The notes under the pieces are model-generated. The model did no database searches and was not told where the DNA came from. It saw only the letters and a program-made list of their open reading frames with translations. Below are positions 1 through 64,000 of a DNA stretch of 64,000 nucleotides, piece by piece. Positions within the stretch are counted from its first letter, which is position 1. Each line of letters begins with the position of its first letter. The position numbers and the translations under genes were made by a program. The stretch is from NCBI GenBank assembly GCA_039720395.1, contig CM077827.1, positions 16,851,822 through 16,915,821 of the forward strand. Reading direction: 5' to 3'. This DNA is from Liquidambar formosana. Lineage: Eukaryota > Streptophyta > Magnoliopsida > Saxifragales > Altingiaceae.

Positions 1-255
1 CATCCAATGGTGGAGATGAGAATGGTTATTGGAGGTGGTGCAGTGTAGAGAACATAGAAGTTAAACTTCCAAGAAGGTTCCCCTAATAGATCCACTTCGG
101 GATCTCCGGCATCATATCTTTCCCTTAGTTATTGTTGAAACGACTTTCCAGGCTTACTCAATTTCTTTGGCATTTTCTTCTCAACAACCTCTTCTATCCC
201 CATATCCCCATAGGCTTTTTCTCTAGGTCTTCCCACTCTAACATTTCAAGGGCGC
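1..255 (-). pseudogene. Tat-type gypsy gag/PR spacer fragment
   Basis: Read on the minus strand, this stretch encodes a broken segment resembling the gag-protease spacer of the Tat element at 28746-29311, with shared stretches such as KKLSKP, RERYDAGDPEV and FYVLYTAPPPITI. At least two in-frame stops interrupt it, so it makes no product. It runs off the left window edge. Upstream in its own orientation the gag N-terminal half is missing and the sequence passes straight into LTR-like DNA, which suggests an internal deletion between an LTR and mid-gag. Family assignment is firm from the match inside this window; the junction near 255 is approximate. Confidence 0.75.
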
Positions 256-1973
256 CTTGATCGGCCTAGGCATGCAAGCAAATCTAGAATAATCAAGACT
301 ATGGAGTTGCCACCAATCAGGGGTTTGAGGACGTGATTGGGCATCCTATGGTTAATCAGAAGGAGGGGTCGTTTGAGGTCCCAAAATAAGTCCATATGAG
401 GGCTTATTAACAAATAGGTCCATTTGAGGTCCATTTGAAAAATTGGTTGACTACTAATGGTATGCGAGACTAAAGATTAAGGGTAAGGGGGTTTGGTTAC
501 GAGTGTGGAAGGTGTAAGGCACCCGTTAGAATCCAACGGTTCCCGATTTCAATGATGTTTCTGATTAAAATCCCATTTAGTATTGTTGATTTCCTGTACG
601 AATAATTTGACATAGAATACCCTTTTGAAGGGTGGTGAATTTTGTCATTTTGAAAAGAGATCCTTAAAGGCATTGGAATAAAGTCGTTTTTTTGAAAGGG
701 TTGATGTTTGAAAAAGTATGCCTTAAGGTTGTGAATGAAAATCATTTGAAAGGACCAAAAATTCACCTTCCTTCTCTTGGGTATCTTAGGTCAAATTGAG
801 TAACTCTAAAGTATCCCTATCTTGTAGTGGCAAAAATTAATCCTTTATGAAAGGACGAAAATGGAAATGGTGTGAGTCTATTTTTAATGAATTAGTGTCA
901 AGTGTGAACCTACTTTGGATTCTTGGAAAACTTGAGACTTTTGAAGTTGATTGCATTGGTAAAGAAACGGATGCTTTTTGAAAGCCATTGAAATAAAGGG
1001 GATGTTCCCTTTGGAAGGGTAAAGATTGCCTTTTGAAGGCAGGGGTTGCTTTTGAAGGAATAAAATGTACTTGATTGAGGTAAGAACACTTTTGAAGTGT
1101 AAAGAAATCTGGTTTAAATAAAGTGAAAGTGAACCTTTATGATTCTCAATCCATACTAGAAAGGAAATCCTGCATGGGATGAAGGTTTTAGAAAATTGAC
1201 TTGATTTAGACAATGTTTGTGGAAAGAGAGCATGCGCCTTTTAATGAAAAGAATTATCCGAGTCATTTTTGGAATGAACTTGTCAATTTTAAAAAAAATG
1301 AAGCGCGTGTTAAAAGTTTGTTTGATGGCAAGAAGTTCTTTTTGAATCAAAATCTTTATTTGGTAAAGATGGTAATGTTGCCAAAAATGATTGGTAGGAA
1401 GATGGTCCCATGCAGGTATGAACCTTTCAGCATGGATTTAAGATGTAAAGAATCACTTTCAATTTTAGAAGACTTTTTGAAAAAGTACTTAGAACTCTTG
1501 GAGCTTAAAGATGGTTTAGGAGAAATTTAATTGAGTAAAAATGCAATTCGTTAAATCTCTCAAGGATTGAGTTTTTACTACATGACATAGGGACACGCAA
1601 GAGTTCCTAGATCAGGGGTAAAGTGATTCATTGGAATCTAGCGGGTCAATTGATTAAGTCCATTTGATGGCGATAAGCTATTATGCTATGGATGAGTTTT
1701 TAAGCATTTGATGTTGTAAACTTTTATCCATAGCATGATAGATTATCTCAAGACATTAGTTGAACTTTATTCACATGGGAATAGAATCGAAATATCAACA
1801 TAGCATGAAATTTCAAGATAAACATATCGAAATGTCAAAAGATATATAAACATAATCAACCTTGGCAAGGTTTGGAATTCATGAATGCGATGTTTATTGT
1901 TTTGAAAAGAACAAGTATATGTACATAAAATGAAAGGGTCAAGTGACCACAAAATGAAAAGTGCTCAAACATT

Positions 1974-2144
1974 GGGGCAAAGAGTCACGACGACTAAAAC
2001 CCGGAGGGTAGCGAAAAGCCATAGCCTCTAAATAAAGCGGTGAATAAAGCGATAAATAAAGCTAGAAATGTACAAGCAAAGGGGCAAAGGGTCGCAACGA
2101 CCACAACCCGGAGGATAGCAAAAAGCCATAGCCTCTAAATAAAG
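1974..2144. repeat. Two direct copies of a 64-bp segment
   Basis: Positions 1974-2037 and 2081-2144 are near-identical 64-bp copies, beginning GGGGCAAAG and ending CTCTAAATAAAG, 107 bp apart. They differ at a handful of sites. Between them is an AAATAAAGC-rich spacer. This is a local duplication inside the long LTR; no function is evident. Confidence 0.85.
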
Positions 2145-3879
2145 AAAATGAAAACTGAGAACAATAATTTTAAATGAATTTGTCCAAGTCCTTGTATTTT
2201 TCCATTTATCCAAGCATGGGGATATTCAATTAAGTCCGATAGGTTCCGTAGCAAAGGGAATTTTTATGTTCAAGTTGACTATGATTACCAATAAGGAAAC
2301 AAGAAGAGGTTAGTATAAACAATATGCATGCATGCATGAACCTAACCTTGCCAAATTTGATTTTATTTAACATCATCTCAACCTTTTGATATGCTTAAAT
2401 TTCCATTTCACACATCATAAATGCAAGCTCACATGCAATAAAAGGAAATGAAAAATGGGTGCTAGCAACCTATTGGAATGGCTTGCATACAAAGGGTGGT
2501 TTAGGGTCTCCCTGCCTTTAACCCACTATACCGGACCTTGATCCCTCCATGACATGTGTTAGGAGGCCCATGTACATACTCTGGCAAAGGTAAGAACGGT
2601 GACAATCACATATTGAGGTTGCAATCAATAATGAGCTTAATAGGAAATTAAACTAAAAGATTAAGAATGAAATTTAAAAGGGAAGCTCATATAGTGTAGG
2701 TGATTTCACCTTAGCTTTGACCAAGTTTAGGCTTGAGTGCTCCTTTTGTAGGTTGGAAAATGTCCCTTTGAGATGCTCCTTTGATTCTTCCAAGTATGCT
2801 TTGGAAGGTGGTGGAGTGGTGATGGAAGTGGTGGAGTGAATTAGGGAAGGAAAGTGTGGCAACAGTGGAGTTACCAGTCAGCAGAAGTGAAGTTGCCACT
2901 CAGCAGACACGAAATTGACAGCTTTCTGTAGTAAAATTGCAGTAGAATTTGTATCTCTTTATGCTATCCCAAATGCCATTTGGATGGTTCAACCCCTAAA
3001 TTTGGGTGAAAGGGTTCTTGAGAGGATGTGTAGTAGGTTTCTTTTTGTGGTAGATGGAATTGGATTGGTGTTTAGGATGGTTTTCTTTGGATGGAATGGT
3101 TTGTGTATGGGTTGGGAATTCTTGGTGTAAAGATGAGATGGATTAGGGCTTCCTAATTATATGTGGGAAAGATGGAATTGGGTTAGGGATTAGAGCTCTT
3201 AAGGATTGGCTTGGCTTGGATTCCCTTATTGAATAAAATGTGGGCTATTTGTAAGAAAACATGGACTTTTAGGGGTAAAATGGTCATTTGGAAGGGCATT
3301 TTGGTCACATGGGATATGGAGGGCATTTGAGCTTTGTTTGATGAAGGAATTACCTCATTTGATGAAGGCAAGATGGTCAAAAAGTGGCAAAAGGGCAAAC
3401 TGCCTATCCACGTTGGCATGGCAGGCGTGGCCCACGCTGGCCTAGACAGTGTGGCAGGCAGTCCCATCTGGGCAGTTGGATTGCGGCCGGAGGTGGCTAC
3501 AGGCTGCTACAAATCCGAAAGCAAGATCTCCCCACTCTGGTTTGGCCAGTGTGGGCACACTTTTCCCATATTTATGATGATTTCTCATCATCCCACATGG
3601 GAACTTGTGTTTCTTAGGCAGTGTGTGCTTCTAGAAGCTGTAGGGTTGCTGAGGTGGGCCTATGGTGGTGGTCCGTCCTATTGTGGGGCCATACGATCAC
3701 GTGATCGCGTTCGATCAATGATCAGGTGAAATCCGACCATTGATCTTGAATGAGGATTGAAACTTTGGGTCCCTAAACTTGGTTTGGGACCAAAGAGTGG
3801 AGTGTGCACCTTCTAGGGTGGGATTGAATGGCCCGGATGCGAGCATGATGCTCGTAGGGCTCTACAATTAGGGTCTTCT

Positions 3880-5335
3880 TGATCATGAGTGAACGAGGCC
3901 CAATCTTTGATCAAATGGTCCTGTATTGATCTTGAGAGGTCGAATTGAAGATCTAAAGGTCGGTTTGATCATTAGATGAGAAATTGTGAATAATTGAACC
4001 ACCTAAAGTTGCATTAGGGGTTTGGTTTCGGGCGATTTGGGGATCGAAGGGCTTGTGCCTTCTGATTCCCAATCAAATGGTCCTAGATTGTTCTAGGGAT
4101 ATTGAATTGAAGATCCTACGGTTGAATTGACCGTTGGATCAAATATTGTTGGAGATCCAACCACCGAGTGCCGGTTTAGGGGTTCGATTCGGGGTGAATT
4201 GGGGATCGGAGGGCTCGTGCCCTCCGATTCTCAATTAAATGGTCTTAGACTGCTCTAAGGATATTGAATTAAAGATCCTACGGTTAAATTGACTGTTTGA
4301 TCAAGGGGTTGGAGATCGAACCACCTAGTACCGATTTAGGGGTTCAATTCGGGGCAAATTGGGGATCGGAGGGCTTGTGCCCTCTAATTCTCAATTAAAT
4401 GGTCCAAGACCACTCTAGAGATATTGAATTGAAGATTCTACAGTTGAATTGACCGTCGGATCAAAGATTGTTGGAGATCGAACCACCTAGTGCCGATTTA
4501 GGGGGTTCGATACCGGGTAAATTGGGGATCGGAGGGCTTGTGCTCTTTAATTCTCAATTAAATGGTCCTAAACCATTCTAGGCATATTGAATTGAAGATC
4601 CTACGGTTGAATTGACTGTCGGATCAAAGTTTGTTGGAGATCGAACCACCTAGTGCTGATTTAGGGGTTCAATTTGGGGTAAATTGGGGATCGGAGGGCT
4701 CGTGCCCTTTGATTCTTAATTAAATGATCCTAGAATGCTCTAGGGATATTGAATTGAAGATCCCACGGTTGAATTGACCATTGGATCAAAGATTATTGGA
4801 GATCGAACCACCTAGTGTTGATTTAGGGGTTCGATTTGGGGTAAATTGGGGATCGGAGGGCTCGTGCCCTTTGATTCTTAATTAAATGATCCTAGAATGC
4901 TCTAGGGATATTGAATTGAAGATCCTACGGTTGAATTGACCATTGGATCAAAGATTATTGGAGATCGAACCACCTAGTGTTGATTTAGGGGTTTGATTTG
5001 GGGTAAATTGGGGATCGGAGGGCTTGTGCCCTCTAATTCTCAATTAAACGATCCTAGACCGCTCTAGGGATGTTGAATTAAAGATCTTACTGGTTAAATT
5101 GACCGTCGAATCAAAGATTGTTAGAGATCGAACTACCTAGTGCCGATTTAGGGGTTCAATTTGGGGTAAATTGGGGATCGGAAGGGCTCTTGCCCTCTGA
5201 TTCTGAATTAAATGATCCTAGACCGCTCTAGGGATGTTGAATTGAAAATCGTATAGTTGAATTGACCATCGGATCAAAGATTGTTGGAGATCGAACCACC
5301 TAGTGTCGATTTAGGGGTTCGATTCGGGGTTTTCG
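3880..5335. repeat. 162-bp tandem repeat array, about 9 units
   Basis: The marker GGATCG(G/A)AGGGCT recurs at 4041, 4203, 4363, 4526, 4688, 4850, 5012 and 5175, giving a period of 160-163 bp. A more degenerate first unit starts near 3880. Each unit contains GAATTGAAGATC, a (T/G)GGATCAAAG stretch, GATCGAACCACCTAGTG and GATTTAGGGGTTCGAT. The array lies in the first part (U3 in minus orientation) of the long LTR. Monomers of this size are typical of plant satellites, so this could be a satellite seed or an internal expansion. Confidence 0.9.
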
Positions 5336-5519
5336 GGCATCGTGCCTGTTCCTGGCTCTTGGGCTTCAGATGTTGGAGGTTGAATTGGGGAGAGGATTTG
5401 TCCTGGTGGGTAGGACAAGGCAAACAAAGTTAGGTATGGAGTGTGTCCGACCTAATTGTACGGTTGACGGGTTGACAAGTTTTGTCCGGAGGCGGCTCGA
5501 CAAAATTTGGGTGTCTATA

Positions 5520-7813
5520 ATTCCAAATGGTTAGGATGTCATCTATTCTTAGGATAAAGAAAAAACAATCGTACTCCCACTAACCTTTTATACACTCATG
5601 GTCCATCTATATAATGAAGAAAATCAAACAATCTGATTATTTCAATTTTATAGATGTTCCAATTATGAAAATCTTATAGTCTATTAATAGACTTCTATAA
5701 ATTACACACTTTTATGGTTCTTCACAATTGGATATAACATCTTTATATCCTTTTTATATATCTCATATTCAAAATGTGTGCTTATAGATAACAAGATCCA
5801 AATGGATTTCAGCATAACTATTATCAAACAAGTTTCTTTATAGACAACTTTTTGCCTATGTTGAAACATTCTTAAATAGCCTAGCCTTTTAGGTTTCTAC
5901 CTAACCATATCGGATTTAATGACTCTCAGTTGTTTCTCGAGTTGATGTCAAACATTGCCTAATCATAATCAGTAGGATTATTTTGGTGATCTTTATCACT
6001 AAAGAACAATTAATAGAGATACCATATCTCTTATATGTTAAAAAAATATCCAATTTGATCTATGAAAGGATTGTGGTGTAATTAAAGGTTTTGCCTCAAT
6101 AGGGGCAAGGGTTGGATCTTTATTGGTTTGTGGCTTTACAGACAATTCTGTGAATTCTATCAATCTACTTTTGCATATTTTTTGAATGAACTCTTTCTCA
6201 AGAAAATCCAACAAATATACTAATGGACAACTTTTGTTCATTAGGGTAATAGAAATACTATCCCAACCACTCTTGGGATATACCATAATTCAATACTCAC
6301 TTGACCTTATTTTTAGATTGTCTATATTATGTCTCTAGACGTACGTAGCACAATCCCAAGCCTTAACTTCTTTAAGTTGGGTTTCTTCCCATATCATATC
6401 TAATATAATATATTTGGGAGAAAACTAGAGTGAACCCTAAATAATCAATATGTAGCAATTTTAAGGTATATCCTAAATGGATACATTAGTTAAACTCATT
6501 ATGGATCAAACCATATCTTAATAGAGTTCAATTCATTCTCTTAGATTCACCATTGAGCTATGGTATTCTAAGAGGAGTCTACTATAATTGAATGCATGCT
6601 CTATATGACTATGTGCATTACAATGTATTAGTCAAATTATAAATGTAACTCTTTCACTTCACCCAAGTAAAAGATGGATTTGGTTATCTCATAACCAAGT
6701 CATAATTGCTACATTTAAATGAGAGTCTCTACATCTCTTGTATTCATAGAATACATTGCATTCTTATTGTTAAGCTCTAAATTTTGATAGTTATTCAAAT
6801 TCAAAAATCAAATTTTCTAGAATATTTTAAATGACCAAGTTAAGAAATAAGCTACAAAATTGATCAAGCAACTCTTGCTCTATTAAAATTTTTAAAGGTA
6901 ACTCATTATCTACTTAACTTTTTACTTCCATTTAGATTAGACTAGAATCCAAAAACCAAGAAACAGAACTACCCAACAATTTAGTTTAGAGCATGAACCA
7001 AAACTTCAAAAGTTTGGTTCTTCTAGGAAAACTGATACTTTATCAAGTTTCCTTTACAATACCTTATATTTACTACAAAATAATTGTATTTCTTTGTTTT
7101 TGACTTTCAAGACTTGCTTCCCTCTATGCTTCCATTTTTAAATCTCATTTAGCTTCTCAAGCTATTCTATGTGATTAATCATTTTTCAAAAGAATAATTA
7201 TTAATAAACAACCTTTGTTGCATCTTGGTCTAGAAGAAGTCCTTTATAAGTACTATACTTTACAGTATTATTTTACCCACCATACAACATTTGTATGTGA
7301 TGTAGGACATTAAAGGCACTTGCATTGACTAATTTTGCTTCTGAAGCTCATTAGTCATCAATGCTATCATATAGCATGGCAACAAGATGCCAATTGTTTG
7401 TAGTGTCTTTTTCTTCTTAGGATGTTTTATGGAGGACCTTTAAGAAAAGGCCTAAGAGCATATAAACAATCTTTTGAAATTAAAACAATTCTCAATTTCC
7501 TAAGTCAATCAAAGAAATTGGGTTCAGTCAAACTATTAATATCCTGTATTTTAGGAGATAGGGGTTTCGAGGTGAGTAATTGGGTAATCTATATAAATAG
7601 AGAATTAGATTTTATTTTTATCTATAATGATCGGGTCTTTAATTATATGTGACCTCCCACTATTAAATTCCATACACCCTCTAATGAAATTTGGGAATCT
7701 CATTCCTAATGGGGATTGGGGTCCCATTGTGTACTAGAAGACTTATATGTTAGTTTCTTGACTTTTAGACCACAACAAGAAGACAACTCTTTGTCTATTG
7801 CTTCATAAGCAAG
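5520..7813 (-). pseudogene. Decayed Ty1/copia internal region (E0, first piece)
   Basis: This is the reverse complement of the internal region of E4: 5520-7813 corresponds to about 51040 down to 48755. Minus-strand remnants include a degenerate integrase C-terminal region (6038-6286, containing YPKSGWDS and FLEKEFIQ) and a reverse transcriptase remnant near 5540. Stops and frameshifts are everywhere. Its left side is cut by the long gypsy LTR at 5519 and its right side by E2 at 7814. It is the oldest host layer visible and has no LTR of its own in the window. Confidence 0.75.
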
Positions 7814-9095
7814 TGTTGTCCCAAGTAATTAACCCTAGAGGGGGGGGGGTGAATAGGGTTATTGGCCAATTAAAAAATGTAATAGCAAACAAAAATCAGA
7901 TTATAGCAAATAGAGATATCTCAACAATAAATAGTAGAGAGAGTAAGAGAATAAGAATGCAAACACAAGATTTAACGAGATTCAGCCTTCCCGCCTACGT
8001 CCTCGCCTCAAGAACTCGCTTGAGGATTCACCAATCCACTATCACTCTCTTTCAAGGTAGAGCAGCAAACCTTTACAAATCAAGTGCTTTCAACCAACAC
8101 TTGTTCAGCCACACTTCCTCAAGTGCAAAGAATGGGGTTATCACCAACCCTTGATTACGAGTTTGTAGAGATGAGATGTGTGTACAAAGAAACTCTCTTT
8201 AAGAGTGAATAACACAGAAAATAAAGCTCAGCTCTCTTCTAATTGATTGCTCAATGAATGCTCTTAATGAATTTAGGGCTAGAAGAATGATAACAATGAA
8301 TTCTCTTGTATTGATTCTCATAAATGCATTTGAATCATTGTTTATATAGGCATTAGGCATAATATGACCGTTTGATGCAATAAATGCCGGGAAAGAGCCG
8401 TTTGGTGGCATTTAATGCCTCAACAACCTTTCAAAAACTAGCCGTTGGAGTTCTGAGATCGCACAATCAGTCGACTGAATACTCAATTCAGTCCACTGAT
8501 TTGCTAAATCAGTCGACTGAATTGGGAATTCAGTGCACTGATTTGAGCAGAATCAAGAGACAAGAGCAGGGGACCTCTTCTGCTTAAATGAGTCGACTGA
8601 TTCAAGAATGAGTCGACTGATTTGGGCAGAAATGAACTTATAATGATTATATCACAAGTTTAAATCGATCAAGTTCATTTGTATCAACTTATGCCTTGTT
8701 CAAGTGATGAATTAAGTTTACCCAAGGATCCTAAGGTCCATCTAGGTCAATGGGGCGATCATTTGAGCAATCAAGTACATCAAAAACCTAATAACCTCAC
8801 TCATAGCTATTTAAGTATCTTCGTTAACGATGCTTGCTTGGTCTTGAGTGATCGTAGGTCTTTTGCATGCTTTCTATGCTCATGTGTTCTTGCGCTTGAT
8901 TGTCCTTGACATCACAAGTATGTGTGCTTTGAGTTCTATGATATGCATATATCTTTATGCTTCTTTTGGATCCATATGCTCGAGTACCTAGCTTTGATTA
9001 TAATCTTGACAAATAAACCATTAGTACTAACATCGATCCTTTGTTATCATCAAAATCTCGGATATGCCCTTGGTTATATAACCTTGGGGCCAACA
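7814..9095 (-). repeat. E2 3' LTR
   Basis: A 1282-bp LTR from TGTTGTCCC to GGCCAACA, almost identical to 16250-17531. It carries six palindromic words of the CAGTCGACTG type starting at 8468, 8489, 8510, 8531, 8590 and 8610, and a minus-strand TATATAAA box at 8341-8348. Compared with the other copy it has a longer G run near 7840 (10 versus 8) and shows a small set of single-base differences. Confidence 0.95.
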
Positions 9096-9415
9096 ATCTC
9101 CCCCTTTTTGATGATGACAAACTATTGATGTATATGGCAGGTAGGGAAATAAAGCATATGATATATATGGAGCAAGCTCCCCCTCACAATATGCATAGTT
9201 GAAATGCAAGTAATAAGCAATGAGCACAAAGCATTGTAAAGCAAATAAACTGATTATAATCAACTGTGGAAATAGTTCAAAACATAACCAAAAGTCATAA
9301 GTTAACAGTTATAGATAACTAGGAATGTGTCAAGTCATTGTGTGTTCAAAATAAGTTAGATGTTCAAGATACATCAATCAAAAAATATCTCCCCCTTTTG
9401 TCATCAGACAAAAAG
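9096..9415 (-). other. E2 3' untranslated region with polypurine tract
   Basis: Immediately inside the 3' LTR the minus strand reads AAAAAGGGGGAGAT up to the LTR's first TG (9096-9109), a classic polypurine tract priming plus-strand DNA synthesis. A second purine-rich stretch with a similar CTCCCCCTTTTGTCATC sequence on the plus strand lies at about 9390-9407 next to the end of the extra ORF. The rest is AT-rich and shows no coding signal. Confidence 0.85.
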
Positions 9416-10840
9416 CTAGGGGTCCAAGTCAATATGCTCGGGAAGACCAGGTGCGTCCGCATCTTCAGGGGCAGGAGGTGGTGGTGGAGGCGGTGGTGCA
9501 TTGCGACGGGCATATCGCTCAATGGCTGTCAATGAGTTACGCACAGTGCGTATATCAGTCTCTGTCCTGGCAAGACGCTGGTCCACCTGAGTCGTAAAGA
9601 TATCACCATAACGCTTCAAGGTGTCCATATCATTCTCGATTTGTGTCTGACGGTTCTCAAGAGCCAAGAGACGAGTGCCAATACCATCCATGGAGACCTG
9701 CAGACCCTGTATAGCTGTCAAAATGGTCTGAATACCAGCAGGAGGGATAGGTGGCTGTTGTGGAGGCTCAAAAGGAGGAGGCTCGAACGCAGGAGGGGGC
9801 TGTGGAGGCTCAACATCCATGCCATGCTCACCAGGCTCCTCATGTGGCTGCTGCTCTTCTTCACCAGGAGGAACAGGGTTATCAGCTTCCTGTTCTTCAT
9901 CGGTCACCTCATCCGGATCATCTTTCGGTACCCAACCCCTGGAAGTAAACTTGTAGTGCATTTGTTTAAGAGTCATGTCGGAGTAGGTGTTGGTGTGAGA
10001 GATGGCGACTACGGCTTCCTCATCAAGAGGTATTTGGAAATGTTCAAAAACACAAGTCAGAGCGAAGCCGTAGGGGAGACTAGCCACTTTCTTCTTTTGG
10101 CAATCGACAATATGATTGGAAATGATAAAAGGTAAATCAATGGGAATGGTATTCATGATGCACCAGATAAGAAAAATGTCGAAATATGAGACATGGTCAC
10201 GTCCGCCACCCCGTGGAAGGATGTTGTATGTAATCATGTGATGAATCAATCGAGCATTGAGAGTTAGTTCTTTGGCTTTGGGTTTAAAACGGTTTACAAT
10301 ATCATTCCGCCCACAGATCTGATTAAGGGCTTGGATAGGATCATACCCTTGAAAGTGAGTCCATTCGTTGGTCACAAGGATTTGATGTTGACCACGAGGG
10401 ATATGAAAGATTTGGGCAAGAAGGTTTTGATCCATAGATATAATTCTACCACCAACTTGAGACCAAAGGATGTGATTATTAATATAGTCAAGATTGGTGT
10501 AAAAGATGCGCACAAGATAAGTATACATGGGTTTTTTCAGAAAAATGAATGAATCCCAACCCAAAAGACGGAAATAATTTGCAATGAGAACGAAATGCTC
10601 TTCAAAGAAATCCAAAGGGGTATATTTACCGAAGACGACGGTGCGACGACTGAAGTCCTCATCAAACTTGCGCTGTGCATCGAGAGAGACAAACTCTTCG
10701 CCTTCCTCTTCGTCGGGTTGTTGTTCAACGGGTGGTTGCACCGGCGGTGGAGGAGGATTTGGAACCCTGGGTCGTAAGTTTCGCGATGAACCTTCACCGG
10801 TGTGAGGGCGTTTGGCTGGATTCTTCGTCTTGGGAGCCAT
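9416..10840 (-). CDS. E2 extra ORF, putative plant transposon-type protein
   Basis: An intact 474-residue ORF downstream of pol in the element's sense. Residues about 1-50 are basic then proline-rich with an acidic run. About 60-270 is a globular region (FGKYTPLDFFEEHFVLIANYF, then LVRIFYTNL) resembling the domain Pfam calls putative plant transposon protein (Transposase_32), which is common in extra ORFs of plant retroelements; no enzyme activity is known for it. About 300-370 is acidic and proline-rich. About 375-450 has heptad-like leucine/isoleucine spacing (IQTILTAIQGLQVSMDGI), a likely coiled coil, then a run of prolines. I see no signal peptide or membrane segment, which argues against a true envelope protein. 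The start is the first ATG after a CT-rich leader and a TATA box (10926-10935). Unlike gag-pol it has no break. Confidence 0.8.
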   Translation of the reverse strand: MAPKTKNPAKRPHTGEGSSRNLRPRVPNPPPPPVQPPVEQQPDEEEGEEFVSLDAQRKFDEDFSRRTVVFGKYTPLDFFEEHFVLIANYFRLLGWDSFIFLKKPMYTYLVRIFYTNLDYINNHILWSQVGGRIISMDQNLLAQIFHIPRGQHQILVTNEWTHFQGYDPIQALNQICGRNDIVNRFKPKAKELTLNARLIHHMITYNILPRGGGRDHVSYFDIFLIWCIMNTIPIDLPFIISNHIVDCQKKKVASLPYGFALTCVFEHFQIPLDEEAVVAISHTNTYSDMTLKQMHYKFTSRGWVPKDDPDEVTDEEQEADNPVPPGEEEQQPHEEPGEHGMDVEPPQPPPAFEPPPFEPPQQPPIPPAGIQTILTAIQGLQVSMDGIGTRLLALENRQTQIENDMDTLKRYGDIFTTQVDQRLARTETDIRTVRNSLTAIERYARRNAPPPPPPPPAPEDADAPGLPEHIDLDP

Positions 10841-10925
10841 TGTTGAGAGAGTTTTGGAGGTTAGAGAGAGAGAGAAGTGAAAACGTCGCGGGAATGGGTG
10901 TGATTTGAAATGAAAAGCCGCGTGT

Positions 10926-11201
10926 TATATTTATAGAATCGCAGATTCAGTCGACTGAATCACCATTTCAGTCGACTGAATTGTCCTGGGAAAGGCTCCA
11001 AAGGCTACTGCCTGAATCAGTGGACTGAAAGTCCATTTCAGTCGACTGATTTGACATTTCAGTCGACTGAAATGTCAATTGAGTCGACTGAATCAGCCAG
11101 TAGAGAATTGCAATGGCAGGGCTTGATTCAGTGGACTGAAAAACCAATTCAGTCGACTGAATTGCTCATTAAGTCGACTGAATTGTCTTTTCAGTAGACT
11201 A
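10926..11201 (-). promoter_or_regulatory. E2 internal promoter: TATA box plus ten phased palindromes
   Basis: Ten copies of the 10-bp word CAGTCGACTG or a one- or two-base variant start at 10948, 10969, 11018, 11039, 11060, 11081, 11129, 11150, 11171 and 11192. Within groups the spacing is exactly 21 bp; the group gaps are 49 and 48 bp. Downstream in minus orientation is TATAAATATA (10935-10926), then a CT-rich leader without an upstream ATG, then the extra ORF start at 10840. The same word with the same spacing sits upstream of the TATA box in the E2 LTRs. Promoter function is inferred. Confidence 0.7.
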
Positions 11202-11309
11202 AATCACCAGGAAATTCAGTTTTAAACTCATAATTTTGAGAGAATGTGAGAGAAATAAGATCTACCATATAGAAAATGTCAAGACAAGAATAGAAAACAA
11301 AGACATGCC

Positions 11310-13100
11310 TCAATACACTATATCATGCATCAAACACATGCCAAGTTCTCTTTTAATGAAGTTAAAACGGTCTTCTTGAAGAGGTTTAGTAAAGATATCG
11401 GCCAATTGATGGTCGGTACCTATGAAATCAATCTCAATATCACCTCTTTGGACATGATCACGAATAAAATGATGTCTTATCTCAATGTGCTTAGTCCGTG
11501 AGTGTTGAATGGGGTTCTTGGTTAAGTTGATAGCACTAGTATTATCACATTTAATGGGAATGTGGTCAAAGTGAAGTCCATAGTCCTCAAGTTGTTGTTT
11601 CATGTACAACACTTGTGCACAACAACTACCGGCTGCAATGTATTCGGCCTCGGTGGTTGAGAGTGCAACCGATGTTTGTTTCTTACTAAACCAAGAAACT
11701 AGTGAATGTCCTAGGAAATGGCAAGTCCCACTAGTGCTCTTGCGGTCATCTTTGCCACCGGCAAAATCCGCATCGGAATAACTAAGCATATCAAAAGAGG
11801 TATACTTAGAAAACCATAATCCAAGGTTAATTGAGCCACTTAAGTATTTAAAGATACGCTTAACGGCAAGCAAGTGAGATTCTTTAGGACATGATTGAAA
11901 TCTAGCACATAAGCAAACACTAAACATGATATCGGGTCTACTTGCGGTTAAATAAAGTAAACTTCCAATCATACCTCTATATTTCTTTTGATCAACATTT
12001 TTACCCTTTTCATCCTTGTCAATCTTGATGGAAGTGCTCATTGGAGTAGAAAACTCTCTACCATCTTCCAATCCGTACTTTTTGAGTAGATCTTTGACAT
12101 ATTTGGATTGATTGATGAAAGTTCCTTCCTTTGTTTGTTTGATTTGAAGTCCAAGAAAGAATGTCAATTCTCCCATCATGCTCATCTCAAATTCTTCCTG
12201 CATAATCTTAGAAAATTCTTTGCAAAGATTCTCATTAGTGGATCCAAAAATGATATCATCAACGTAGATTTGCACTAAAAGCATATCATTATCAATGGTT
12301 TTAATGAAAAGTGTGGTGTCAAGTTTTCCTCTCTTAAAACCATTTTTGAGTAAAAATCCACTAAGTCTTTCATACCAAGCTCTAGGAGCTTGTTTCAAAC
12401 CATATAAAGCTTTTCTTAGTTTAAAAACATGATTTGGAAATTCATGACTTTCAAAACCGGGAGGTTGTTCAACATAAACTTCCTCTTCTATGAAACCATT
12501 TAAAAATGCACTCTTGACATCCATTTGAAACAATTTGAAATTTTTATGACATGCATAGGCAAGTAACATCCTTATGGCTTCTAGTCTAGCTACCGGAGCA
12601 TAGGTTTCATCATAATCTATGCCTTCTTGTTGATTATAACCTTGGGCTACAAGTCGAGCCTTGTTTCTAGTAACAACTCCGGATTCATCCTTTTTGTTTC
12701 TAAATACCCATTTAGTTCCAATTACTCCATGGTCATGTGGTCTAGGTACCAAGGTCCAAACCTTGTTCCTTTCAAATTGATTGAGTTCTTCTTGCATAGC
12801 AAGGACCCATGATTCATCATTTTCAGCTTCATTAATGTTCTTAGGTTCAATTTGAGATAGGAAAGCAAGATGATCACATAAATTTCTCATGGAAGAACGA
12901 GTTCTTACCCCACGTGAGGGTTCACCTAAGATTTGATCTTTAGGATGATTCCTCACAAATTTCCAAGTCTTGGTGACATCCGGATGGAGTGGAGCATTTT
13001 CAACTTCAACTTCTTCTTCCGGATTCTTGTCTTTAATAACTTCATCTTCTTCCTTTTCTTTGCCTTTGTCTAGTGGATCTTCTTTATCATTTAGACTCAA
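11310..13100 (-). CDS. E2 reverse transcriptase and RNase H
   Basis: The C-terminal part of copia pol. The reverse transcriptase spans roughly residues 100-350: [42 protein letters not shown] and the catalytic YVDDIIFG. RNase H follows at about 440-575, with [26 protein letters not shown] and HIEIRHHF, ending near DIFTKPL. It would copy element RNA into DNA in cytoplasmic particles. The N-terminal leader is acidic and lysine-rich. The frame equals that of gag but differs from PR-INT upstream; a frame change near 13100 separates them, so translation from gag could not reach this domain without recoding or repair. Confidence 0.93.
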
Positions 13101-14446
13101 GGTTTAACTTGTTCTTGCAAGCTTGTACCTACATCATCATCATCATCCACATATTTCTTGGGTGCAAGAGGGTTAGTTTCATCAAATACAACATGCATTG
13201 ATTCTTGAACAGTTAAAGTTCTCTTGTTAAACACCCTATATGCTTTACTCTTCATGGAATAGCCAAGAAACACACCTTCATCGGATTTAGAATCAAATTT
13301 GGAAAGTTTATCTCTATCATTCAATATAAAGCATTTACAACCAAACACTTTAAAGTAACCTATGTTAGGTTTCTTATCATTCCATAGTTCATAAGGAGTT
13401 TTACCGAGTTTAGATCTTAATAAAACTCTATTCATTACATAGCATGCGGTATTAACGGCCTCGGCCCAAAAATATTGAGGTAAAGAGTGTTCATTTAGCA
13501 TGGTTCTAGACATTTCCTCAAGTGATCTATTCTTTCTTTCAACCACACCATTTTGTTGAGGAGTTCTAGGAGCGGAGAAATTGTGACCAAAGCCATTCTC
13601 ATTACAAAATTGTACAATATCCTTATTGACAAATTCGCTTCCTCTATCACTCCTAACATGTGTAATGGTATAGCCTTTCTCATTTTGGACTCTTCTACAA
13701 TATGTCACAAATGTAGCATGAGTCTCATCTTTATGTGCAAGGAAGAACACCCATGTATATCTAGAGTAGTCATCAACAATTACAAATGCATAATGCTTCC
13801 CTCCAAGACTTGCAATTGCAATAGGTCCAAACAAATCCATATGAATGAGTTGTAAAGGTCTAGTAGTTGAAATATGAGGCTTTGATTTAAAAGAGGACTT
13901 GGTTTGTTTTCCAAGTTGGCATGCACTACAAACTCCATCTTTTGAAAACTTTGCTTTTGGTAAACCTCTTACAAGTTCATGCCTAGAAAGTTTTGAAATT
14001 AAATCCATGCTAGCATGTCCAAGTCTTCTATGCCATAACCAATGATTTTTGTTTAAAGCGGAGAAGCAATGTACATTTTGTAATGCGATTTCTTCAAACT
14101 CTATAGCATAGATGTTACCAATCCTATATGCAACAAATAGGGTCTTATCTTCATCTCCAATTATGCATTTATTGGATTTAAAGGTAACTCTATATCCTTT
14201 ATCACATAATTGACTAATGCTAAGGAGATTATGCTTTAAACCATCAACTAATAAAACATTTTCAACACAAAGTGAGGAATTCTTACCAACCTTACCAATG
14301 CCAATTATCTTACCCTTGGCATTGTCTCCAAATGTCACGTAGCCGCCGTCCTTGGGCTTCAAAGAGACGAACTTTGATCTATCACCCGTCATATGCCTTG
14401 AGCACCCACTATCAAGAAACCATTTTTCATTGCTTGATGACTTCAA
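13097..14446 (-). CDS. E2 protease active site, GAG-pre-integrase and integrase
   Basis: It starts with [14 protein letters not shown], where DSG is the aspartic protease motif. Next is the zinc-binding GAG-pre-integrase segment (WHRRLGH, then CSACQLGK). The integrase core shows [17 protein letters not shown] and NGVVERKNR, giving the DDE residues, then GKTPYELW and VFGCKCF. The integrase would insert element DNA in the nucleus. The frame is shifted from gag upstream (stop at 14463-14465) and from RT downstream (stop at 13097-13099), so this block is isolated by two frame changes. No ATG is placed at its start; it is a piece of a polyprotein. Confidence 0.93.
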
Positions 14447-14462
14447 GCATACCTACACAAGT

Positions 14463-14906
14463 TCAAGTAACTCTCTTTGGTACCCATACTTTCTTGGGTC
14501 CATAGGGGTTAGCCATAGGAGGTGAGGTTCCCTTAACTACCCACACCCTCTTGGTGAAACTTTTAGGTCTTTTTCTCATTTTGCAAGTGTAGATGTTATG
14601 TCCCTCCTTCTTACAATAAGTGCATGAGATTTTAGGTGTACTAGAGACTTTAGGCTTAGGAAAGAAGTTAATATAAGATTTTTGTTTGACATTTTCTTGA
14701 TAACCAATTCCGGCCTTATCAAAACACCATCTTTGACTAGTTAATATCTTATCCAAGTTATCCCTTCCATTGGTAAACTTGGCCAAGGTATTAGTCAAGT
14801 CTTCAATCTTTTCTTTCAATGAAGTATTTTCACTTTCAAGACTAGATTGAGAAATGGTAGGGGTTGAGTCTATCTTGCTTTTCAATTCTAAATTTTCATG
14901 TTTCAA
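14463..14906 (-). CDS. E2 gag C-terminal/linker segment
   Basis: In the same frame as the gag ORF that ends at 14922, and separated from it only by a TAA codon. The first part (LELKSKIDS, then LKEKIEDLTNTLAKF) continues a coiled-coil-like charged region. It then has a second zinc-knuckle-like CTYCKKEGHNIYTC. The tail (GPKKVWVPK) is typical of the stretch before the protease in SIRE-like elements. It stops at 14463 just before the frame change into protease. A stop between gag and pol can be regulatory in some SIRE elements, but this one lies within the coiled coil, so a disabling mutation is more likely. Confidence 0.8.
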   Translation of the reverse strand: MKHENLELKSKIDSTPTISQSSLESENTSLKEKIEDLTNTLAKFTNGRDNLDKILTSQRWCFDKAGIGYQENVKQKSYINFFPKPKVSSTPKISCTYCKKEGHNIYTCKMRKRPKSFTKRVWVVKGTSPPMANPYGPKKVWVPKRVT

Positions 14907-14921
14907 AGCATTTAGTTCCTC

Positions 14922-16193
14922 TTAAAGAGATGAGATGTTCTTTTTCAAATCATTGTTTTTGTGAGAAAATCTTTTTAATTCAAGAAAAGTGTCTTCAAGT
15001 GCATCTTGTAATTCTTCATAAGTGGGAGGTTCTTCTATAGGATAATCAATAGAATTGAGTTCGATTACCTCATCCTCTTTTGCCATGAGACAAAAGTTTT
15101 CCACTTCTTGATCACAAGAAATCTCCTCATCTTCTTCATCACTATTTGCTTCATCATCCCATGTGACGGTGAAAGCCTTCTTCTTGAATTTTCTATTGTC
15201 CTTGAAGTTGTTGTTGTTGTGACTCATCTTGTTGTAGTTGTTGTTGAGTTGAGGACAATTTATCTTGATATGTCCGGGCTTCTTGCATTCAAAACACACT
15301 TGTGGTTCTCTACTTGAGTTCTCTCCTCTATTCGGAATTCTTTTGGAGGAGTCACCCTTGTTGAATCTTCTTCCTTGATTTCTTCTAGAGAAGAACTTTT
15401 TGAGTTTGTGAGATATGAAGGCCATGTCTTCATCTTCTTCATTCTCACACTCTTCATTTGGTGGTTCTTCTTCATCTTGTGAGACTTTGAGAGCCATGCT
15501 CTTGGAAGTTTTTCCTTCATCAATTTCACGAGCTTTGAATGCGAGTTCTTGTGTGACTAGGTTGCCGTCAAGATCACTCAAGGTCATTGATGATAGCTCC
15601 TTTGATTGAAGTAGAGTAGTGGTGAGGACATCCCATTGCTTAGGCAAGCTCCTAAGAATTTTTCTCACCAATTCGGAGTTAGTGTAGATCTTTCCAAGAG
15701 AACTTAAAGGATTAATGATAGCATTGAATCTAGCAAACATGTCTCTAATAGATTCATCCTTTTTCATTTTAAACATTTCATATTCACAAACAAGCATATT
15801 GATTTTTGCTTCTTTTACTTGAGATGTCCCTTCATAGGTAACTTCTAATGTATCCCATATCTCTTTGGCACTAGTGCACCTAGAGATTTTGCTAAATTCA
15901 TCATTAGTTAAAGCACAATATAGTAAGCCAATGGCTTTAGAATTAAGTTCAAGAGACTTATGATCAGCTGTGGTGTATTCTTGTGGTACTTTAGGAAGTG
16001 TAACTCCATCTACCACTTTTGTAGGGATCAAAGGTCCCTTAGAAGTGATATTCCATAGCTCATAGCTAGTGGATTGAATAAAAATTTGCATTCTAATTTT
16101 CCAGAAATTATATAGAGATGCATCTCCATTGAAAAGTGGTGGTCTATTGGACGATTGTCCTTCGGTGAATCCGTTACCACTATAGTTGGCCAT
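14922..16193 (-). CDS. E2 gag (capsid and zinc knuckle)
   Basis: A 423-residue ORF starting MANYSGNGFTEGQ, 56 bp inside the 5' LTR. Residues about 15-240 are a copia gag capsid region: LYNFWKIRMQIFIQS, then LYCALTNDEFSKIS, then EIWDTLEVTYEGT and LRSLPKQWDV. A CCHC zinc knuckle (CFECKKPGHIKINC) lies near residues 300-313, followed by an acidic region. The product would form the virus-like particle and bind element RNA. The start is chosen because it is the first ATG after the primer site. The frame ends at an in-frame TAA after NISSL, with homologous sequence continuing in frame beyond it. Confidence 0.93.
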   Translation of the reverse strand: MANYSGNGFTEGQSSNRPPLFNGDASLYNFWKIRMQIFIQSTSYELWNITSKGPLIPTKVVDGVTLPKVPQEYTTADHKSLELNSKAIGLLYCALTNDEFSKISRCTSAKEIWDTLEVTYEGTSQVKEAKINMLVCEYEMFKMKKDESIRDMFARFNAIINPLSSLGKIYTNSELVRKILRSLPKQWDVLTTTLLQSKELSSMTLSDLDGNLVTQELAFKAREIDEGKTSKSMALKVSQDEEEPPNEECENEEDEDMAFISHKLKKFFSRRNQGRRFNKGDSSKRIPNRGENSSREPQVCFECKKPGHIKINCPQLNNNYNKMSHNNNNFKDNRKFKKKAFTVTWDDEANSDEEDEEISCDQEVENFCLMAKEDEVIELNSIDYPIEEPPTYEELQDALEDTFLELKRFSHKNNDLKKNISSL

Positions 16194-16233
16194 ATCGTTC
16201 CTCGCAAGACAAATATGTCAAATGCTAGAGGTT

Positions 16234-16247
16234 GGGCTCTGATACCA
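16234..16247 (-). other. E2 primer binding site (initiator Met tRNA)
   Basis: The minus strand reads TGGTATCAGAGCCC two bases after the 5' LTR end. This matches the 3' end of plant initiator methionine tRNA, the usual primer for copia reverse transcription. It fixes both the element's orientation and the LTR boundary at 16250. Confidence 0.95.
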
Positions 16248-16249
16248 AT

Positions 16250-17531
16250 TGTTGTCCCAAGTAATTAACCCTAGAGGGGGGGTGAATAGGGTTATTGGCC
16301 AATTAAAAAATGTAATAGCAAACAAAAATCAGATTATAGCAAATAGAGATATCTCAACAATAAATAGTAGAGAGAGTAAGAGAATAAGAATGCAAACACA
16401 AGATTTAACGAGGTTCAGCCTTCCCGCCTACGTCCTCGCCTCAAGAACTCGCTTGAGGATTCACCAATCCACTATCACTCTCCTTCAAGGTGGAGCAGCA
16501 AACCTTTACAAATCAAGTGCTTTCAACCAACACTTGTTCAGCCACACTTTCTCAAGTGCAAAGAATGGGGTTATCACCAACCCTTGATTACGAGTTTGTA
16601 GAGATGAGATAGTGTGTACAAAGAAACTCTCTTTAAGAGTGAATAACACAGAAAATAAAGCTCAGCTCTCTTCTAATTGATTGCTCAATGAATGCTCTTA
16701 ATGAATTTAGGGCTAGAAGAATGATAACAATGAATTCTCTTGTATTGATTCTCATAAATGCATTTGAATCATTGTTTATATAGGCATTAGGCATAATATG
16801 ACCGTTTGGTGCAATAAATGCCGGGAAAGAGCCGTTTGGTGGCATTTAATGCCTCAACAACCTTTCAAAAACTAGCCGTTGGAGTTCTGAGATCGCACAA
16901 TCAGTCGACTGAATACTCAATTCAGTCCACTGATTTGCTAAATCAGTCGACTGAATTGGGAATTCAGTGGACTGATTTGAGGGCAGAATCAAGAGACAAG
17001 AGCAGGGGACCTCTTCTGCTTAAATGAGTCGACTGATTCAAGAATGAGTCGACTGATTTGGGCAGAAATGAACTTATAATGATTATATCACAAGTTTAAA
17101 TCGATCAAGTTCATTTGTATCAACTTATGCCTTGTTCAAGTGATGAATTAAGTTTACCCAAGGATCCTAAGGTCCATCTAGGTCAATGGGGCGATCATTT
17201 GAGCAATCAAGTACATCAAAAACCTAATAACCTCACTCATAGCTATTGAAGTATCTTCGTTGACGATGCTTGCTTGGTCTTGAGTGATCGTAGGTCTTTT
17301 GCATGCTTTCTATGCTCATGTGTTCTTGCGCTTGATTGTCCTTGACATCACAAGTATGTGTGCTTTGAGTTCTATGATATGCATATATCTTTATGCTTCT
17401 TTTGGATCCATATGCTCGAGTACCTAGCTTTGATTATAATCTTGACAAATAAACCATTAGTACTAACATCGATCCTTTGTTATCATCAAAATCTCGGATA
17501 TGCCCTTGGTTATATAACCTTGGGGCCAACA
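16250..17531 (-). repeat. E2 5' LTR
   Basis: A 1282-bp LTR, the promoter copy in minus orientation. Palindromic words of the CAGTCGACTG type start at 16902, 16923, 16944 and 16965 (exactly 21 bp apart) and at 17026 and 17046. About 120 bp downstream (minus) is TATATAAA at 16775-16782. The words therefore lie in U3 just upstream of the TATA box, where a transcription factor array would be expected. Confidence 0.95.
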
Positions 17532-18004
17532 GCAAGTTCCAATCATTTTGCCTCTAGGGAACATACACCTCACATGTTAGTTTCTTGGAATACTTCCCTA
17601 GTTAAGTTAAACCCATCATTCACACAGGTATGCTTAGCCAAATATATACCTCACATGTTAGTTTCTTGGTATATACCAGTTTTGACACCCCATGATATCT
17701 CATATGTGATAGTTTCAAGTAATGTCTTTAACATGGGTAGCTCCTACATGTCTGCAGCCAAGTACCCACTTCTATGGTTAATGGACTTCTATAACTTACA
17801 CACCTCTATGGTTTTTCATCATTGGATATAAAATCTTTGTATCCTTTTGACATATCTTATATTCAAAATGTGTGTTTATAGATTACAAGATCCAAATGGA
17901 TTTCAACATAACTATTATCAAACAAGTTTCTTTATAGATAATTTTTTGTCTATGTTGAAACATTCTCAAATAGCCTAACCTTCTAGGTCTCTACCTAACC
18001 ATAT
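17532..18004 (-). pseudogene. Decayed copia fragments with an internal junction (E0)
   Basis: 17532-17774 continues the copia piece interrupted by E2 and matches E4 from about 48770 down to 48530. Near 17775 the match jumps to about 50900 of E4 and continues downward, through 18004, to the right side of the S1 insertion. Two overlapping copies of the same copia interior are therefore abutted here. It contains two copies of the phrase CCTCACATGTTAGTTTCTTGG, also repeated in E4. No coding capacity remains. Confidence 0.7.
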
Positions 18005-19697
18005 TGTCACACCCCATTTTTGTCACCTTAGCTAGGGTTCATCATTTAATGTAGATTTTTTTTGTTCTTTTTGAGTCAAGTCTTTTGCATTGAGTTTCTA
18101 TAGTATTGAATATCATGTGTATGAATTTTGAAGTGATTTGGAGTTCATCTCAATAGTTAATAAGAACTTTTGCGACTTTATGGGCATAATCGTCTTTTCA
18201 ATTGTATACTTTCTATTTGACCTTAAAATGAGTCCCGAGTCATTCATTTGAGTTCATATGGATATATAGAGTCTATATATAGGTTCAATTTGATGAATTA
18301 ATAGTTTAAGATCAATTCGGCTCATAATGGTTCAGGTCAGCTAAAGGACCCTTTCTTGGTTCGCTCAAATTGACTCGTGTGACCCACTCAATTTACACCC
18401 ATTTAACTTCAATTGGGCTATATTTACATCCTAGACATGTTTAAAAAGGTTGAATTTTTATTTGGAAAGCATTTGGCTCAACCTTGTGTGAAAACCCAAG
18501 CTTTGCGATAGTGGTGCACCATGGTTAGCCGCCTTAGTTAAACCTAACCATGCACCCATGGTTAATGATTTCTATCCTAAAATGTTTAAAAATGTGTTCC
18601 TCGTCAAACCATGGTCGTTTTGGCTTTTATTTTGTCAAAATCGGACTTAATTTGACCTCTGAAAGACTCCCGAAGCTATTAGAAGTCAAAACCGAGACGA
18701 ACAGGAGTAAGGCCTCGGGTAACTATCCAGGGCTAGACAGTCAGCAGTCAAGGCCTAGACGGCTCACCGTCCAGGACTAGTTGGTCATCCAAGCCACTCT
18801 GTCTTCACTTAAGATTCTGATTCCTAACCCCTCTTTTGAGGGATTCTTCTGCCTTTACAAGTTGTTTCCTCTTAGGATTGAGTAAATTTGAGTTGTTTGA
18901 GCACCAAGAGAGTCTCCAATAGCCCTAGGATCATTATTGAATGAATTAATCTTAACCATTGGTTTATTAGGTCAGTCCCTTATATAAAGAATATGATATT
19001 CAGCATATAGGGAGGCCATAAGTGCACTTTATACTTAGAGAGAAAGGGAGCTACGAGTTTGGAGAGTTAAAGAACATCAAAGGGAGGCTCTCTAACCCTA
19101 GGCAAGCAAGAGAATAAGGATTTTGAAGGCAAGAGAAGCTCTATAAGAGGTAAACACACTTTCAATTGCTGAAATTAGACTTTTTTCTTTCTTCTTCTCC
19201 TTCTTTCTTTATGATAGTTCTAGTGCATATAGTAGCTCCACATGTTAATTCAATTCAATGCTTTTGTGATGTGATATGAATGATTTTAGGATGGTTCATG
19301 GTTTTATATGCTTGACAACCATTAGTTTACTAAGGACTTGAAAGCGTTATTCTTTTTGTCCTTTGAAATCATGCATGTTACATATAGCTTATTTAATTGC
19401 TGTGATTATTGTCATGAATTGATGTTTCCATTAGTTAATATATATGATATTCATGATATTCATGATAGTTTGAGTATGTGTTAGAGTCGTTTCATAGGTT
19501 ATAATGCATAGCTATGAAATTAGGGTTTCGGTAACCCTAATTTCATGCAAGTTTTATACAGCATGTTTAGGTTAGCTTTGTGAGTTGTTACTCATCATAG
19601 TCATTCTATATATGCTGCATATAGTTGAATCATGCTAGGTTTGCATTCATGTAGTGGACTTTCTAGGGTTTTTGGAGAGATTATCCTTTTCTAAAGA
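18005..19697 (+). mobile_element. Solo gypsy LTR S1, left part
   Basis: Starts TGTCACACCCCATTTTTGTCACC, closely related to the E3 LTR start. Together with 62094-63409 it forms one LTR of about 3.0 kb flanked by the duplication CATAT (18000-18004 and 63410-63414), with no internal region, so it is a solo LTR left by LTR-LTR recombination. It contains three 22-bp related units with CTAG cores at about 18733, 18755 and 18777, and a TATATAAA box at 18981-18988. It is split at 19697 by a Helitron. Confidence 0.88.
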
Positions 19698-19843
19698 CTA
19701 GATATAGCACATGTGCGTTGCACGTGAATATTCTTAAATATAAAATAATAAATACATAAATATTTTATATTTAAAGAGGTTTTATCATTAAAAAAGAAGA
19801 AGAAGGGATTATTGTCTTTAAGATTTCTAATGATTATACGAAT

Positions 19844-19919
19844 TATAGTTTCCTTATAATTCTTATTAAGGTATGTGTTTTATATTGTTATATTTCCTAT
19901 ATATGCAGAAGGGTAGTTT
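19844..19919 (+). repeat. 76-bp tandem unit in the Helitron, copy 1
   Basis: The unit begins TATAGTTTCCTTA and ends CAGAAGGGTAGTT. It is repeated at 61939-62014 with only a few base differences. With E1 removed the two copies are directly adjacent, so this is a tandem duplication in the Helitron and E1 inserted at the unit boundary. Confidence 0.85.
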
Positions 19920-22304
19920 TATATGTAGACACCCCATTTTCATCCCCATGAGTTCATGATAGCATTTGGTTAGGTTTAGAAGCATTTAGGAGTCCCTAAG
20001 CCTTAAAGGACACTTTTGCCCTTTTAAGCCTTAGGAGAATAGGTCATCATTGCATGCATATTTTTGTCTCTTTGTTGAGTCCCATCATTTGCATTTAGTT
20101 TCTAGGATCATTTTGGATATGTGTGTCAAATTTGGTTCAATTCCAGATAGGTTTGGATAGCTAATTAGAACTTTTGCAACTTGAAGGGCAATTTCGTCTT
20201 TTACTTTGTATATTTTCCAATTGACTTCCAAATTTGTTCCAAAGTGTTCCATTGACCTTAGAATGATGAAATGAGTCCAATTTAAAAGCCAATTTAATTT
20301 ATTGATAGGTTTTGGATTGGTTCACCACATTACCCTATGGTTAATTGACCTTTTTTCGGATAATCGCCTCATGAAAACCCAGCCACCTGACCGTGGTCAG
20401 GGATTTTTTGTTCAAGAATATTCTAGGCTTATTCTACATTGAATCCTTGAAATTTTGGCTTTTGAATCACTCAAATCGGAGTTAAAATGAAGAATTTGTA
20501 TATGTTTGAAGTTCGGAGTCTATACCGAGTCAGAATTCCAAAATTTTTGGATTCCTCTTGGGTGACCGGTTCACCCAACCGGTCACCCGAGCATTTCATC
20601 CTGATTTGTCTCTCTTTGAATTTTTAACGGAATGGGACTCTACTACTCCGAATTTCAGCCTTCTAAAGGACTTCTAAGCCTATTGGGAGGTGGTTTTGAG
20701 TTGTTTAACATTCATGGGATTTAATGAAAACCCTAGATTGATTTTATGGTGAATTAATCTCAACCATTGGTTCACAGTTGGTTAGTTATAAATAGAGGCT
20801 CATTCATCAGCATAGGGTACTTTTTGCTTATTTGACACTTCATATTCCTGAGAGAGAGAGGGACCACGAGTTTGCACACACCCATATCACTTGGAGGAGG
20901 CTTTCTATTGCAATTTTGAAGAGGAACTAGAAGGGACCCAAGCCAAAGAGAAGGAAGAACGCAGCGAAGACCCTTGCTTTGTTGTAAGTCTCCTTTACAT
21001 CCTTTTACGATTCCTTCTTCTTCTACTCCATTCTCTGCATAACTATGGCTTAGAATTGAATTAGGAATCATATATACTCTATATTTTAGAGTGTATATGA
21101 TTCAAATATGATGAGAATGCATGTTAGTGGATTAAGATTGCGAATTGTTTGCTGGTAGGATAGTTTCTCTCTTGAGGATAGAGGTACGTTTCGCATGAAA
21201 AATCAATTGATGTGTTTAGGCCGTTTTCTCTTCATGGTTCAATTATATGCATGATTTTAAGCATCTTTTGTATAGGACACTTGCTGTGTAAGCCTCATCT
21301 TCATAGGTGTATGGATGATTATCCTTTTCGAGGATAATTATCGTCCTTAGAGGGTGAGGTTGTGCATGGGTGCTTTCTGGAGTGTGATGAAGTGCGCTTG
21401 TGAGTTTCTTTGCATTCTTAGGTATATATTTTACGTAGGATATGTGAAGAAACCATTCATACGGAGTGATTTCTACGTAAAATTATCTCCGGATAGTTTT
21501 ACTTAAGAAAGCTCACCGTAAGGATGATTATTTCACATTCTTACATAAAGTACTTACCTAAGGCATCATGTTAGGTTTTCTTTTCATGTTTAGGATTGTT
21601 ATATGATATTTTCATTATGATAATGCCTATTTAGCATGTTTTTGATGGTTTTGTGCATGTTAGGGGTGTTTTAGAGCATATAAGAGCATATAGGAGCATA
21701 CTAGGATTTTGTGTCTCTTTTGATTTTTGTTATTTGCGTGAGTTTTAGTTCATTATATGCATGTTTAGTATTCTGTCCAGATTTGAATTAGGTCTTCTAA
21801 TGATGATTTGAGCATGAATATGGTTGGTTTGAGCTTAATAATTGCCCTATAGAATACATAGGGTGATTAATTGATGTTTTTTCGATGTTTCGGGATGATT
21901 TGCATATGGTAAGTGGTTCATGGTAACTTTGTTTTGATTTGTTCTCTTCTCCCCCCTAGGGTTATTGTCTTTACTTTGGATTTGAAGTCCTAAGTTTCCA
22001 ACTCTCTTAAAATTCTGTTTTAATTAGAGTTCTATCTCTTTTAGAATTCTACTTTTTCTCAAACTCTTTTTTTAATTAGAGTTCTATCTCTTTTCAAATT
22101 CTATCTTTTCTCAAATTCCTTTTTTGGAAATCCTTCTTCTTTTAAAACTTTTCTTTTCTTAAGTTGGAAACTTAGGATTTATAGTTCATTGTAAAGGGAG
22201 TAACCCCTTCTCAATCGAACTACGTAGACTTTGATCCTTACATCTTTGTATGTAAGGTACGTAGGCGCTCATTTGATGTTCAAGTCCGCCCTAGGATACT
22301 AAGT

Positions 22305-23962
22305 TGTTGGGAATCGAACAAGAGGGAAAAATACAAAGGCGGAATATAAAAATTTTTCCTACGATTCCCAATCCCATGAATCTAACTATGCATAACACAA
22401 AATCAAACCCTAACTACGAAGAGGGTTAGAACACTTACAGAATTTTTGTCTTCTCCGTTTTGCTCCAAGCTTCGACTCCGGACAGCGGTGAATGAGCAGC
22501 CCAAGTGTGCTGCCTCCAACGGTATCCACACCTAGCTAGAGCTTCAAGTCCTTTCTTTCTTCTTCCTTGTTGTTGCTAGAGGTGGAGAAGAGAGAGAGAG
22601 AGAAGAGAGCCTCCAAGGGGCTGGACGGCTAGGGTTTATTGTGCAAGCCTCTTATGCCATGTCACACATAAGTGTGACTTATATAGGCAGCCCACTAAAG
22701 GGGGCTGGCCATGGGGAAGAAACCCTAATAGGGTTATGTGTAATTACTCTTAATTGCACATTAACCCCTATTATTTGTATCAAATACAAATAGGCCCATA
22801 AAGAACTATTCTTTATTCACTAAAACCCTTTCTCTCATAGACTTTAAAGCCCTTCTTGCATGATCAGTGTGTGACCCATTGGGTTCACATCATCAAGTAG
22901 TAGGAATAGCACGAGGTGTGCACAATGGAACTCTTTCCATTTAGGGTCTAATTGGAACTCCTTCCAATTCCCTAATTAATTATAACTCACTTATATCAAT
23001 TAGGGCTTCTACTAACCATGAGTAACACCTAGCATATGGCTCATGGTGTGGTCCTTAATGAGGTGAATAGTCATTTACAAAGAACCCTTCTGTTATAGTT
23101 TATAGGTTACAATTGCATCCTTCCTTCAACACAATGTCTCCAATTAAACTAATAGGACATGGAAGTCTGTCAAGTCCCTAGTTCAATTACTTTATACTCA
23201 TTCATAGATATCAACTCATTGATGAACTCATGAAACTCTTTTCATATTCATCCTACCATGGCCATGGATTTAATGAGTTATATTATGAATGCTATATGAG
23301 ACATTCTCTCTCTTTTTCCTGAGAGTGATGGATCCCTTGTTGATCACTCACATGCCTTCATACACATAGCAGTAGGGCCAATGAACACCTTTGCAGACCC
23401 CTGAATAGGATCTACACTTAGTGTTATCAAACTTCTAAAGCTACATGCATAAGGCAACTATGGTGTCTCAGGTCTAAGGATTACTTGTACCACTATAACA
23501 ATGAGAAACTGATTGACAGGTAGGATAAAACTCCATTCAGTTTATCTCATATCTTTGGTCACATTCAGTGTACCTATTCTTGTAATAGGCACCCACTTGT
23601 TGGTTGTAGTGTCTCCACACAAATAGCTTGAGACTAGCTATCCTCCTATAGAGTCAACCTAACAAGTGCTAGTCCTATGGTTTATTACTGTCCATCATAG
23701 TGAACCTTCAACTAGGAATGCTTTAGGAGTTTAGTACAGAGATATATCTATAGTCTCAAAATTACAACTCTTTGTAATTCCATATTCTCAACTCTAACTC
23801 CATGGACATATTATGTAAATATAAATGATGCATATAAACATAATAGAATAAGCCCTTTTATTAAATCAATAATAAATGTGACATACATAAATGAAATCAA
23901 ATGATTGTTCCTAATCCCTAAACAATCATCTCTATGATTGGCTCTAGGGCATAATCCTAACA
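22305..23962 (-). mobile_element. Solo LTR of the E4 copia family
   Basis: A 1658-bp LTR from TGTTGGGAATCG to ATCCTAACA, the reverse complement of the E4 LTRs (43857-45512 and 51908-53562). It is flanked by a perfect TAAGT duplication (22300-22304 and 23963-23967) inside the E1 left LTR; the E1 right LTR at about 61280 shows the empty site. The TATA-adjacent inverted repeat GTCACAC/GTGTGAC is retained near 22661-22680. It arose by recombination between the LTRs of a former full element. Confidence 0.95.
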
Positions 23963-24158
23963 TAAGTATCCTAGGTTTTCTTTTTCTTTCTTTTTTTCTT
24001 TCTTTCTACCCATTTGTCCATCACATATATGCTAGAGGAGTAGGATGGACCCATGTTTGCTCATTTATCCATCACATATTTGCTAGTGGATAGGATGGAT
24101 TTGTTTGCTCATTCTCTCCTTCTCTTGCTTGCTTTCCATATCTCTCATACTTGTTCAT

Positions 24159-24225
24159 GGATGTTTATTGCTTTATGGATGTTTATTGCTTTATGGATGT
24201 TTATTGCTTTATGGATGTTCATGGA
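24159..24225 (+). repeat. 18-bp minisatellite in the E1 LTR
   Basis: The unit TTTATTGCTTTATGGATG occurs three times in tandem, with partial units at both edges. The right LTR has fewer copies near 61480-61530, so copy number changed after insertion. No function is suggested. Confidence 0.85.
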
Positions 24226-24635
24226 TGAATGTAGATTATTTGTGGATGATTCTTTGCATATGCATGGTGACTAATTAGGAAGTGATTGAAATAGCCCATA
24301 TAAATTCAGAGACCCATTTTGGGGCGATGTGGGTGCCTATAGGATGTTTCCTAGAACCTTCCCACATCGTAACTTAGTCTCCGAATCCTCTCTTGTTTTG
24401 ATAGACCTGCTTTTCTTTGATCGGAGTCATGTGGTTTGTTTTCAAAGGTTTCCTTTTAAAACTATTTTCAAAGGTTTTTCTTTTTTCCTTAAAAAATGAG
24501 GTGGCGACTCCTTGTTTGTTTGCTTTTGTGAACCTTTTAAAAAACCAGATTTTTATTAATTTAAATCTCTACAAGTCTTTTTAAAAGAAGGGTTCTCTTT
24601 CCTTCCTCTTCCCGGATCGAAACCCGTGGTTCACA

Positions 24636-25550
24636 GTCTGGCGACTCCATTGGGAAATAGTGGACTAGACTCAAGGAATTTATATGGGCTAATTTAATTA
24701 CTTAAATTAAAATCAATCACTTGCATACGCTTGAATGTGTGTTTACTTTATTTCATTGTGTACGCAATTGCATTTGAATGATAGGTCGATGTATCCTTGC
24801 CTTTTCTGATTGGCCTAGCCTTGACCCCGGTTCCCTTCATTCTCGGGTGTCATGTTTGCGAAGCTATCAACTCCTTTTGCCACGTATCATTGGGTTTACC
24901 CTTGGGTATATTAAATGGATCAACACGTACCACTTGACTCACGCGGCATCCCTCATGCCACACGTGATAGGTATATAGTTGATTCAAGCAAGTAGGGGAC
25001 ACTATCCTACCCTTTTTAGTGCATATAGTGGATTGTCTAGGACACATGGACTCACCTAGTTTAAAGTCACCATGCTTGTAGAATGAATGCAGGTACAGAG
25101 TAGATGTGTGTTTGAATGTATGTGTGTATGGAATGAATGTATGTGTGGCATGAATGTGTGTTGTGGGAATGAATGTGAATGGAATGAATGGCAAGGCAAT
25201 TCATGTCATGGTTCTTTGGGAAGATGATACAAAGCCCTCGATACAGTGATCCGGTTTCTCGTTCTTGAATGCGGCTAGAGATATGAATGAATGCTATGTG
25301 GGTGGTTAATTTTAAGGGGTAACATGACTTTAAAATCAATCGACCTACATCCCTTCGGTATGACCTTCTTACCTAAAGCCCATTGGGCTCATATGGATGA
25401 CAGGCCCAACTAAAGGAATGTTATTGGACCATTACCCACCCGTTTAAATCAATTGTGGAGACTAAAGGCGCTTTGTGTCACTTTATAACTAAGTATGGGT
25501 CATTTGGATGTAATAGAGTGCTAGCTTAGACTTGTGACTCGTTAGGCCGT
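24636..25550 (+). other. E1 primer site and 5' leader
   Basis: Three bases after the LTR the sequence reads TGGCGACTCCATTGGG (from 24639), the primer-site type seen in Tat/Ogre-lineage elements, which I recall as matching tRNA-Arg. The leader then runs about 900 bp to gag. It contains a simple-repeat stretch rich in GAATGAATGT and GTGTATG (25078-25195). No coding signal is visible. Confidence 0.75.
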
Positions 25551-27386
25551 TTGATCAGAGGAAGTACCGAAAAAGACCTCGCCATGGATGATACGTTTGC
25601 ATTGAATAACCCGGCTACACCTGAGGGGACATCTATTTCTGGGACTCCAGCGGATCCACGGAGGATTGAGAGGCTATTGAATAACATACTTGGGAAGTTG
25701 GAAGAGGTATCAGTGAAATCTGAAACTGCAATAAGAATGGCACAAGAAATCAACAACCGAACCCCTGTCCTCATCCACAATATTCCTACAGATCAAGGCA
25801 TACCCGATACTCAAGTCCCCATTGTCCAAAATCAATCCAACCCATCTACCCAAGCTGGAGGCCAAGCCCAAAATCCACCACTTCCACATACTCAATCATC
25901 ACCTCAAAATCCATCACCTCCACATACTCAACCTCCACTACAAAACATCCCCATTTACACCCAATCGTCCACTTTTGCCCCCACCACTGAAAATCCTCCT
26001 GTGAGTGATGACCAAAAGATGATGACTGCAAGGATGTTGGCTTTGGAGAAGACTTTGAAGGGTATTCGCCGTGCTGATGATTTTGTGGATATCCACACTC
26101 TTTCTTTCTTCCCTTAAGCGAGATTGCTGACTTCATTCAAGATGCCAGAATTGCAAAAGTTCGATGGAACGGGTTGCCCTAAGACTCACTTAAAAATGTA
26201 TATCCGAGCAATGCAACCTCGTGGTGCTTCCGAGGAGTTGATGGCTCAATTATTCCATGAATCACTTAGCACTTCTTCGCTGCATTGGTTTCTAAGCTTG
26301 GATGAGTCAAAGACTAGAACATGAGAAGACATGTGCAGAGAGTTCACCGATCACTGCAAGTACAATACGGAGGTTGATGTGACAAGGAGAGACTTGGAGA
26401 CTACCAAACAGGCGGCAAATGAATCTTTCTCTTCTTACATCACTAGGTGGAGGAAGAAAGCCTCTAAGATGTTCGATAGGCCTAATGAAGAAGAATAGAT
26501 ACGAATGGTGGTCAAGAACCTATTGCCTATATATCACAAACACTTGTTCACTCACCACTTTCCCACTTTCAAAGCTCTGATTAGTTCTGGGACACAAGTG
26601 GAAGACGCCATAACCGATGGCACTATCAAGGTTAAAGATCCTTCAAGGTTTCGTCAGGTAGGGAACAATGGGAAGGCACCTGCTGAAGTAAATGCAATCG
26701 CTCCACAATAGCCATGGAGCATTGGCAACAATTCTACTCTTCGTCAATTCTTTGATTTGTATGCACCACTGGACAAGGTTTATGAAAGATTGAAAGCAAG
26801 GGGCATCCTCAAACCTCTAGACCCAATACTTCCACCAAATCCATTGCCTAGGTGGTACAACGAAAATGAGTACTGCCATTTCCATCAATCCAAAGGCCAT
26901 AGAACAGACCGTTGTGTCCGTCTCAGACATGAAATACAAGACCTCATTGACAAAAAGATCATAGGCCCACCTACCCCTCCTAACCATCCCAATGTCACTC
27001 AAAATCCTTTGCCATCTCATAACCTATCCCCCACTTCTAATGTCAATGCAATAGAAGATTCACCTCGACCCATTCGCCATTACACCACTTTGCCTATGAG
27101 TCTCACCAAAGTATTTCACTATTGCAAGAAAAGAGGCCTTATCACTCCTTTTCCACCCAAGCCTTCACTTATCCCTGATCCATCCTTTTGCCTATACCAT
27201 AGAAGTCCAGCCATGATACCGAGGATTGCACCTTGCTAAAGAAAGTGGTCCAAGACTTGATTGATGAGGGAATTTTGATAGTTCCACAGCCAAATCCATG
27301 CGAAGTGCCTACATTGTTACCTACCCTACATGAGGGAAACATGCAAGAAATTGACATGCTAGAATGGGGAAATCCTGAGGAGAAGC
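25551..27386 (+). pseudogene. E1 gag with nonsense codons
   Basis: The likely true start is the ATG at 25584 (MDDTFALNNP). One frame is kept through most of gag with stops near 26115, 26322, 26496 and 26709, then a one-base loss near 27215. Domains in order: a proline-rich N-terminus; the retrotransposon gag core (FKMPELQKFDGTGCPKTHLKMYIRAM, then YNTEVDVTRRDLETTKQ) around 26140-26460; and two zinc-finger-like CH-HC motifs (CHFHQSKGHRTDRC near 26875, the second broken near 27200). At least three stops are consistent with C-to-T or G-to-A change (TGG to TGA, CAG or CAA to TAG). It is interrupted at 27386 by a solo LTR. Confidence 0.85.
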
Positions 27387-27548
27387 TGTAGACACCCCAT
27401 TTTGTACCGATTATTATCTTGAGTCCTAGGTTCCGGATGATGAGGTCAATGTTAGTTTATTGCTTTAGTCAATCAATATTCGATAAGAGAAATAAGCACA
27501 GTGAATTTCGGAGGCAAAAATACTAGAAAAAACCAAAATTTGCTGACT

Positions 27549-27807
27549 GCGTGTAAGTGTCGTCTGACCGCACGTACGCACTATCTGACCGTGCGTACGC
27601 ATTATTTATCACGCGTAAGCGCCGTCTGACCGTGCGTACGTGCCGTCTGATTGCGCGTACGCATATTCTGAATATGCGTAAGCATGTTGTCCAATTGCGT
27701 TTTTTACCCGAAAATGAACCTTTTTTGCCTATTTTAAGCTCCATAAACTTGGAAATCGGGGGGGAGACTTTCCTAAGGTATTTCTAACCTAATTTTCACT
27801 ATAAATA
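27549..27807 (+). promoter_or_regulatory. Seven phased GCGTACGC-type words upstream of TATAAATA
   Basis: The GTA at the centre of each word starts at 27553, 27574, 27595, 27615, 27636, 27657 and 27678, so spacing is 21, 21, 20, 21, 21 and 21 bp. The words range from perfect (TGCGTACGCA type) to half-degenerate (GCGTAAGC). The linkers share CCGTCTGA or similar. The last word is about 120 bp upstream of TATAAATA (27800-27807), the same distance as in the E2 LTR. A regulatory role is inferred from position and spacing. Confidence 0.65.
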
Positions 27808-28250
27808 CCCAACTTAAAGTGTAGAAAAGGGATCCTGAACCCTGGAGGCTAGGAAGAAACCCTAGAGAAAAAACCCTAGAGAGAAAGACCTTAGAGAAAG
27901 ATAGTCCATCTTGTGCCTACGGAGAAGAACTTGGGGATTCACCGTGCTTATTAATCTTAGAGAAGGAGATAGACAACAGGCATTCGCAATAGACCTGAGA
28001 GAATCATGAATCAACCACAACATTGCGTGTGGTAAAACCCTCCCATAAACTCATGCTTTATTGCTTATGTGATTAAGATATTATGATATTTTTTATATTG
28101 AAATGCATGATAGGGTTGGTCTTTTGTTTATTTCGTATCATGATGTGGAGAGCATGTTAGGAATTTTGTGAGAAGAATATTGGGATGAATTTGGGTTTTG
28201 GCTAGTATTGCTTTGCAGGGAAGGCCAACGGTTGTCTTGCAGGTCCGTGG

Positions 28251-28345
28251 TGCGTACGCACGCACCAAGGTGCGTACGCGTTTTTCTATCAAGCGTACGC
28301 ACCATAAAGATATGTGTACGCACACCTATGTTGTGCGTACGCACG
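28251..28345 (+). repeat. Second block of five phased GCGTACGC words
   Basis: The central GTA starts at 28254, 28274, 28295, 28316 and 28337 (20, 21, 21 and 21 bp apart). Words include TGCGTACGCA, AGCGTACGCA and TGTGTACGCA. The block lies about 450 bp downstream of the TATA box, so it would be in the transcribed part of the LTR. The linker sequence differs from that of the upstream block. Confidence 0.75.
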
Positions 28346-28745
28346 TTGATTTAGGCCAGATCTGATTCCCCTGTTTTATTATTTCGTTTCACTAATTTTT
28401 ACTTATTTATTTTGTTTATTTCATTATTGTATCGTATTAACCTGTCATTTGTGTGTGTAATTAAATTGTTGCATGCCTTTAGGGTAATCCCGATTAAATT
28501 GGAATATTAAATATGATTAATAAATACAAAGTGGGGTCCAGTCTAAGGACCAGACGACGTTGGGTGCCTAACACCTTCTCGACGGCGTACCCTAGCTCCG
28601 AACCCTCTCTGGTTATGACGAGTTAGACCCTTGCAAGGGGTCAAGTTTGGTTCCCGGGTTTCCTGGGTGGCGACTCCTCTCCACGCTAGTCCTCCGAGGC
28701 TAGTGTGTACTCCCAAGCCACACGGTTTAGGGAGCGGCGCTCACA

Positions 28746-29311
28746 GAAGCCTATGAGGAAAGAAAAGGTTGTCGAAAGGGAAATGCCAAAGAAACTGAGT
28801 AAGCCTCGAAAGTCATTTCAGCAACAGTTGAAAGAAAGATATGATGCCGAGATCTTGAAGTGGGTTTATTGGGGGAACCATCTGGGAAGTTTGACTTCTA
28901 TGTTCTCTACACTGCACCGCCTCCAATAACAATTCCTATTCGTGTAACCGGATGGGGAGATCCATGGGAAGATGGGCAACCAATGGAGAAATCCCCAATC
29001 CACCCAACTGGATGGGGAAAATCAGTGAAAGAAGAACGGTCAACAGAAAAATCTATAATGCAAGAGGTAGATATGCTTGAATGGGGAGACATCATGGGTG
29101 AAACCTATAGCGATGAAGTAAATGATCTATGGGCAGACTCTGAAGAAGTTGACCACTTGACTAGGGGTAGTCGTCACTTCAAACCTTCCTATCTCGAGAA
29201 TGAAAATCTGGTGGAAGCACTAGAGAAGGGGCAAAGACTTGAAATCTACGACGAAGAAAATGAAGTCCTAAAGCAATTGAAAAAGACTCAAGCCAACATT
29301 ACCATATGGGG
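28746..29311 (+). pseudogene. E1 gag-protease spacer, continued
   Basis: Resumes the E1 frame after the solo LTR: KKLSKPRKSFQQQLKERYDAE, then a frame change near 28858, then LLGEPSGKFDFYVLYTA and onward to VLKQLKKTQANITIWG. The same order of motifs is present in the E3 gag-PR ORF. The sequence is cut at 29311 by E3 and continues at 56099 (LLMASLKHRQT), which proves the E3 insertion within this codon region. Confidence 0.88.
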
Positions 29312-32101
29312 TGTGAACCCCTGAAATTGGGCCCACGAGGGATTGAAAAGAAAGTGGGTTTGAAAAAGAAAAAGGAAAGGAGTCGCCACCTTATTTTTTA
29401 AAGGAAACAAGGAAAACCCTAAAAATCAGGTTGTTTTAGGAAAACAATTTGAATGACTCCATAAAAAAAAGGAAAGGCAAAAACCAATCTTTTGAAAACC
29501 AAAGAAATCGGGGATTCGGAGGCTAAGTTATGACATGGGAAGGTTCTAGGCAAAGCCTATAGGCACCCATGTCACCCTTTCGGTATCTCAGTTCATTTGG
29601 GCTAAATTAAAGTCTTTCCATACAAAAATCAGCAAGTATATCATCACAAGAATTGCATGCATATCATATATTTCATTCATCCATCCATGCATAATAAGCA
29701 AATAAAAACAGAAAATAAAAAGAAGAAAAGAAAACATAAATAAACCTAGGATGCTTGGATCCTGGAACGGACTTGAGCCTCACGAAGAGCGCCTACGTAC
29801 CATGCAACGAAATACATGGATCAAAGTCCATGTAGTTCGATTAGAATTAGGGTTAAGACCTAATATAAACCTATGGTTAAAACCCTAGGTTTCCTTATTT
29901 GATCAAAAGAGTTGAATTTGATAGAAAGTTTGATTTTAGGAAAGAAATCCACAAAATGGAAACTTTAATAAAAACCAGAATTTTGTTGGTTAAGGAAACC
30001 TCTAATTAAACCATAGGACTTGTATTAAAAATTAACCCTAGATAGGGAGAAGAGAATGAGTTAAGAAGAAAGGTGAATTGGGGCACCTTCACACCCACTT
30101 ACCTGAGCGCAATTAGCTCCAAGCATTTAGCCATTTCAGACATAAGCAGCCCTATTTGCCATGGGACAAATACCACACCTATTTGCACCCTTACAAGTGC
30201 TCAAAACCATGCAAAAACACTAACATGCAAATCTGGACAGAATAGTATTATGACCTAAAATCATCCACTAAGCATGCCAATAGCAAAAACAGCGAACAAT
30301 AATAAGTCCTAACATATTCATAGAACCATATCATGCATAAAAACCCTAAAACATACTAACATGCATGCAAAACTATCATGTTTACTCCATATGAAAAACA
30401 TATACAGCAAACACGAAGAAAAACCAAATAAAAAAGTCTACTTTATCATGCTATATGAAAACAAACACGAAACAATGACTCTAAAACCCTAAACTCACAA
30501 ATATGCTTAAGAACATACAAAACATACTTTAATCATGCTAAAACCAAACTAAACAGAAATTAAATCATGCATATTAACTAACTAAAGCAATATAACATGA
30601 TGAAAATCCTAACTCTAACATGCAATGACACTAATCCTAACACAAGGACAATAGGAGCACACGAATCATAACTATGCATTAAAAACCTAAAGGACAGCCC
30701 TAAAGCATGCTAAACAGTAGATAAAAAATAGATATTCCATGTATATTAACTAGCTAGAGTGTTAATACATGATAAAAAAGTCACCTTTAACATGCAATAA
30801 GCCTAACCCATATGAGAACCTAGTTTAAGCTTGAATAGAGAAGGAGAATACCTTAGGAAGGGCCTTCCTTGCTGCTGTATGCAATTGTTCGTGGCTCCTC
30901 AGGTCTTTAGAGTGAATCAAACCAACACGAATCCTCCTCTTTGTCAAAGTGGTATCACAGCAAAGAGATCAAAACTCACTCAACTTTGAAAAGAAATAGA
31001 AAACAAAAAGAGAACAAAAGAAAAGAAAAAGTGATTCTCGTCACTTTGCAGCAGCAGCAACTTCAATCGCGTTTGTGGGTATGAAAACGTTGGATTTGGA
31101 CAAAACTTGTGAAATACAAAGTTGTAGAGAATTTAATTAGCTTTCTAACAAGACCAATTTCATTAAATTCTGACTTCGGATGAAAAAGTTATGATTAAAA
31201 TACGACTGCTGGTTTTCAGAAAATCTGCTGCTGAATTATGACGAATTTCACTCCCTCCAAACCCTCTTCTCTTTTTCCTTGTTTAAAGACATTAAGAGAG
31301 TATTTATAGCTGAAATCTGGAGTTTCCCTTTCCTTCCTGGACTAGGTTTCCTTGGAGAATAATCAAAAGGTATTTTATAATGATAAAAGACTTCTAATCT
31401 GAATAGGAAAAGGAAATTGTCTTTTATAAAAATTAGGAGACTGACCGCTAACACACATGCACATGTATCGTATGTGCGTACACACACTCATCACATACGT
31501 ACACGTGTTAGTGTCATGATAAAAATGGCTAATTTAATAAAATAATTTTCTTTTCATTTTAACCAAAAATCTCATGCTGTGATTCGCACTAATTCTTCAA
31601 GGATAATCCGTAAATAACCACACTAAACTCATCATCAGGCCATATCAAAATTGAACTTCATGAAACACTTTTGAGGGTAAAATGATGACTAATGAAAGTC
31701 AATTTGAAAAGATTTGGTTGGTAATTGTGAGTCAATTAGAGCTAACCCAAGGAAGGGTCAATTAACCAACTTGAACTACATCGAGCCATTTTAATCCCGA
31801 GCCATTGACTTACCAAATTGAACCTAGAAATACCTCTTATGCATCCATATGAACTTCAATTGACAATTTGGAGATCATTCCAAGGTCAAATGAAAAGTTT
31901 GGGACTTAAAAGACGATTATGCCCCTCAAGTCACAAAAGCTCTTATTATCCCTCAAGATCAGCTCCAATTTGAACCAAAATTCATATCCATTGTCCTTGT
32001 GACTCTAGAAAACCAATGCAAGTGACTAGACTCAAAAACAAAACAAAAACATGCATGAAATGATGAGCCCTAGTAAGGTGGTGCAAAAATGGGGTATGAC
32101 A
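29312..32101 (-). repeat. E3 3' LTR
   Basis: 2790 bp; the minus strand starts TGTCATACCCC at 32101 and ends GGTTCACA at 29312. TATAAATA lies at 31301-31308 (minus). About 150 bp upstream of it are GTAC-centred words near 31457, 31478 and 31499, 21 bp apart, with palindromic GTGCGTAC and ACGTACAC character. Small ORFs in it also occur in the other LTR copy and are not genes. The LTR start is shared with S1, marking a related subfamily. Confidence 0.95.
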
Positions 32102-32240
32102 GAAGCCCCTCATTGGCGAACAAGTTACACTTGTGAACCAATGATAAAGAACAACCCATTTTTGGCCAAAAAGCCCGGAGAAATCACACACTGATACCAA
32201 CAATGATGGGAGGTTGAAAACCTGAGACTGAAGTAAGGAA
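32102..32240 (-). other. E3 pre-LTR segment with polypurine-like tract
   Basis: Next to the 3' LTR the minus strand reads AATGAGGGGCTTC, a short purine-rich stretch at the expected place for plus-strand priming, though not a perfect polypurine tract. The rest is a short unique spacer before the hairpin array. Confidence 0.5.
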
Positions 32241-34020
32241 GTGTACTCAAGTCATGAGTATACTTAAACCACTGGGGGTTGGTGATTGTCAAGAGAAGCA
32301 TATTCAAGCCACTACGAATGAACATACTTTTGAAACGGAGAAATATATTCTAGTCACGAATATATTTAACCAAATGATGAGAATGAGATCTGAAAAGTAC
32401 GTTCAAGTGACGAACGTACCTTGGAAATGGAGAAGTATATTCAGGTCACGAATATATTTAACCAAGTGAGTGACAAAAAATCTGAGAAGTATACTCAAGT
32501 GATGAGTATACCATTGAAATGGAGAAATATATTCAGGTCACGAATATATTTAACCAAGTAATCTGAGAATGAAATCTGAGAAGTATACTCAAGTGGTGAG
32601 GATACTTAATGATTGAGAAAGACTGAGAAGTACGTTCAAGTGATGAACATACTTTTGAAAAATGAGAAATATATTCAGGTCACGAATATATTTAACTAAG
32701 TAAGATAGAGAATGAACTGAGAAGTATACTCAAGTGATGAGTATACCATTGAAATGGAGAAATATATTCAAGTGATGAATATATTTAACCAAGTAAGTGA
32801 CAAATAATTTGAGAAGTATGTTCAAGTGATGAACATACCATTGAAATGGAGAAATATACCCAAGCGATGGATATACTTAACCAAGTAGGATAAGAATAAT
32901 CTGAGAGGTGTATTCAAGTGATGAGTGTACTTTTGAAATGGAGAAATATATTCAGGTCACGAACATATTTAACCAAGTGATGAAAAAGATGCTGAGAAAT
33001 ATACTCAAGTGATGAGTATACTTAATGATTGAAAAAGACTGAGAAGTACGTTCAAGTGATGAACACACTTTTGAAATGGAGAAATGTATCCAAGTGATGG
33101 ATATATTTAACCAAGTAAGCTGAGAAGTACACTCAAGTGATGAGCATACCATTGAAATGGAGAAATATATCCAAACGACGGATATATTTAACCAAGTAAG
33201 ATAAGAATAATCTGAGAAGTGTACTCAAGTGATGAGTACACTATTGAAATGGAGAAATATATTCTAGTCACGAATATACTTAACCAAGTAAGTGACAAGT
33301 ATGTTTGAGTGATAAACATACCATTGAAATAGAGAAATATATCCAAGTGATGGATATACTTAACCAAGTAAGTGACAAGTATGTTTAAGTGATAAACATA
33401 CCATTGAAATAGAGAAATATATCCAAGCGATGGATATACTTAAGCAAGTAAGATAGAGAATAATCTGAGAAGTGTACTCAAGTGATGAGTACACCATTGA
33501 AATGGAGAAATATATTCTAGTCATGAATATATTTAACCAAGTAAGTGACAAATGATCTGAGAAGTATGTTCAAGTGATGAACATACCATTGAAATGGAAA
33601 AAAAATATACCCAAGTGGTGGATATACTTAACCAAGTAAGTGACAAATGATCTGAGAAGTATGTTCAAGTGATGAACATACCATTGAAATGGAGAAATAT
33701 ACCCAAGCGATGGATATACTTAACCAAGTAAGTGACGAAATATCTGAGAAGTATACTCGAGTGATGAGTATACCATTGAAATGGAGAAATATATTCAAGT
33801 GATGAATATATTTAACCAAGTAAGTGATAATGAGGATCTGAAACTAGGAAGCATATTCAATGGGTGAACATGCTTTTGAAATGGAAGAATATATTCAAGT
33901 GATGAATATATTCAACCAAGTATGATAGAAAATAAGAATTTGAAACTGAGAAGCATATTCAAAGGGTGAATACACTTTTGAAATGGAAGAATATATTCAA
34001 GTGATGAATATATTCAACCA
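32241..34020. repeat. Tandem array of about 39 hairpins, 93-bp period
   Basis: A repeat of about 93 bp contains two hairpins. Type A has 8-9 bp arms, for example GTATACTC/GAGTATAC (32489-32511), and type B has up to 10 bp arms, for example AAATATATTC/GAATATATTT (32525-32551). Each has a 7-base loop, mostly AAGTGAT, AGGTCAC or TAGTCAC. Conserved linkers are CATTGAAATGGAG and TTAACCAAGTAAG. Arms vary between units while staying paired: GTACGTTC/GAACGTAC (32397), GTATGTTC/GAACATAC (32816), AGTGTACTC/GAGTACACT (33218), GTATGTTT/AAACATAC (33299) and AAATATATCC/GGATATATTT (33163). It lies between the antisense ORF and the 3' LTR, a zone where Tat/Ogre elements are known to carry variable tandem repeats. 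Confidence 0.93.
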
Positions 34021-34304
34021 AGTAGGATGAAAAATCAAGATTTGAAATGAGGATATATGATCAATTTATCAAGATTGAACATGCATGGTGCAAGAGGAAA
34101 GTGACTTAACACATTGTCACTTGAGTTGGCATGACACAGGGGAAATATATTCAACCCTTTTGAACATAAAATCAATTCAAGGAATTGATTTCAAGATGGA
34201 ATTTGATTGATTTTAAGCTCAAAAAGTGTTGAATATCTCATTTGGAAGGAGGTTTGATCACGCGTCAAGGCGAGACAAAGCGAGGGAGAAAGCCAAAACA
34301 AGGT

Positions 34305-34366
34305 GGCTTGGGTGACCACCAGGCCTCGGGAGGCTAGCTGCCCAGGCCTGGGTGGTTACCCAAGCC
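34305..34366. repeat. Large GC-rich inverted repeat before the antisense ORF
   Basis: The arms GGCTTGGGTGACCACC-AGGCCT (from 34305) and AGGCCTGGGTGGTTACCCAAGCC (to 34366) pair with one mismatch and one bulge around a short middle containing GCTAGC. The structure is GC-rich in an AT-rich region. It ends 85 bp before a TATA box and about 140 bp before the ATG at 34508, so it may be part of that ORF's promoter. Confidence 0.8.
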
Positions 34367-34450
34367 CGAAGCGGAAATCCCACTTTGAATAGGAAACTTC
34401 CTATTCTGATGGGTTTTTTCCTATTTGAACTTGGATTTGTGACCTTTTCC

Positions 34451-34460
34451 CTATAAAAAC
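34451..34460 (+). promoter_or_regulatory. TATA box for the antisense ORF
   Basis: CTATAAAAAC at 34451-34460 predicts a transcription start near 34483, leaving a leader of about 25 bases with no ATG before the ORF start at 34508. It is on the plus strand, opposite to gag-pol. The element's own LTR promoters point the other way, so the ORF would need this promoter or a neighbouring one. Confidence 0.6.
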
Positions 34461-34507
34461 ACATCCAAGAGGTTCCTAAACCTACTTGTATTCATTCATT
34501 AGAAATT

Positions 34508-35797
34508 ATGGAGGCTCTAGACAAATTTTTAGGAGGGTTTTTGAGAGTTATGAGTGCTGAAGCAAAATCTGAGTTCAAGTGCTTTGGCTTGGATCCATTG
34601 CTCTCCTTGAGGCATGTGAGGCTTGAAACGAACCTCTTGACTGCTGCTACATATTTTTGGGATCCTCAAGTTCATGTGTTCCGCTTCAACTATGAAGAAT
34701 TGTGCCCAACCATGGAGGAATTCTGTGCATTGTATGGAGTTTCAACGGTAGGTCCTTTCATTCTCCCTACTCCTCGCCCAAGCTTTCTTACTTCTTTCTC
34801 CAATCTACTTGGGATTCACTCACAATATGCCTCTACGTTTGTAAAGGACCATATGGTAGACTTGATGAAATTGGCAACCTCTTTTTTAGCTTGTGATAGT
34901 AAAGGTATTCTGAATTTTACCTTTCCTATTAAGCATGCTCTTGCCTTTTGCCTCATTGGTCGTTTTCTTATTTCCACTGGTACTCCACATGTTCCCATTC
35001 AAATCTGTGACTTGATTCCTCTCCTTGCCAAGGGCCATAACTTGATTCCCATGGTGCTAGCTGAAACCCTGAATGGTTTGGATAAAACTCATGAGGACCC
35101 AAAGGTTCCTTTAGGAGGTAGCCCCATTCTACTGCAGATGTGGTTGCTTGAAAGACTGAATTTCTTGTCACCAGTTGCCATTACACCATACAAGCCCCAG
35201 CATTACTGCCTTCGCCGCATTGAACTACCTGGGCAATTTTCATTGAGAGATTGGCTAAGTTACTTCCAAACCCTTTCTTGGAGGAGTGTCAAGTGGTTTG
35301 TATTCATATGGGGCTGCAGTGACCAGGTGCTTCTGCGGACTTCTGGATGCGCCATGGTGAGACTCATAGGACTGAGGTCTACTTCCTTCTATTGGCCTTC
35401 AAGGGTTCTGCGTCAGATGGGCGCCATACAAACCATACCCACTTCCTTGAAAGGTGACTATCCTGTGGTGCCCGCGGGTCTTTCTGTAGTGACTTGGGCG
35501 AAGGACCGATGGCCTAGCAAGTTGATACTAACCCAAGTTACGAATACTGATGGTCCGTATATGATGAGCCCCGAGTATAAGGAATGGTTGAAAAGCAATT
35601 TAGGTAAGAGAGAGACTACTCGAAGAGAAAGGATTTTTGGACTTATCAAGAACAACGAACTTGGACCTTGCAGAGAAGATATTATGGAAGCAGTGACAGC
35701 AGCTTATGAACATGACTTGAGGAAGAAAAGAAGACATGAAAGAGAGAAGAAGAAAGCTGAGGAGCGAGCTGCAAAGAGGCTCAAGAAAATAGAATAG
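34508..35797 (+). CDS. Antisense plant-mobile-domain-like (DUF7745-type) protein of E3
   Basis: An intact 429-residue ORF opposite to gag-pol. Residues about 25-90 contain LRHVRLETNLLTAATYFWDPQVHVFRF, then EELCPTMEEFCALYGVS, the signature of the plant mobile domain / DUF7745 group found in plant genes and in extra ORFs of gypsy elements. The middle (about 100-300) is hydrophobic and globular. The last 50 residues are highly charged (RKKRRHEREKKKAEERAAKRL), a likely coiled coil with a nuclear localisation signal. In Arabidopsis, plant mobile domain proteins MAIN and MAIL1 act in transposon silencing, so an anti-silencing or regulatory role is possible but unproven. The start is the first ATG after a TATA box. 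Unlike the sense genes it has no break. It is not a host gene, as it lies between the E3 integrase and 3' LTR. Confidence 0.85.
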   Translation: MEALDKFLGGFLRVMSAEAKSEFKCFGLDPLLSLRHVRLETNLLTAATYFWDPQVHVFRFNYEELCPTMEEFCALYGVSTVGPFILPTPRPSFLTSFSNLLGIHSQYASTFVKDHMVDLMKLATSFLACDSKGILNFTFPIKHALAFCLIGRFLISTGTPHVPIQICDLIPLLAKGHNLIPMVLAETLNGLDKTHEDPKVPLGGSPILLQMWLLERLNFLSPVAITPYKPQHYCLRRIELPGQFSLRDWLSYFQTLSWRSVKWFVFIWGCSDQVLLRTSGCAMVRLIGLRSTSFYWPSRVLRQMGAIQTIPTSLKGDYPVVPAGLSVVTWAKDRWPSKLILTQVTNTDGPYMMSPEYKEWLKSNLGKRETTRRERIFGLIKNNELGPCREDIMEAVTAAYEHDLRKKRRHEREKKKAEERAAKRLKKIE

Positions 35798-36121
35798 GAT
35801 ATTTATGGCATTTTTACAATTCTTTTACTTAATACCAATGAATTGCTATGTCAATCAATTTTAGTTTTGAATAAATTGCCAATAATAAATCAAATTTGGG
35901 ATTTTCTTGTTTGATTTAGACCGCACCCAAGGTAACTTTATGGGTTGCCTACGTATCTCCATGGTTTTTTTTTTCTTCTTTTTTTTTTTTGTTTTTTTGT
36001 TTTTGTTTTTTTTGTTTTTTTTGTTTTTGTTTTTTTTTTGAATGGAGAATCAGGTCTTACGTAGTTCTCATGCCTTAACTTTTGCCTAGGCCGCCCTTAC
36101 GGGTTTTCAACCTAGCAGGCC
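35798..36121. other. Spacer between convergent ORFs with T-rich tract
   Basis: The 324 bp between the stop of the antisense ORF and the stop of integrase, which converge here. 35965-36039 is almost pure T with isolated G and C (A on the minus strand). It could aid transcript ending for the plus-strand ORF or be a slippage product. The rest (GTTGCCTACGTATCTCC and similar) shows no coding signal. Confidence 0.7.
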
Positions 36122-37876
36122 TCAAACATGATATTTTTTCAATTGGTCCAAATTAGTTGGACGAGCGAACTCAATTCCATCTAAATCCATGAGGCGAACA
36201 GCCCCTGCTGGCAATATCTCTTTGATAATGTATGGCCCACCCCAACTTGGCTTGAATTTTCCCCGCGGATCGAACACTGGAGCTCTGATTTCTTTCAGCA
36301 CTACATCCCCTTTCTTTAGACCTCGATCTTTGACATGCTTGTTGAATGCTCTGGCAACTCTCCGTTGATACCCCTGAACATGATACAGCGCCCTTAAACG
36401 CCTTTCATCCAGCAAAGCTAACTCATCATAGCGGCTCTTAACCCAGTCCACTTCTGTTATCTGGCTCTCCACGGCAACTCTTAGTGAAGGAACTTCCAAT
36501 TCAACTGGCAACACGGCCTCCATTCCATAAACTAGAGAATAAGGGGTAGCCCCTGTTGACGATCTTATTGATGTTCTGTAACCCCATAGAGCCAATGGCA
36601 ACTTCTCATGCCAGTCTGTGTGTGAGTCCGCAGTCTTCTGTAGTATCTTCTTGATGTTCTTGTTAGCTGCTTCCACCGCTCCATTAGTCTGAGGACGGTA
36701 TGGTGACGACAGATGATGGGCTATGCCGTACTTTTGCAAGAGCTCATGGGTTTCTTTTTGAAAGTGCTGGCCATTGTCTGAGATAACTTCATGCGGTACC
36801 CCATATCGATAGATGATGCTGTGCTGTATGAACTGTGCTACCTTCTTGGAATTCAAGGTCTTGAAGGACGCTGCTTCCACCCACTTAGTGAAGTAGTCGA
36901 TGGCAACCAGGATGTATTTATGCCCATTTGACGCCTTTGGCTTGATCTGTCCGATGATATCTATCCCCCATACCGCGAATGGCCATGGTGACGACATACT
37001 TGTTAAAGGCATAGAAGGCAAATGTTGTCCACTGGCGAACAGTTGGCATTTGTGGCACTTCTTGACATGTGCGTGGCAGTCTCTTTCCATGGTAGACCAA
37101 TAATAGCCTAACCTCATGATTTTCTTAGCTAACATATAGCCATTCATATGCGGAGCCCCTGTCCCTTCATGGATTTCTTTAATCAGATGCTCGGCTTCTT
37201 CCTCGGTGACACACAGCAGGTGGATCCCGTCGTATGATCTCCGATATAGCTTTCCTCCACAAAGTACATAGTGACTTGCCAACCGCCTTAGGGTTTTTCT
37301 ATCAATGCGAGATGCTCCTTCTGGGTACTCCCTTTCTTCAATGAACTTCTTTATGTCATGGAACCACGGACGGCCATCATTCACTTCCCCTCCTCGGATT
37401 GCACAATAGTACACAGGCTTGTCTCGGCATTCTATTACCAACGGCTTCACATTTCCCCCTTCAGGTATCTCCACCATGGATGCTAGGGTCGCCAAGGCAT
37501 TGGCGAACTGGTTCTTGTTCCTTGAAAGGTAGTTAAATTCTATCTCTGAGAACTCCTTGGTTAGAGCTTCCAGGTAGGCATGGTAGGGCAGCAGCTTCTC
37601 ATCTCGAGTTTTCCATTCCCCTTTTATCTGACAAATGATTAGCGCCAAGTCCCCGAACACTTCTAATTCTTTGATCCCCAATTCAAGTGCCGCTTCCAAT
37701 GCTAGGATACAGGCCTCATATTCAGCAATGTTGTTGGTGGCTTCGAACCCCAACTTGACCGCCAACGGTGTAAATGCCTCTTCGGGTGAGACCAGCAGGA
37801 CTCCTATCCCATAACCTTTCTTATTGGCTGCCCCATCGAAGTATACTCTCCAAGTTTTTCTACCAATCTCTAGCAC
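36122..37876 (-). CDS. E3 second RNase H (archaeal-type) and integrase
   Basis: A 584-residue ORF. Residues 9-135 are the second RNase H typical of Tat elements: VYFDGAANKKGYG, NIAEYEACILAL and VFGDLALI. The last acidic position reads NQFANALATLAS, where Asp is usual in ADALA, so the catalytic set may be incomplete. Integrase follows: the HHCC zinc part (IHEGTGAPHMNGY, then CHAHVKKCHKCQ), the core with WGIDIIG, VISDNGQHF and NGAVEAANK giving DDE, then a C-terminal region ending FDPRGKFKPSWGGPYIIKEIL and LDGIEFARPTNLDQLKKYHV. It would remove RNA primers and insert element DNA. It is in frame with the upstream RNase H ORF but separated by a TAA at 37892. Confidence 0.93.
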   Translation of the reverse strand: MLEIGRKTWRVYFDGAANKKGYGIGVLLVSPEEAFTPLAVKLGFEATNNIAEYEACILALEAALELGIKELEVFGDLALIICQIKGEWKTRDEKLLPYHAYLEALTKEFSEIEFNYLSRNKNQFANALATLASMVEIPEGGNVKPLVIECRDKPVYYCAIRGGEVNDGRPWFHDIKKFIEEREYPEGASRIDRKTLRRLASHYVLCGGKLYRRSYDGIHLLCVTEEEAEHLIKEIHEGTGAPHMNGYMLAKKIMRLGYYWSTMERDCHAHVKKCHKCQLFASGQHLPSMPLTSMSSPWPFAVWGIDIIGQIKPKASNGHKYILVAIDYFTKWVEAASFKTLNSKKVAQFIQHSIIYRYGVPHEVISDNGQHFQKETHELLQKYGIAHHLSSPYRPQTNGAVEAANKNIKKILQKTADSHTDWHEKLPLALWGYRTSIRSSTGATPYSLVYGMEAVLPVELEVPSLRVAVESQITEVDWVKSRYDELALLDERRLRALYHVQGYQRRVARAFNKHVKDRGLKKGDVVLKEIRAPVFDPRGKFKPSWGGPYIIKEILPAGAVRLMDLDGIEFARPTNLDQLKKYHV

Positions 37877-37891
37877 GTCCTCATCTGGGAA

Positions 37892-38551
37892 TTAATCGTT
37901 GAACGGAGCGGATGATGACACCGGACAGCTGGCTAGGTAGTCTGCGATGACGCTTCCCTTGATAGACTTCTGATTCACGTACTTGATGTCGAATTCATTG
38001 AGGAGCATTGACCATCGAGCAGTTCTGAATGACAATACTGGCCTTTCTACCAGGTACTTCAACGGGTCCATGCGACTTATTAAGAACACTTCGAAGGACA
38101 TCATGTAGTGCCAGAGTTTCTGCGTCGCCCATACTAGTGCCACACAAGCCTTTTCAATTGCATTGTACTTCACTTCATAGTCTGTCATTTTCTTGCTTAA
38201 GTAATAAATGGCATTTTCCTTTGTAGACCCTTCAAGATATTGAGCTAACATAGCTCCCGTCGCGGTTTCGGTGACCGTTAAGTATAACAAAAGTGGCGCG
38301 CCTTGCCGTGGGGGAACTAAGATTGGAGGATTGCTCAAGTATCTCTTAATGGTCTCAAAGGCCTCTTGGCATTCTTCGTTCCATACTTTTGGCACACCTT
38401 TCTTAAGCAATTTGAAGATTGGTTCGCAAACCATGGTCAAGTTGGCAATGAATCGGCTTATGTATTGAACTCTTCCCAGAAAACCCCGGATCTGCTTCTC
38501 AGTGCTAGGCGGCTCCATCTCCACAATAGATTTTATCTTCCCTGGGTCCAC
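37892..38551 (-). CDS. E3 first RNase H (gypsy-type) with RT connection
   Basis: A 219-residue continuation of RT in the same frame: EKQIRGFLGRVQYISRFIANL (thumb), then LTVTETATGAMLAQYLE, IYYLSKKMTDYEVKYNAIEKACVALVWA, YLVERPVLSFRTARWSMLL and IKGSVIADYLAS, the gypsy RNase H. It is separated from RT by a TAG at 38564 (LGFMIT-stop-RGIEVDP; a CAG to TAG change is likely) and from the second RNase H by a TAA. Domain identity is clear; it is one polyprotein broken by two stops. Confidence 0.9.
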   Translation of the reverse strand: MDPGKIKSIVEMEPPSTEKQIRGFLGRVQYISRFIANLTMVCEPIFKLLKKGVPKVWNEECQEAFETIKRYLSNPPILVPPRQGAPLLLYLTVTETATGAMLAQYLEGSTKENAIYYLSKKMTDYEVKYNAIEKACVALVWATQKLWHYMMSFEVFLISRMDPLKYLVERPVLSFRTARWSMLLNEFDIKYVNQKSIKGSVIADYLASCPVSSSAPFND

Positions 38552-38563
38552 TTCGATACCTCT

Positions 38564-39481
38564 CTAAGTGATCATAAACCCTAATAACTTGCCTGCAGTG
38601 ACACCAAAAGCGCACTTCTGTGGGTTGAGACGGAGATTGTACTTTTTTGCTCGCTCTAAGAATTTCTCTAGTGCCTTGAAATGCCCTTCTCTATCCACGG
38701 ACTTTACGATCATATCATCGACATAAACCTCGACTTCCTTATGGATCATATCATGCAATAGGGTCGTAGCTGCTCTTTGGTAAGTAGCCCCAGCGTTTCT
38801 TAAGCCAAAAGGCATTACCTTGTAACAGTACGTTCCCCATTGCGTGATAAAGGCTGTTTTCTCCATGTCTTGAGGCGCCATCTTTATCTGGTTATACCCG
38901 GAGAATCCGTCCATGAAGGAGAGGAGTGCATGTCCCACTGTACTATCCACCAACACGTCGATATGGGGTAAAAGAAAGTCATCCTTAGGGCTCGCGGCGT
39001 TGAGATCTCGGAAATCGACACACATCCTCACTTTCCCATCTTTTTTAAGCACAGGCACTATATTCGACAACCACTCGGGGTACTCCACAACTTGAAGGAA
39101 ACCCGCGTCTAGTTGTTTAGTTACCTCTTCTTTTACTTTTAGGGCCCATTCTGGTTTTAATCTTCTGAGTTTCTGCTTTACCGGCTTCTTTAGGGAATTG
39201 GTGGGGATATAGTGTTGCACAATATCGGGGTCAATGCCAGGCATGTCTTCATAAGACCATGCAAAAGCCATAATGTTGGCTTTCAAGAGAGAGATCATCT
39301 TTTCTTTTTCAACGGGGGAGAGGGTTTTCCCAATTTTAACTATTCTTGGCAATTCATTCGTCCCTAAGTTGATTGATTCCAATTCATCCATATTAGGTTC
39401 GGTGACGCCCCTTTTCCTTTGCTCAACGAGCTCCGGGGTGACATCGTTCCTAGGATCTATATCCATGCCATAAATATCCAT
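38564..39481 (-). CDS. E3 reverse transcriptase
   Basis: 305 residues starting MDIYGMDIDPRNDV. The palm and fingers show KQKLRRLKPEWALKVKEEV, WLSNIVPVLKKDGKVRMCVDFRDLN, FMDGFSGYNQIKMAPQDMEKTAF, YCYKVMPFGLRNAGATYQRA and the catalytic YVDDMIVKS, then LRLNPQKCAFGVTAGKLLGFMI. It makes cDNA from element RNA in the particle. The ATG at 39481 follows an intron-like acceptor. It ends at a premature TAG. Confidence 0.93.
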   Translation of the reverse strand: MDIYGMDIDPRNDVTPELVEQRKRGVTEPNMDELESINLGTNELPRIVKIGKTLSPVEKEKMISLLKANIMAFAWSYEDMPGIDPDIVQHYIPTNSLKKPVKQKLRRLKPEWALKVKEEVTKQLDAGFLQVVEYPEWLSNIVPVLKKDGKVRMCVDFRDLNAASPKDDFLLPHIDVLVDSTVGHALLSFMDGFSGYNQIKMAPQDMEKTAFITQWGTYCYKVMPFGLRNAGATYQRAATTLLHDMIHKEVEVYVDDMIVKSVDREGHFKALEKFLERAKKYNLRLNPQKCAFGVTAGKLLGFMIT

Positions 39482-39670
39482 AGAGGAGAGAAAAGAGACA
39501 CTGCATATATAGAGAAAGAAAGCACACTTTATTGACTAGGAATAATGGGAATGACACACAAAAGAAAGAAGGAAAACAAACAAATCTGTATCAATACTAT
39601 GACTCCACAAAGTGAGTAAAGTAGATACATCTTATTGAATTAGAGAAATATTACTAAACTAAGACACCTA
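39482..39670 (-). other. Intron-like spacer between protease and RT
   Basis: Non-coding between two blocks in the same frame. On the minus strand it ends with a pyrimidine-rich stretch and TATATATGCAG (to 39501), a good 3' splice site, 20 bases before the RT ATG. A GT at 39667-39666 could be a donor but lies after stop codons, so the donor is unclear. Ogre-type elements are known to have a spliced intron between protease and RT. E1 has a matching acceptor (TTTTCTCGCAG at 57568) at the same place. Confidence 0.5.
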
Positions 39671-39985
39671 CTAGCTGCTATCAGGTAGGCCAAGGTCTTC
39701 TTCTTCATGGATCTCCGCAATGACACCACATTCAAGGTACCAATTCAGGAATGGCACGGTAGCATGGCTAATGGATGAACCCTGGAGTTCTTCAATGGTC
39801 GAGTCTTCCACGGTGAGGATCATGTCTTGGAACATTTCAGTCATAGCCCCCGCATCAAGGTTCTCTGCCCAGTCTTCCTCTTTCAAGCTTCTATATAGAT
39901 CTTGGATAGAGTGGTACCAACGTGTCAAACTTTGAGGATTCGGCCCTTCTGTGAAGTATCTATCACCAAAACTTTTATCTACCAC
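39671..39985 (-). CDS. E3 linker between protease and RT
   Basis: A 104-residue piece continuing the polyprotein after a frame change near 39985: SFGDRYFTEGPNPQSLTRWYHSIQDL, then EEDWAENLDAGAMTEMFQDMILTVED, an acidic linker. E1 carries the counterpart EEEDWADSMDLEVMGRLFSECVLAIED at about 57226-57306. It has no known enzyme function. The frame equals that of RT, which supports joining the two by splicing or recoding. Confidence 0.7.
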   Translation of the reverse strand: MVDKSFGDRYFTEGPNPQSLTRWYHSIQDLYRSLKEEDWAENLDAGAMTEMFQDMILTVEDSTIEELQGSSISHATVPFLNWYLECGVIAEIHEEEDLGLPDSS

Positions 39986-41958
39986 GGCTGGGTCGGAACT
40001 TGGATAAAAAGTATAGGGATGTACTGCTTTATAGAAGAGTAATGGCGTGATGATTCATTCAGCTCTTTCTCAATGCATTGGACATAATCAAACCCAGATA
40101 GCGGTATCGCTGCTGATTCAGGTTGTATCTCACATATAGGCACACCTGCGAGTTTCAATTCATAGTCCCCTTGAAGCGTTACTATGGCTCCTTCATATGG
40201 AAACTTCACCTTTTGATGGAGTGAAGATGGCACAGCCCCAGCGGGATGGATCCAAGGTCGGCCCAACAGCAAGTTGAAACATGACGGCACATCTAACACT
40301 TGGAATTCCACCCTAAATTCAGTGGGTCCCATGATAAGAGGCAAAGTAACCACCCCTATTACTTCTCGGCGGGTGTTGTCATAAGCTCTTACGGTCTGCC
40401 CAGATGGCGTGAAATCAGTGGGTCCCAAACCCAAAACAGTGGCAATTCGGAGAGGACATACATTCAGTGCGGACCCATTGTCGATAAGAACGGTGGGAAC
40501 CCTTTTCCCCATAGTGTCAACGGTCACATAGAGAGCTTGAGAATGGCTCGGCCCGCTTTTAGGTAGGTCTACATCGGTGAACACGATGGTTGAGTTCTTG
40601 GGAGTTGGATTCACCAAATGTACCAATCCCTCGGGGGATGTGTCAACAGGCACTTGTATCTGATTCAACAGTTTCAACACGGTCTGTCTGTGCTTATGCG
40701 AGGCCATGAGCAAGCCCCAAATAGTGATGTTGGCATTGGTCTTCTTCAGTTGCCTAAGCACTTCATCCTCTTCTTCTTGCAAGCTAGGGCGCCTCTGCCC
40801 TTCCAAATCTTCCAATGGATTTTCAGACTCTAGGTGGGGAGGCTTGAAATGACGACCCCCTCTGGTTATATGGTCCAACTCATCATCGCTAGCCCATATG
40901 TCATGGACTTCCTCGGAGTCATTCGTTAAGTCATCCCATTCTATCATGTCAATGCTCTCCATCTCTGTCGGCAAGTCATCCCAACCTGAAGGGACTATCG
41001 GCTCATCTGATATCGGACTTGGGCTTGAGTACAGCACATAGTAATCATATTTCCCCGACGCTTCACCTAATAGGCCAACCTGAGGATCCCCTGCTTCATA
41101 TCTTTCTTTCAGCTCTTGTTGGATAGATTTCTTTGGCAACAACAAAACCTTTTGGTCAATGAGGTCTTGGATGATCTTCTTTAGTATAGAACAAGCCTCG
41201 GTGTCATGGCCGGGTGCACGATGGTATTGGCAATATTGGTGAGGGGTTGATGGTCTTGGCTTTGGTGGAAGTGGCATGATAAGGCTGTTATTGCGGCAAA
41301 TGGTGAAGAGACGGGTTAAGGTCATGGGGAGCGGAGTGTATTGTCTTATGGGATGGCGAGGGCGAGAGGATTCAACCCCAATGGCATTTATGGTGTTAGG
41401 TGGGGGTGTGTTGTTGTGTGATGGGAGAGGATTACGGGTGACATTTGGACGGGTTGGTGGTGAAATGACTTGCTTGTCAATGAGGTCTTGGACTTGGTGG
41501 CGAAGGCGAATACAGCGATTGGTGGCATAGCCTTTGGATTGATGGTACTTGCAGTACTCATTCTCATTGTAGCTCTTGGGTAAGGGATTTGGTGGAGGTC
41601 TTGGGTCGAGTGGCTTCAATAGGTCACGACTTATGAGCTTTTCAAGGACTCTTTCGAGTGGCATGAATAGGTCAGTGAATTGGCGAGGTGGGTTGACATC
41701 ATTGAGAGAAAAGGGTTGGATTGGTTGAGTTATGGTGTTGACCTCGGCATTGTTCTTCCCAGTAAAGTTTGTCTTACGACTCCTCACTTCCTCAGTCTTG
41801 ATTGTCCCATCATTGATAGCATCTTCAACCTGCTTGCCAGCCCCAATGAGAGCTTTGAAATTTGGGAAATAGTGGGCAAATAGGTGCTTGTGATACACGG
41901 GCAGCAGGTTCTTAACCACTAACTGAATTTGGTCCTCCTCATTCGGCCTATCCGTCAT
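39979..41958 (-). CDS. E3 gag C-terminal part and aspartic protease
   Basis: 659 residues continuing gag after an in-frame TGA. Two CH-HC zinc-finger-like motifs (CKYHQSKGYATNRC and CQYHRAPGHDTEAC) lie near residues 130-145 and 245-260, each followed by a QDLID-type helix. A proline-rich and then acidic spacer follows. The protease lies at about 440-580 with GKRVPTVLIDNGSALNVCPL (active-site DNG), VRAYDNTRREVIG and FNLLLGRPWIHPAGAVPSSLHQKVKF. It would process the polyprotein. It ends near 39979 where a frame change occurs. Confidence 0.9.
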   Translation of the reverse strand: MTDRPNEEDQIQLVVKNLLPVYHKHLFAHYFPNFKALIGAGKQVEDAINDGTIKTEEVRSRKTNFTGKNNAEVNTITQPIQPFSLNDVNPPRQFTDLFMPLERVLEKLISRDLLKPLDPRPPPNPLPKSYNENEYCKYHQSKGYATNRCIRLRHQVQDLIDKQVISPPTRPNVTRNPLPSHNNTPPPNTINAIGVESSRPRHPIRQYTPLPMTLTRLFTICRNNSLIMPLPPKPRPSTPHQYCQYHRAPGHDTEACSILKKIIQDLIDQKVLLLPKKSIQQELKERYEAGDPQVGLLGEASGKYDYYVLYSSPSPISDEPIVPSGWDDLPTEMESIDMIEWDDLTNDSEEVHDIWASDDELDHITRGGRHFKPPHLESENPLEDLEGQRRPSLQEEEDEVLRQLKKTNANITIWGLLMASHKHRQTVLKLLNQIQVPVDTSPEGLVHLVNPTPKNSTIVFTDVDLPKSGPSHSQALYVTVDTMGKRVPTVLIDNGSALNVCPLRIATVLGLGPTDFTPSGQTVRAYDNTRREVIGVVTLPLIMGPTEFRVEFQVLDVPSCFNLLLGRPWIHPAGAVPSSLHQKVKFPYEGAIVTLQGDYELKLAGVPICEIQPESAAIPLSGFDYVQCIEKELNESSRHYSSIKQYIPILFIQVPTQPW

Positions 41959-41976
41959 TCTCGACGCCTTTTGTCT

Positions 41977-42786
41977 TCACCTTGTAATGTAAGCGGAGAA
42001 AGTTTCATGAGCCCCTTGCTTGGTAGTTTCTAGGTCCCTTCGAGTAACGTCCACCTCTGTGTTATACTTGTAGTGCTCTGAAAACTCATTGCATATGTCT
42101 TCCCAAGTCCAGGTTCTATTCTCATCCAAGGATAAGAACCGTTTCAAAGCAGAAGTGGCCAAGGTTTCATGGAACATTTGAGCTAAAAGCTCGTCAGTAG
42201 CCCCTCGAGGGTGCATAGCTCGCACGTACATCTTCAAATGAGTCTTAGGGCAACCCGTCCCATCGAACTTTTCTAACTCCGGCATCTTGAATTGTAGTGG
42301 AATACGAGCCGTTGGAAACAGGGATAGAGTCCGCACATCGACCATGTCATCAGCCCTGCGAATCCCTTTTATAGTTCTCTCCAATGCTTCTACCTTGCTA
42401 GCTAACACGGAATCACTGCTAGAACCTTTCCCCTTGGCTTCCCCTTCTAGGTTGGTGACCTCAGGTTTCGAGCTACTTTCCCCCCTTGTCTTGGTGTTCT
42501 CATTGGATTGAGGTCCCTCTTCGGTGCCAGCCCCATGAGGTATACCCGAGGAATGGGCCTTAGAGCCATTTTGTTCAAGATCCGCCATCTTCTGTTGGTT
42601 CTCTTGAGCCATTTTCAATGCGGTATCGGATGTCTCGGCGGTATGGTCAAGCTTGGCCATGATGGCTTTCAGGCAAGCCTCAAAGTCAAAGTGCCCCTCA
42701 CTAGTTCTTTCGTCGGCCATGTCTGTCTGATGGGTAGACTCAACACTCACTAGACGCCCTTGTGGATTGCGGATCCAAGCCAGCAC
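41977..42786 (-). CDS. E3 gag N-terminal part and capsid core
   Basis: 269 residues. The likely true start is MADERTSEG (near 42720). A helical N-terminus (ACLKAIMAKLDHTAETSDTALKMAQ) is followed by a low-complexity charged linker and then the gag core FKMPELEKFDGTGCPKTHLKMYVRAM, FHETLATSALKRFLSLDENRTW and YNTEVDVTRRDLETTKQ. It ends at TGA after SAYITR, in frame with the next ORF, where the family has Trp (TGG to TGA). It would form the particle shell. Confidence 0.9.
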   Translation of the reverse strand: MLAWIRNPQGRLVSVESTHQTDMADERTSEGHFDFEACLKAIMAKLDHTAETSDTALKMAQENQQKMADLEQNGSKAHSSGIPHGAGTEEGPQSNENTKTRGESSSKPEVTNLEGEAKGKGSSSDSVLASKVEALERTIKGIRRADDMVDVRTLSLFPTARIPLQFKMPELEKFDGTGCPKTHLKMYVRAMHPRGATDELLAQMFHETLATSALKRFLSLDENRTWTWEDICNEFSEHYKYNTEVDVTRRDLETTKQGAHETFSAYITR

Positions 42787-43597
42787 GTCTATGGATAGAA
42801 AAGTTTTAACCTTTAGCCTAAGGACTTGTCCTAAACCTCCATATTTTCCTTAATGAACTCGGTCTCTACACCATGTTCAATTAATTCATTCCTTTTATCC
42901 AATTACCTTTACAGGGATCATGGATTAAGGGTATGTTTTAAAGAATAGGGCATAGAGTCCTTCAACTAGGTTTAATTAATCCCCTAGGACTAGCACATCA
43001 CAAACATAGCTTTACATCCTATTTCCTTAATTTATTCCTCCTAACCCATGGCCTTAACGAAGGCTAGGGTTTAAAGGTCTATATTAAGGGCATAAGATAT
43101 GAAGCCTCACACCACAAACACAGCATAGCATCATTACAAACAATTGTGGGTGCATAAAGGTGAGACCGTAGTGTCCTACAAGTCTGTCTATATGGACTAA
43201 TGATAAGGGTAGGCTAGGGTCCTTCACTTGCTTGAGCAATCCTTATACCTAACCACATGTGGCATCAGGAACGCCGCGTGGGTCCAGCAGTACGTGATTA
43301 ACTCATTTAATATACCCAAGGGCAAGCCCAAGGGTACTAGGCAAGAGAGGTTGATAGCTTTCGCCCCAACACATGGAATCAGGAAAACCAAGGTTGAGAC
43401 TAGGCCGATCGTTGGCAAGGATACATCGAGGGACATCGATCCTAGCATGCAAGAGTTTGCGCACACAATGCAATAAATGAAAGCACACAATCAAGCGGAT
43501 GCAATGTGATTGATTTTAATTAAACATAAGAAATTAACCTAGCCCAATTTAAACTTTATAGAGTCTAGCCCACAAATCCCCAGTGGAGTCGCCAAAC
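42787..43597 (-). other. E3 primer site and 5' leader
   Basis: Immediately inside the 5' LTR the minus strand reads TTTGGCGACTCCACTGGGGA (about 43596-43577), the Tat/Ogre-type primer site. The leader then runs about 800 bp to gag. Small ORFs in it are not supported. No other feature is visible. Confidence 0.8.
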
Positions 43598-43856
43598 TGT
43601 GAACCCCTGAAATTGGGCCCACGAGGGATTGAAAAGAAAGTGGGTTTGAAAAAGAAAAAGGAAAGGAGTCGCCACCTTATTTTTTAAAGGAAACAAGGAA
43701 AACCCTAAAAATCAGGTTGTTTTAGGAAAACAATTTGAATGACTCCATAAAAAAAAGGAAAGGCAAAAACCAATCTTTTGAAAACCAAAGAAATCGGGGA
43801 TTCAGAGGCTAAGTTATGACATGGGAAGGTTCTAGGCAAAGCCTATAGGCACCCAT
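43598..43856 (-). repeat. E3 5' LTR, segment before the E4 insertion
   Basis: The last 259 bp (minus sense) of the E3 5' LTR, matching 29312-29570. It is interrupted after CCCAT by E4 and resumes at 53568. Confidence 0.95.
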
Positions 43857-45512
43857 TGTTAGGATTATGCCCTAGAGCCAATCATAGAGATGATTGTTTA
43901 GGGATTAGGAACAATCATTTGATTTCATTTATGTATGTCACATTTATTATTGATTTAATAAAAGGGCTTATTCTATTATGTTTATATGCATCATTTATAT
44001 TTACATAATATGTCCATGGAGTTAGAGTTGAGAATATGGATTTACAAAGAGTTGTAATTTTGAGACTATAGATATATCTCTGTACTAAACTCTTAAAGCA
44101 TTCCTAGTTGAAGGTTCACTATGATGGACAGTAATGAACCATAGGACTAGCACTTGTTAGGTTGACTCTATAGGAGGATAGCTAGTCTCAAGCTATTTGT
44201 GTGGAGACACTACAACCAACAAGTGGGTGCCTATTACGAGAATAGGTACACTGAATGTGACCAAAGATATGAGATAAACTGAATGGAGTTTTATCCTGCC
44301 TGTCAATCAGTTTCTCATTGTTATAGTGGTACAAGTAATCCTTAGACCTGAGACACCATAGTTGTCTTATGCATGTAGCTTTAGAAGTTTGATAACACTA
44401 AGTGCAAATCCTATTCAGGGGTTTGCAAAGGTGTTCATTGGCCCTACTGCTATGTGTGTGAAGGCATGTGAGTGATCAACAAGGGATCCATCATTCTCAG
44501 GAAAAGAGAGAGAATGTCTCATATAGCATTCATAATATAACTCATTAAATCCATGGCCATGGTAGGATGAATATGAAAAGAGTTTCATGAGTTCATCAAT
44601 GAGTTGATATCTATGAATGAGTATAGAGTAATTGAACTAGGGACTTGACAGACCTCCATGTCCTATTAGTTCAATTGGAGACATTGTGTTGAAGGAAGGA
44701 TGCAATTGTAACCTATAAACTATAACAGAAGGGTTCTTTGTAAATGACTATTCGCCTCATTAAGGACCACACCATAAGCCATATGCTAGGTGTTACTCAT
44801 GGTTAGTAGAAGCCCTAATTGATATAAGTGAGTTATAATCAATTAGGGAATTGGAAGGAGTTCCAATTAGACCCTAAATGGAAAGAGTTCCATTGTGCAC
44901 ACCTCATGCTATTCCTACTACTTAATGATGTGAACCCAATGGGTCACACACTGATCATGCAAGAAGGGCTTTAAAGTCTATGAGAGAAAGGGTTTTAGTG
45001 AATAAAGAATAGTTCTTTATAGGCCTATTTGTATTTGATACAAATAATAGGGGTTAATGTGCAATTAAGTGTAATTACACATAACCCTATTAGGGTTTCT
45101 TCCCCATGGCCAACCCCTTTAGTGGGCTGCCTATATAAGTCACACTTATGTGTGACATGGCATAATAGGCTTGCACAATAAACCCTAGCCGTCCAGCCCC
45201 TTGGAGGCTCTCTTCTCTCTCTCTCTCTTCTCCACCTCTAGCAACAACAAGGAAGAAGAAAGAAAAGGCTTGAAGCTCTAGCTAGGTGTGGATACCGTTG
45301 GAGGCAGCACACTTGGGCTGCTCATTCACTGCTGTCCGGAGTAGAAGCTTGGAGCAAAACGGAGAAGACAAAAATCCTGTAAGTGTTCTAACCCTCTTCT
45401 AGTTAGGGTTTGATTTTGTGTTATGCATAGTTAGATTCATGGGATTGGGAATCGTAGGAAAAAATTTTTATATTCCGCACTTCTATTTTTCCCTCTTGTT
45501 CGATTCCCAACA
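43857..45512 (+). repeat. E4 5' LTR
   Basis: TGTTAGGATTATG to ATTCCCAACA, 1656 bp. It has a cluster of different perfect palindromes upstream of a TATATAA box at 45132-45138 and an inverted repeat just after it. The segment near 45445-45490 differs from the right LTR at a cluster of positions. Confidence 0.95.
45004..45156 (+). promoter_or_regulatory. E4 LTR core promoter with palindrome cluster
   Basis: In order: AAAGAA-TAG-TTCTTT (45004-45018), ATTTGTAT-TTG-ATACAAAT (45027-45045), TTAAT-GTGCA-ATTAA (45053-45067), GTGTAATTACAC (45069-45080) and AACCCTA-T-TAGGGTT (45083-45097). Then come TATATAA (45132-45138) and, directly after it, GTCACAC-TTAT-GTGTGAC (45139-45156). Most are kept in the right LTR and in the solo LTR. 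A role in transcription is inferred from the position. Confidence 0.6.
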
Positions 45513-45513
45513 G

Positions 45514-45526
45514 TGGTATCAGAGCC
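45514..45526 (+). other. E4 primer binding site (initiator Met tRNA)
   Basis: TGGTATCAGAGCC begins one base after the LTR end. It is complementary to the 3' end of plant initiator Met tRNA and sets the plus orientation of E4. Confidence 0.95.
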
Positions 45527-48500
45527 ATGATTATGCATAATACAAAATACATATGGGCTGGTAATTATGGTGTAGTTGAATGATTCAAAAATCTGGAAAA
45601 TTTTTTCTGCATAATTGGTTTTCCTCCATGGCTGAACCTAGGGTTTGGAACCCTAGGTCAATTCTCTTCTACTCCTCTTCTAATTGATGGTTAAGTGTAT
45701 CCATGGATGCAATAGGTTGCATAGGGTTTGAGTTTGGAGAAGAAGAATAAGGAAACTAGGGTTTTATAAAACTGTTATGAACAGTTTTCATGGTTGCCAT
45801 GAAAAACCGTCATCTTGTTTTGCATGCCGAATTCAGAGTTCTTCTCCAAAATTTTCGAGCCATATATGGTTAGAAAGCTCTTTGAATAAGCTTTCCAACC
45901 CAACAAACAGTGCGTCAATCCGAGTTCTGTAGTGAAAGTTATGAATTTTTTACTACAGGCTGTCTGGAAAGACAGTTTTGCTCGGGATTGATGCAATAGC
46001 CACAACTTTGAGTTATTGATGGAGATCAAAGGCATGGCAATGGTTGCCACCACTTGGGTTATGTTCTAGACATGGTAGGGAAAGGTTCCCAAGCATTTAG
46101 ATGCATCATAATTGGATTAAGATGCTAGAACAGAAGGAAGAAGGAGAAGAACACCATGGAGGCTGAATCTGGGTTTTAGAACCCTAAGGTTCTTGCAATT
46201 AATTCTAATTAAAGCTGCTGTATTTATGATGGAAGATCATTGTAGGATCATTATATATCATGTGTATATGATTTTCTTTAAGTTTCAAAAAGGTTTTGAT
46301 GGAAAAAGATTCAAAAAGTTTGAAAATTTTTCATGAACAGCATAGCAGAATTTTTCTGCAGAAAAGTCATCAATGGAGTTTTGATTAGAACTTGAGTTAG
46401 GGAACTCCAAATTGCATGAAACCAATTGCATTAGTTTCCTAAGACATGTAGGATACTGGGAAAATTCTTCTGGTAGCCTAATTCATTCATCTTGCTGGGT
46501 TTTAAATCAATTTCTGACCATGGACAGTATGCTGTCAAATTCTGGGCAGCCTACTGTTGTTTTAATTGTTTAGAACAATTGGTGATGATTTGATCATCCA
46601 AACCTCTTCTATTAGCTTAGTATTTCATGTAGGGACATGATACAAAAGCTGGTTTCAATGGAGGAGTCGAATTGATAAGGATTTAGAAGCTATTGTGACC
46701 TTCAAGGTCTGCAACAATGGCTCCAGCAATGGGTTTTGGAAACCCTGATTGTTCTTGATGATGGCAGCCACTTCCACCACTTCTCACATGTCCAAGGGCT
46801 TCTCCCACACCCCTGTAGTCCTCTCCCTTCGCTGGCCATGGCCTCCCACTGCCGTTGGTGGCCATGGCAGCCTAGCCAAGCTCAGGCAGCCCCCTGGTAG
46901 TGACGGCTGCATAGAGTTAAGGATGAAACCCTAATTTTGAGTTAATGATGAAACCCTAATTTCATTATGGCATTAAATAAAACCCTAATTGGAATATTAA
47001 TTACCTTAATTAAGAGTTAATGATTGGTCATTAAATAACCAATCATGGTTATTAATTGTTAGGGCATAATTAATACCATTAATGATGTCTAGGGTTAGGG
47101 TTTTGATAACCCTAATTAGTGTAATTTATTAAGGGTAATAAATACCCTATTTGGCATTAATTAAACCCTAATCCCTTTTATTAAATACCGTATGAACCTA
47201 GGGTTTTAATGATTGGTCATTAAATGACCAATCATAAGGCATTTAATGATTAAGGCTTGCATTTAGGGTTTAGGGTTATGCATTTAGGGTTTAGGGTTTT
47301 AGGAAACCCTAATACACTAATTCATCATTTAATTGATTTTATTTAATTCCCATGTTAATTATTTAATTAATATTGATTAATTTTATAATGTTTTAAATGG
47401 TTTAAAATACAATTGGGGATTAAATTAAAATCTGGAAATTCTTAATTAAATGAAATTGTTTTGTTTAATTAAGGAAACCCTAATATTGGATATTAGAGTT
47501 ATTTTAGGAAACTTTATATGTTTAAATTAATTTGATTAATTGAAACTAAAATGTCTTAAATGTTAAGACTTTATTTAATTTTGGATATTTTGTTAAAACC
47601 TAATAAGATTAGGATGCATTAATGAGATTAATGTAAATCATTCAAGAGAATTACCATAATGCCCATATGTTTTAATGCTTACAGTTTTTCTTTACATTAT
47701 GCAATATGATTGTATGTATGTGTTTGGATGATGATTATAGACCATACCCCTTAAACCAATTGTGATTGGCCGTCTTATGAATGGGTTGTAATAATTTTTC
47801 AAGAGTTGTAATTTTATTATGGTGATGTAATTTATTATTTGGGGCTTGCATGCCACCTTCCCTCTCTCTCTATCATTCTCTTATGTACCCCACATTCCCC
47901 TTATGTATCCCTTTCTATATATTATGTAAATGTTATGTAATTGAGAGCGCACTAAGGAGCATGGTGGACCCAAAGGAGTATGATGGAGCCCAACAAGCCA
48001 ATGGTGGAGACCAACAAGCCAATGGTGGAGACCATCAAGCCAAGGGAGCAGATTGAAGGACTTGAAAGCTTAGAGAAGTTTTTCAAGAAAGCATGCATGT
48101 TACGAATGGTTTATTTTACGATCACCTACACCCACCTTAGACCTTGGATTCAATCTATTGGCTTGGATTGAATCCTCTCAAAGTCCATAATCATCATAGT
48201 GGGAGCTTTAATTTATGAGATAATTGTATTAGCTCCAATACTATAGTTTGGTATATGTTACCTATTCACTTAGGGACTAATATCAAAATATGGTACTTTA
48301 TATATGTTGATATATAATAGCATGCGATGTATGATTTATAATAGCATGAGATGTACGATTATAAATAGCATAATTTATATATTTAAATTTTGATACATAG
48401 GATGCATGCTAATTTGATGAGACCCTTTAAAACCCCTCTTATTTAATATTAAGTTGAAAATGGAGAAGTCATTGGGGAATGAATTCTTCATTGCCTTCCA
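45527..48500 (+). other. E4 non-coding 5' interior
   Basis: About 3 kb with no ORF of note and strong AT richness. 46740-46905 is locally GC-rich with many GGCCATGG-like words and could be a captured fragment, but I recognise nothing in it. 47255-47310 has two short runs of TTTAGGG-like words in a region full of AACCCTAA. A 21-bp repeat lies at 47981-48043. Confidence 0.6.
47981..48043 (+). repeat. 21-bp tandem repeat in E4
   Basis: The unit CAACAAGCCAATGGTGGAGAC occurs as two full and about one partial copies. In one frame it would read as a QQANGGD repeat, but the surrounding ORF is short and not conserved, so coding is doubtful. Confidence 0.75.
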
Positions 48501-51500
48501 TCATTATAGGATCATCTAACGTCCCTTAATGTGGGTACCTGGCTGCAGACATGTAGGAGCTACCCATGTTAAAGACATTACTTGAAACTATCACATATGA
48601 GATATCATGGGGTGCCTAAACTGGTATATACCAAGAAACTAACATGTGAGGTATATATTTGGCGAAACATACCTGTGTGAATGATGGGTTTAACTTAACT
48701 AGGGAAGTATTCCAAGAAACTAACATGTGAGGTGTATGTTCCCTAGAGGCAAAACGATTGGAACTTGCTTATGAAGCAATAGACAAAGAGTTGTCTTCTT
48801 ATTGTGGGTTAAAAGCCAAGAAACTAACATGTGAGGCTTCTAGGTCACAGTGGGACCCCAATCCCCATTAGGAATGAGATTCCCGAATTCCATTAGAGGG
48901 TGTATGGAATTTGATAAAATAGTGGGAGGTACCATATGATTAAAGACCCAATCATTATGGATAAAAATGAAATCTAATTCTCTGTTTATGTAGATTACCT
49001 AATTACTTACCTCAAAACCCCTATTTCCTAATATATAGGATATTGATAGTTTGACTAAACCCGATTTCTTTGATTGACTTAGGAAATTGAGAATTGTTCT
49101 CAACTTCAAAAGATTGTTTATATGCTATTAGGCCTTTTATTAAAGGCCCTCCATAAACCATCCTAAGAAGAAAAAGACACTATGCGCAATTGGCATCTTG
49201 TTGCCATGTTATATGATAGTATTGATGACTAATGAGCTTCAGAAGCAAAATTAGTAAATGCAAGTGCCTTTGATGTCCTACATCACATACAAAGGTTGTA
49301 TTGTGAGTAAAATAATACTATAAAGTATAGTACTTGTAAAGGACTTCTTTTGGACTAGGATGTAATAAAAGTTGTTTATTAATAATCATTCTTTTGAAAA
49401 ATGATTAATCACATAGAATAGCTTGAGAAGCTAGATGTGATTTAAAATGGAAGCATAGAGGAAAGCAAGTCTTGAAAAGTCAAAAACAAAGAAATATAAT
49501 TATTTTGTAGTAAACATAAGGTATTGTAAAGGGAACTTGATAAAGTATCAGTCTTCCTAGAAGAACCAAACTTTTGAAGTTTTGGTTCATGCTCTAAACT
49601 AAATTGTTGGTTAGTTCTGCTTCTTGGTTTTTGGATTCTAGTATAATCTAAATCGAAGCAGAAAGTTAAGTAGATAATAAGTTACCTTTAAAAATTTTAA
49701 TAGAGCAAGAGTTGCTAGATTAATTTTGGGAACTTATTTCTTAACTAGGCCATTTAAGACATTCTAGAAATTTGATTTCTAAATTTAAATGACTAATTAG
49801 AGCGAATGCAACGTATTCCGAGAATACAAGAGATGTAGAGACTCTCATTTAAATGTAACGATTATGACTTGGTTATGAGATGACCAAACCCATCTTTTAC
49901 TTGGTGAAGTGAAAGAGTTACATTTATAATTTGACTAATACATTGTGATGTATATAGTCATGTAGAGCATGCATTCAATTACAGTAGACTCATCTTAGAA
50001 TACCATAGCTCAATGGTGAATCTAAGAGAACGAATTGAACCCTATTAAGATATGGTTTGATCCATGATGAGTTTTACTAATGTATCCATCTAGGATATAC
50101 CTTAAAATTGCTACATATTGATAATTTAGGGTTCACTCCAGTTTTGTCCCAATTATATCAGATATAATATGGGAAGAAACCCAACTTAAAGAGGTTAAGG
50201 CTTGGGCTTGTGCTACGTATGTCTGGAAACATAATGTAGACAATCTGGAAATACGGTCAAGTAAGTGTTGAATTGTGGTATATCCCAAAAGTGGTTGGGA
50301 TAGTATTTCTATTACCCTAATGAACAAAAGTTGTCCATTAGGATGTTTGCTGGATTTTCTTGAGAAAGAGTTCATTCAAGAAAGATGCAAAAGTAGATAG
50401 AATTTATAGAATTGTCTGTAAAGCCACAAACGAACAAAGATCCAACCCTTGTCTCTGTTGAGACAAAACCCTTAACTACACTACAGCCTTTTCATAGATC
50501 AAATTGGATATTTCTTAACATAAGAGAGATATTGTATCTCTATTAGAATGTGAAAGAATTGTTCTTTGGTGATAAAGATCACCAAGATAATCCTATTGAT
50601 TATGACTAGACGATGTTTCACATCAACTCGAGAAATGACTAAGAGTCATTAAATCCAATATGGATAGGTAGAGACCTAAAAGGCTTGGCTATTTAAGAAT
50701 GTTTTCAACATAGGCAAAAAGTTGTCTATAAAGAAACTTGTTTGATAATAGTTATGCTGAAATCCATTTGGATCTTGTTATCTATAAACACACATTTTGA
50801 ATATAAGATATGTCAAAAAGGATATAAAGATGTTATATCAAATGGTGAAAAACCATAAAAGTGTGTAAGTTATAGAAGTCTATTAATAGACTACAAGGTT
50901 CTCATAATTAGAACATCTATAAAGTTGAAGTAATCAAATTGTTTGATTTCTCTCATTGTATAGATAGACCATGAGTGTATAAAAGGTTAGTGGGAGTGCG
51001 ATCATTTTTCTTTATCCTAAGTATAGATGACATCATAATCATTATGAATGATATATGAATGTTATCTAATGTAAAGTTTTGGTTTTTGGAGAAAAACTAA
51101 TTCATGAAAGATTTGGCAGAAGCATCCAATAAGATCTATAGAGATAGATCATATAGATTGCTAAGTATCTCTAAATCATCAAACATAGTTGAAATGTTGA
51201 AGGAGTTCAACATGGAGAATTCTAAGGGAGGTCTGATTTGCTTCAGATAAGAATTCATTATTCAAGGGCATGTGCCCTAGGATAATACAAGTAAGGTTCT
51301 TAAAGTGTTAAGAAGCCTTATTCTACACTATGTATTGAACCTGATATCTATTATGTTGTAATTGTTACAAATAGTTATCAATCAATTCAAATTTGGAATA
51401 TTGGATTGTATATGGAAATTGTAAACTCATAGTAGATGGGTATATGGATTTGGATATAATCCATATGGGGTATATTTTATATTCACTTTAGTTGGTGAAA

Positions 51501-51907
51501 TACTTAATGGAAGAACTATATGAAAGATACAGTGGATTCCATTATTAAGGGTGAATTAATTGTCGCATTGTCTAGGAGACTGTTTGGATCTATAAGTTCA
51601 TTTAGAACTTAGAGTTGTTCCTTCCATTGAGTTGCCCACACCTTATTTTGTGACAACAATGGGTCTATAGCTCAAGTATAGGAATCACGGTCTCATCAAA
51701 AGTCCAAACACATAGAGCGGTAATTCCAAGTGATCAGAGGAATCATTGGAAAAGGTAATAGATACATTACAGAAGATATTATCTACATAAGTTTTTGTAG
51801 ACCTACTGACTAAAGCTTTAAAACATAATTGGTTATGTCTAAGACCAACATCTTGAGAAGATAGGTATGCGATACATGGTCAATTGGCTTTAGTGCAAGT
51901 GGGAGAT
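48501..51907 (+). pseudogene. E4 decayed copia pol
   Basis: Remnants in copia order: an integrase C-terminal region near 50010-50390 (WACATYVWKHNVD, YPKSGWDS and FLEKEFIQ after correcting for stops by eye), the RT active-site region near 51000-51060 (IDDIIIIMND in place of YVDDILLIGND), then NMENSKGGL near 51210, and an RNase H end DLLTKALKH near 51800. A 21-bp phrase starting CCAAGAAACTAACATG is repeated at 48631, 48712 and 48816. The tract AAGTGGGAGAT (51897-51907) before the 3' LTR is the polypurine tract. No ORF above 100 codons remains. Confidence 0.8.
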
Positions 51908-53562
51908 TGTTAGGATTATGCCCTAGAGCCAATCATAGAGATGATTGTTTAGGGATTAGGAACAATCATTTGATTTCATTTATGTATGTCACATTTATTA
52001 TTGATTTAATAAAAGGACTTATTCTATTATGTTTATATGCATCATTTATATTTACATAATATGTCCATGGAGTTAGAGTTGAGAATATGGATTTACAAAG
52101 AGTTGTAATTTTGAGACTATAGATATATCTCTGTACTAAACTCCTAAAGCATTCCTAGTTGAAGGTTCACTATGATGGACAGTAATGAACCATAGGACTA
52201 GCACTTGTTAGGTTGACTCTATAGGAGGATAGCTAGTCTCAAGCTATTTGTGTGGAGACACTACAACCAACAAGTGGGTGCCTATTACGAGAATAGGTAC
52301 ACTGAATGTGACCAAAGATATGAGATAAACTGAATGGAGTTTTATCCTGCCTGTCAATCAGTTTCTCATTGTTATAGTGGTACAAGTAATCCTTAGACCT
52401 GAGACACTATAGTTGTCTTATGCATGTAGCTTTAGAAGTTTGATAACACTAAGTGCAAATCCTATTCAGGGGTTTGCAAAGGTGTTCATTGGCCCTACTG
52501 CTATGTGTGTGAAGGCATGTGAGTGATCAACAAGGGATCCATCATTCTCAGGAAAAGAGAGAGAATGTATCATATAGCATTCATAATATAACTCATTAAA
52601 TCCATGGCCATGGTAGGATGAATATGAAAAGAGTTTCATGAGTTCATCAATGAGTTGATATCTATGAATGAGTATAGAGTAATTGAACTAGGGACTTGAC
52701 AGACTTCCATGTCCTATTAGTTCAATTGGAGACATTGTGTTGAAGGAAGGATGCAATTGTAACCTATAAACTATAACAGAAGGGTTCTTTGTAAATGACT
52801 ATTCGCCTCATTAAGGACCACACCATAAGCCATATGCTAGGTGTTACTCATGGTTAGTAGAAGCCCTAATTGATATAAGTGAGTTATAATCAATTAGGGA
52901 ATTGGAAGGAGTTCCAATTAGACCCTAAATGGAAAGAGTTCCATTGTGCACACCTCGTGCTATTCCTACTACTTAATGATGTGAACCCAATGGGTCACAC
53001 ACTGATCATGCAAGAAGGGCTTTAAAGTCTATGAGAGAAAGTGTTTTAGTGAATAAAGAATAGTTCTTTATAGGCCTATTTGTATTTGATACAAATAATA
53101 GGGGTTAATGTGCAATTAAGTGTAATTACGCATAACCCTATTAGGGTTTCTTCCCCATGGCCAACCCCTTTAGTGGGCTGCCTATATAAGTCACACTTAT
53201 GTGTGACATGGCATAATAGGCTTGCACAATAAACCCTAGCCGTCCAGCCCCTTGGAGGCTCTCTTCTCTCTCTCTCTCTTCTCCACCTCTAGCAACAACA
53301 AGGAAGAAGAAAGAAAAGGCTTGAAGCTCTAGCTAGGTGTGGATACCGTTGGAGGCAGCACACTTGGGCTGCTCATTCACTGCTGTCCGGAGTAGAAGCT
53401 TGGAGCAAAACAGAGAAGACAAAAATCCTGTAAGTGTTCTAACCCTCTTCTAGTTAGGGTTTGATTTTGTGTTATGCATAGTTAGATTCATGGGCTGTGG
53501 AATCGTAGGAAAAATTTTTATATTGCGCCTTTATATTTTTCCCTCTTGTTCGATTCCCAACA
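51908..53562 (+). repeat. E4 3' LTR
   Basis: 1655 bp, about 99 percent identical to 43857-45512 by eye. Differences concentrate near 53494-53542. It carries the same TATATAA box and GTCACAC/GTGTGAC repeat near 53183-53207. Confidence 0.95.
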
Positions 53563-53567
53563 CCCAT

Positions 53568-56098
53568 GTCACCCTTTCAGTCTCTCAGTTCATTTGGGCT
53601 AAATTAAAGTCTTTCCATACAAAAATCAGCAAGTATATCATCACAAGAATTGCATGCATATCATATATTTCATTCATCCATCCATGCATAATAAGCAAAT
53701 AAAAACAGAAAATAAAAAGAAGAAAAGAAAACATAAATAAACCTACGATGCTTGGATCCTAGAACGGACTTGAGCCTCACGAAGAGCGCCTACGTACCAT
53801 GCAACGAAATACATGGATCAAAGTCCACGTAGTTCGATTAGAATTAGGGTTAAGACCTAATATAAACCTATGGTTAAAACCCTAGGTTTCCTTATTTGAT
53901 CAAAAGAGTTGAATTTGATAGAAAGTTTGATTTTAGGAAAGAAATCCACAAAATGGAAACTTTAATAAAAACCAGAATTTTGTTGGTTAAGGAAACCTCT
54001 AATTAAACCATAGGACTTGTATTAAAAATTAACCCTAGATAGGGAGAAGAGAATGAGTTAAGAAGAAAGGTGAATTGGGGCACCTTCACACCCACTTACC
54101 TGAGCGCAATTAGCTCCAAGCATTTAGCCATTTCAGACATAAGCAGCCCTATTTGCCATGGGACAAATACCACACCTATTTGCACCCTTACAAGTGCTCA
54201 AAACCATGCAAAAACACTAACATGCAAATCTGGACAGAATAGTATTATGACCTAAAATCATCCACTAAGCATGCCAATAGCAAAAACAGCGAACAATAAT
54301 AAGTCCTAACATATTCCTAGAACCATATCATGCATAAAAACCCTAAAACATACTAACATGCATGCAAAACTATCATGTTTACTCCATATGAAAAACATAT
54401 ACAGCAAACACGAAGAAAAACCAAATAAAAAAGTCTACTTTATCATGCTATATGAAAACAAACACGAAACAATGACTTTAAAACCCTAAACTCACAAATA
54501 TGCTTAAAAACATACAAAACATACTTTAATCATGCTAAAACCAAACTAAACAGAAATTAAATCATGCATATTAACTAACTAAAGCAATATAACATGATGA
54601 AAATCCTAACTCTAACATGCAATGACACTAATCCTAACACAAGGACAATAGGAGCACACGAATCATAACTATGCATTAAAAACCTAAAAGACAGCCCTAA
54701 AGCATGCTAAACAGTAGATAAAAAATAGATATTCCATGTATATTAACTAGCTAGAGTGTTAATACATGATAAAAAAGTCACCTTTAACATGCAATAAGCC
54801 TAACCTATATGAGAACCTAGTTTAAGCTTGAATAGAGAAGGAGAATACCTTAGGAAGGGCCTTCCTTGCTGCTGTATGCAATTGTTCGTGGCTCCTCAGG
54901 TCTTTAGAGTGAATCAAACCAACACGAATCCTCCTCTTTGTCAAAGTGGTATCACAGCAAAGAGATCAAAACTCACTCAACTTTGAAAAGAAATAGAAAA
55001 CAAAAAGAGAACAAAAGAAAAGAAAAAGTGATTCTCGTCACTTTGCAGCAGCAGCAACTTCAATCGCGTTTTTGGGTATGAAAACGTTGGATTTGGACAA
55101 AACTTGTGAAATACAAAGTTGTAGAGAATTGAATTATCTTTCTAACAAGACCAATGTAATCAAATTCTGACTTCGGATGAAAAAGTTATGATTAAAATAC
55201 GACTGCTGGTTTTCAGAAAATCTGCTGCTGAATTATGACGAATTTCACTCCCTCCAAACCCTCTTCTCTTTTTCCTTGTTTAAAGACATTAAGAGAGTAT
55301 TTATAGCTGAAATCTGGAGTTTCCCTTTCCTTCCTGGACTAGGTTTCCTTGGAGAATAATCAAAAAGTATTTTATAATGATAAAAGACTTCTAATCTGAA
55401 TAGGAAAAGGAAATTGTCTTTTATAAAAATTGGGAGACTGACCGCTAACACGCATGCACATGTATCGTATGTGCGTACACACACTCATCACATACGTACA
55501 CGTGTTAGTGTCATGATAAAAATGGCTAATTTAATAAAATAATTTTCTTTTCATTTTAACCAAAAATCTCATGTTGTGATTCGCACTAATTCTTCAAGGA
55601 TAATCCGTAAATAACCACACTAAACTCATCATCAGGCCATATCAAAATTGAACTTCATGAAACACTTTTGAGGGTAAAATGATGACTAATGAAAGTCAAT
55701 TTGAAAAGATTTGGTTGGTAATTGTGAGTCAATTAGAGCTAACCCAAGGAAGGGTCAATTAACCAACTTGAACTACATCGAGCCATTTTAATCCTGAGCC
55801 ATTGACTTACCAAATTGAACCTAGAAATACCTCTTATGCATCCATATGAACTCCAATTGACAATTTGGAGATCATTCCAAGGTCAAATGAAAAGTTTGGG
55901 ACTTAAAAGACGATTATGCCCCTCAAGTCACAAAAGCTCTTATTATCCCTCAAGATCAGCTCCAATTTGAACCAAAATTCATATCCATTGTCCTTGTGAC
56001 TCTAGAAAACCAATGCAAGTGACTAGACTCAAAAACAAAACAAAAACATGCATGAAATGATGAGCCCTAGTAAGGTGGTGCAAAAATGGGGTGTGACA
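53568..56098 (-). repeat. E3 5' LTR, segment after the E4 insertion
   Basis: 2531 bp matching 29571-32101; with 43598-43856 it makes 2790 bp, the same length as the 3' LTR. It ends at 56098 (minus start TGTCACACCCC). About 20-25 single-base differences separate the two LTRs over 2790 bp. Confidence 0.95.
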
Positions 56099-57362
56099 TA
56101 GGGGATTGCTTATGGCTTCTCTTAAGCACCGTCAGACTATGCTTAAGCTCTTGAACCATGTCCAAGTGCCTATCGATACTTCACCGGAGGGGTTGGTGAG
56201 TCTTATAACCCCTGTCGAGAAAGCAGCTACCATAATCTTCACGGAAGCTGATTTGTCGAAAGGAAGGAGAGATCATGTGCAGGCTTTGAATATAACTATT
56301 GATACCCTAGGGAAACGGGTTCCCACCATCCTTATTGACAATGGTTCCGCTTTGAATGTGTGTCCACTTAGTACTGCTACATCTCTTGGGTTGGGACCTA
56401 CAGATTTTGTGCCATCTGGGCAATCGGTGAGAGCATATGACAACATAAGAAGGGAGCTGATTGGTATGGTGACCTTACCGTTAATCATAGGACCAGTAGA
56501 ATTTGAAGTTGAATTCCAAGTTCTTGATGTTCCTGCCTGTTTCAATCTCTTACTAGGTTGACCATGGATCCATCCAAATGGGGCCATCCCATCATCCTTG
56601 CACTAAAAAGTTAAATTCCCTTACAAAGGATCTATTGTGACCCTATAAGGAGACTATGAACTCGCTGCTAGCCAAATGCCAAGAATCCCCATTTGTGAGA
56701 TCAAGCACGATCCTTTAGATATGCCGTTGTCCGGGTTCGAATATGTGTAGGCTATCAACTTAGCAGCAGCAAGTAGAGAACTTATCCCACTAGACTTTTC
56801 ACCACATGGGAACTTGCGTGTCGCCGAGATCATGAAGATCATGGGTTTCTTTCCTGTCATGGGAATGGGACCAAGGCACCGAGGAATTTCAGAGCCAATT
56901 AAGCACCAATTGGCCTTGCATACCTTTGGCTTGGGATATAAGCCGACACAAGCAGATTACAAGGAACGAGCATGGCTGAGAAAAGAGAAAGAGATTGCTA
57001 AAGCATGTGGACACACTGTTATCCACCCGCTTAAGCCTTACAAGCCAACCTTGAATGGGTGCTTTATGAAAGAATGAGAAGATTTCCCCTACTGTGGTTT
57101 TCCGGAGCCTACTTATGTGGAGTCCATCGGAGCTAGAGTCCCAGGGTTTGAGATTTTCTTTGAGACCGAGTGGTATCCGATCACAGCAACCATGGTTGAG
57201 GGATCTGCAATAGATAGCCACAGAGAAGAAGAGGATTGGGCAGACAGCATGGATTTAGAAGTTATGGGCCGATTGTTTTCAGAATGTGTGCTAGCCATCG
57301 AAGATTGTGAAGAGATTCCAGTTCCAATATTCCAGACAGTCAGCGAGCCACTTCAGAATTAG
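56099..57362 (+). pseudogene. E1 protease and linker, with stops
   Basis: Continues E1 after E3. The protease region (56106-56560) reads RQTMLKLLNHVQVPIDTSPEGL, then GKRVPTILIDNGSALNVCPL, then VEFQVLDVPACFNLLLG, and ends at TGA where E3 has the Arg of GRPWIHP. The linker has further stops near 56603, 56646, 56748 and 57075. A glycine-rich G-patch-like segment (MGFFPVMGMGPRHRGI, then TFGLGYKPT) lies near 56840-56945. The final acidic linker ends at 57362. Most stops fit C-to-T changes. Confidence 0.85.
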
Positions 57363-57617
57363 AACACCGAAGGATCCCCCGTTCTTGTTCCAAGGAAAGA
57401 AGAGTCTAAGCTAGTAGAGGATATGTAGGTTTTCTTTTGAGTCTTGAGTCAGCAAACAATCTGTCTTTGTTTAAAGTATTTCATTTGTTGAGTCTTTTAG
57501 AGTTATCATAAGTTTTGTTGTTTCAGAGTCTTCAATTAGTGATTGGTACTTTCTTTATTTTCTCGCAGAGATTATATCCATTGTCTTCGTGCCTTTTTGT
57601 CTCTTAATGTGTGTGGC
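57363..57617 (+). other. E1 intron-like spacer before RT
   Basis: Non-coding, T-rich, ending with CTTTATTTTCTCGCAG (to 57568), a good splice acceptor 50 bases before the RT start ATG. It is in the same position as the spacer in E3. The donor is not clear; GGTTTTC near 57429 is one option. Confidence 0.45.
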
Positions 57618-58682
57618 ATGGAAATAGACCCTAGAGACGCTAATATCCCTCCTAAGCTCGTTGAGCAAAGGAATAAAGGGATAGCACAACCAATTACAGA
57701 AGAACTAGAATTAATTAATCTAGGAACGAATGAATTGCCAAAAATAATTAAAATTGGTACAACACTTTCCCCTTCTGAAAAAGAACAATTGGTTGAGTTG
57801 TTAGGAGAAAACCTTGAAGCATTCGCATGGTCTTATGAAGATATGCCCGGAGTAGACACAGACATAGTACAGCATCACATTCCGACCAATCCTGACATGA
57901 AGCCTATTAAGCAGAAGTTGAGGAGAATGAAGCCTGAATGGGCGTTGAAGATAAAGGAAGAGGTGATCAAGCAAATAGAAGCTAAGTTCCTTAAGGTTGT
58001 GGAGTACCCCGAATGGCTTGCAACTATAGTGTCGGTTCCAAAGAAGGATGGCAGAGTACGTATGTGTGTAGACTTTCATGATTTGAATAAGGCATGCCCT
58101 AAGGATGACTTTCCACTACCACACATTGACGTGTTAGTTGACAGCACCGCAGGGCACGCCCTCCTTTCTTTCATGGATGGTTTCTCGGGTTACAATCAGA
58201 TCAAAATGGCACCAGAAGATATGGAGAAAACGTCATTCATCACTCAGTGGGGGACCTATTGTTACAAAGTAATGCCATTTGGGTTAAAGAATGTAGGGGC
58301 AACTTATCAGAGAGCTACTACCACCTTGTTGCATGACATGATACACAAAGAGGTCGAGGTTTACGTCGACGACATGATTGTCAAGTCAAAGGATGGGGAA
58401 GGACATGTAGCTGTGCTCAGAAAGTTCTTCGATCGAATCATAAAGTACAAGCTTCGCCTCAACCCTCAGAAATGTGCTTTCAGAGTCACTACGGGAAAGT
58501 TGCTAGGTTTCATGATAACACAGAGAGGAATTGAAGTGGATCCAAGCAAGATCAAAGCCATTCTAGAGATGCCGCCGCCTAAGAATGAGAAGGAAATCCG
58601 AGGTTTCCTAGGAAGATTGCAGTACATGAGCCGGTTCATAGCTAAACTCACTACCATTGTGAGCCCGTTTTCAAGCTGCTAA
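57618..58682 (+). CDS. E1 reverse transcriptase (frame ends early)
   Basis: Starts at ATG 57618 (MEIDPRDANIPPKLVEQR), aligned with the E3 RT start. Motifs: KQKLRRMKPEWALKIKEEV, KKDGRVRMCVDFHDLN, FMDGFSGYNQIKMAPEDME, YCYKVMPFGLKN and YVDDMIVKS, then the thumb KEIRGFLGRLQYMSRFIAKL. All RT motifs are intact up to a frameshift near 58665, which stops the frame at 58682. It is the best preserved part of E1. Confidence 0.9.
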   Translation: MEIDPRDANIPPKLVEQRNKGIAQPITEELELINLGTNELPKIIKIGTTLSPSEKEQLVELLGENLEAFAWSYEDMPGVDTDIVQHHIPTNPDMKPIKQKLRRMKPEWALKIKEEVIKQIEAKFLKVVEYPEWLATIVSVPKKDGRVRMCVDFHDLNKACPKDDFPLPHIDVLVDSTAGHALLSFMDGFSGYNQIKMAPEDMEKTSFITQWGTYCYKVMPFGLKNVGATYQRATTTLLHDMIHKEVEVYVDDMIVKSKDGEGHVAVLRKFFDRIIKYKLRLNPQKCAFRVTTGKLLGFMITQRGIEVDPSKIKAILEMPPPKNEKEIRGFLGRLQYMSRFIAKLTTIVSPFSSC

Positions 58683-59061
58683 AAAAAGGAGAACCGAAAG
58701 AATGGAACGAGGAATGCCAGAATGCTTTTGAAGCCATTAAAGGCTACTTAAGCAATCCACCGATACTGGTTCCACCTAGAGAAGGAGAGCCACTGTTGCT
58801 GTACTTAACCATTACAGAAACTGCTATGGGGGCAATGCTTGCACAATACTTAGAAAAGTTGAGGAAAGAGAATGCCATTTACTATCTGAGTAAGAAAATG
58901 ATAGACTATGAGGTCAACTATAATGCTGTGGAAAAGACTTGCGTGGCATTGGTGTGGGCCTCCCAAAAACTCCGCCATTACATGCTATCTTTCCAGGTGT
59001 TCCTAGTTAGTCGCATGGATCCACTCAAATATCTACTTGGCCGAGAATCCAGTTTCAGAAG
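58683..59061 (+). pseudogene. E1 RNase H, truncated by deletion
   Basis: After the frameshift the gypsy RNase H continues: PPILVPPREGEPLLLYLTITETAMGAML, IYYLSKKMIDYEVNYNAVEKTCVALVWA and SRMDPLKYLLGRE. The match to E3 ends near 59050-59061, where the sequence switches to mid-LTR (GGATAGCTAATTAG). The archaeal-type RNase H, integrase and first ~230 bp of the LTR are gone. Confidence 0.88.
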
Positions 59062-61937
59062 GATAGCTAATTAGAACTTTTGCGACTTGAAGGGCAATTT
59101 CGTCTTTTACTTCGTATATTTTCCAATTGACTTCCAAATTTGTTCTGGAGTGTTCCATTGACCTTAGAATGATGAAATGAGTCCAATTTAAAAGCCAATT
59201 TAATTTATTGATAGGTTTTGCATTGGTTCACCACATTACCCTATGGTTAATTAACCTTTTTTTGGGTAATCGCCTCATGAAAACCCAGCCACCTGACCAT
59301 GGTCAGGGATTTTTGGTTCAAGAATATTCTAGGCTTATTCTACATTGAATCCTTGAAATTTTGGCTTTTGAATCACTCAAATTGGAGTTAAAATGAAGAA
59401 TTTGTGTCCGTTTGAAGTTCGAAGTCTGTACTGAGTCAAAATTCCAAAATTTTTGGATTCCTCTCGGGTGACGGGTTCACCCAACCAGTCCAACCAGTTG
59501 GGCCAACTGGTCACCTGAGCGTTTCGTCCTGATTTGTCTCTCTTTGAATTTTTGACGGAATGGGACTCTACCACTCCGAATTTCAGCCTTCTAAAGGACT
59601 TCTAAGCCTATTGGGAGGTGGTTTTGAGTTGTTTAACATTCATGGGATTTAATGACAACCTTAGATTGATTTTATGGTGAATTAATCTCAACCATTGGTT
59701 CACATGGTTGGTTGGTTATAAATAGAGGCTCATTCATCAGCATAGGGGACTTTTTACTTATTTGACACTTCATATTCCTGAGAGAGAGAGGGACCACGAG
59801 TTTGCACACACCCATATCACTTGGAGGAGGCTTTCTATTGCAATTTTGAAGAGGAACTAGAAGGGAACCAAACCAAAGAGAAGGAAGAACGCAGCGAAGA
59901 CCCTTGCTTTGTTGTAAGTCTCCTTTACATCCTTTTACGATTCTTTCTTCTTCTACTCCATTCTCTGCATAACTATGACTTAGAATTGAATTAGGAATCA
60001 TATATACTCTATATTTTAGAGTGTATATGATTCAAATATGATGAGAATGCATGTTAGTGGATTAGGATTGCGAATTTTTTGCTGGTAGGATAGTTTCTCT
60101 CTTAAGGATAGAAGTATGTTTTGCATGAAAAATCAATTGATGTGTTTAGGCCGTTTTCTCTTCATGGTTCAATTATATGCATGATTTTAAGCATCTTTTG
60201 TATAGGACACTTGCTGTGTAAGCCTCATCTTCATAGGTGTATGGATGATTATCCTTTTCGAGGATAATTATCGTCCTTAGAAGGTGAGGTTGTGCATGGG
60301 TGCTTTCTGGAGTGTGTTTAAGTGCGCTATGAGTTTCTTTGCATTCTTAGCTATATATTTTATGTAGGATATGTGAAGAAACCATTCATACGGAGTGATT
60401 TTTATGTAAAATTATCTCTAGATAGTTTTACTTAAGAAAACTCGCCGTAAGGATGATTATTTCACATTCTTACATAAAGTACTTACCTAAGGCATCATGT
60501 TAGGTTTGCTTTTCATGTTTAGGATTGTCATATGATATTTTCATCATGATAATGCCTATTTAACATGTTTTTGATAGTTTTGTGCATGTTAGGGTGTTTT
60601 AGAGCATATAGGAGCATATAGGAGCATACTTAGGATTTTGTGTCTCTTTTGATTTTTGTTATTTGCATGAGTTTTAGGTCATTATATGCATGTTTAGTAT
60701 TCTGTCCAGATTTGAATTAGGTCTTCTAATGATGATTTGAGCATGAATATGGTTGGTTTGAGCTTAATAATTGCCCTATAGAATACATAGGGTGATTAAT
60801 TGATGTTTTCTCGATGTTTCGGGATGATTTGCATATGCTAAGCGGTTCATGGTAAGTTTGTTTTGATTTGTTCTCTTCTCCCCCCTAGGGTTATTGTCTT
60901 TACTTTGGATTAGAAGTCCTAGGTTTCCAACTCTCTTAAAATTCTGTTTTAATTAGAGTTCTATCTCTTTTAGAATTCTACTTTTTCTCAAACTCTTTTT
61001 TTAATTAGAGTTCTATCTCTTTTAGAATTCTACTTTTCTCAAACTTCTTTTTTTGGATAAGAGTTCTATCTCTTTTCAAATTTTATCTTTTCTCAAATTC
61101 CTTTTTTGGAAATCCTTCTTCTTTTAAAACTTTTCTTTTCTTAAGTTGGAAACTTAGGATTTATAGTTCATTGTAAAGGGAGAAACCCCTTCTCAATTGA
61201 ACTACATGGACTTTGATCCTTACATCTTTGTATGTAAGGTACGTAGGCGCTCATTTGATGTTCAAGTCCACCCTAGGATACTAAGTGTCCTAGGTTTTCT
61301 TTTTCTTTCTTTTTTTCTTTCTTTCTACCCATTTGTCCATCACATATATGCTAGAGGAGTAGGATGGACCCATGCTTGCTCATTTATCCATCACATATTT
61401 GCTAGTGGATAGGATGGATTTGTTTGCTCATTCTCTCATTCTCTTGCTTGCTTTCCATATCTCTCATACTTGTTCATGGATGTTTACATGCTTTATGGAT
61501 GTTTATTGCTTTATGGATGTTTATGGATGAATGTGGATTATTTGTGGATGATTCTTTGCATATGCATGGTGACTAATTAGGAAGTGATTGAAATAGCCTC
61601 TATAAATTCAGAGACCCATTTTGGGGCAATGTGGGTGCCTATAGGATGTTTCCTAGAACCTTCCCACATCGTAACTTAGTTTCCGAATCCTCTCTTGTTT
61701 TGATAGACCTGCTTTTCCTTGATCGGAGTCATGTGGTTTGTTTTCAAAAGTTTCCTTTTAAAACTATTTTCAAAGGTTTTCCTTTTTTCCTTAAAAAATG
61801 AGGTGGCAACTCCTTGTTTGTTTGTTTTTGTGAACCTTTTAAAAAACCAGATTTTTATTAATTTAAATCTCTACAAGTCTTTTTAAAAGAAGGGTTCTCT
61901 TTCCTTCCTCTTCCCGGATCGAAACTCGTGGTTCACA
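59062..61937 (+). repeat. E1 right (3') LTR, 5'-truncated
   Basis: Matches the left LTR from about 20154 to its end, without the nested solo LTR. TATAAATA is at 59717-59724. A longer palindromic block (59466-59515, including CCAGTTGG-G-CCAACTGG) replaces the shorter one of the left LTR. It ends GGTTCACA at 61937. Confidence 0.9.
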
Positions 61938-61938
61938 G

Positions 61939-62014
61939 TATAGTTTCCTTAGAATTCTTATTAAGGTATGTGTTTTATATTGCTATATTTCCTATATATG
62001 CAGAAGGGTAGTTG
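61939..62014 (+). repeat. 76-bp tandem unit in the Helitron, copy 2
   Basis: The partner of 19844-19919. Differences include AGAATTC versus TAATTC and TTGCTAT versus TTGTTAT. It belongs to the Helitron interior right of E1. Confidence 0.85.
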
Positions 62015-62093
62015 TGTATTTAAAAATTAAAATAAGGGTATATTAATCAATCAAAAGTTTTTCTAACATTCATCTTTTTATAGGTAGTATAGA

Positions 62094-63409
62094 TAATTAT
62101 CCTTTTTGTTAGGTAGGGTTTTGCATGAAAGCTTTCTGTGATGTGTTTAAGCATGAAAGCACTTCTATCGTGTTCTAGGATATATATTTTACGTAGGATA
62201 TGATGATTTCACCTTCCCATAACGATTTTTTTACGTGAAATTATCTTAGGATAATTTTGCTTAAGAAAGCTCGTCGAAGGAAGGCCTTTTGCCATATTTT
62301 ACATAAAATATCATCTTTTTGGCTAGAATAAACTTTGTTATCATGTTTATTGATATTATTGGATGTTCTTATGATTGTTAGTATGTTTTTGGTAGGTTTT
62401 TATGCATGTTAGTTGGGTTATTGCAGATAGGGTTGTATTAGGGTTTTTACTTATTCATTATTCTTGGTATTTGCATGATTAATGGATGATTTTACACTTT
62501 AATGTGATCCTGTCCAGATTAGTATTTTGTTATTTTTGCATGGTTTTGAGCATGTGTAAGGGTGCAAACAGGTGCAATAATTGCCTGCTACTGCTTGGAA
62601 AATTGCACAAGGTAAGTAGGGTATGAAGTGCCCTAATTTACTTTACCTAACCTTTTTTTTCTCTTCTCCCTCCTAGGGTTATTTTCTAATGGAAGGATAT
62701 GGTGAATTCTATGGTTTCTTCCCACTCCTTTTTCAAAGTTTATGTCTTTCATTGAAGTCTTATTAAGAATCATTTGTCTTTAAAAATTTCTATGGAAGGA
62801 AACCTAAGGTTTACCATAAGTCACAATTAGGGTTTAACCTTATTCTCTTCGAACTACGTGGACTTTGATCCATGCATTTCCATGCATGGTACGTAGGTGC
62901 TCAATTGATGTCCAAGTCCACCCTAGGATACTAAGTATCCTAGGTTTTCTTTTTCTTTTATTCATTTGTCCATCACATATGATTGCTAGTGGAGTAAGAT
63001 GGATTCATGTTTGTGATTGCTAGTGGATTAGGATGAATTTATCCATCACATATAATTGCTAGAGGAGTAGGATGGATTTTTGATTGATCTGCATGCTATA
63101 TTTTATTGATGGATATTGATTTGCATGTGATTAAGTCATTAAATTAGCCCAATCAAATTAAGAGACCAACTTGGGCGATGTGGGTGGCTATGGGCTTTGC
63201 CCAGAACCTTCCCACGTAGTAACTTAGCCCCTGAATCCAATTTTCTGGTTTTAAAGACTTTGCTTTTCCTCTTAATGGAGTCATGAGGTTTTTGAAAATA
63301 AAACATTTTTATGGTTTTCCTCTTTTCCTTAAAAAATGAGGTGGCGACTCCTTTCCTTTGCTTTCTTTCACATTGCCAAATCCCGTGGGCCATTTTTCAT
63401 GGGTTCACA
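62094..63409 (+). mobile_element. Solo gypsy LTR S1, right part
   Basis: Continues S1 after the Helitron and ends CATGGGTTCACA at 63409, followed by the CATAT duplication. It is colinear with the E1 LTR from about 21335 onward (TACGTAGGATATG, CACCCTAGGATACTAAGTATCC, AAAAAATGAGGTGGCGACTCC). The copia sequence cut at 18004 resumes at 63415. Confidence 0.9.
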
Positions 63410-63414
63410 CATAT

Positions 63415-64000
63415 CGGATTTAATGACTCTTAGTCATTTGTTTAGTTGATGTCAAACATTGCCTAATCATAATCAATAGGATTATTTTAGTGATCTTTAT
63501 CACTAAAGAACAATTCTTTCACATCTGTATAGAGATACCATACCTCTTTTATGTTGAAAAATTATCCAATTTGATCTATGGAAAGGTTGTAGTGTAATTA
63601 AAGGTTTTGCCTCAACAAGGACAAGGGTTGGATCTTTGTTGAATGAACTCTTTCTCAAGAATATTCAGCAAAAATACTAACGTACAACTTTTGTTCATTA
63701 GGATAATAGAAATTATATCCCAACTACTATTAGGATATACCACAATTCAATAGTTACATGACCTTATTTCCAGATTGTCTACATAATGTCTCTAGACATA
63801 CATAGCACATTCCCATGCCTTAACTTCTTTAAGTTGGGTTTCTTCCCATATTATATTTAATATAATATATCTGGGACAAAATTAGAAGGAACCCTAAATT
63901 ATCAATATGTAGCAATTTTAAGGTATATCTTAGATAGATATTTTTAGGTTAGTAAGACTCGTCATGAATCAAACCATATCATAATAGGATTCGATTCGTT
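63415..64000 (-). pseudogene. Decayed copia fragment (E0, continues off window)
   Basis: Continues 17775-18004 and matches the reverse complement of E4 from about 50690 down to 50050, including a degraded integrase C-terminal region. It is also similar to 5890-6540. No ORF remains. It runs off the right edge. Confidence 0.8.

What the first reader, a model, noticed from the sequence alone, without database searches (positions are those of the whole stretch)
32241..34020. Array of about 39 hairpins whose arms change together around a conserved 7-base loop
Each 93-bp unit has two hairpins. Pairing is kept although the arms differ: GTACGTTC/GAACGTAC, GTATGTTC/GAACATAC, GTATGTTT/AAACATAC, GTATACTC/GAGTATAC, AGTGTACTC/GAGTACACT, AAATATATTC/GAATATATTT and AAATATATCC/GGATATATTT. 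Loops stay AAGTGAT, AGGTCAC or close. Paired change across so many units is unexpected for a plain minisatellite and points to selection for structure (RNA or cruciform) or to arm-to-arm conversion. The array is in the E3 3' region and upstream of the antisense ORF, so it could act in either transcript, for packaging, stability, small-RNA production or a binding array.
Basis: partly seen in the sequence, partly recalled or inferred. Interest (0 to 1): 0.87.

Follow-up and report, generated by a model that had tools for sequence, protein, structure and literature searches.

The report
Covarying RNA hairpin array in retrotransposon
Near the end of an abundant plant retrotransposon lies an array of 38 short hairpin-forming repeats whose two arms change together, in a way that likely reflects selection for folding of the element's own RNA, which would give a testable function to a kind of repeat array whose role is unknown.

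Summary
In detail: window 32239-34015 contains 38 hairpins (arms about 8-11 bp, 7-nt loop) plus a degenerate copy. They lie between the 3' LTR and an antisense plant-mobile-domain ORF of a Tat-clade Ty3/gypsy element on the minus strand. Covariation exceeds a tree-aware null and shuffles. Arrays at this place are known; covarying hairpins were not found in the papers searched.

The most informative result compares transmitted with private changes in 40 copies. In 43 hairpin types shared by three or more copies, non-Watson-Crick arm pairs are 31 A.C, 8 G.T and 2 other on the plus strand. A.C there is G.U in the element's sense RNA. Private mutations give 7, 15 and 11. This favours pairing in sense RNA over cruciform DNA, antisense RNA or arm-to-arm conversion. 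The most conservative count is only 10:6.

Against generality: the one sister-family copy examined (RT 73% identical) has an unrelated array beside its antisense ORF without excess hairpins; a distant relative has none. So the hairpins look family-specific. The role (packaging, export or stability of genomic RNA) is inferred.

The parts
32239..34015 (-). hairpin array: 38 hairpins of two alternating types (A: GTAYRYTC-like arms; B: AAATATATTC-like arms) with 7-nt loops; strand given is that of the element's sense RNA
32294..32336 (-). degenerate further hairpin copy (limits approximate)
34146..34190 (-). two outlying hairpins beyond the array: one with loop ACCCTTT (34146-34168), one a palindrome around TCAAGGA (34168-34190)
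   Evidence: loops counted, positions read
29312..32101 (-). 3' LTR of the element (about 2.79 kb; starts TGTCATACCCC in sense)
   Evidence: self-comparison; ends read
32102..32115 (-). presumed polypurine tract next to the 3' LTR
   Evidence: read; function inferred
34508..35797 (+). antisense ORF, 429 aa, plant mobile domain (PF10536)
   Evidence: E 3.4e-17; 98 scored places in the genome, window included, at 97-100% identity, 85 of 98 without stops (capped list)
36122..37876 (-). pol: second RNase H (RVT_3, read as the archaeal type from its position), integrase zinc-binding and core domains
37892..38551 (-). pol: first RNase H
38564..39481 (-). pol: reverse transcriptase
39979..41958 (-). 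ORF between gag and RT, 659 aa, no Pfam match at 0.001
41977..42786 (-). gag (PF03732)
43577..43597 (-). presumed primer binding site directly after the 5' LTR
   Evidence: read; tRNA not tested
43598..56098 (-). 5' LTR, split by a nested element (43857-53561)
   Evidence: 43598-43856 and 53561-56098 match the 3' LTR at 99%

Best explanation
The array is 38 hairpin-forming repeats in the 3' non-coding region of a Tat-clade Ty3/gypsy retrotransposon, and its pairing is likely kept because the element's sense RNA folds into a predicted string of hairpins that would act as a multivalent signal for packaging or export of the genomic RNA. Shown: location, number, covariation, and an excess of sense-strand G.U states among transmitted variants but not among private ones. 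Inferred: that this excess reflects selection during rounds of retrotransposition, with G.U pairs as tolerated intermediates between G-C and A-U, and that repeat turnover then spreads good hairpin variants.
For: Tree-aware null, 1000 simulations, tree from all columns: 278 Watson-Crick pairs against null mean 203, maximum 262; covariation 1062 against maximum 1029; A hairpins alone 146 against maximum 143. Transmitted against private changes in 40 copies, hairpins located by similarity to the window's hairpins and not by pairing: 43 types in >=3 copies have 31 A.C, 8 G.T, 2 other (+ strand); single-step private mutations from Watson-Crick pairs give 7, 15, 11; Fisher 5e-6 (A.C against rest), 3e-4 (A.C against G.T); still 2e-3 for A.C against G.T without the loop-closing pair. 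Minimum spanning tree of the types, 39 pair steps: 25 through A.C, 8 through G.T, 3 with other mismatches, 3 direct doubles. Column-wise in 35 copies: majority states 22 A.C, 5 G.T, 1 other; singletons from Watson-Crick 12, 16, 10. No matching strand bias at unpaired sites: 46:41 private, 24:31 shared. Sense RNA folds at -261.5 kcal/mol, z -19.1, mostly as separate hairpins; antisense -221.4, z -11.9 (20 shuffles each). The sense hairpin is the more stable in 33 of 43 transmitted types, less in 9. B hairpins have an outer 3-bp UGG/CCA stem: of 54 cells 45 Watson-Crick, 5 A.C, 0 G.T, 4 other.
Against: Types and units are related and recombine, so counts are not independent: by distinct position, state and class the non-canonical states are only 10 A.C to 6 G.T, and by parsimony on 60 bootstrap trees 12.4 to 6.2 events (Fisher against private changes 0.045). 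B hairpins alone do not exceed the null for pairing with the all-column tree (p 0.114), though they do for covariation (0.001). A different mutation spectrum during reverse transcription could mimic part of the contrast. The sense strand is also the more stable in 44 of 71 private types (less in 27), so part of that measure is not selection. The transversion deficit in arms depends on the count: 3 of 42 in the spanning tree against private 12 of 38, 12 of 65 or 2 of 37. The one sister-family array examined has no hairpin excess (6 against null mean 4.1, maximum 11) and folds relatively better as antisense RNA, z -8.1 against -4.6. No expression, probing or protein-binding data.
Confidence: 0.5

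Rival explanations
1. Arm-to-arm templating: during replication or reverse transcription one arm is copied from the other (quasi-palindrome correction, template switching), so hairpins stay perfect without selection, and tandem duplication spreads the variants.
For: The mechanism is documented and can make and perhaps maintain hairpins (PMC8794818, passages seen). Three direct double changes of 39 pair steps in the spanning tree and about 8 of about 39 parsimony events fit it. One outlying hairpin next to the array has loop ACCCTTT, the exact inverse of the loop AAAGGGT of an array hairpin (38 hairpins with it in 40 stretches): a possible loop inversion. The loop pair AAGTGAT/AAGTCAT may be a small inversion or one transversion.
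Against: Most steps pass through a non-canonical intermediate (33 A.C or G.T steps against 3 direct doubles). Among 1494 hairpins found by pairing alone, of the 11 loop strings of the array seen 20 times or more only AAAGGGT occurs inverted. Templating does not predict a strand-specific excess of A.C. Arm changes are nearly all transitions (39:3; 84:1 between units).
Confidence: 0.22
2. Neutral minisatellite: a few palindromic founder units duplicated and diverged; the apparent covariation is shared ancestry of a handful of arm variants.
For: Few independent double changes; family-specific, hypervariable arrays are the rule in this clade (PMC7004042 and PMC11963269, passages); the sister array lacks a hairpin excess.
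Against: Observed pairing and covariation exceed tree-aware nulls; all 10 pair positions vary while 94.8% of cells stay paired, 9 of 10 with double changes; private mutations break pairs without the strand pattern of transmitted ones.
Confidence: 0.17
3. DNA-level dyads: binding sites for a dimeric protein (for instance the antisense PMD product) or cruciforms, acting as enhancer or promoter of the antisense ORF or as a chromatin signal.
For: The array lies directly upstream of the antisense ORF; antisense proteins (TRP28) of the related Retand elements are predicted to bind DNA (PMC11963269, abstract and discussion); the loop sequence is fairly conserved.
Against: A sequence-specific dimer would hold arm sequence constant rather than let it covary; DNA cruciforms treat A.C and G.T alike because each is the other on the opposite strand, yet A.C exceeds G.T 31:8 among transmitted types.
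Confidence: 0.11

Closest known systems
Tandem-repeat arrays in the POL-3'LTR (3' UTR) region of Tat-clade elements (Ogre, Retand); PMC7004042 and PMC6317226 (passages), PMC11963269 (abstract, passages, discussion); Macas 2009 known only from citations
   Same: Same kind of place and element, family-specific units, near an antisense ORF
   Different: Described as tandem repeats; the words hairpin and secondary structure do not occur in PMC11963269 or PMC7004042, nor hairpin in PMC6317226
Gmr9/GmOgre minisatellites of soybean (PMC3305785; abstract, results and discussion read)
   Same: Interleaved unit types (ABAC) between coding region and LTR of an Ogre, many copies
   Different: No inverted repeats or paired change are reported in the sections read
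Retroviral cis-acting RNA elements such as RRE, CTE and packaging signals (recalled)
   Same: Works like: structured stem-loops in the genomic RNA read by a protein
   Different: Here a long near-regular array of independent small hairpins; no known reader; no Rfam family at gathering threshold in 29300-43860
Hairpins made or kept by template switching (PMC8794818, passages)
   Same: Compensatory changes in short hairpins; one possible inverted loop beside the array
   Different: Here mostly stepwise and strand-biased

Membership tests
Tat clade of Ty3/gypsy (non-chromovirus OTA) | extra archaeal-type RNase H; in angiosperm Ogre and Retand between RNase H and integrase (PMC6317226) | tested here: met
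   RT_RNaseH in 37892-38551, RVT_3 then integrase in 36122-37876, minus strand; that RVT_3 is the archaeal type rests on its position
Tat clade of Ty3/gypsy (non-chromovirus OTA) | target-site duplication, usually 5 bp in plant LTR elements | tested here: inconclusive
   TGGGG before and TAGGG after the element, one mismatch
Ogre subclade | PMD eORF (57% of Ogre elements, PMC6317226) | tested here: met
   PF10536 at 34508-35797; here antisense and downstream of pol
Ogre subclade | dominant primer-binding-site type and RT phylogeny | not tested
   presumed PBS read; no tRNA comparison or tree made
Retand subclade | antisense TRP28 (PF04195) ORF in 97% of clusters, LTR 315-1194 bp in the survey (PMC11963269) | tested here: not met
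   antisense ORF is PMD, no PF04195 match at 0.001; LTR about 2.79 kb
Tat POL-3'LTR tandem arrays | tandem array between pol and 3' LTR, unit sequence specific to the family | tested here: met
   one sister-family copy has an unrelated 161-bp array beside its antisense ORF, its 3' LTR not located
Structured cis-acting RNA element | pairing conserved by compensatory change beyond phylogeny | tested here: met
   caveats on independence
Structured cis-acting RNA element | transcript present, folded and bound by a protein | not testable with these tools
   no RNA data held
Template-switch mutations | simultaneous multi-base compensation and loop inversions | tested here: inconclusive
   3 of 39 pair steps are direct doubles; one outlying hairpin has an inverted loop, no other common array loop is found inverted

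The most novel reading that the evidence does not exclude
A plant Ty3/gypsy element has evolved a long multivalent RNA hairpin array in its genomic RNA, a functional analogue of retroviral export or packaging elements, read by Gag or by its own antisense-encoded plant-mobile-domain protein; the hypervariable 3' arrays of Tat elements would then be fast-evolving RNA signals rather than junk minisatellites.
Probability: 0.2. Interest if true: 0.86.

Novelty: new variant of a known kind. Interest (0 to 1): 0.6.

Why it matters
Tandem arrays in the 3' region of Tat retrotransposons are common and can seed satellite DNA (PMC7004042, passages), but their function is stated to be unknown (PMC11963269, discussion). 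An array whose units fold, covary and show a strand-specific G.U signature gives a concrete hypothesis (sense-RNA structure) that can be tested by probing and by counting in many copies. It also offers a general test: comparing transmitted with private mutations in a high-copy family helps to separate selection from mutation.

Tried and rejected
Transversion deficit as an independent proof of G.U intermediates: not relied on, because private arm mutations give 12 of 38, 12 of 65 or 2 of 37 transversions by different counts, and the flank comparison was ungapped. PMD relatives or hairpin units in viral contigs: none; PMD relatives in the bacterial genome collection: none. Rfam: none at gathering threshold in 29300-43860; tRNA genes: none. 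My first claim that no inverted loop exists leaned, whose similarity search could not see a fully inverted loop; the check by pairing alone found one case beside the array, so I lowered the best explanation from 0.52 to 0.50 and raised templating from 0.20 to 0.22. Other PMD-bearing loci as sisters: L079 is a distant Tat relative; its 9.5 kb show two short tandem repeats and 9 scattered 7-loop hairpins, no array, its LTR not located. L080-L082 showed no hairpin array and no tblastx match to the window at 1e-6, so they say little. Energy effects of private against random mutations were not discriminating. Five paper searches for hairpins in such arrays gave no title on point (listings only); papers outside that open library were not seen.

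Full report
WHAT IS THERE. The window lies in a genome of 718 Mb, a plant's by its retroelements and plant mobile domain proteins (inferred). Self-comparison shows an LTR retrotransposon on the minus strand: 3' LTR 29312-32101, 5' LTR 43598-56098 split by a nested element, 99% identical. Pfam places gag, RT, RNase H, a second RNase H of the RVT_3 type and integrase on the minus strand, and a plant mobile domain ORF (PF10536) antisense at 34508-35797. An extra archaeal-type RNase H between RNase H and integrase marks angiosperm Tat elements (Ogre, Retand; PMC6317226, passages), and PMD is reported there for 57% of Ogre elements. The array occupies 32239-34015, between the 3' LTR and the antisense ORF, so it is in the 3' non-coding part of the sense RNA.

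HAIRPINS. A scan finds 38 hairpins with arms of about 8-11 bp and 7-nt loops, mostly alternating in two types, A and B, about 93 bp per pair with irregularities. The sense fold of 901 nt is mainly a chain of separate hairpins at -261.5 kcal/mol, z -19.1; the antisense strand gives -221.4, z -11.9 (20 shuffles each). B hairpins have an outer three-pair stem beyond a 2x2 internal loop; 45 of 54 cells there are Watson-Crick, 5 A.C, 4 other.

COVARIATION. With 31 distinct rows and 10 pairs, 94.8% of cells are standard pairs, 9 of 10 pairs have changes on both sides, and the covariation score of 0.455 is reached by 0 of 500 shuffles; further pair types are not unusual, 125 of 500. Since shuffles ignore relatedness, I placed the same substitutions at random on a tree of the hairpins 1000 times: 278 Watson-Crick pairs were observed against a null maximum of 262 with the all-column tree and 248 with a tree from unpaired columns; covariation p was 0.000 and 0.001. 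A alone gave 146 against maxima of 143 and 137. B alone gave p 0.114 and 0.005 for pairing, and 0.001 and 0.005 for covariation.

SELECTION OR MUTATION. The family is young and abundant: the 98 scored PMD places (a capped list, window included) are 97-100% identical and 85 of them have no stop. I fetched 40 stretches, dropped one that overlaps another, and added the window: 40 copies. Changes private to one copy should mostly be neutral changes after insertion; types found in three or more copies were transmitted through replication. Hairpins were located by similarity to the window's hairpins, not by pairing: 1558 instances, 124 distinct 23-mers. The 43 transmitted types have 31 A.C, 8 G.T and 2 other non-canonical pairs on the plus strand; single-step private changes from Watson-Crick pairs give 7 A.C, 15 G.T and 11 other (Fisher 5e-6 for A.C against the rest, 3e-4 for A.C against G.T). 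Plus-strand A.C is G.U in the sense RNA. A column-wise count in 35 copies agrees: 22, 5, 1 against 12, 16, 10 (L011, L024 and L073 dropped for poor alignment, L020 and L028 not in that alignment). Unpaired sites show no such strand bias, 46:41 private and 24:31 shared. Leaving out the loop-closing pair keeps the contrast. The spanning tree of types has 39 pair steps: 25 through A.C, 8 through G.T, 3 with other mismatches, 3 direct doubles. This is what compensatory evolution through G.U pairs in sense RNA would leave. Cruciform DNA and arm-to-arm templating do not predict the strand bias.

HOW STRONG. Units duplicate and recombine, so types are not independent. By distinct position, state and class the count is 10 to 6; by parsimony over 60 bootstrap trees 12.4 to 6.2 events, Fisher against private changes 0.045. 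Reverse transcription may have its own mutation pattern. Sense hairpins are the more stable in 33 of 43 transmitted types but also in 44 of 71 private ones. About 8 of about 39 parsimony events are direct double changes, and one hairpin just outside the array (34146-34168) has the inverse of an array loop, both of which templating would explain. I therefore hold sense-RNA selection as the likeliest reading, not as proven.

RELATIVES. A second Tat element in the window (RT at 57614-59019, 73% identical) led to 40 scored places in the genome, the window included. In the one copy examined, next to an antisense reading frame that looks broken by introns (its family was not tested; one search failed), there is an unrelated array of 161-bp units, 5.4 copies; its 3' LTR was not located, and by eye a small exon-like stretch lies beyond the array, so the array may be inside an intron of the antisense gene. 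It has 6 perfect 6-bp inverted repeats against a null mean of 4.1, while the window's array has 15 against 1.8; its fold is better than shuffles on both strands, more so on the antisense one. A distant relative with an antisense PMD ORF, L079, has no array in the 9.5 kb seen. So the hairpins are, so far, a feature of one family.

MECHANISM. I think the array most likely acts in the genomic RNA as a multivalent structured signal, for packaging into particles or for export and protection of the RNA, bound by Gag, the PMD protein or a host protein. This last step is inference by analogy with retroviral RNA elements (recalled) and with the suggestion in PMC11963269 (discussion read) that antisense proteins of Retand may be regulatory.

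PRIOR KNOWLEDGE. Arrays of this kind are known in Tat elements, family-specific and of unknown function (PMC11963269 discussion; PMC7004042 passages; PMC3305785 results and discussion). Searches of PMC11963269, PMC6317226 and PMC7004042 for hairpin terms gave nothing on such structure, nor did the listings of five library searches. Papers outside the open library were not seen.

Noticed in passing
window 8465-8545, 10945-11206, 16899-16979: A Copia-type element (LTRs 7810-9095 and 16246-17531) carries arrays with a 21-bp period of palindromes like TTCAGTCGACTGAA in both LTRs and after pol, beside an extra ORF with Transposase_32 (9416-10840, minus).
   Followed up: partly
window 27543-27685 and 28250-28345: Repeated GCGTACGC-type palindromes in two clusters, the first in 21-bp steps.
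   Followed up: no
window 34146-34190: Two further hairpins just beyond the array; the first has loop ACCCTTT, the inverse of the array loop AAAGGGT.
   Followed up: partly
window 4014-5330: Tandem array of 162-bp units, 8.1 copies.
   Followed up: no
window 29307-29311 and 56099-56103: The hairpin element appears to sit inside an older Tat element (related parts at 24628-26983 and 56310-59019), and is itself split by a nested element at 43857-53561.
   Followed up: partly
L083 and L084 (sister family copy): The antisense reading frame of the sister Tat family appears interrupted by several GT-AG introns, unlike the single open frame in the window's element; the 161-bp array may lie in one of them (read by eye).
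   Followed up: partly
L028 (C1:7757600-7760395): A copy of the same family, in opposite orientation, appears inserted at the end of the hairpin array.
   Followed up: partly
G000 C15:5576544-5610003: Cluster of at least five strong PMD matches in long open frames, possibly host PMD genes.
   Followed up: no
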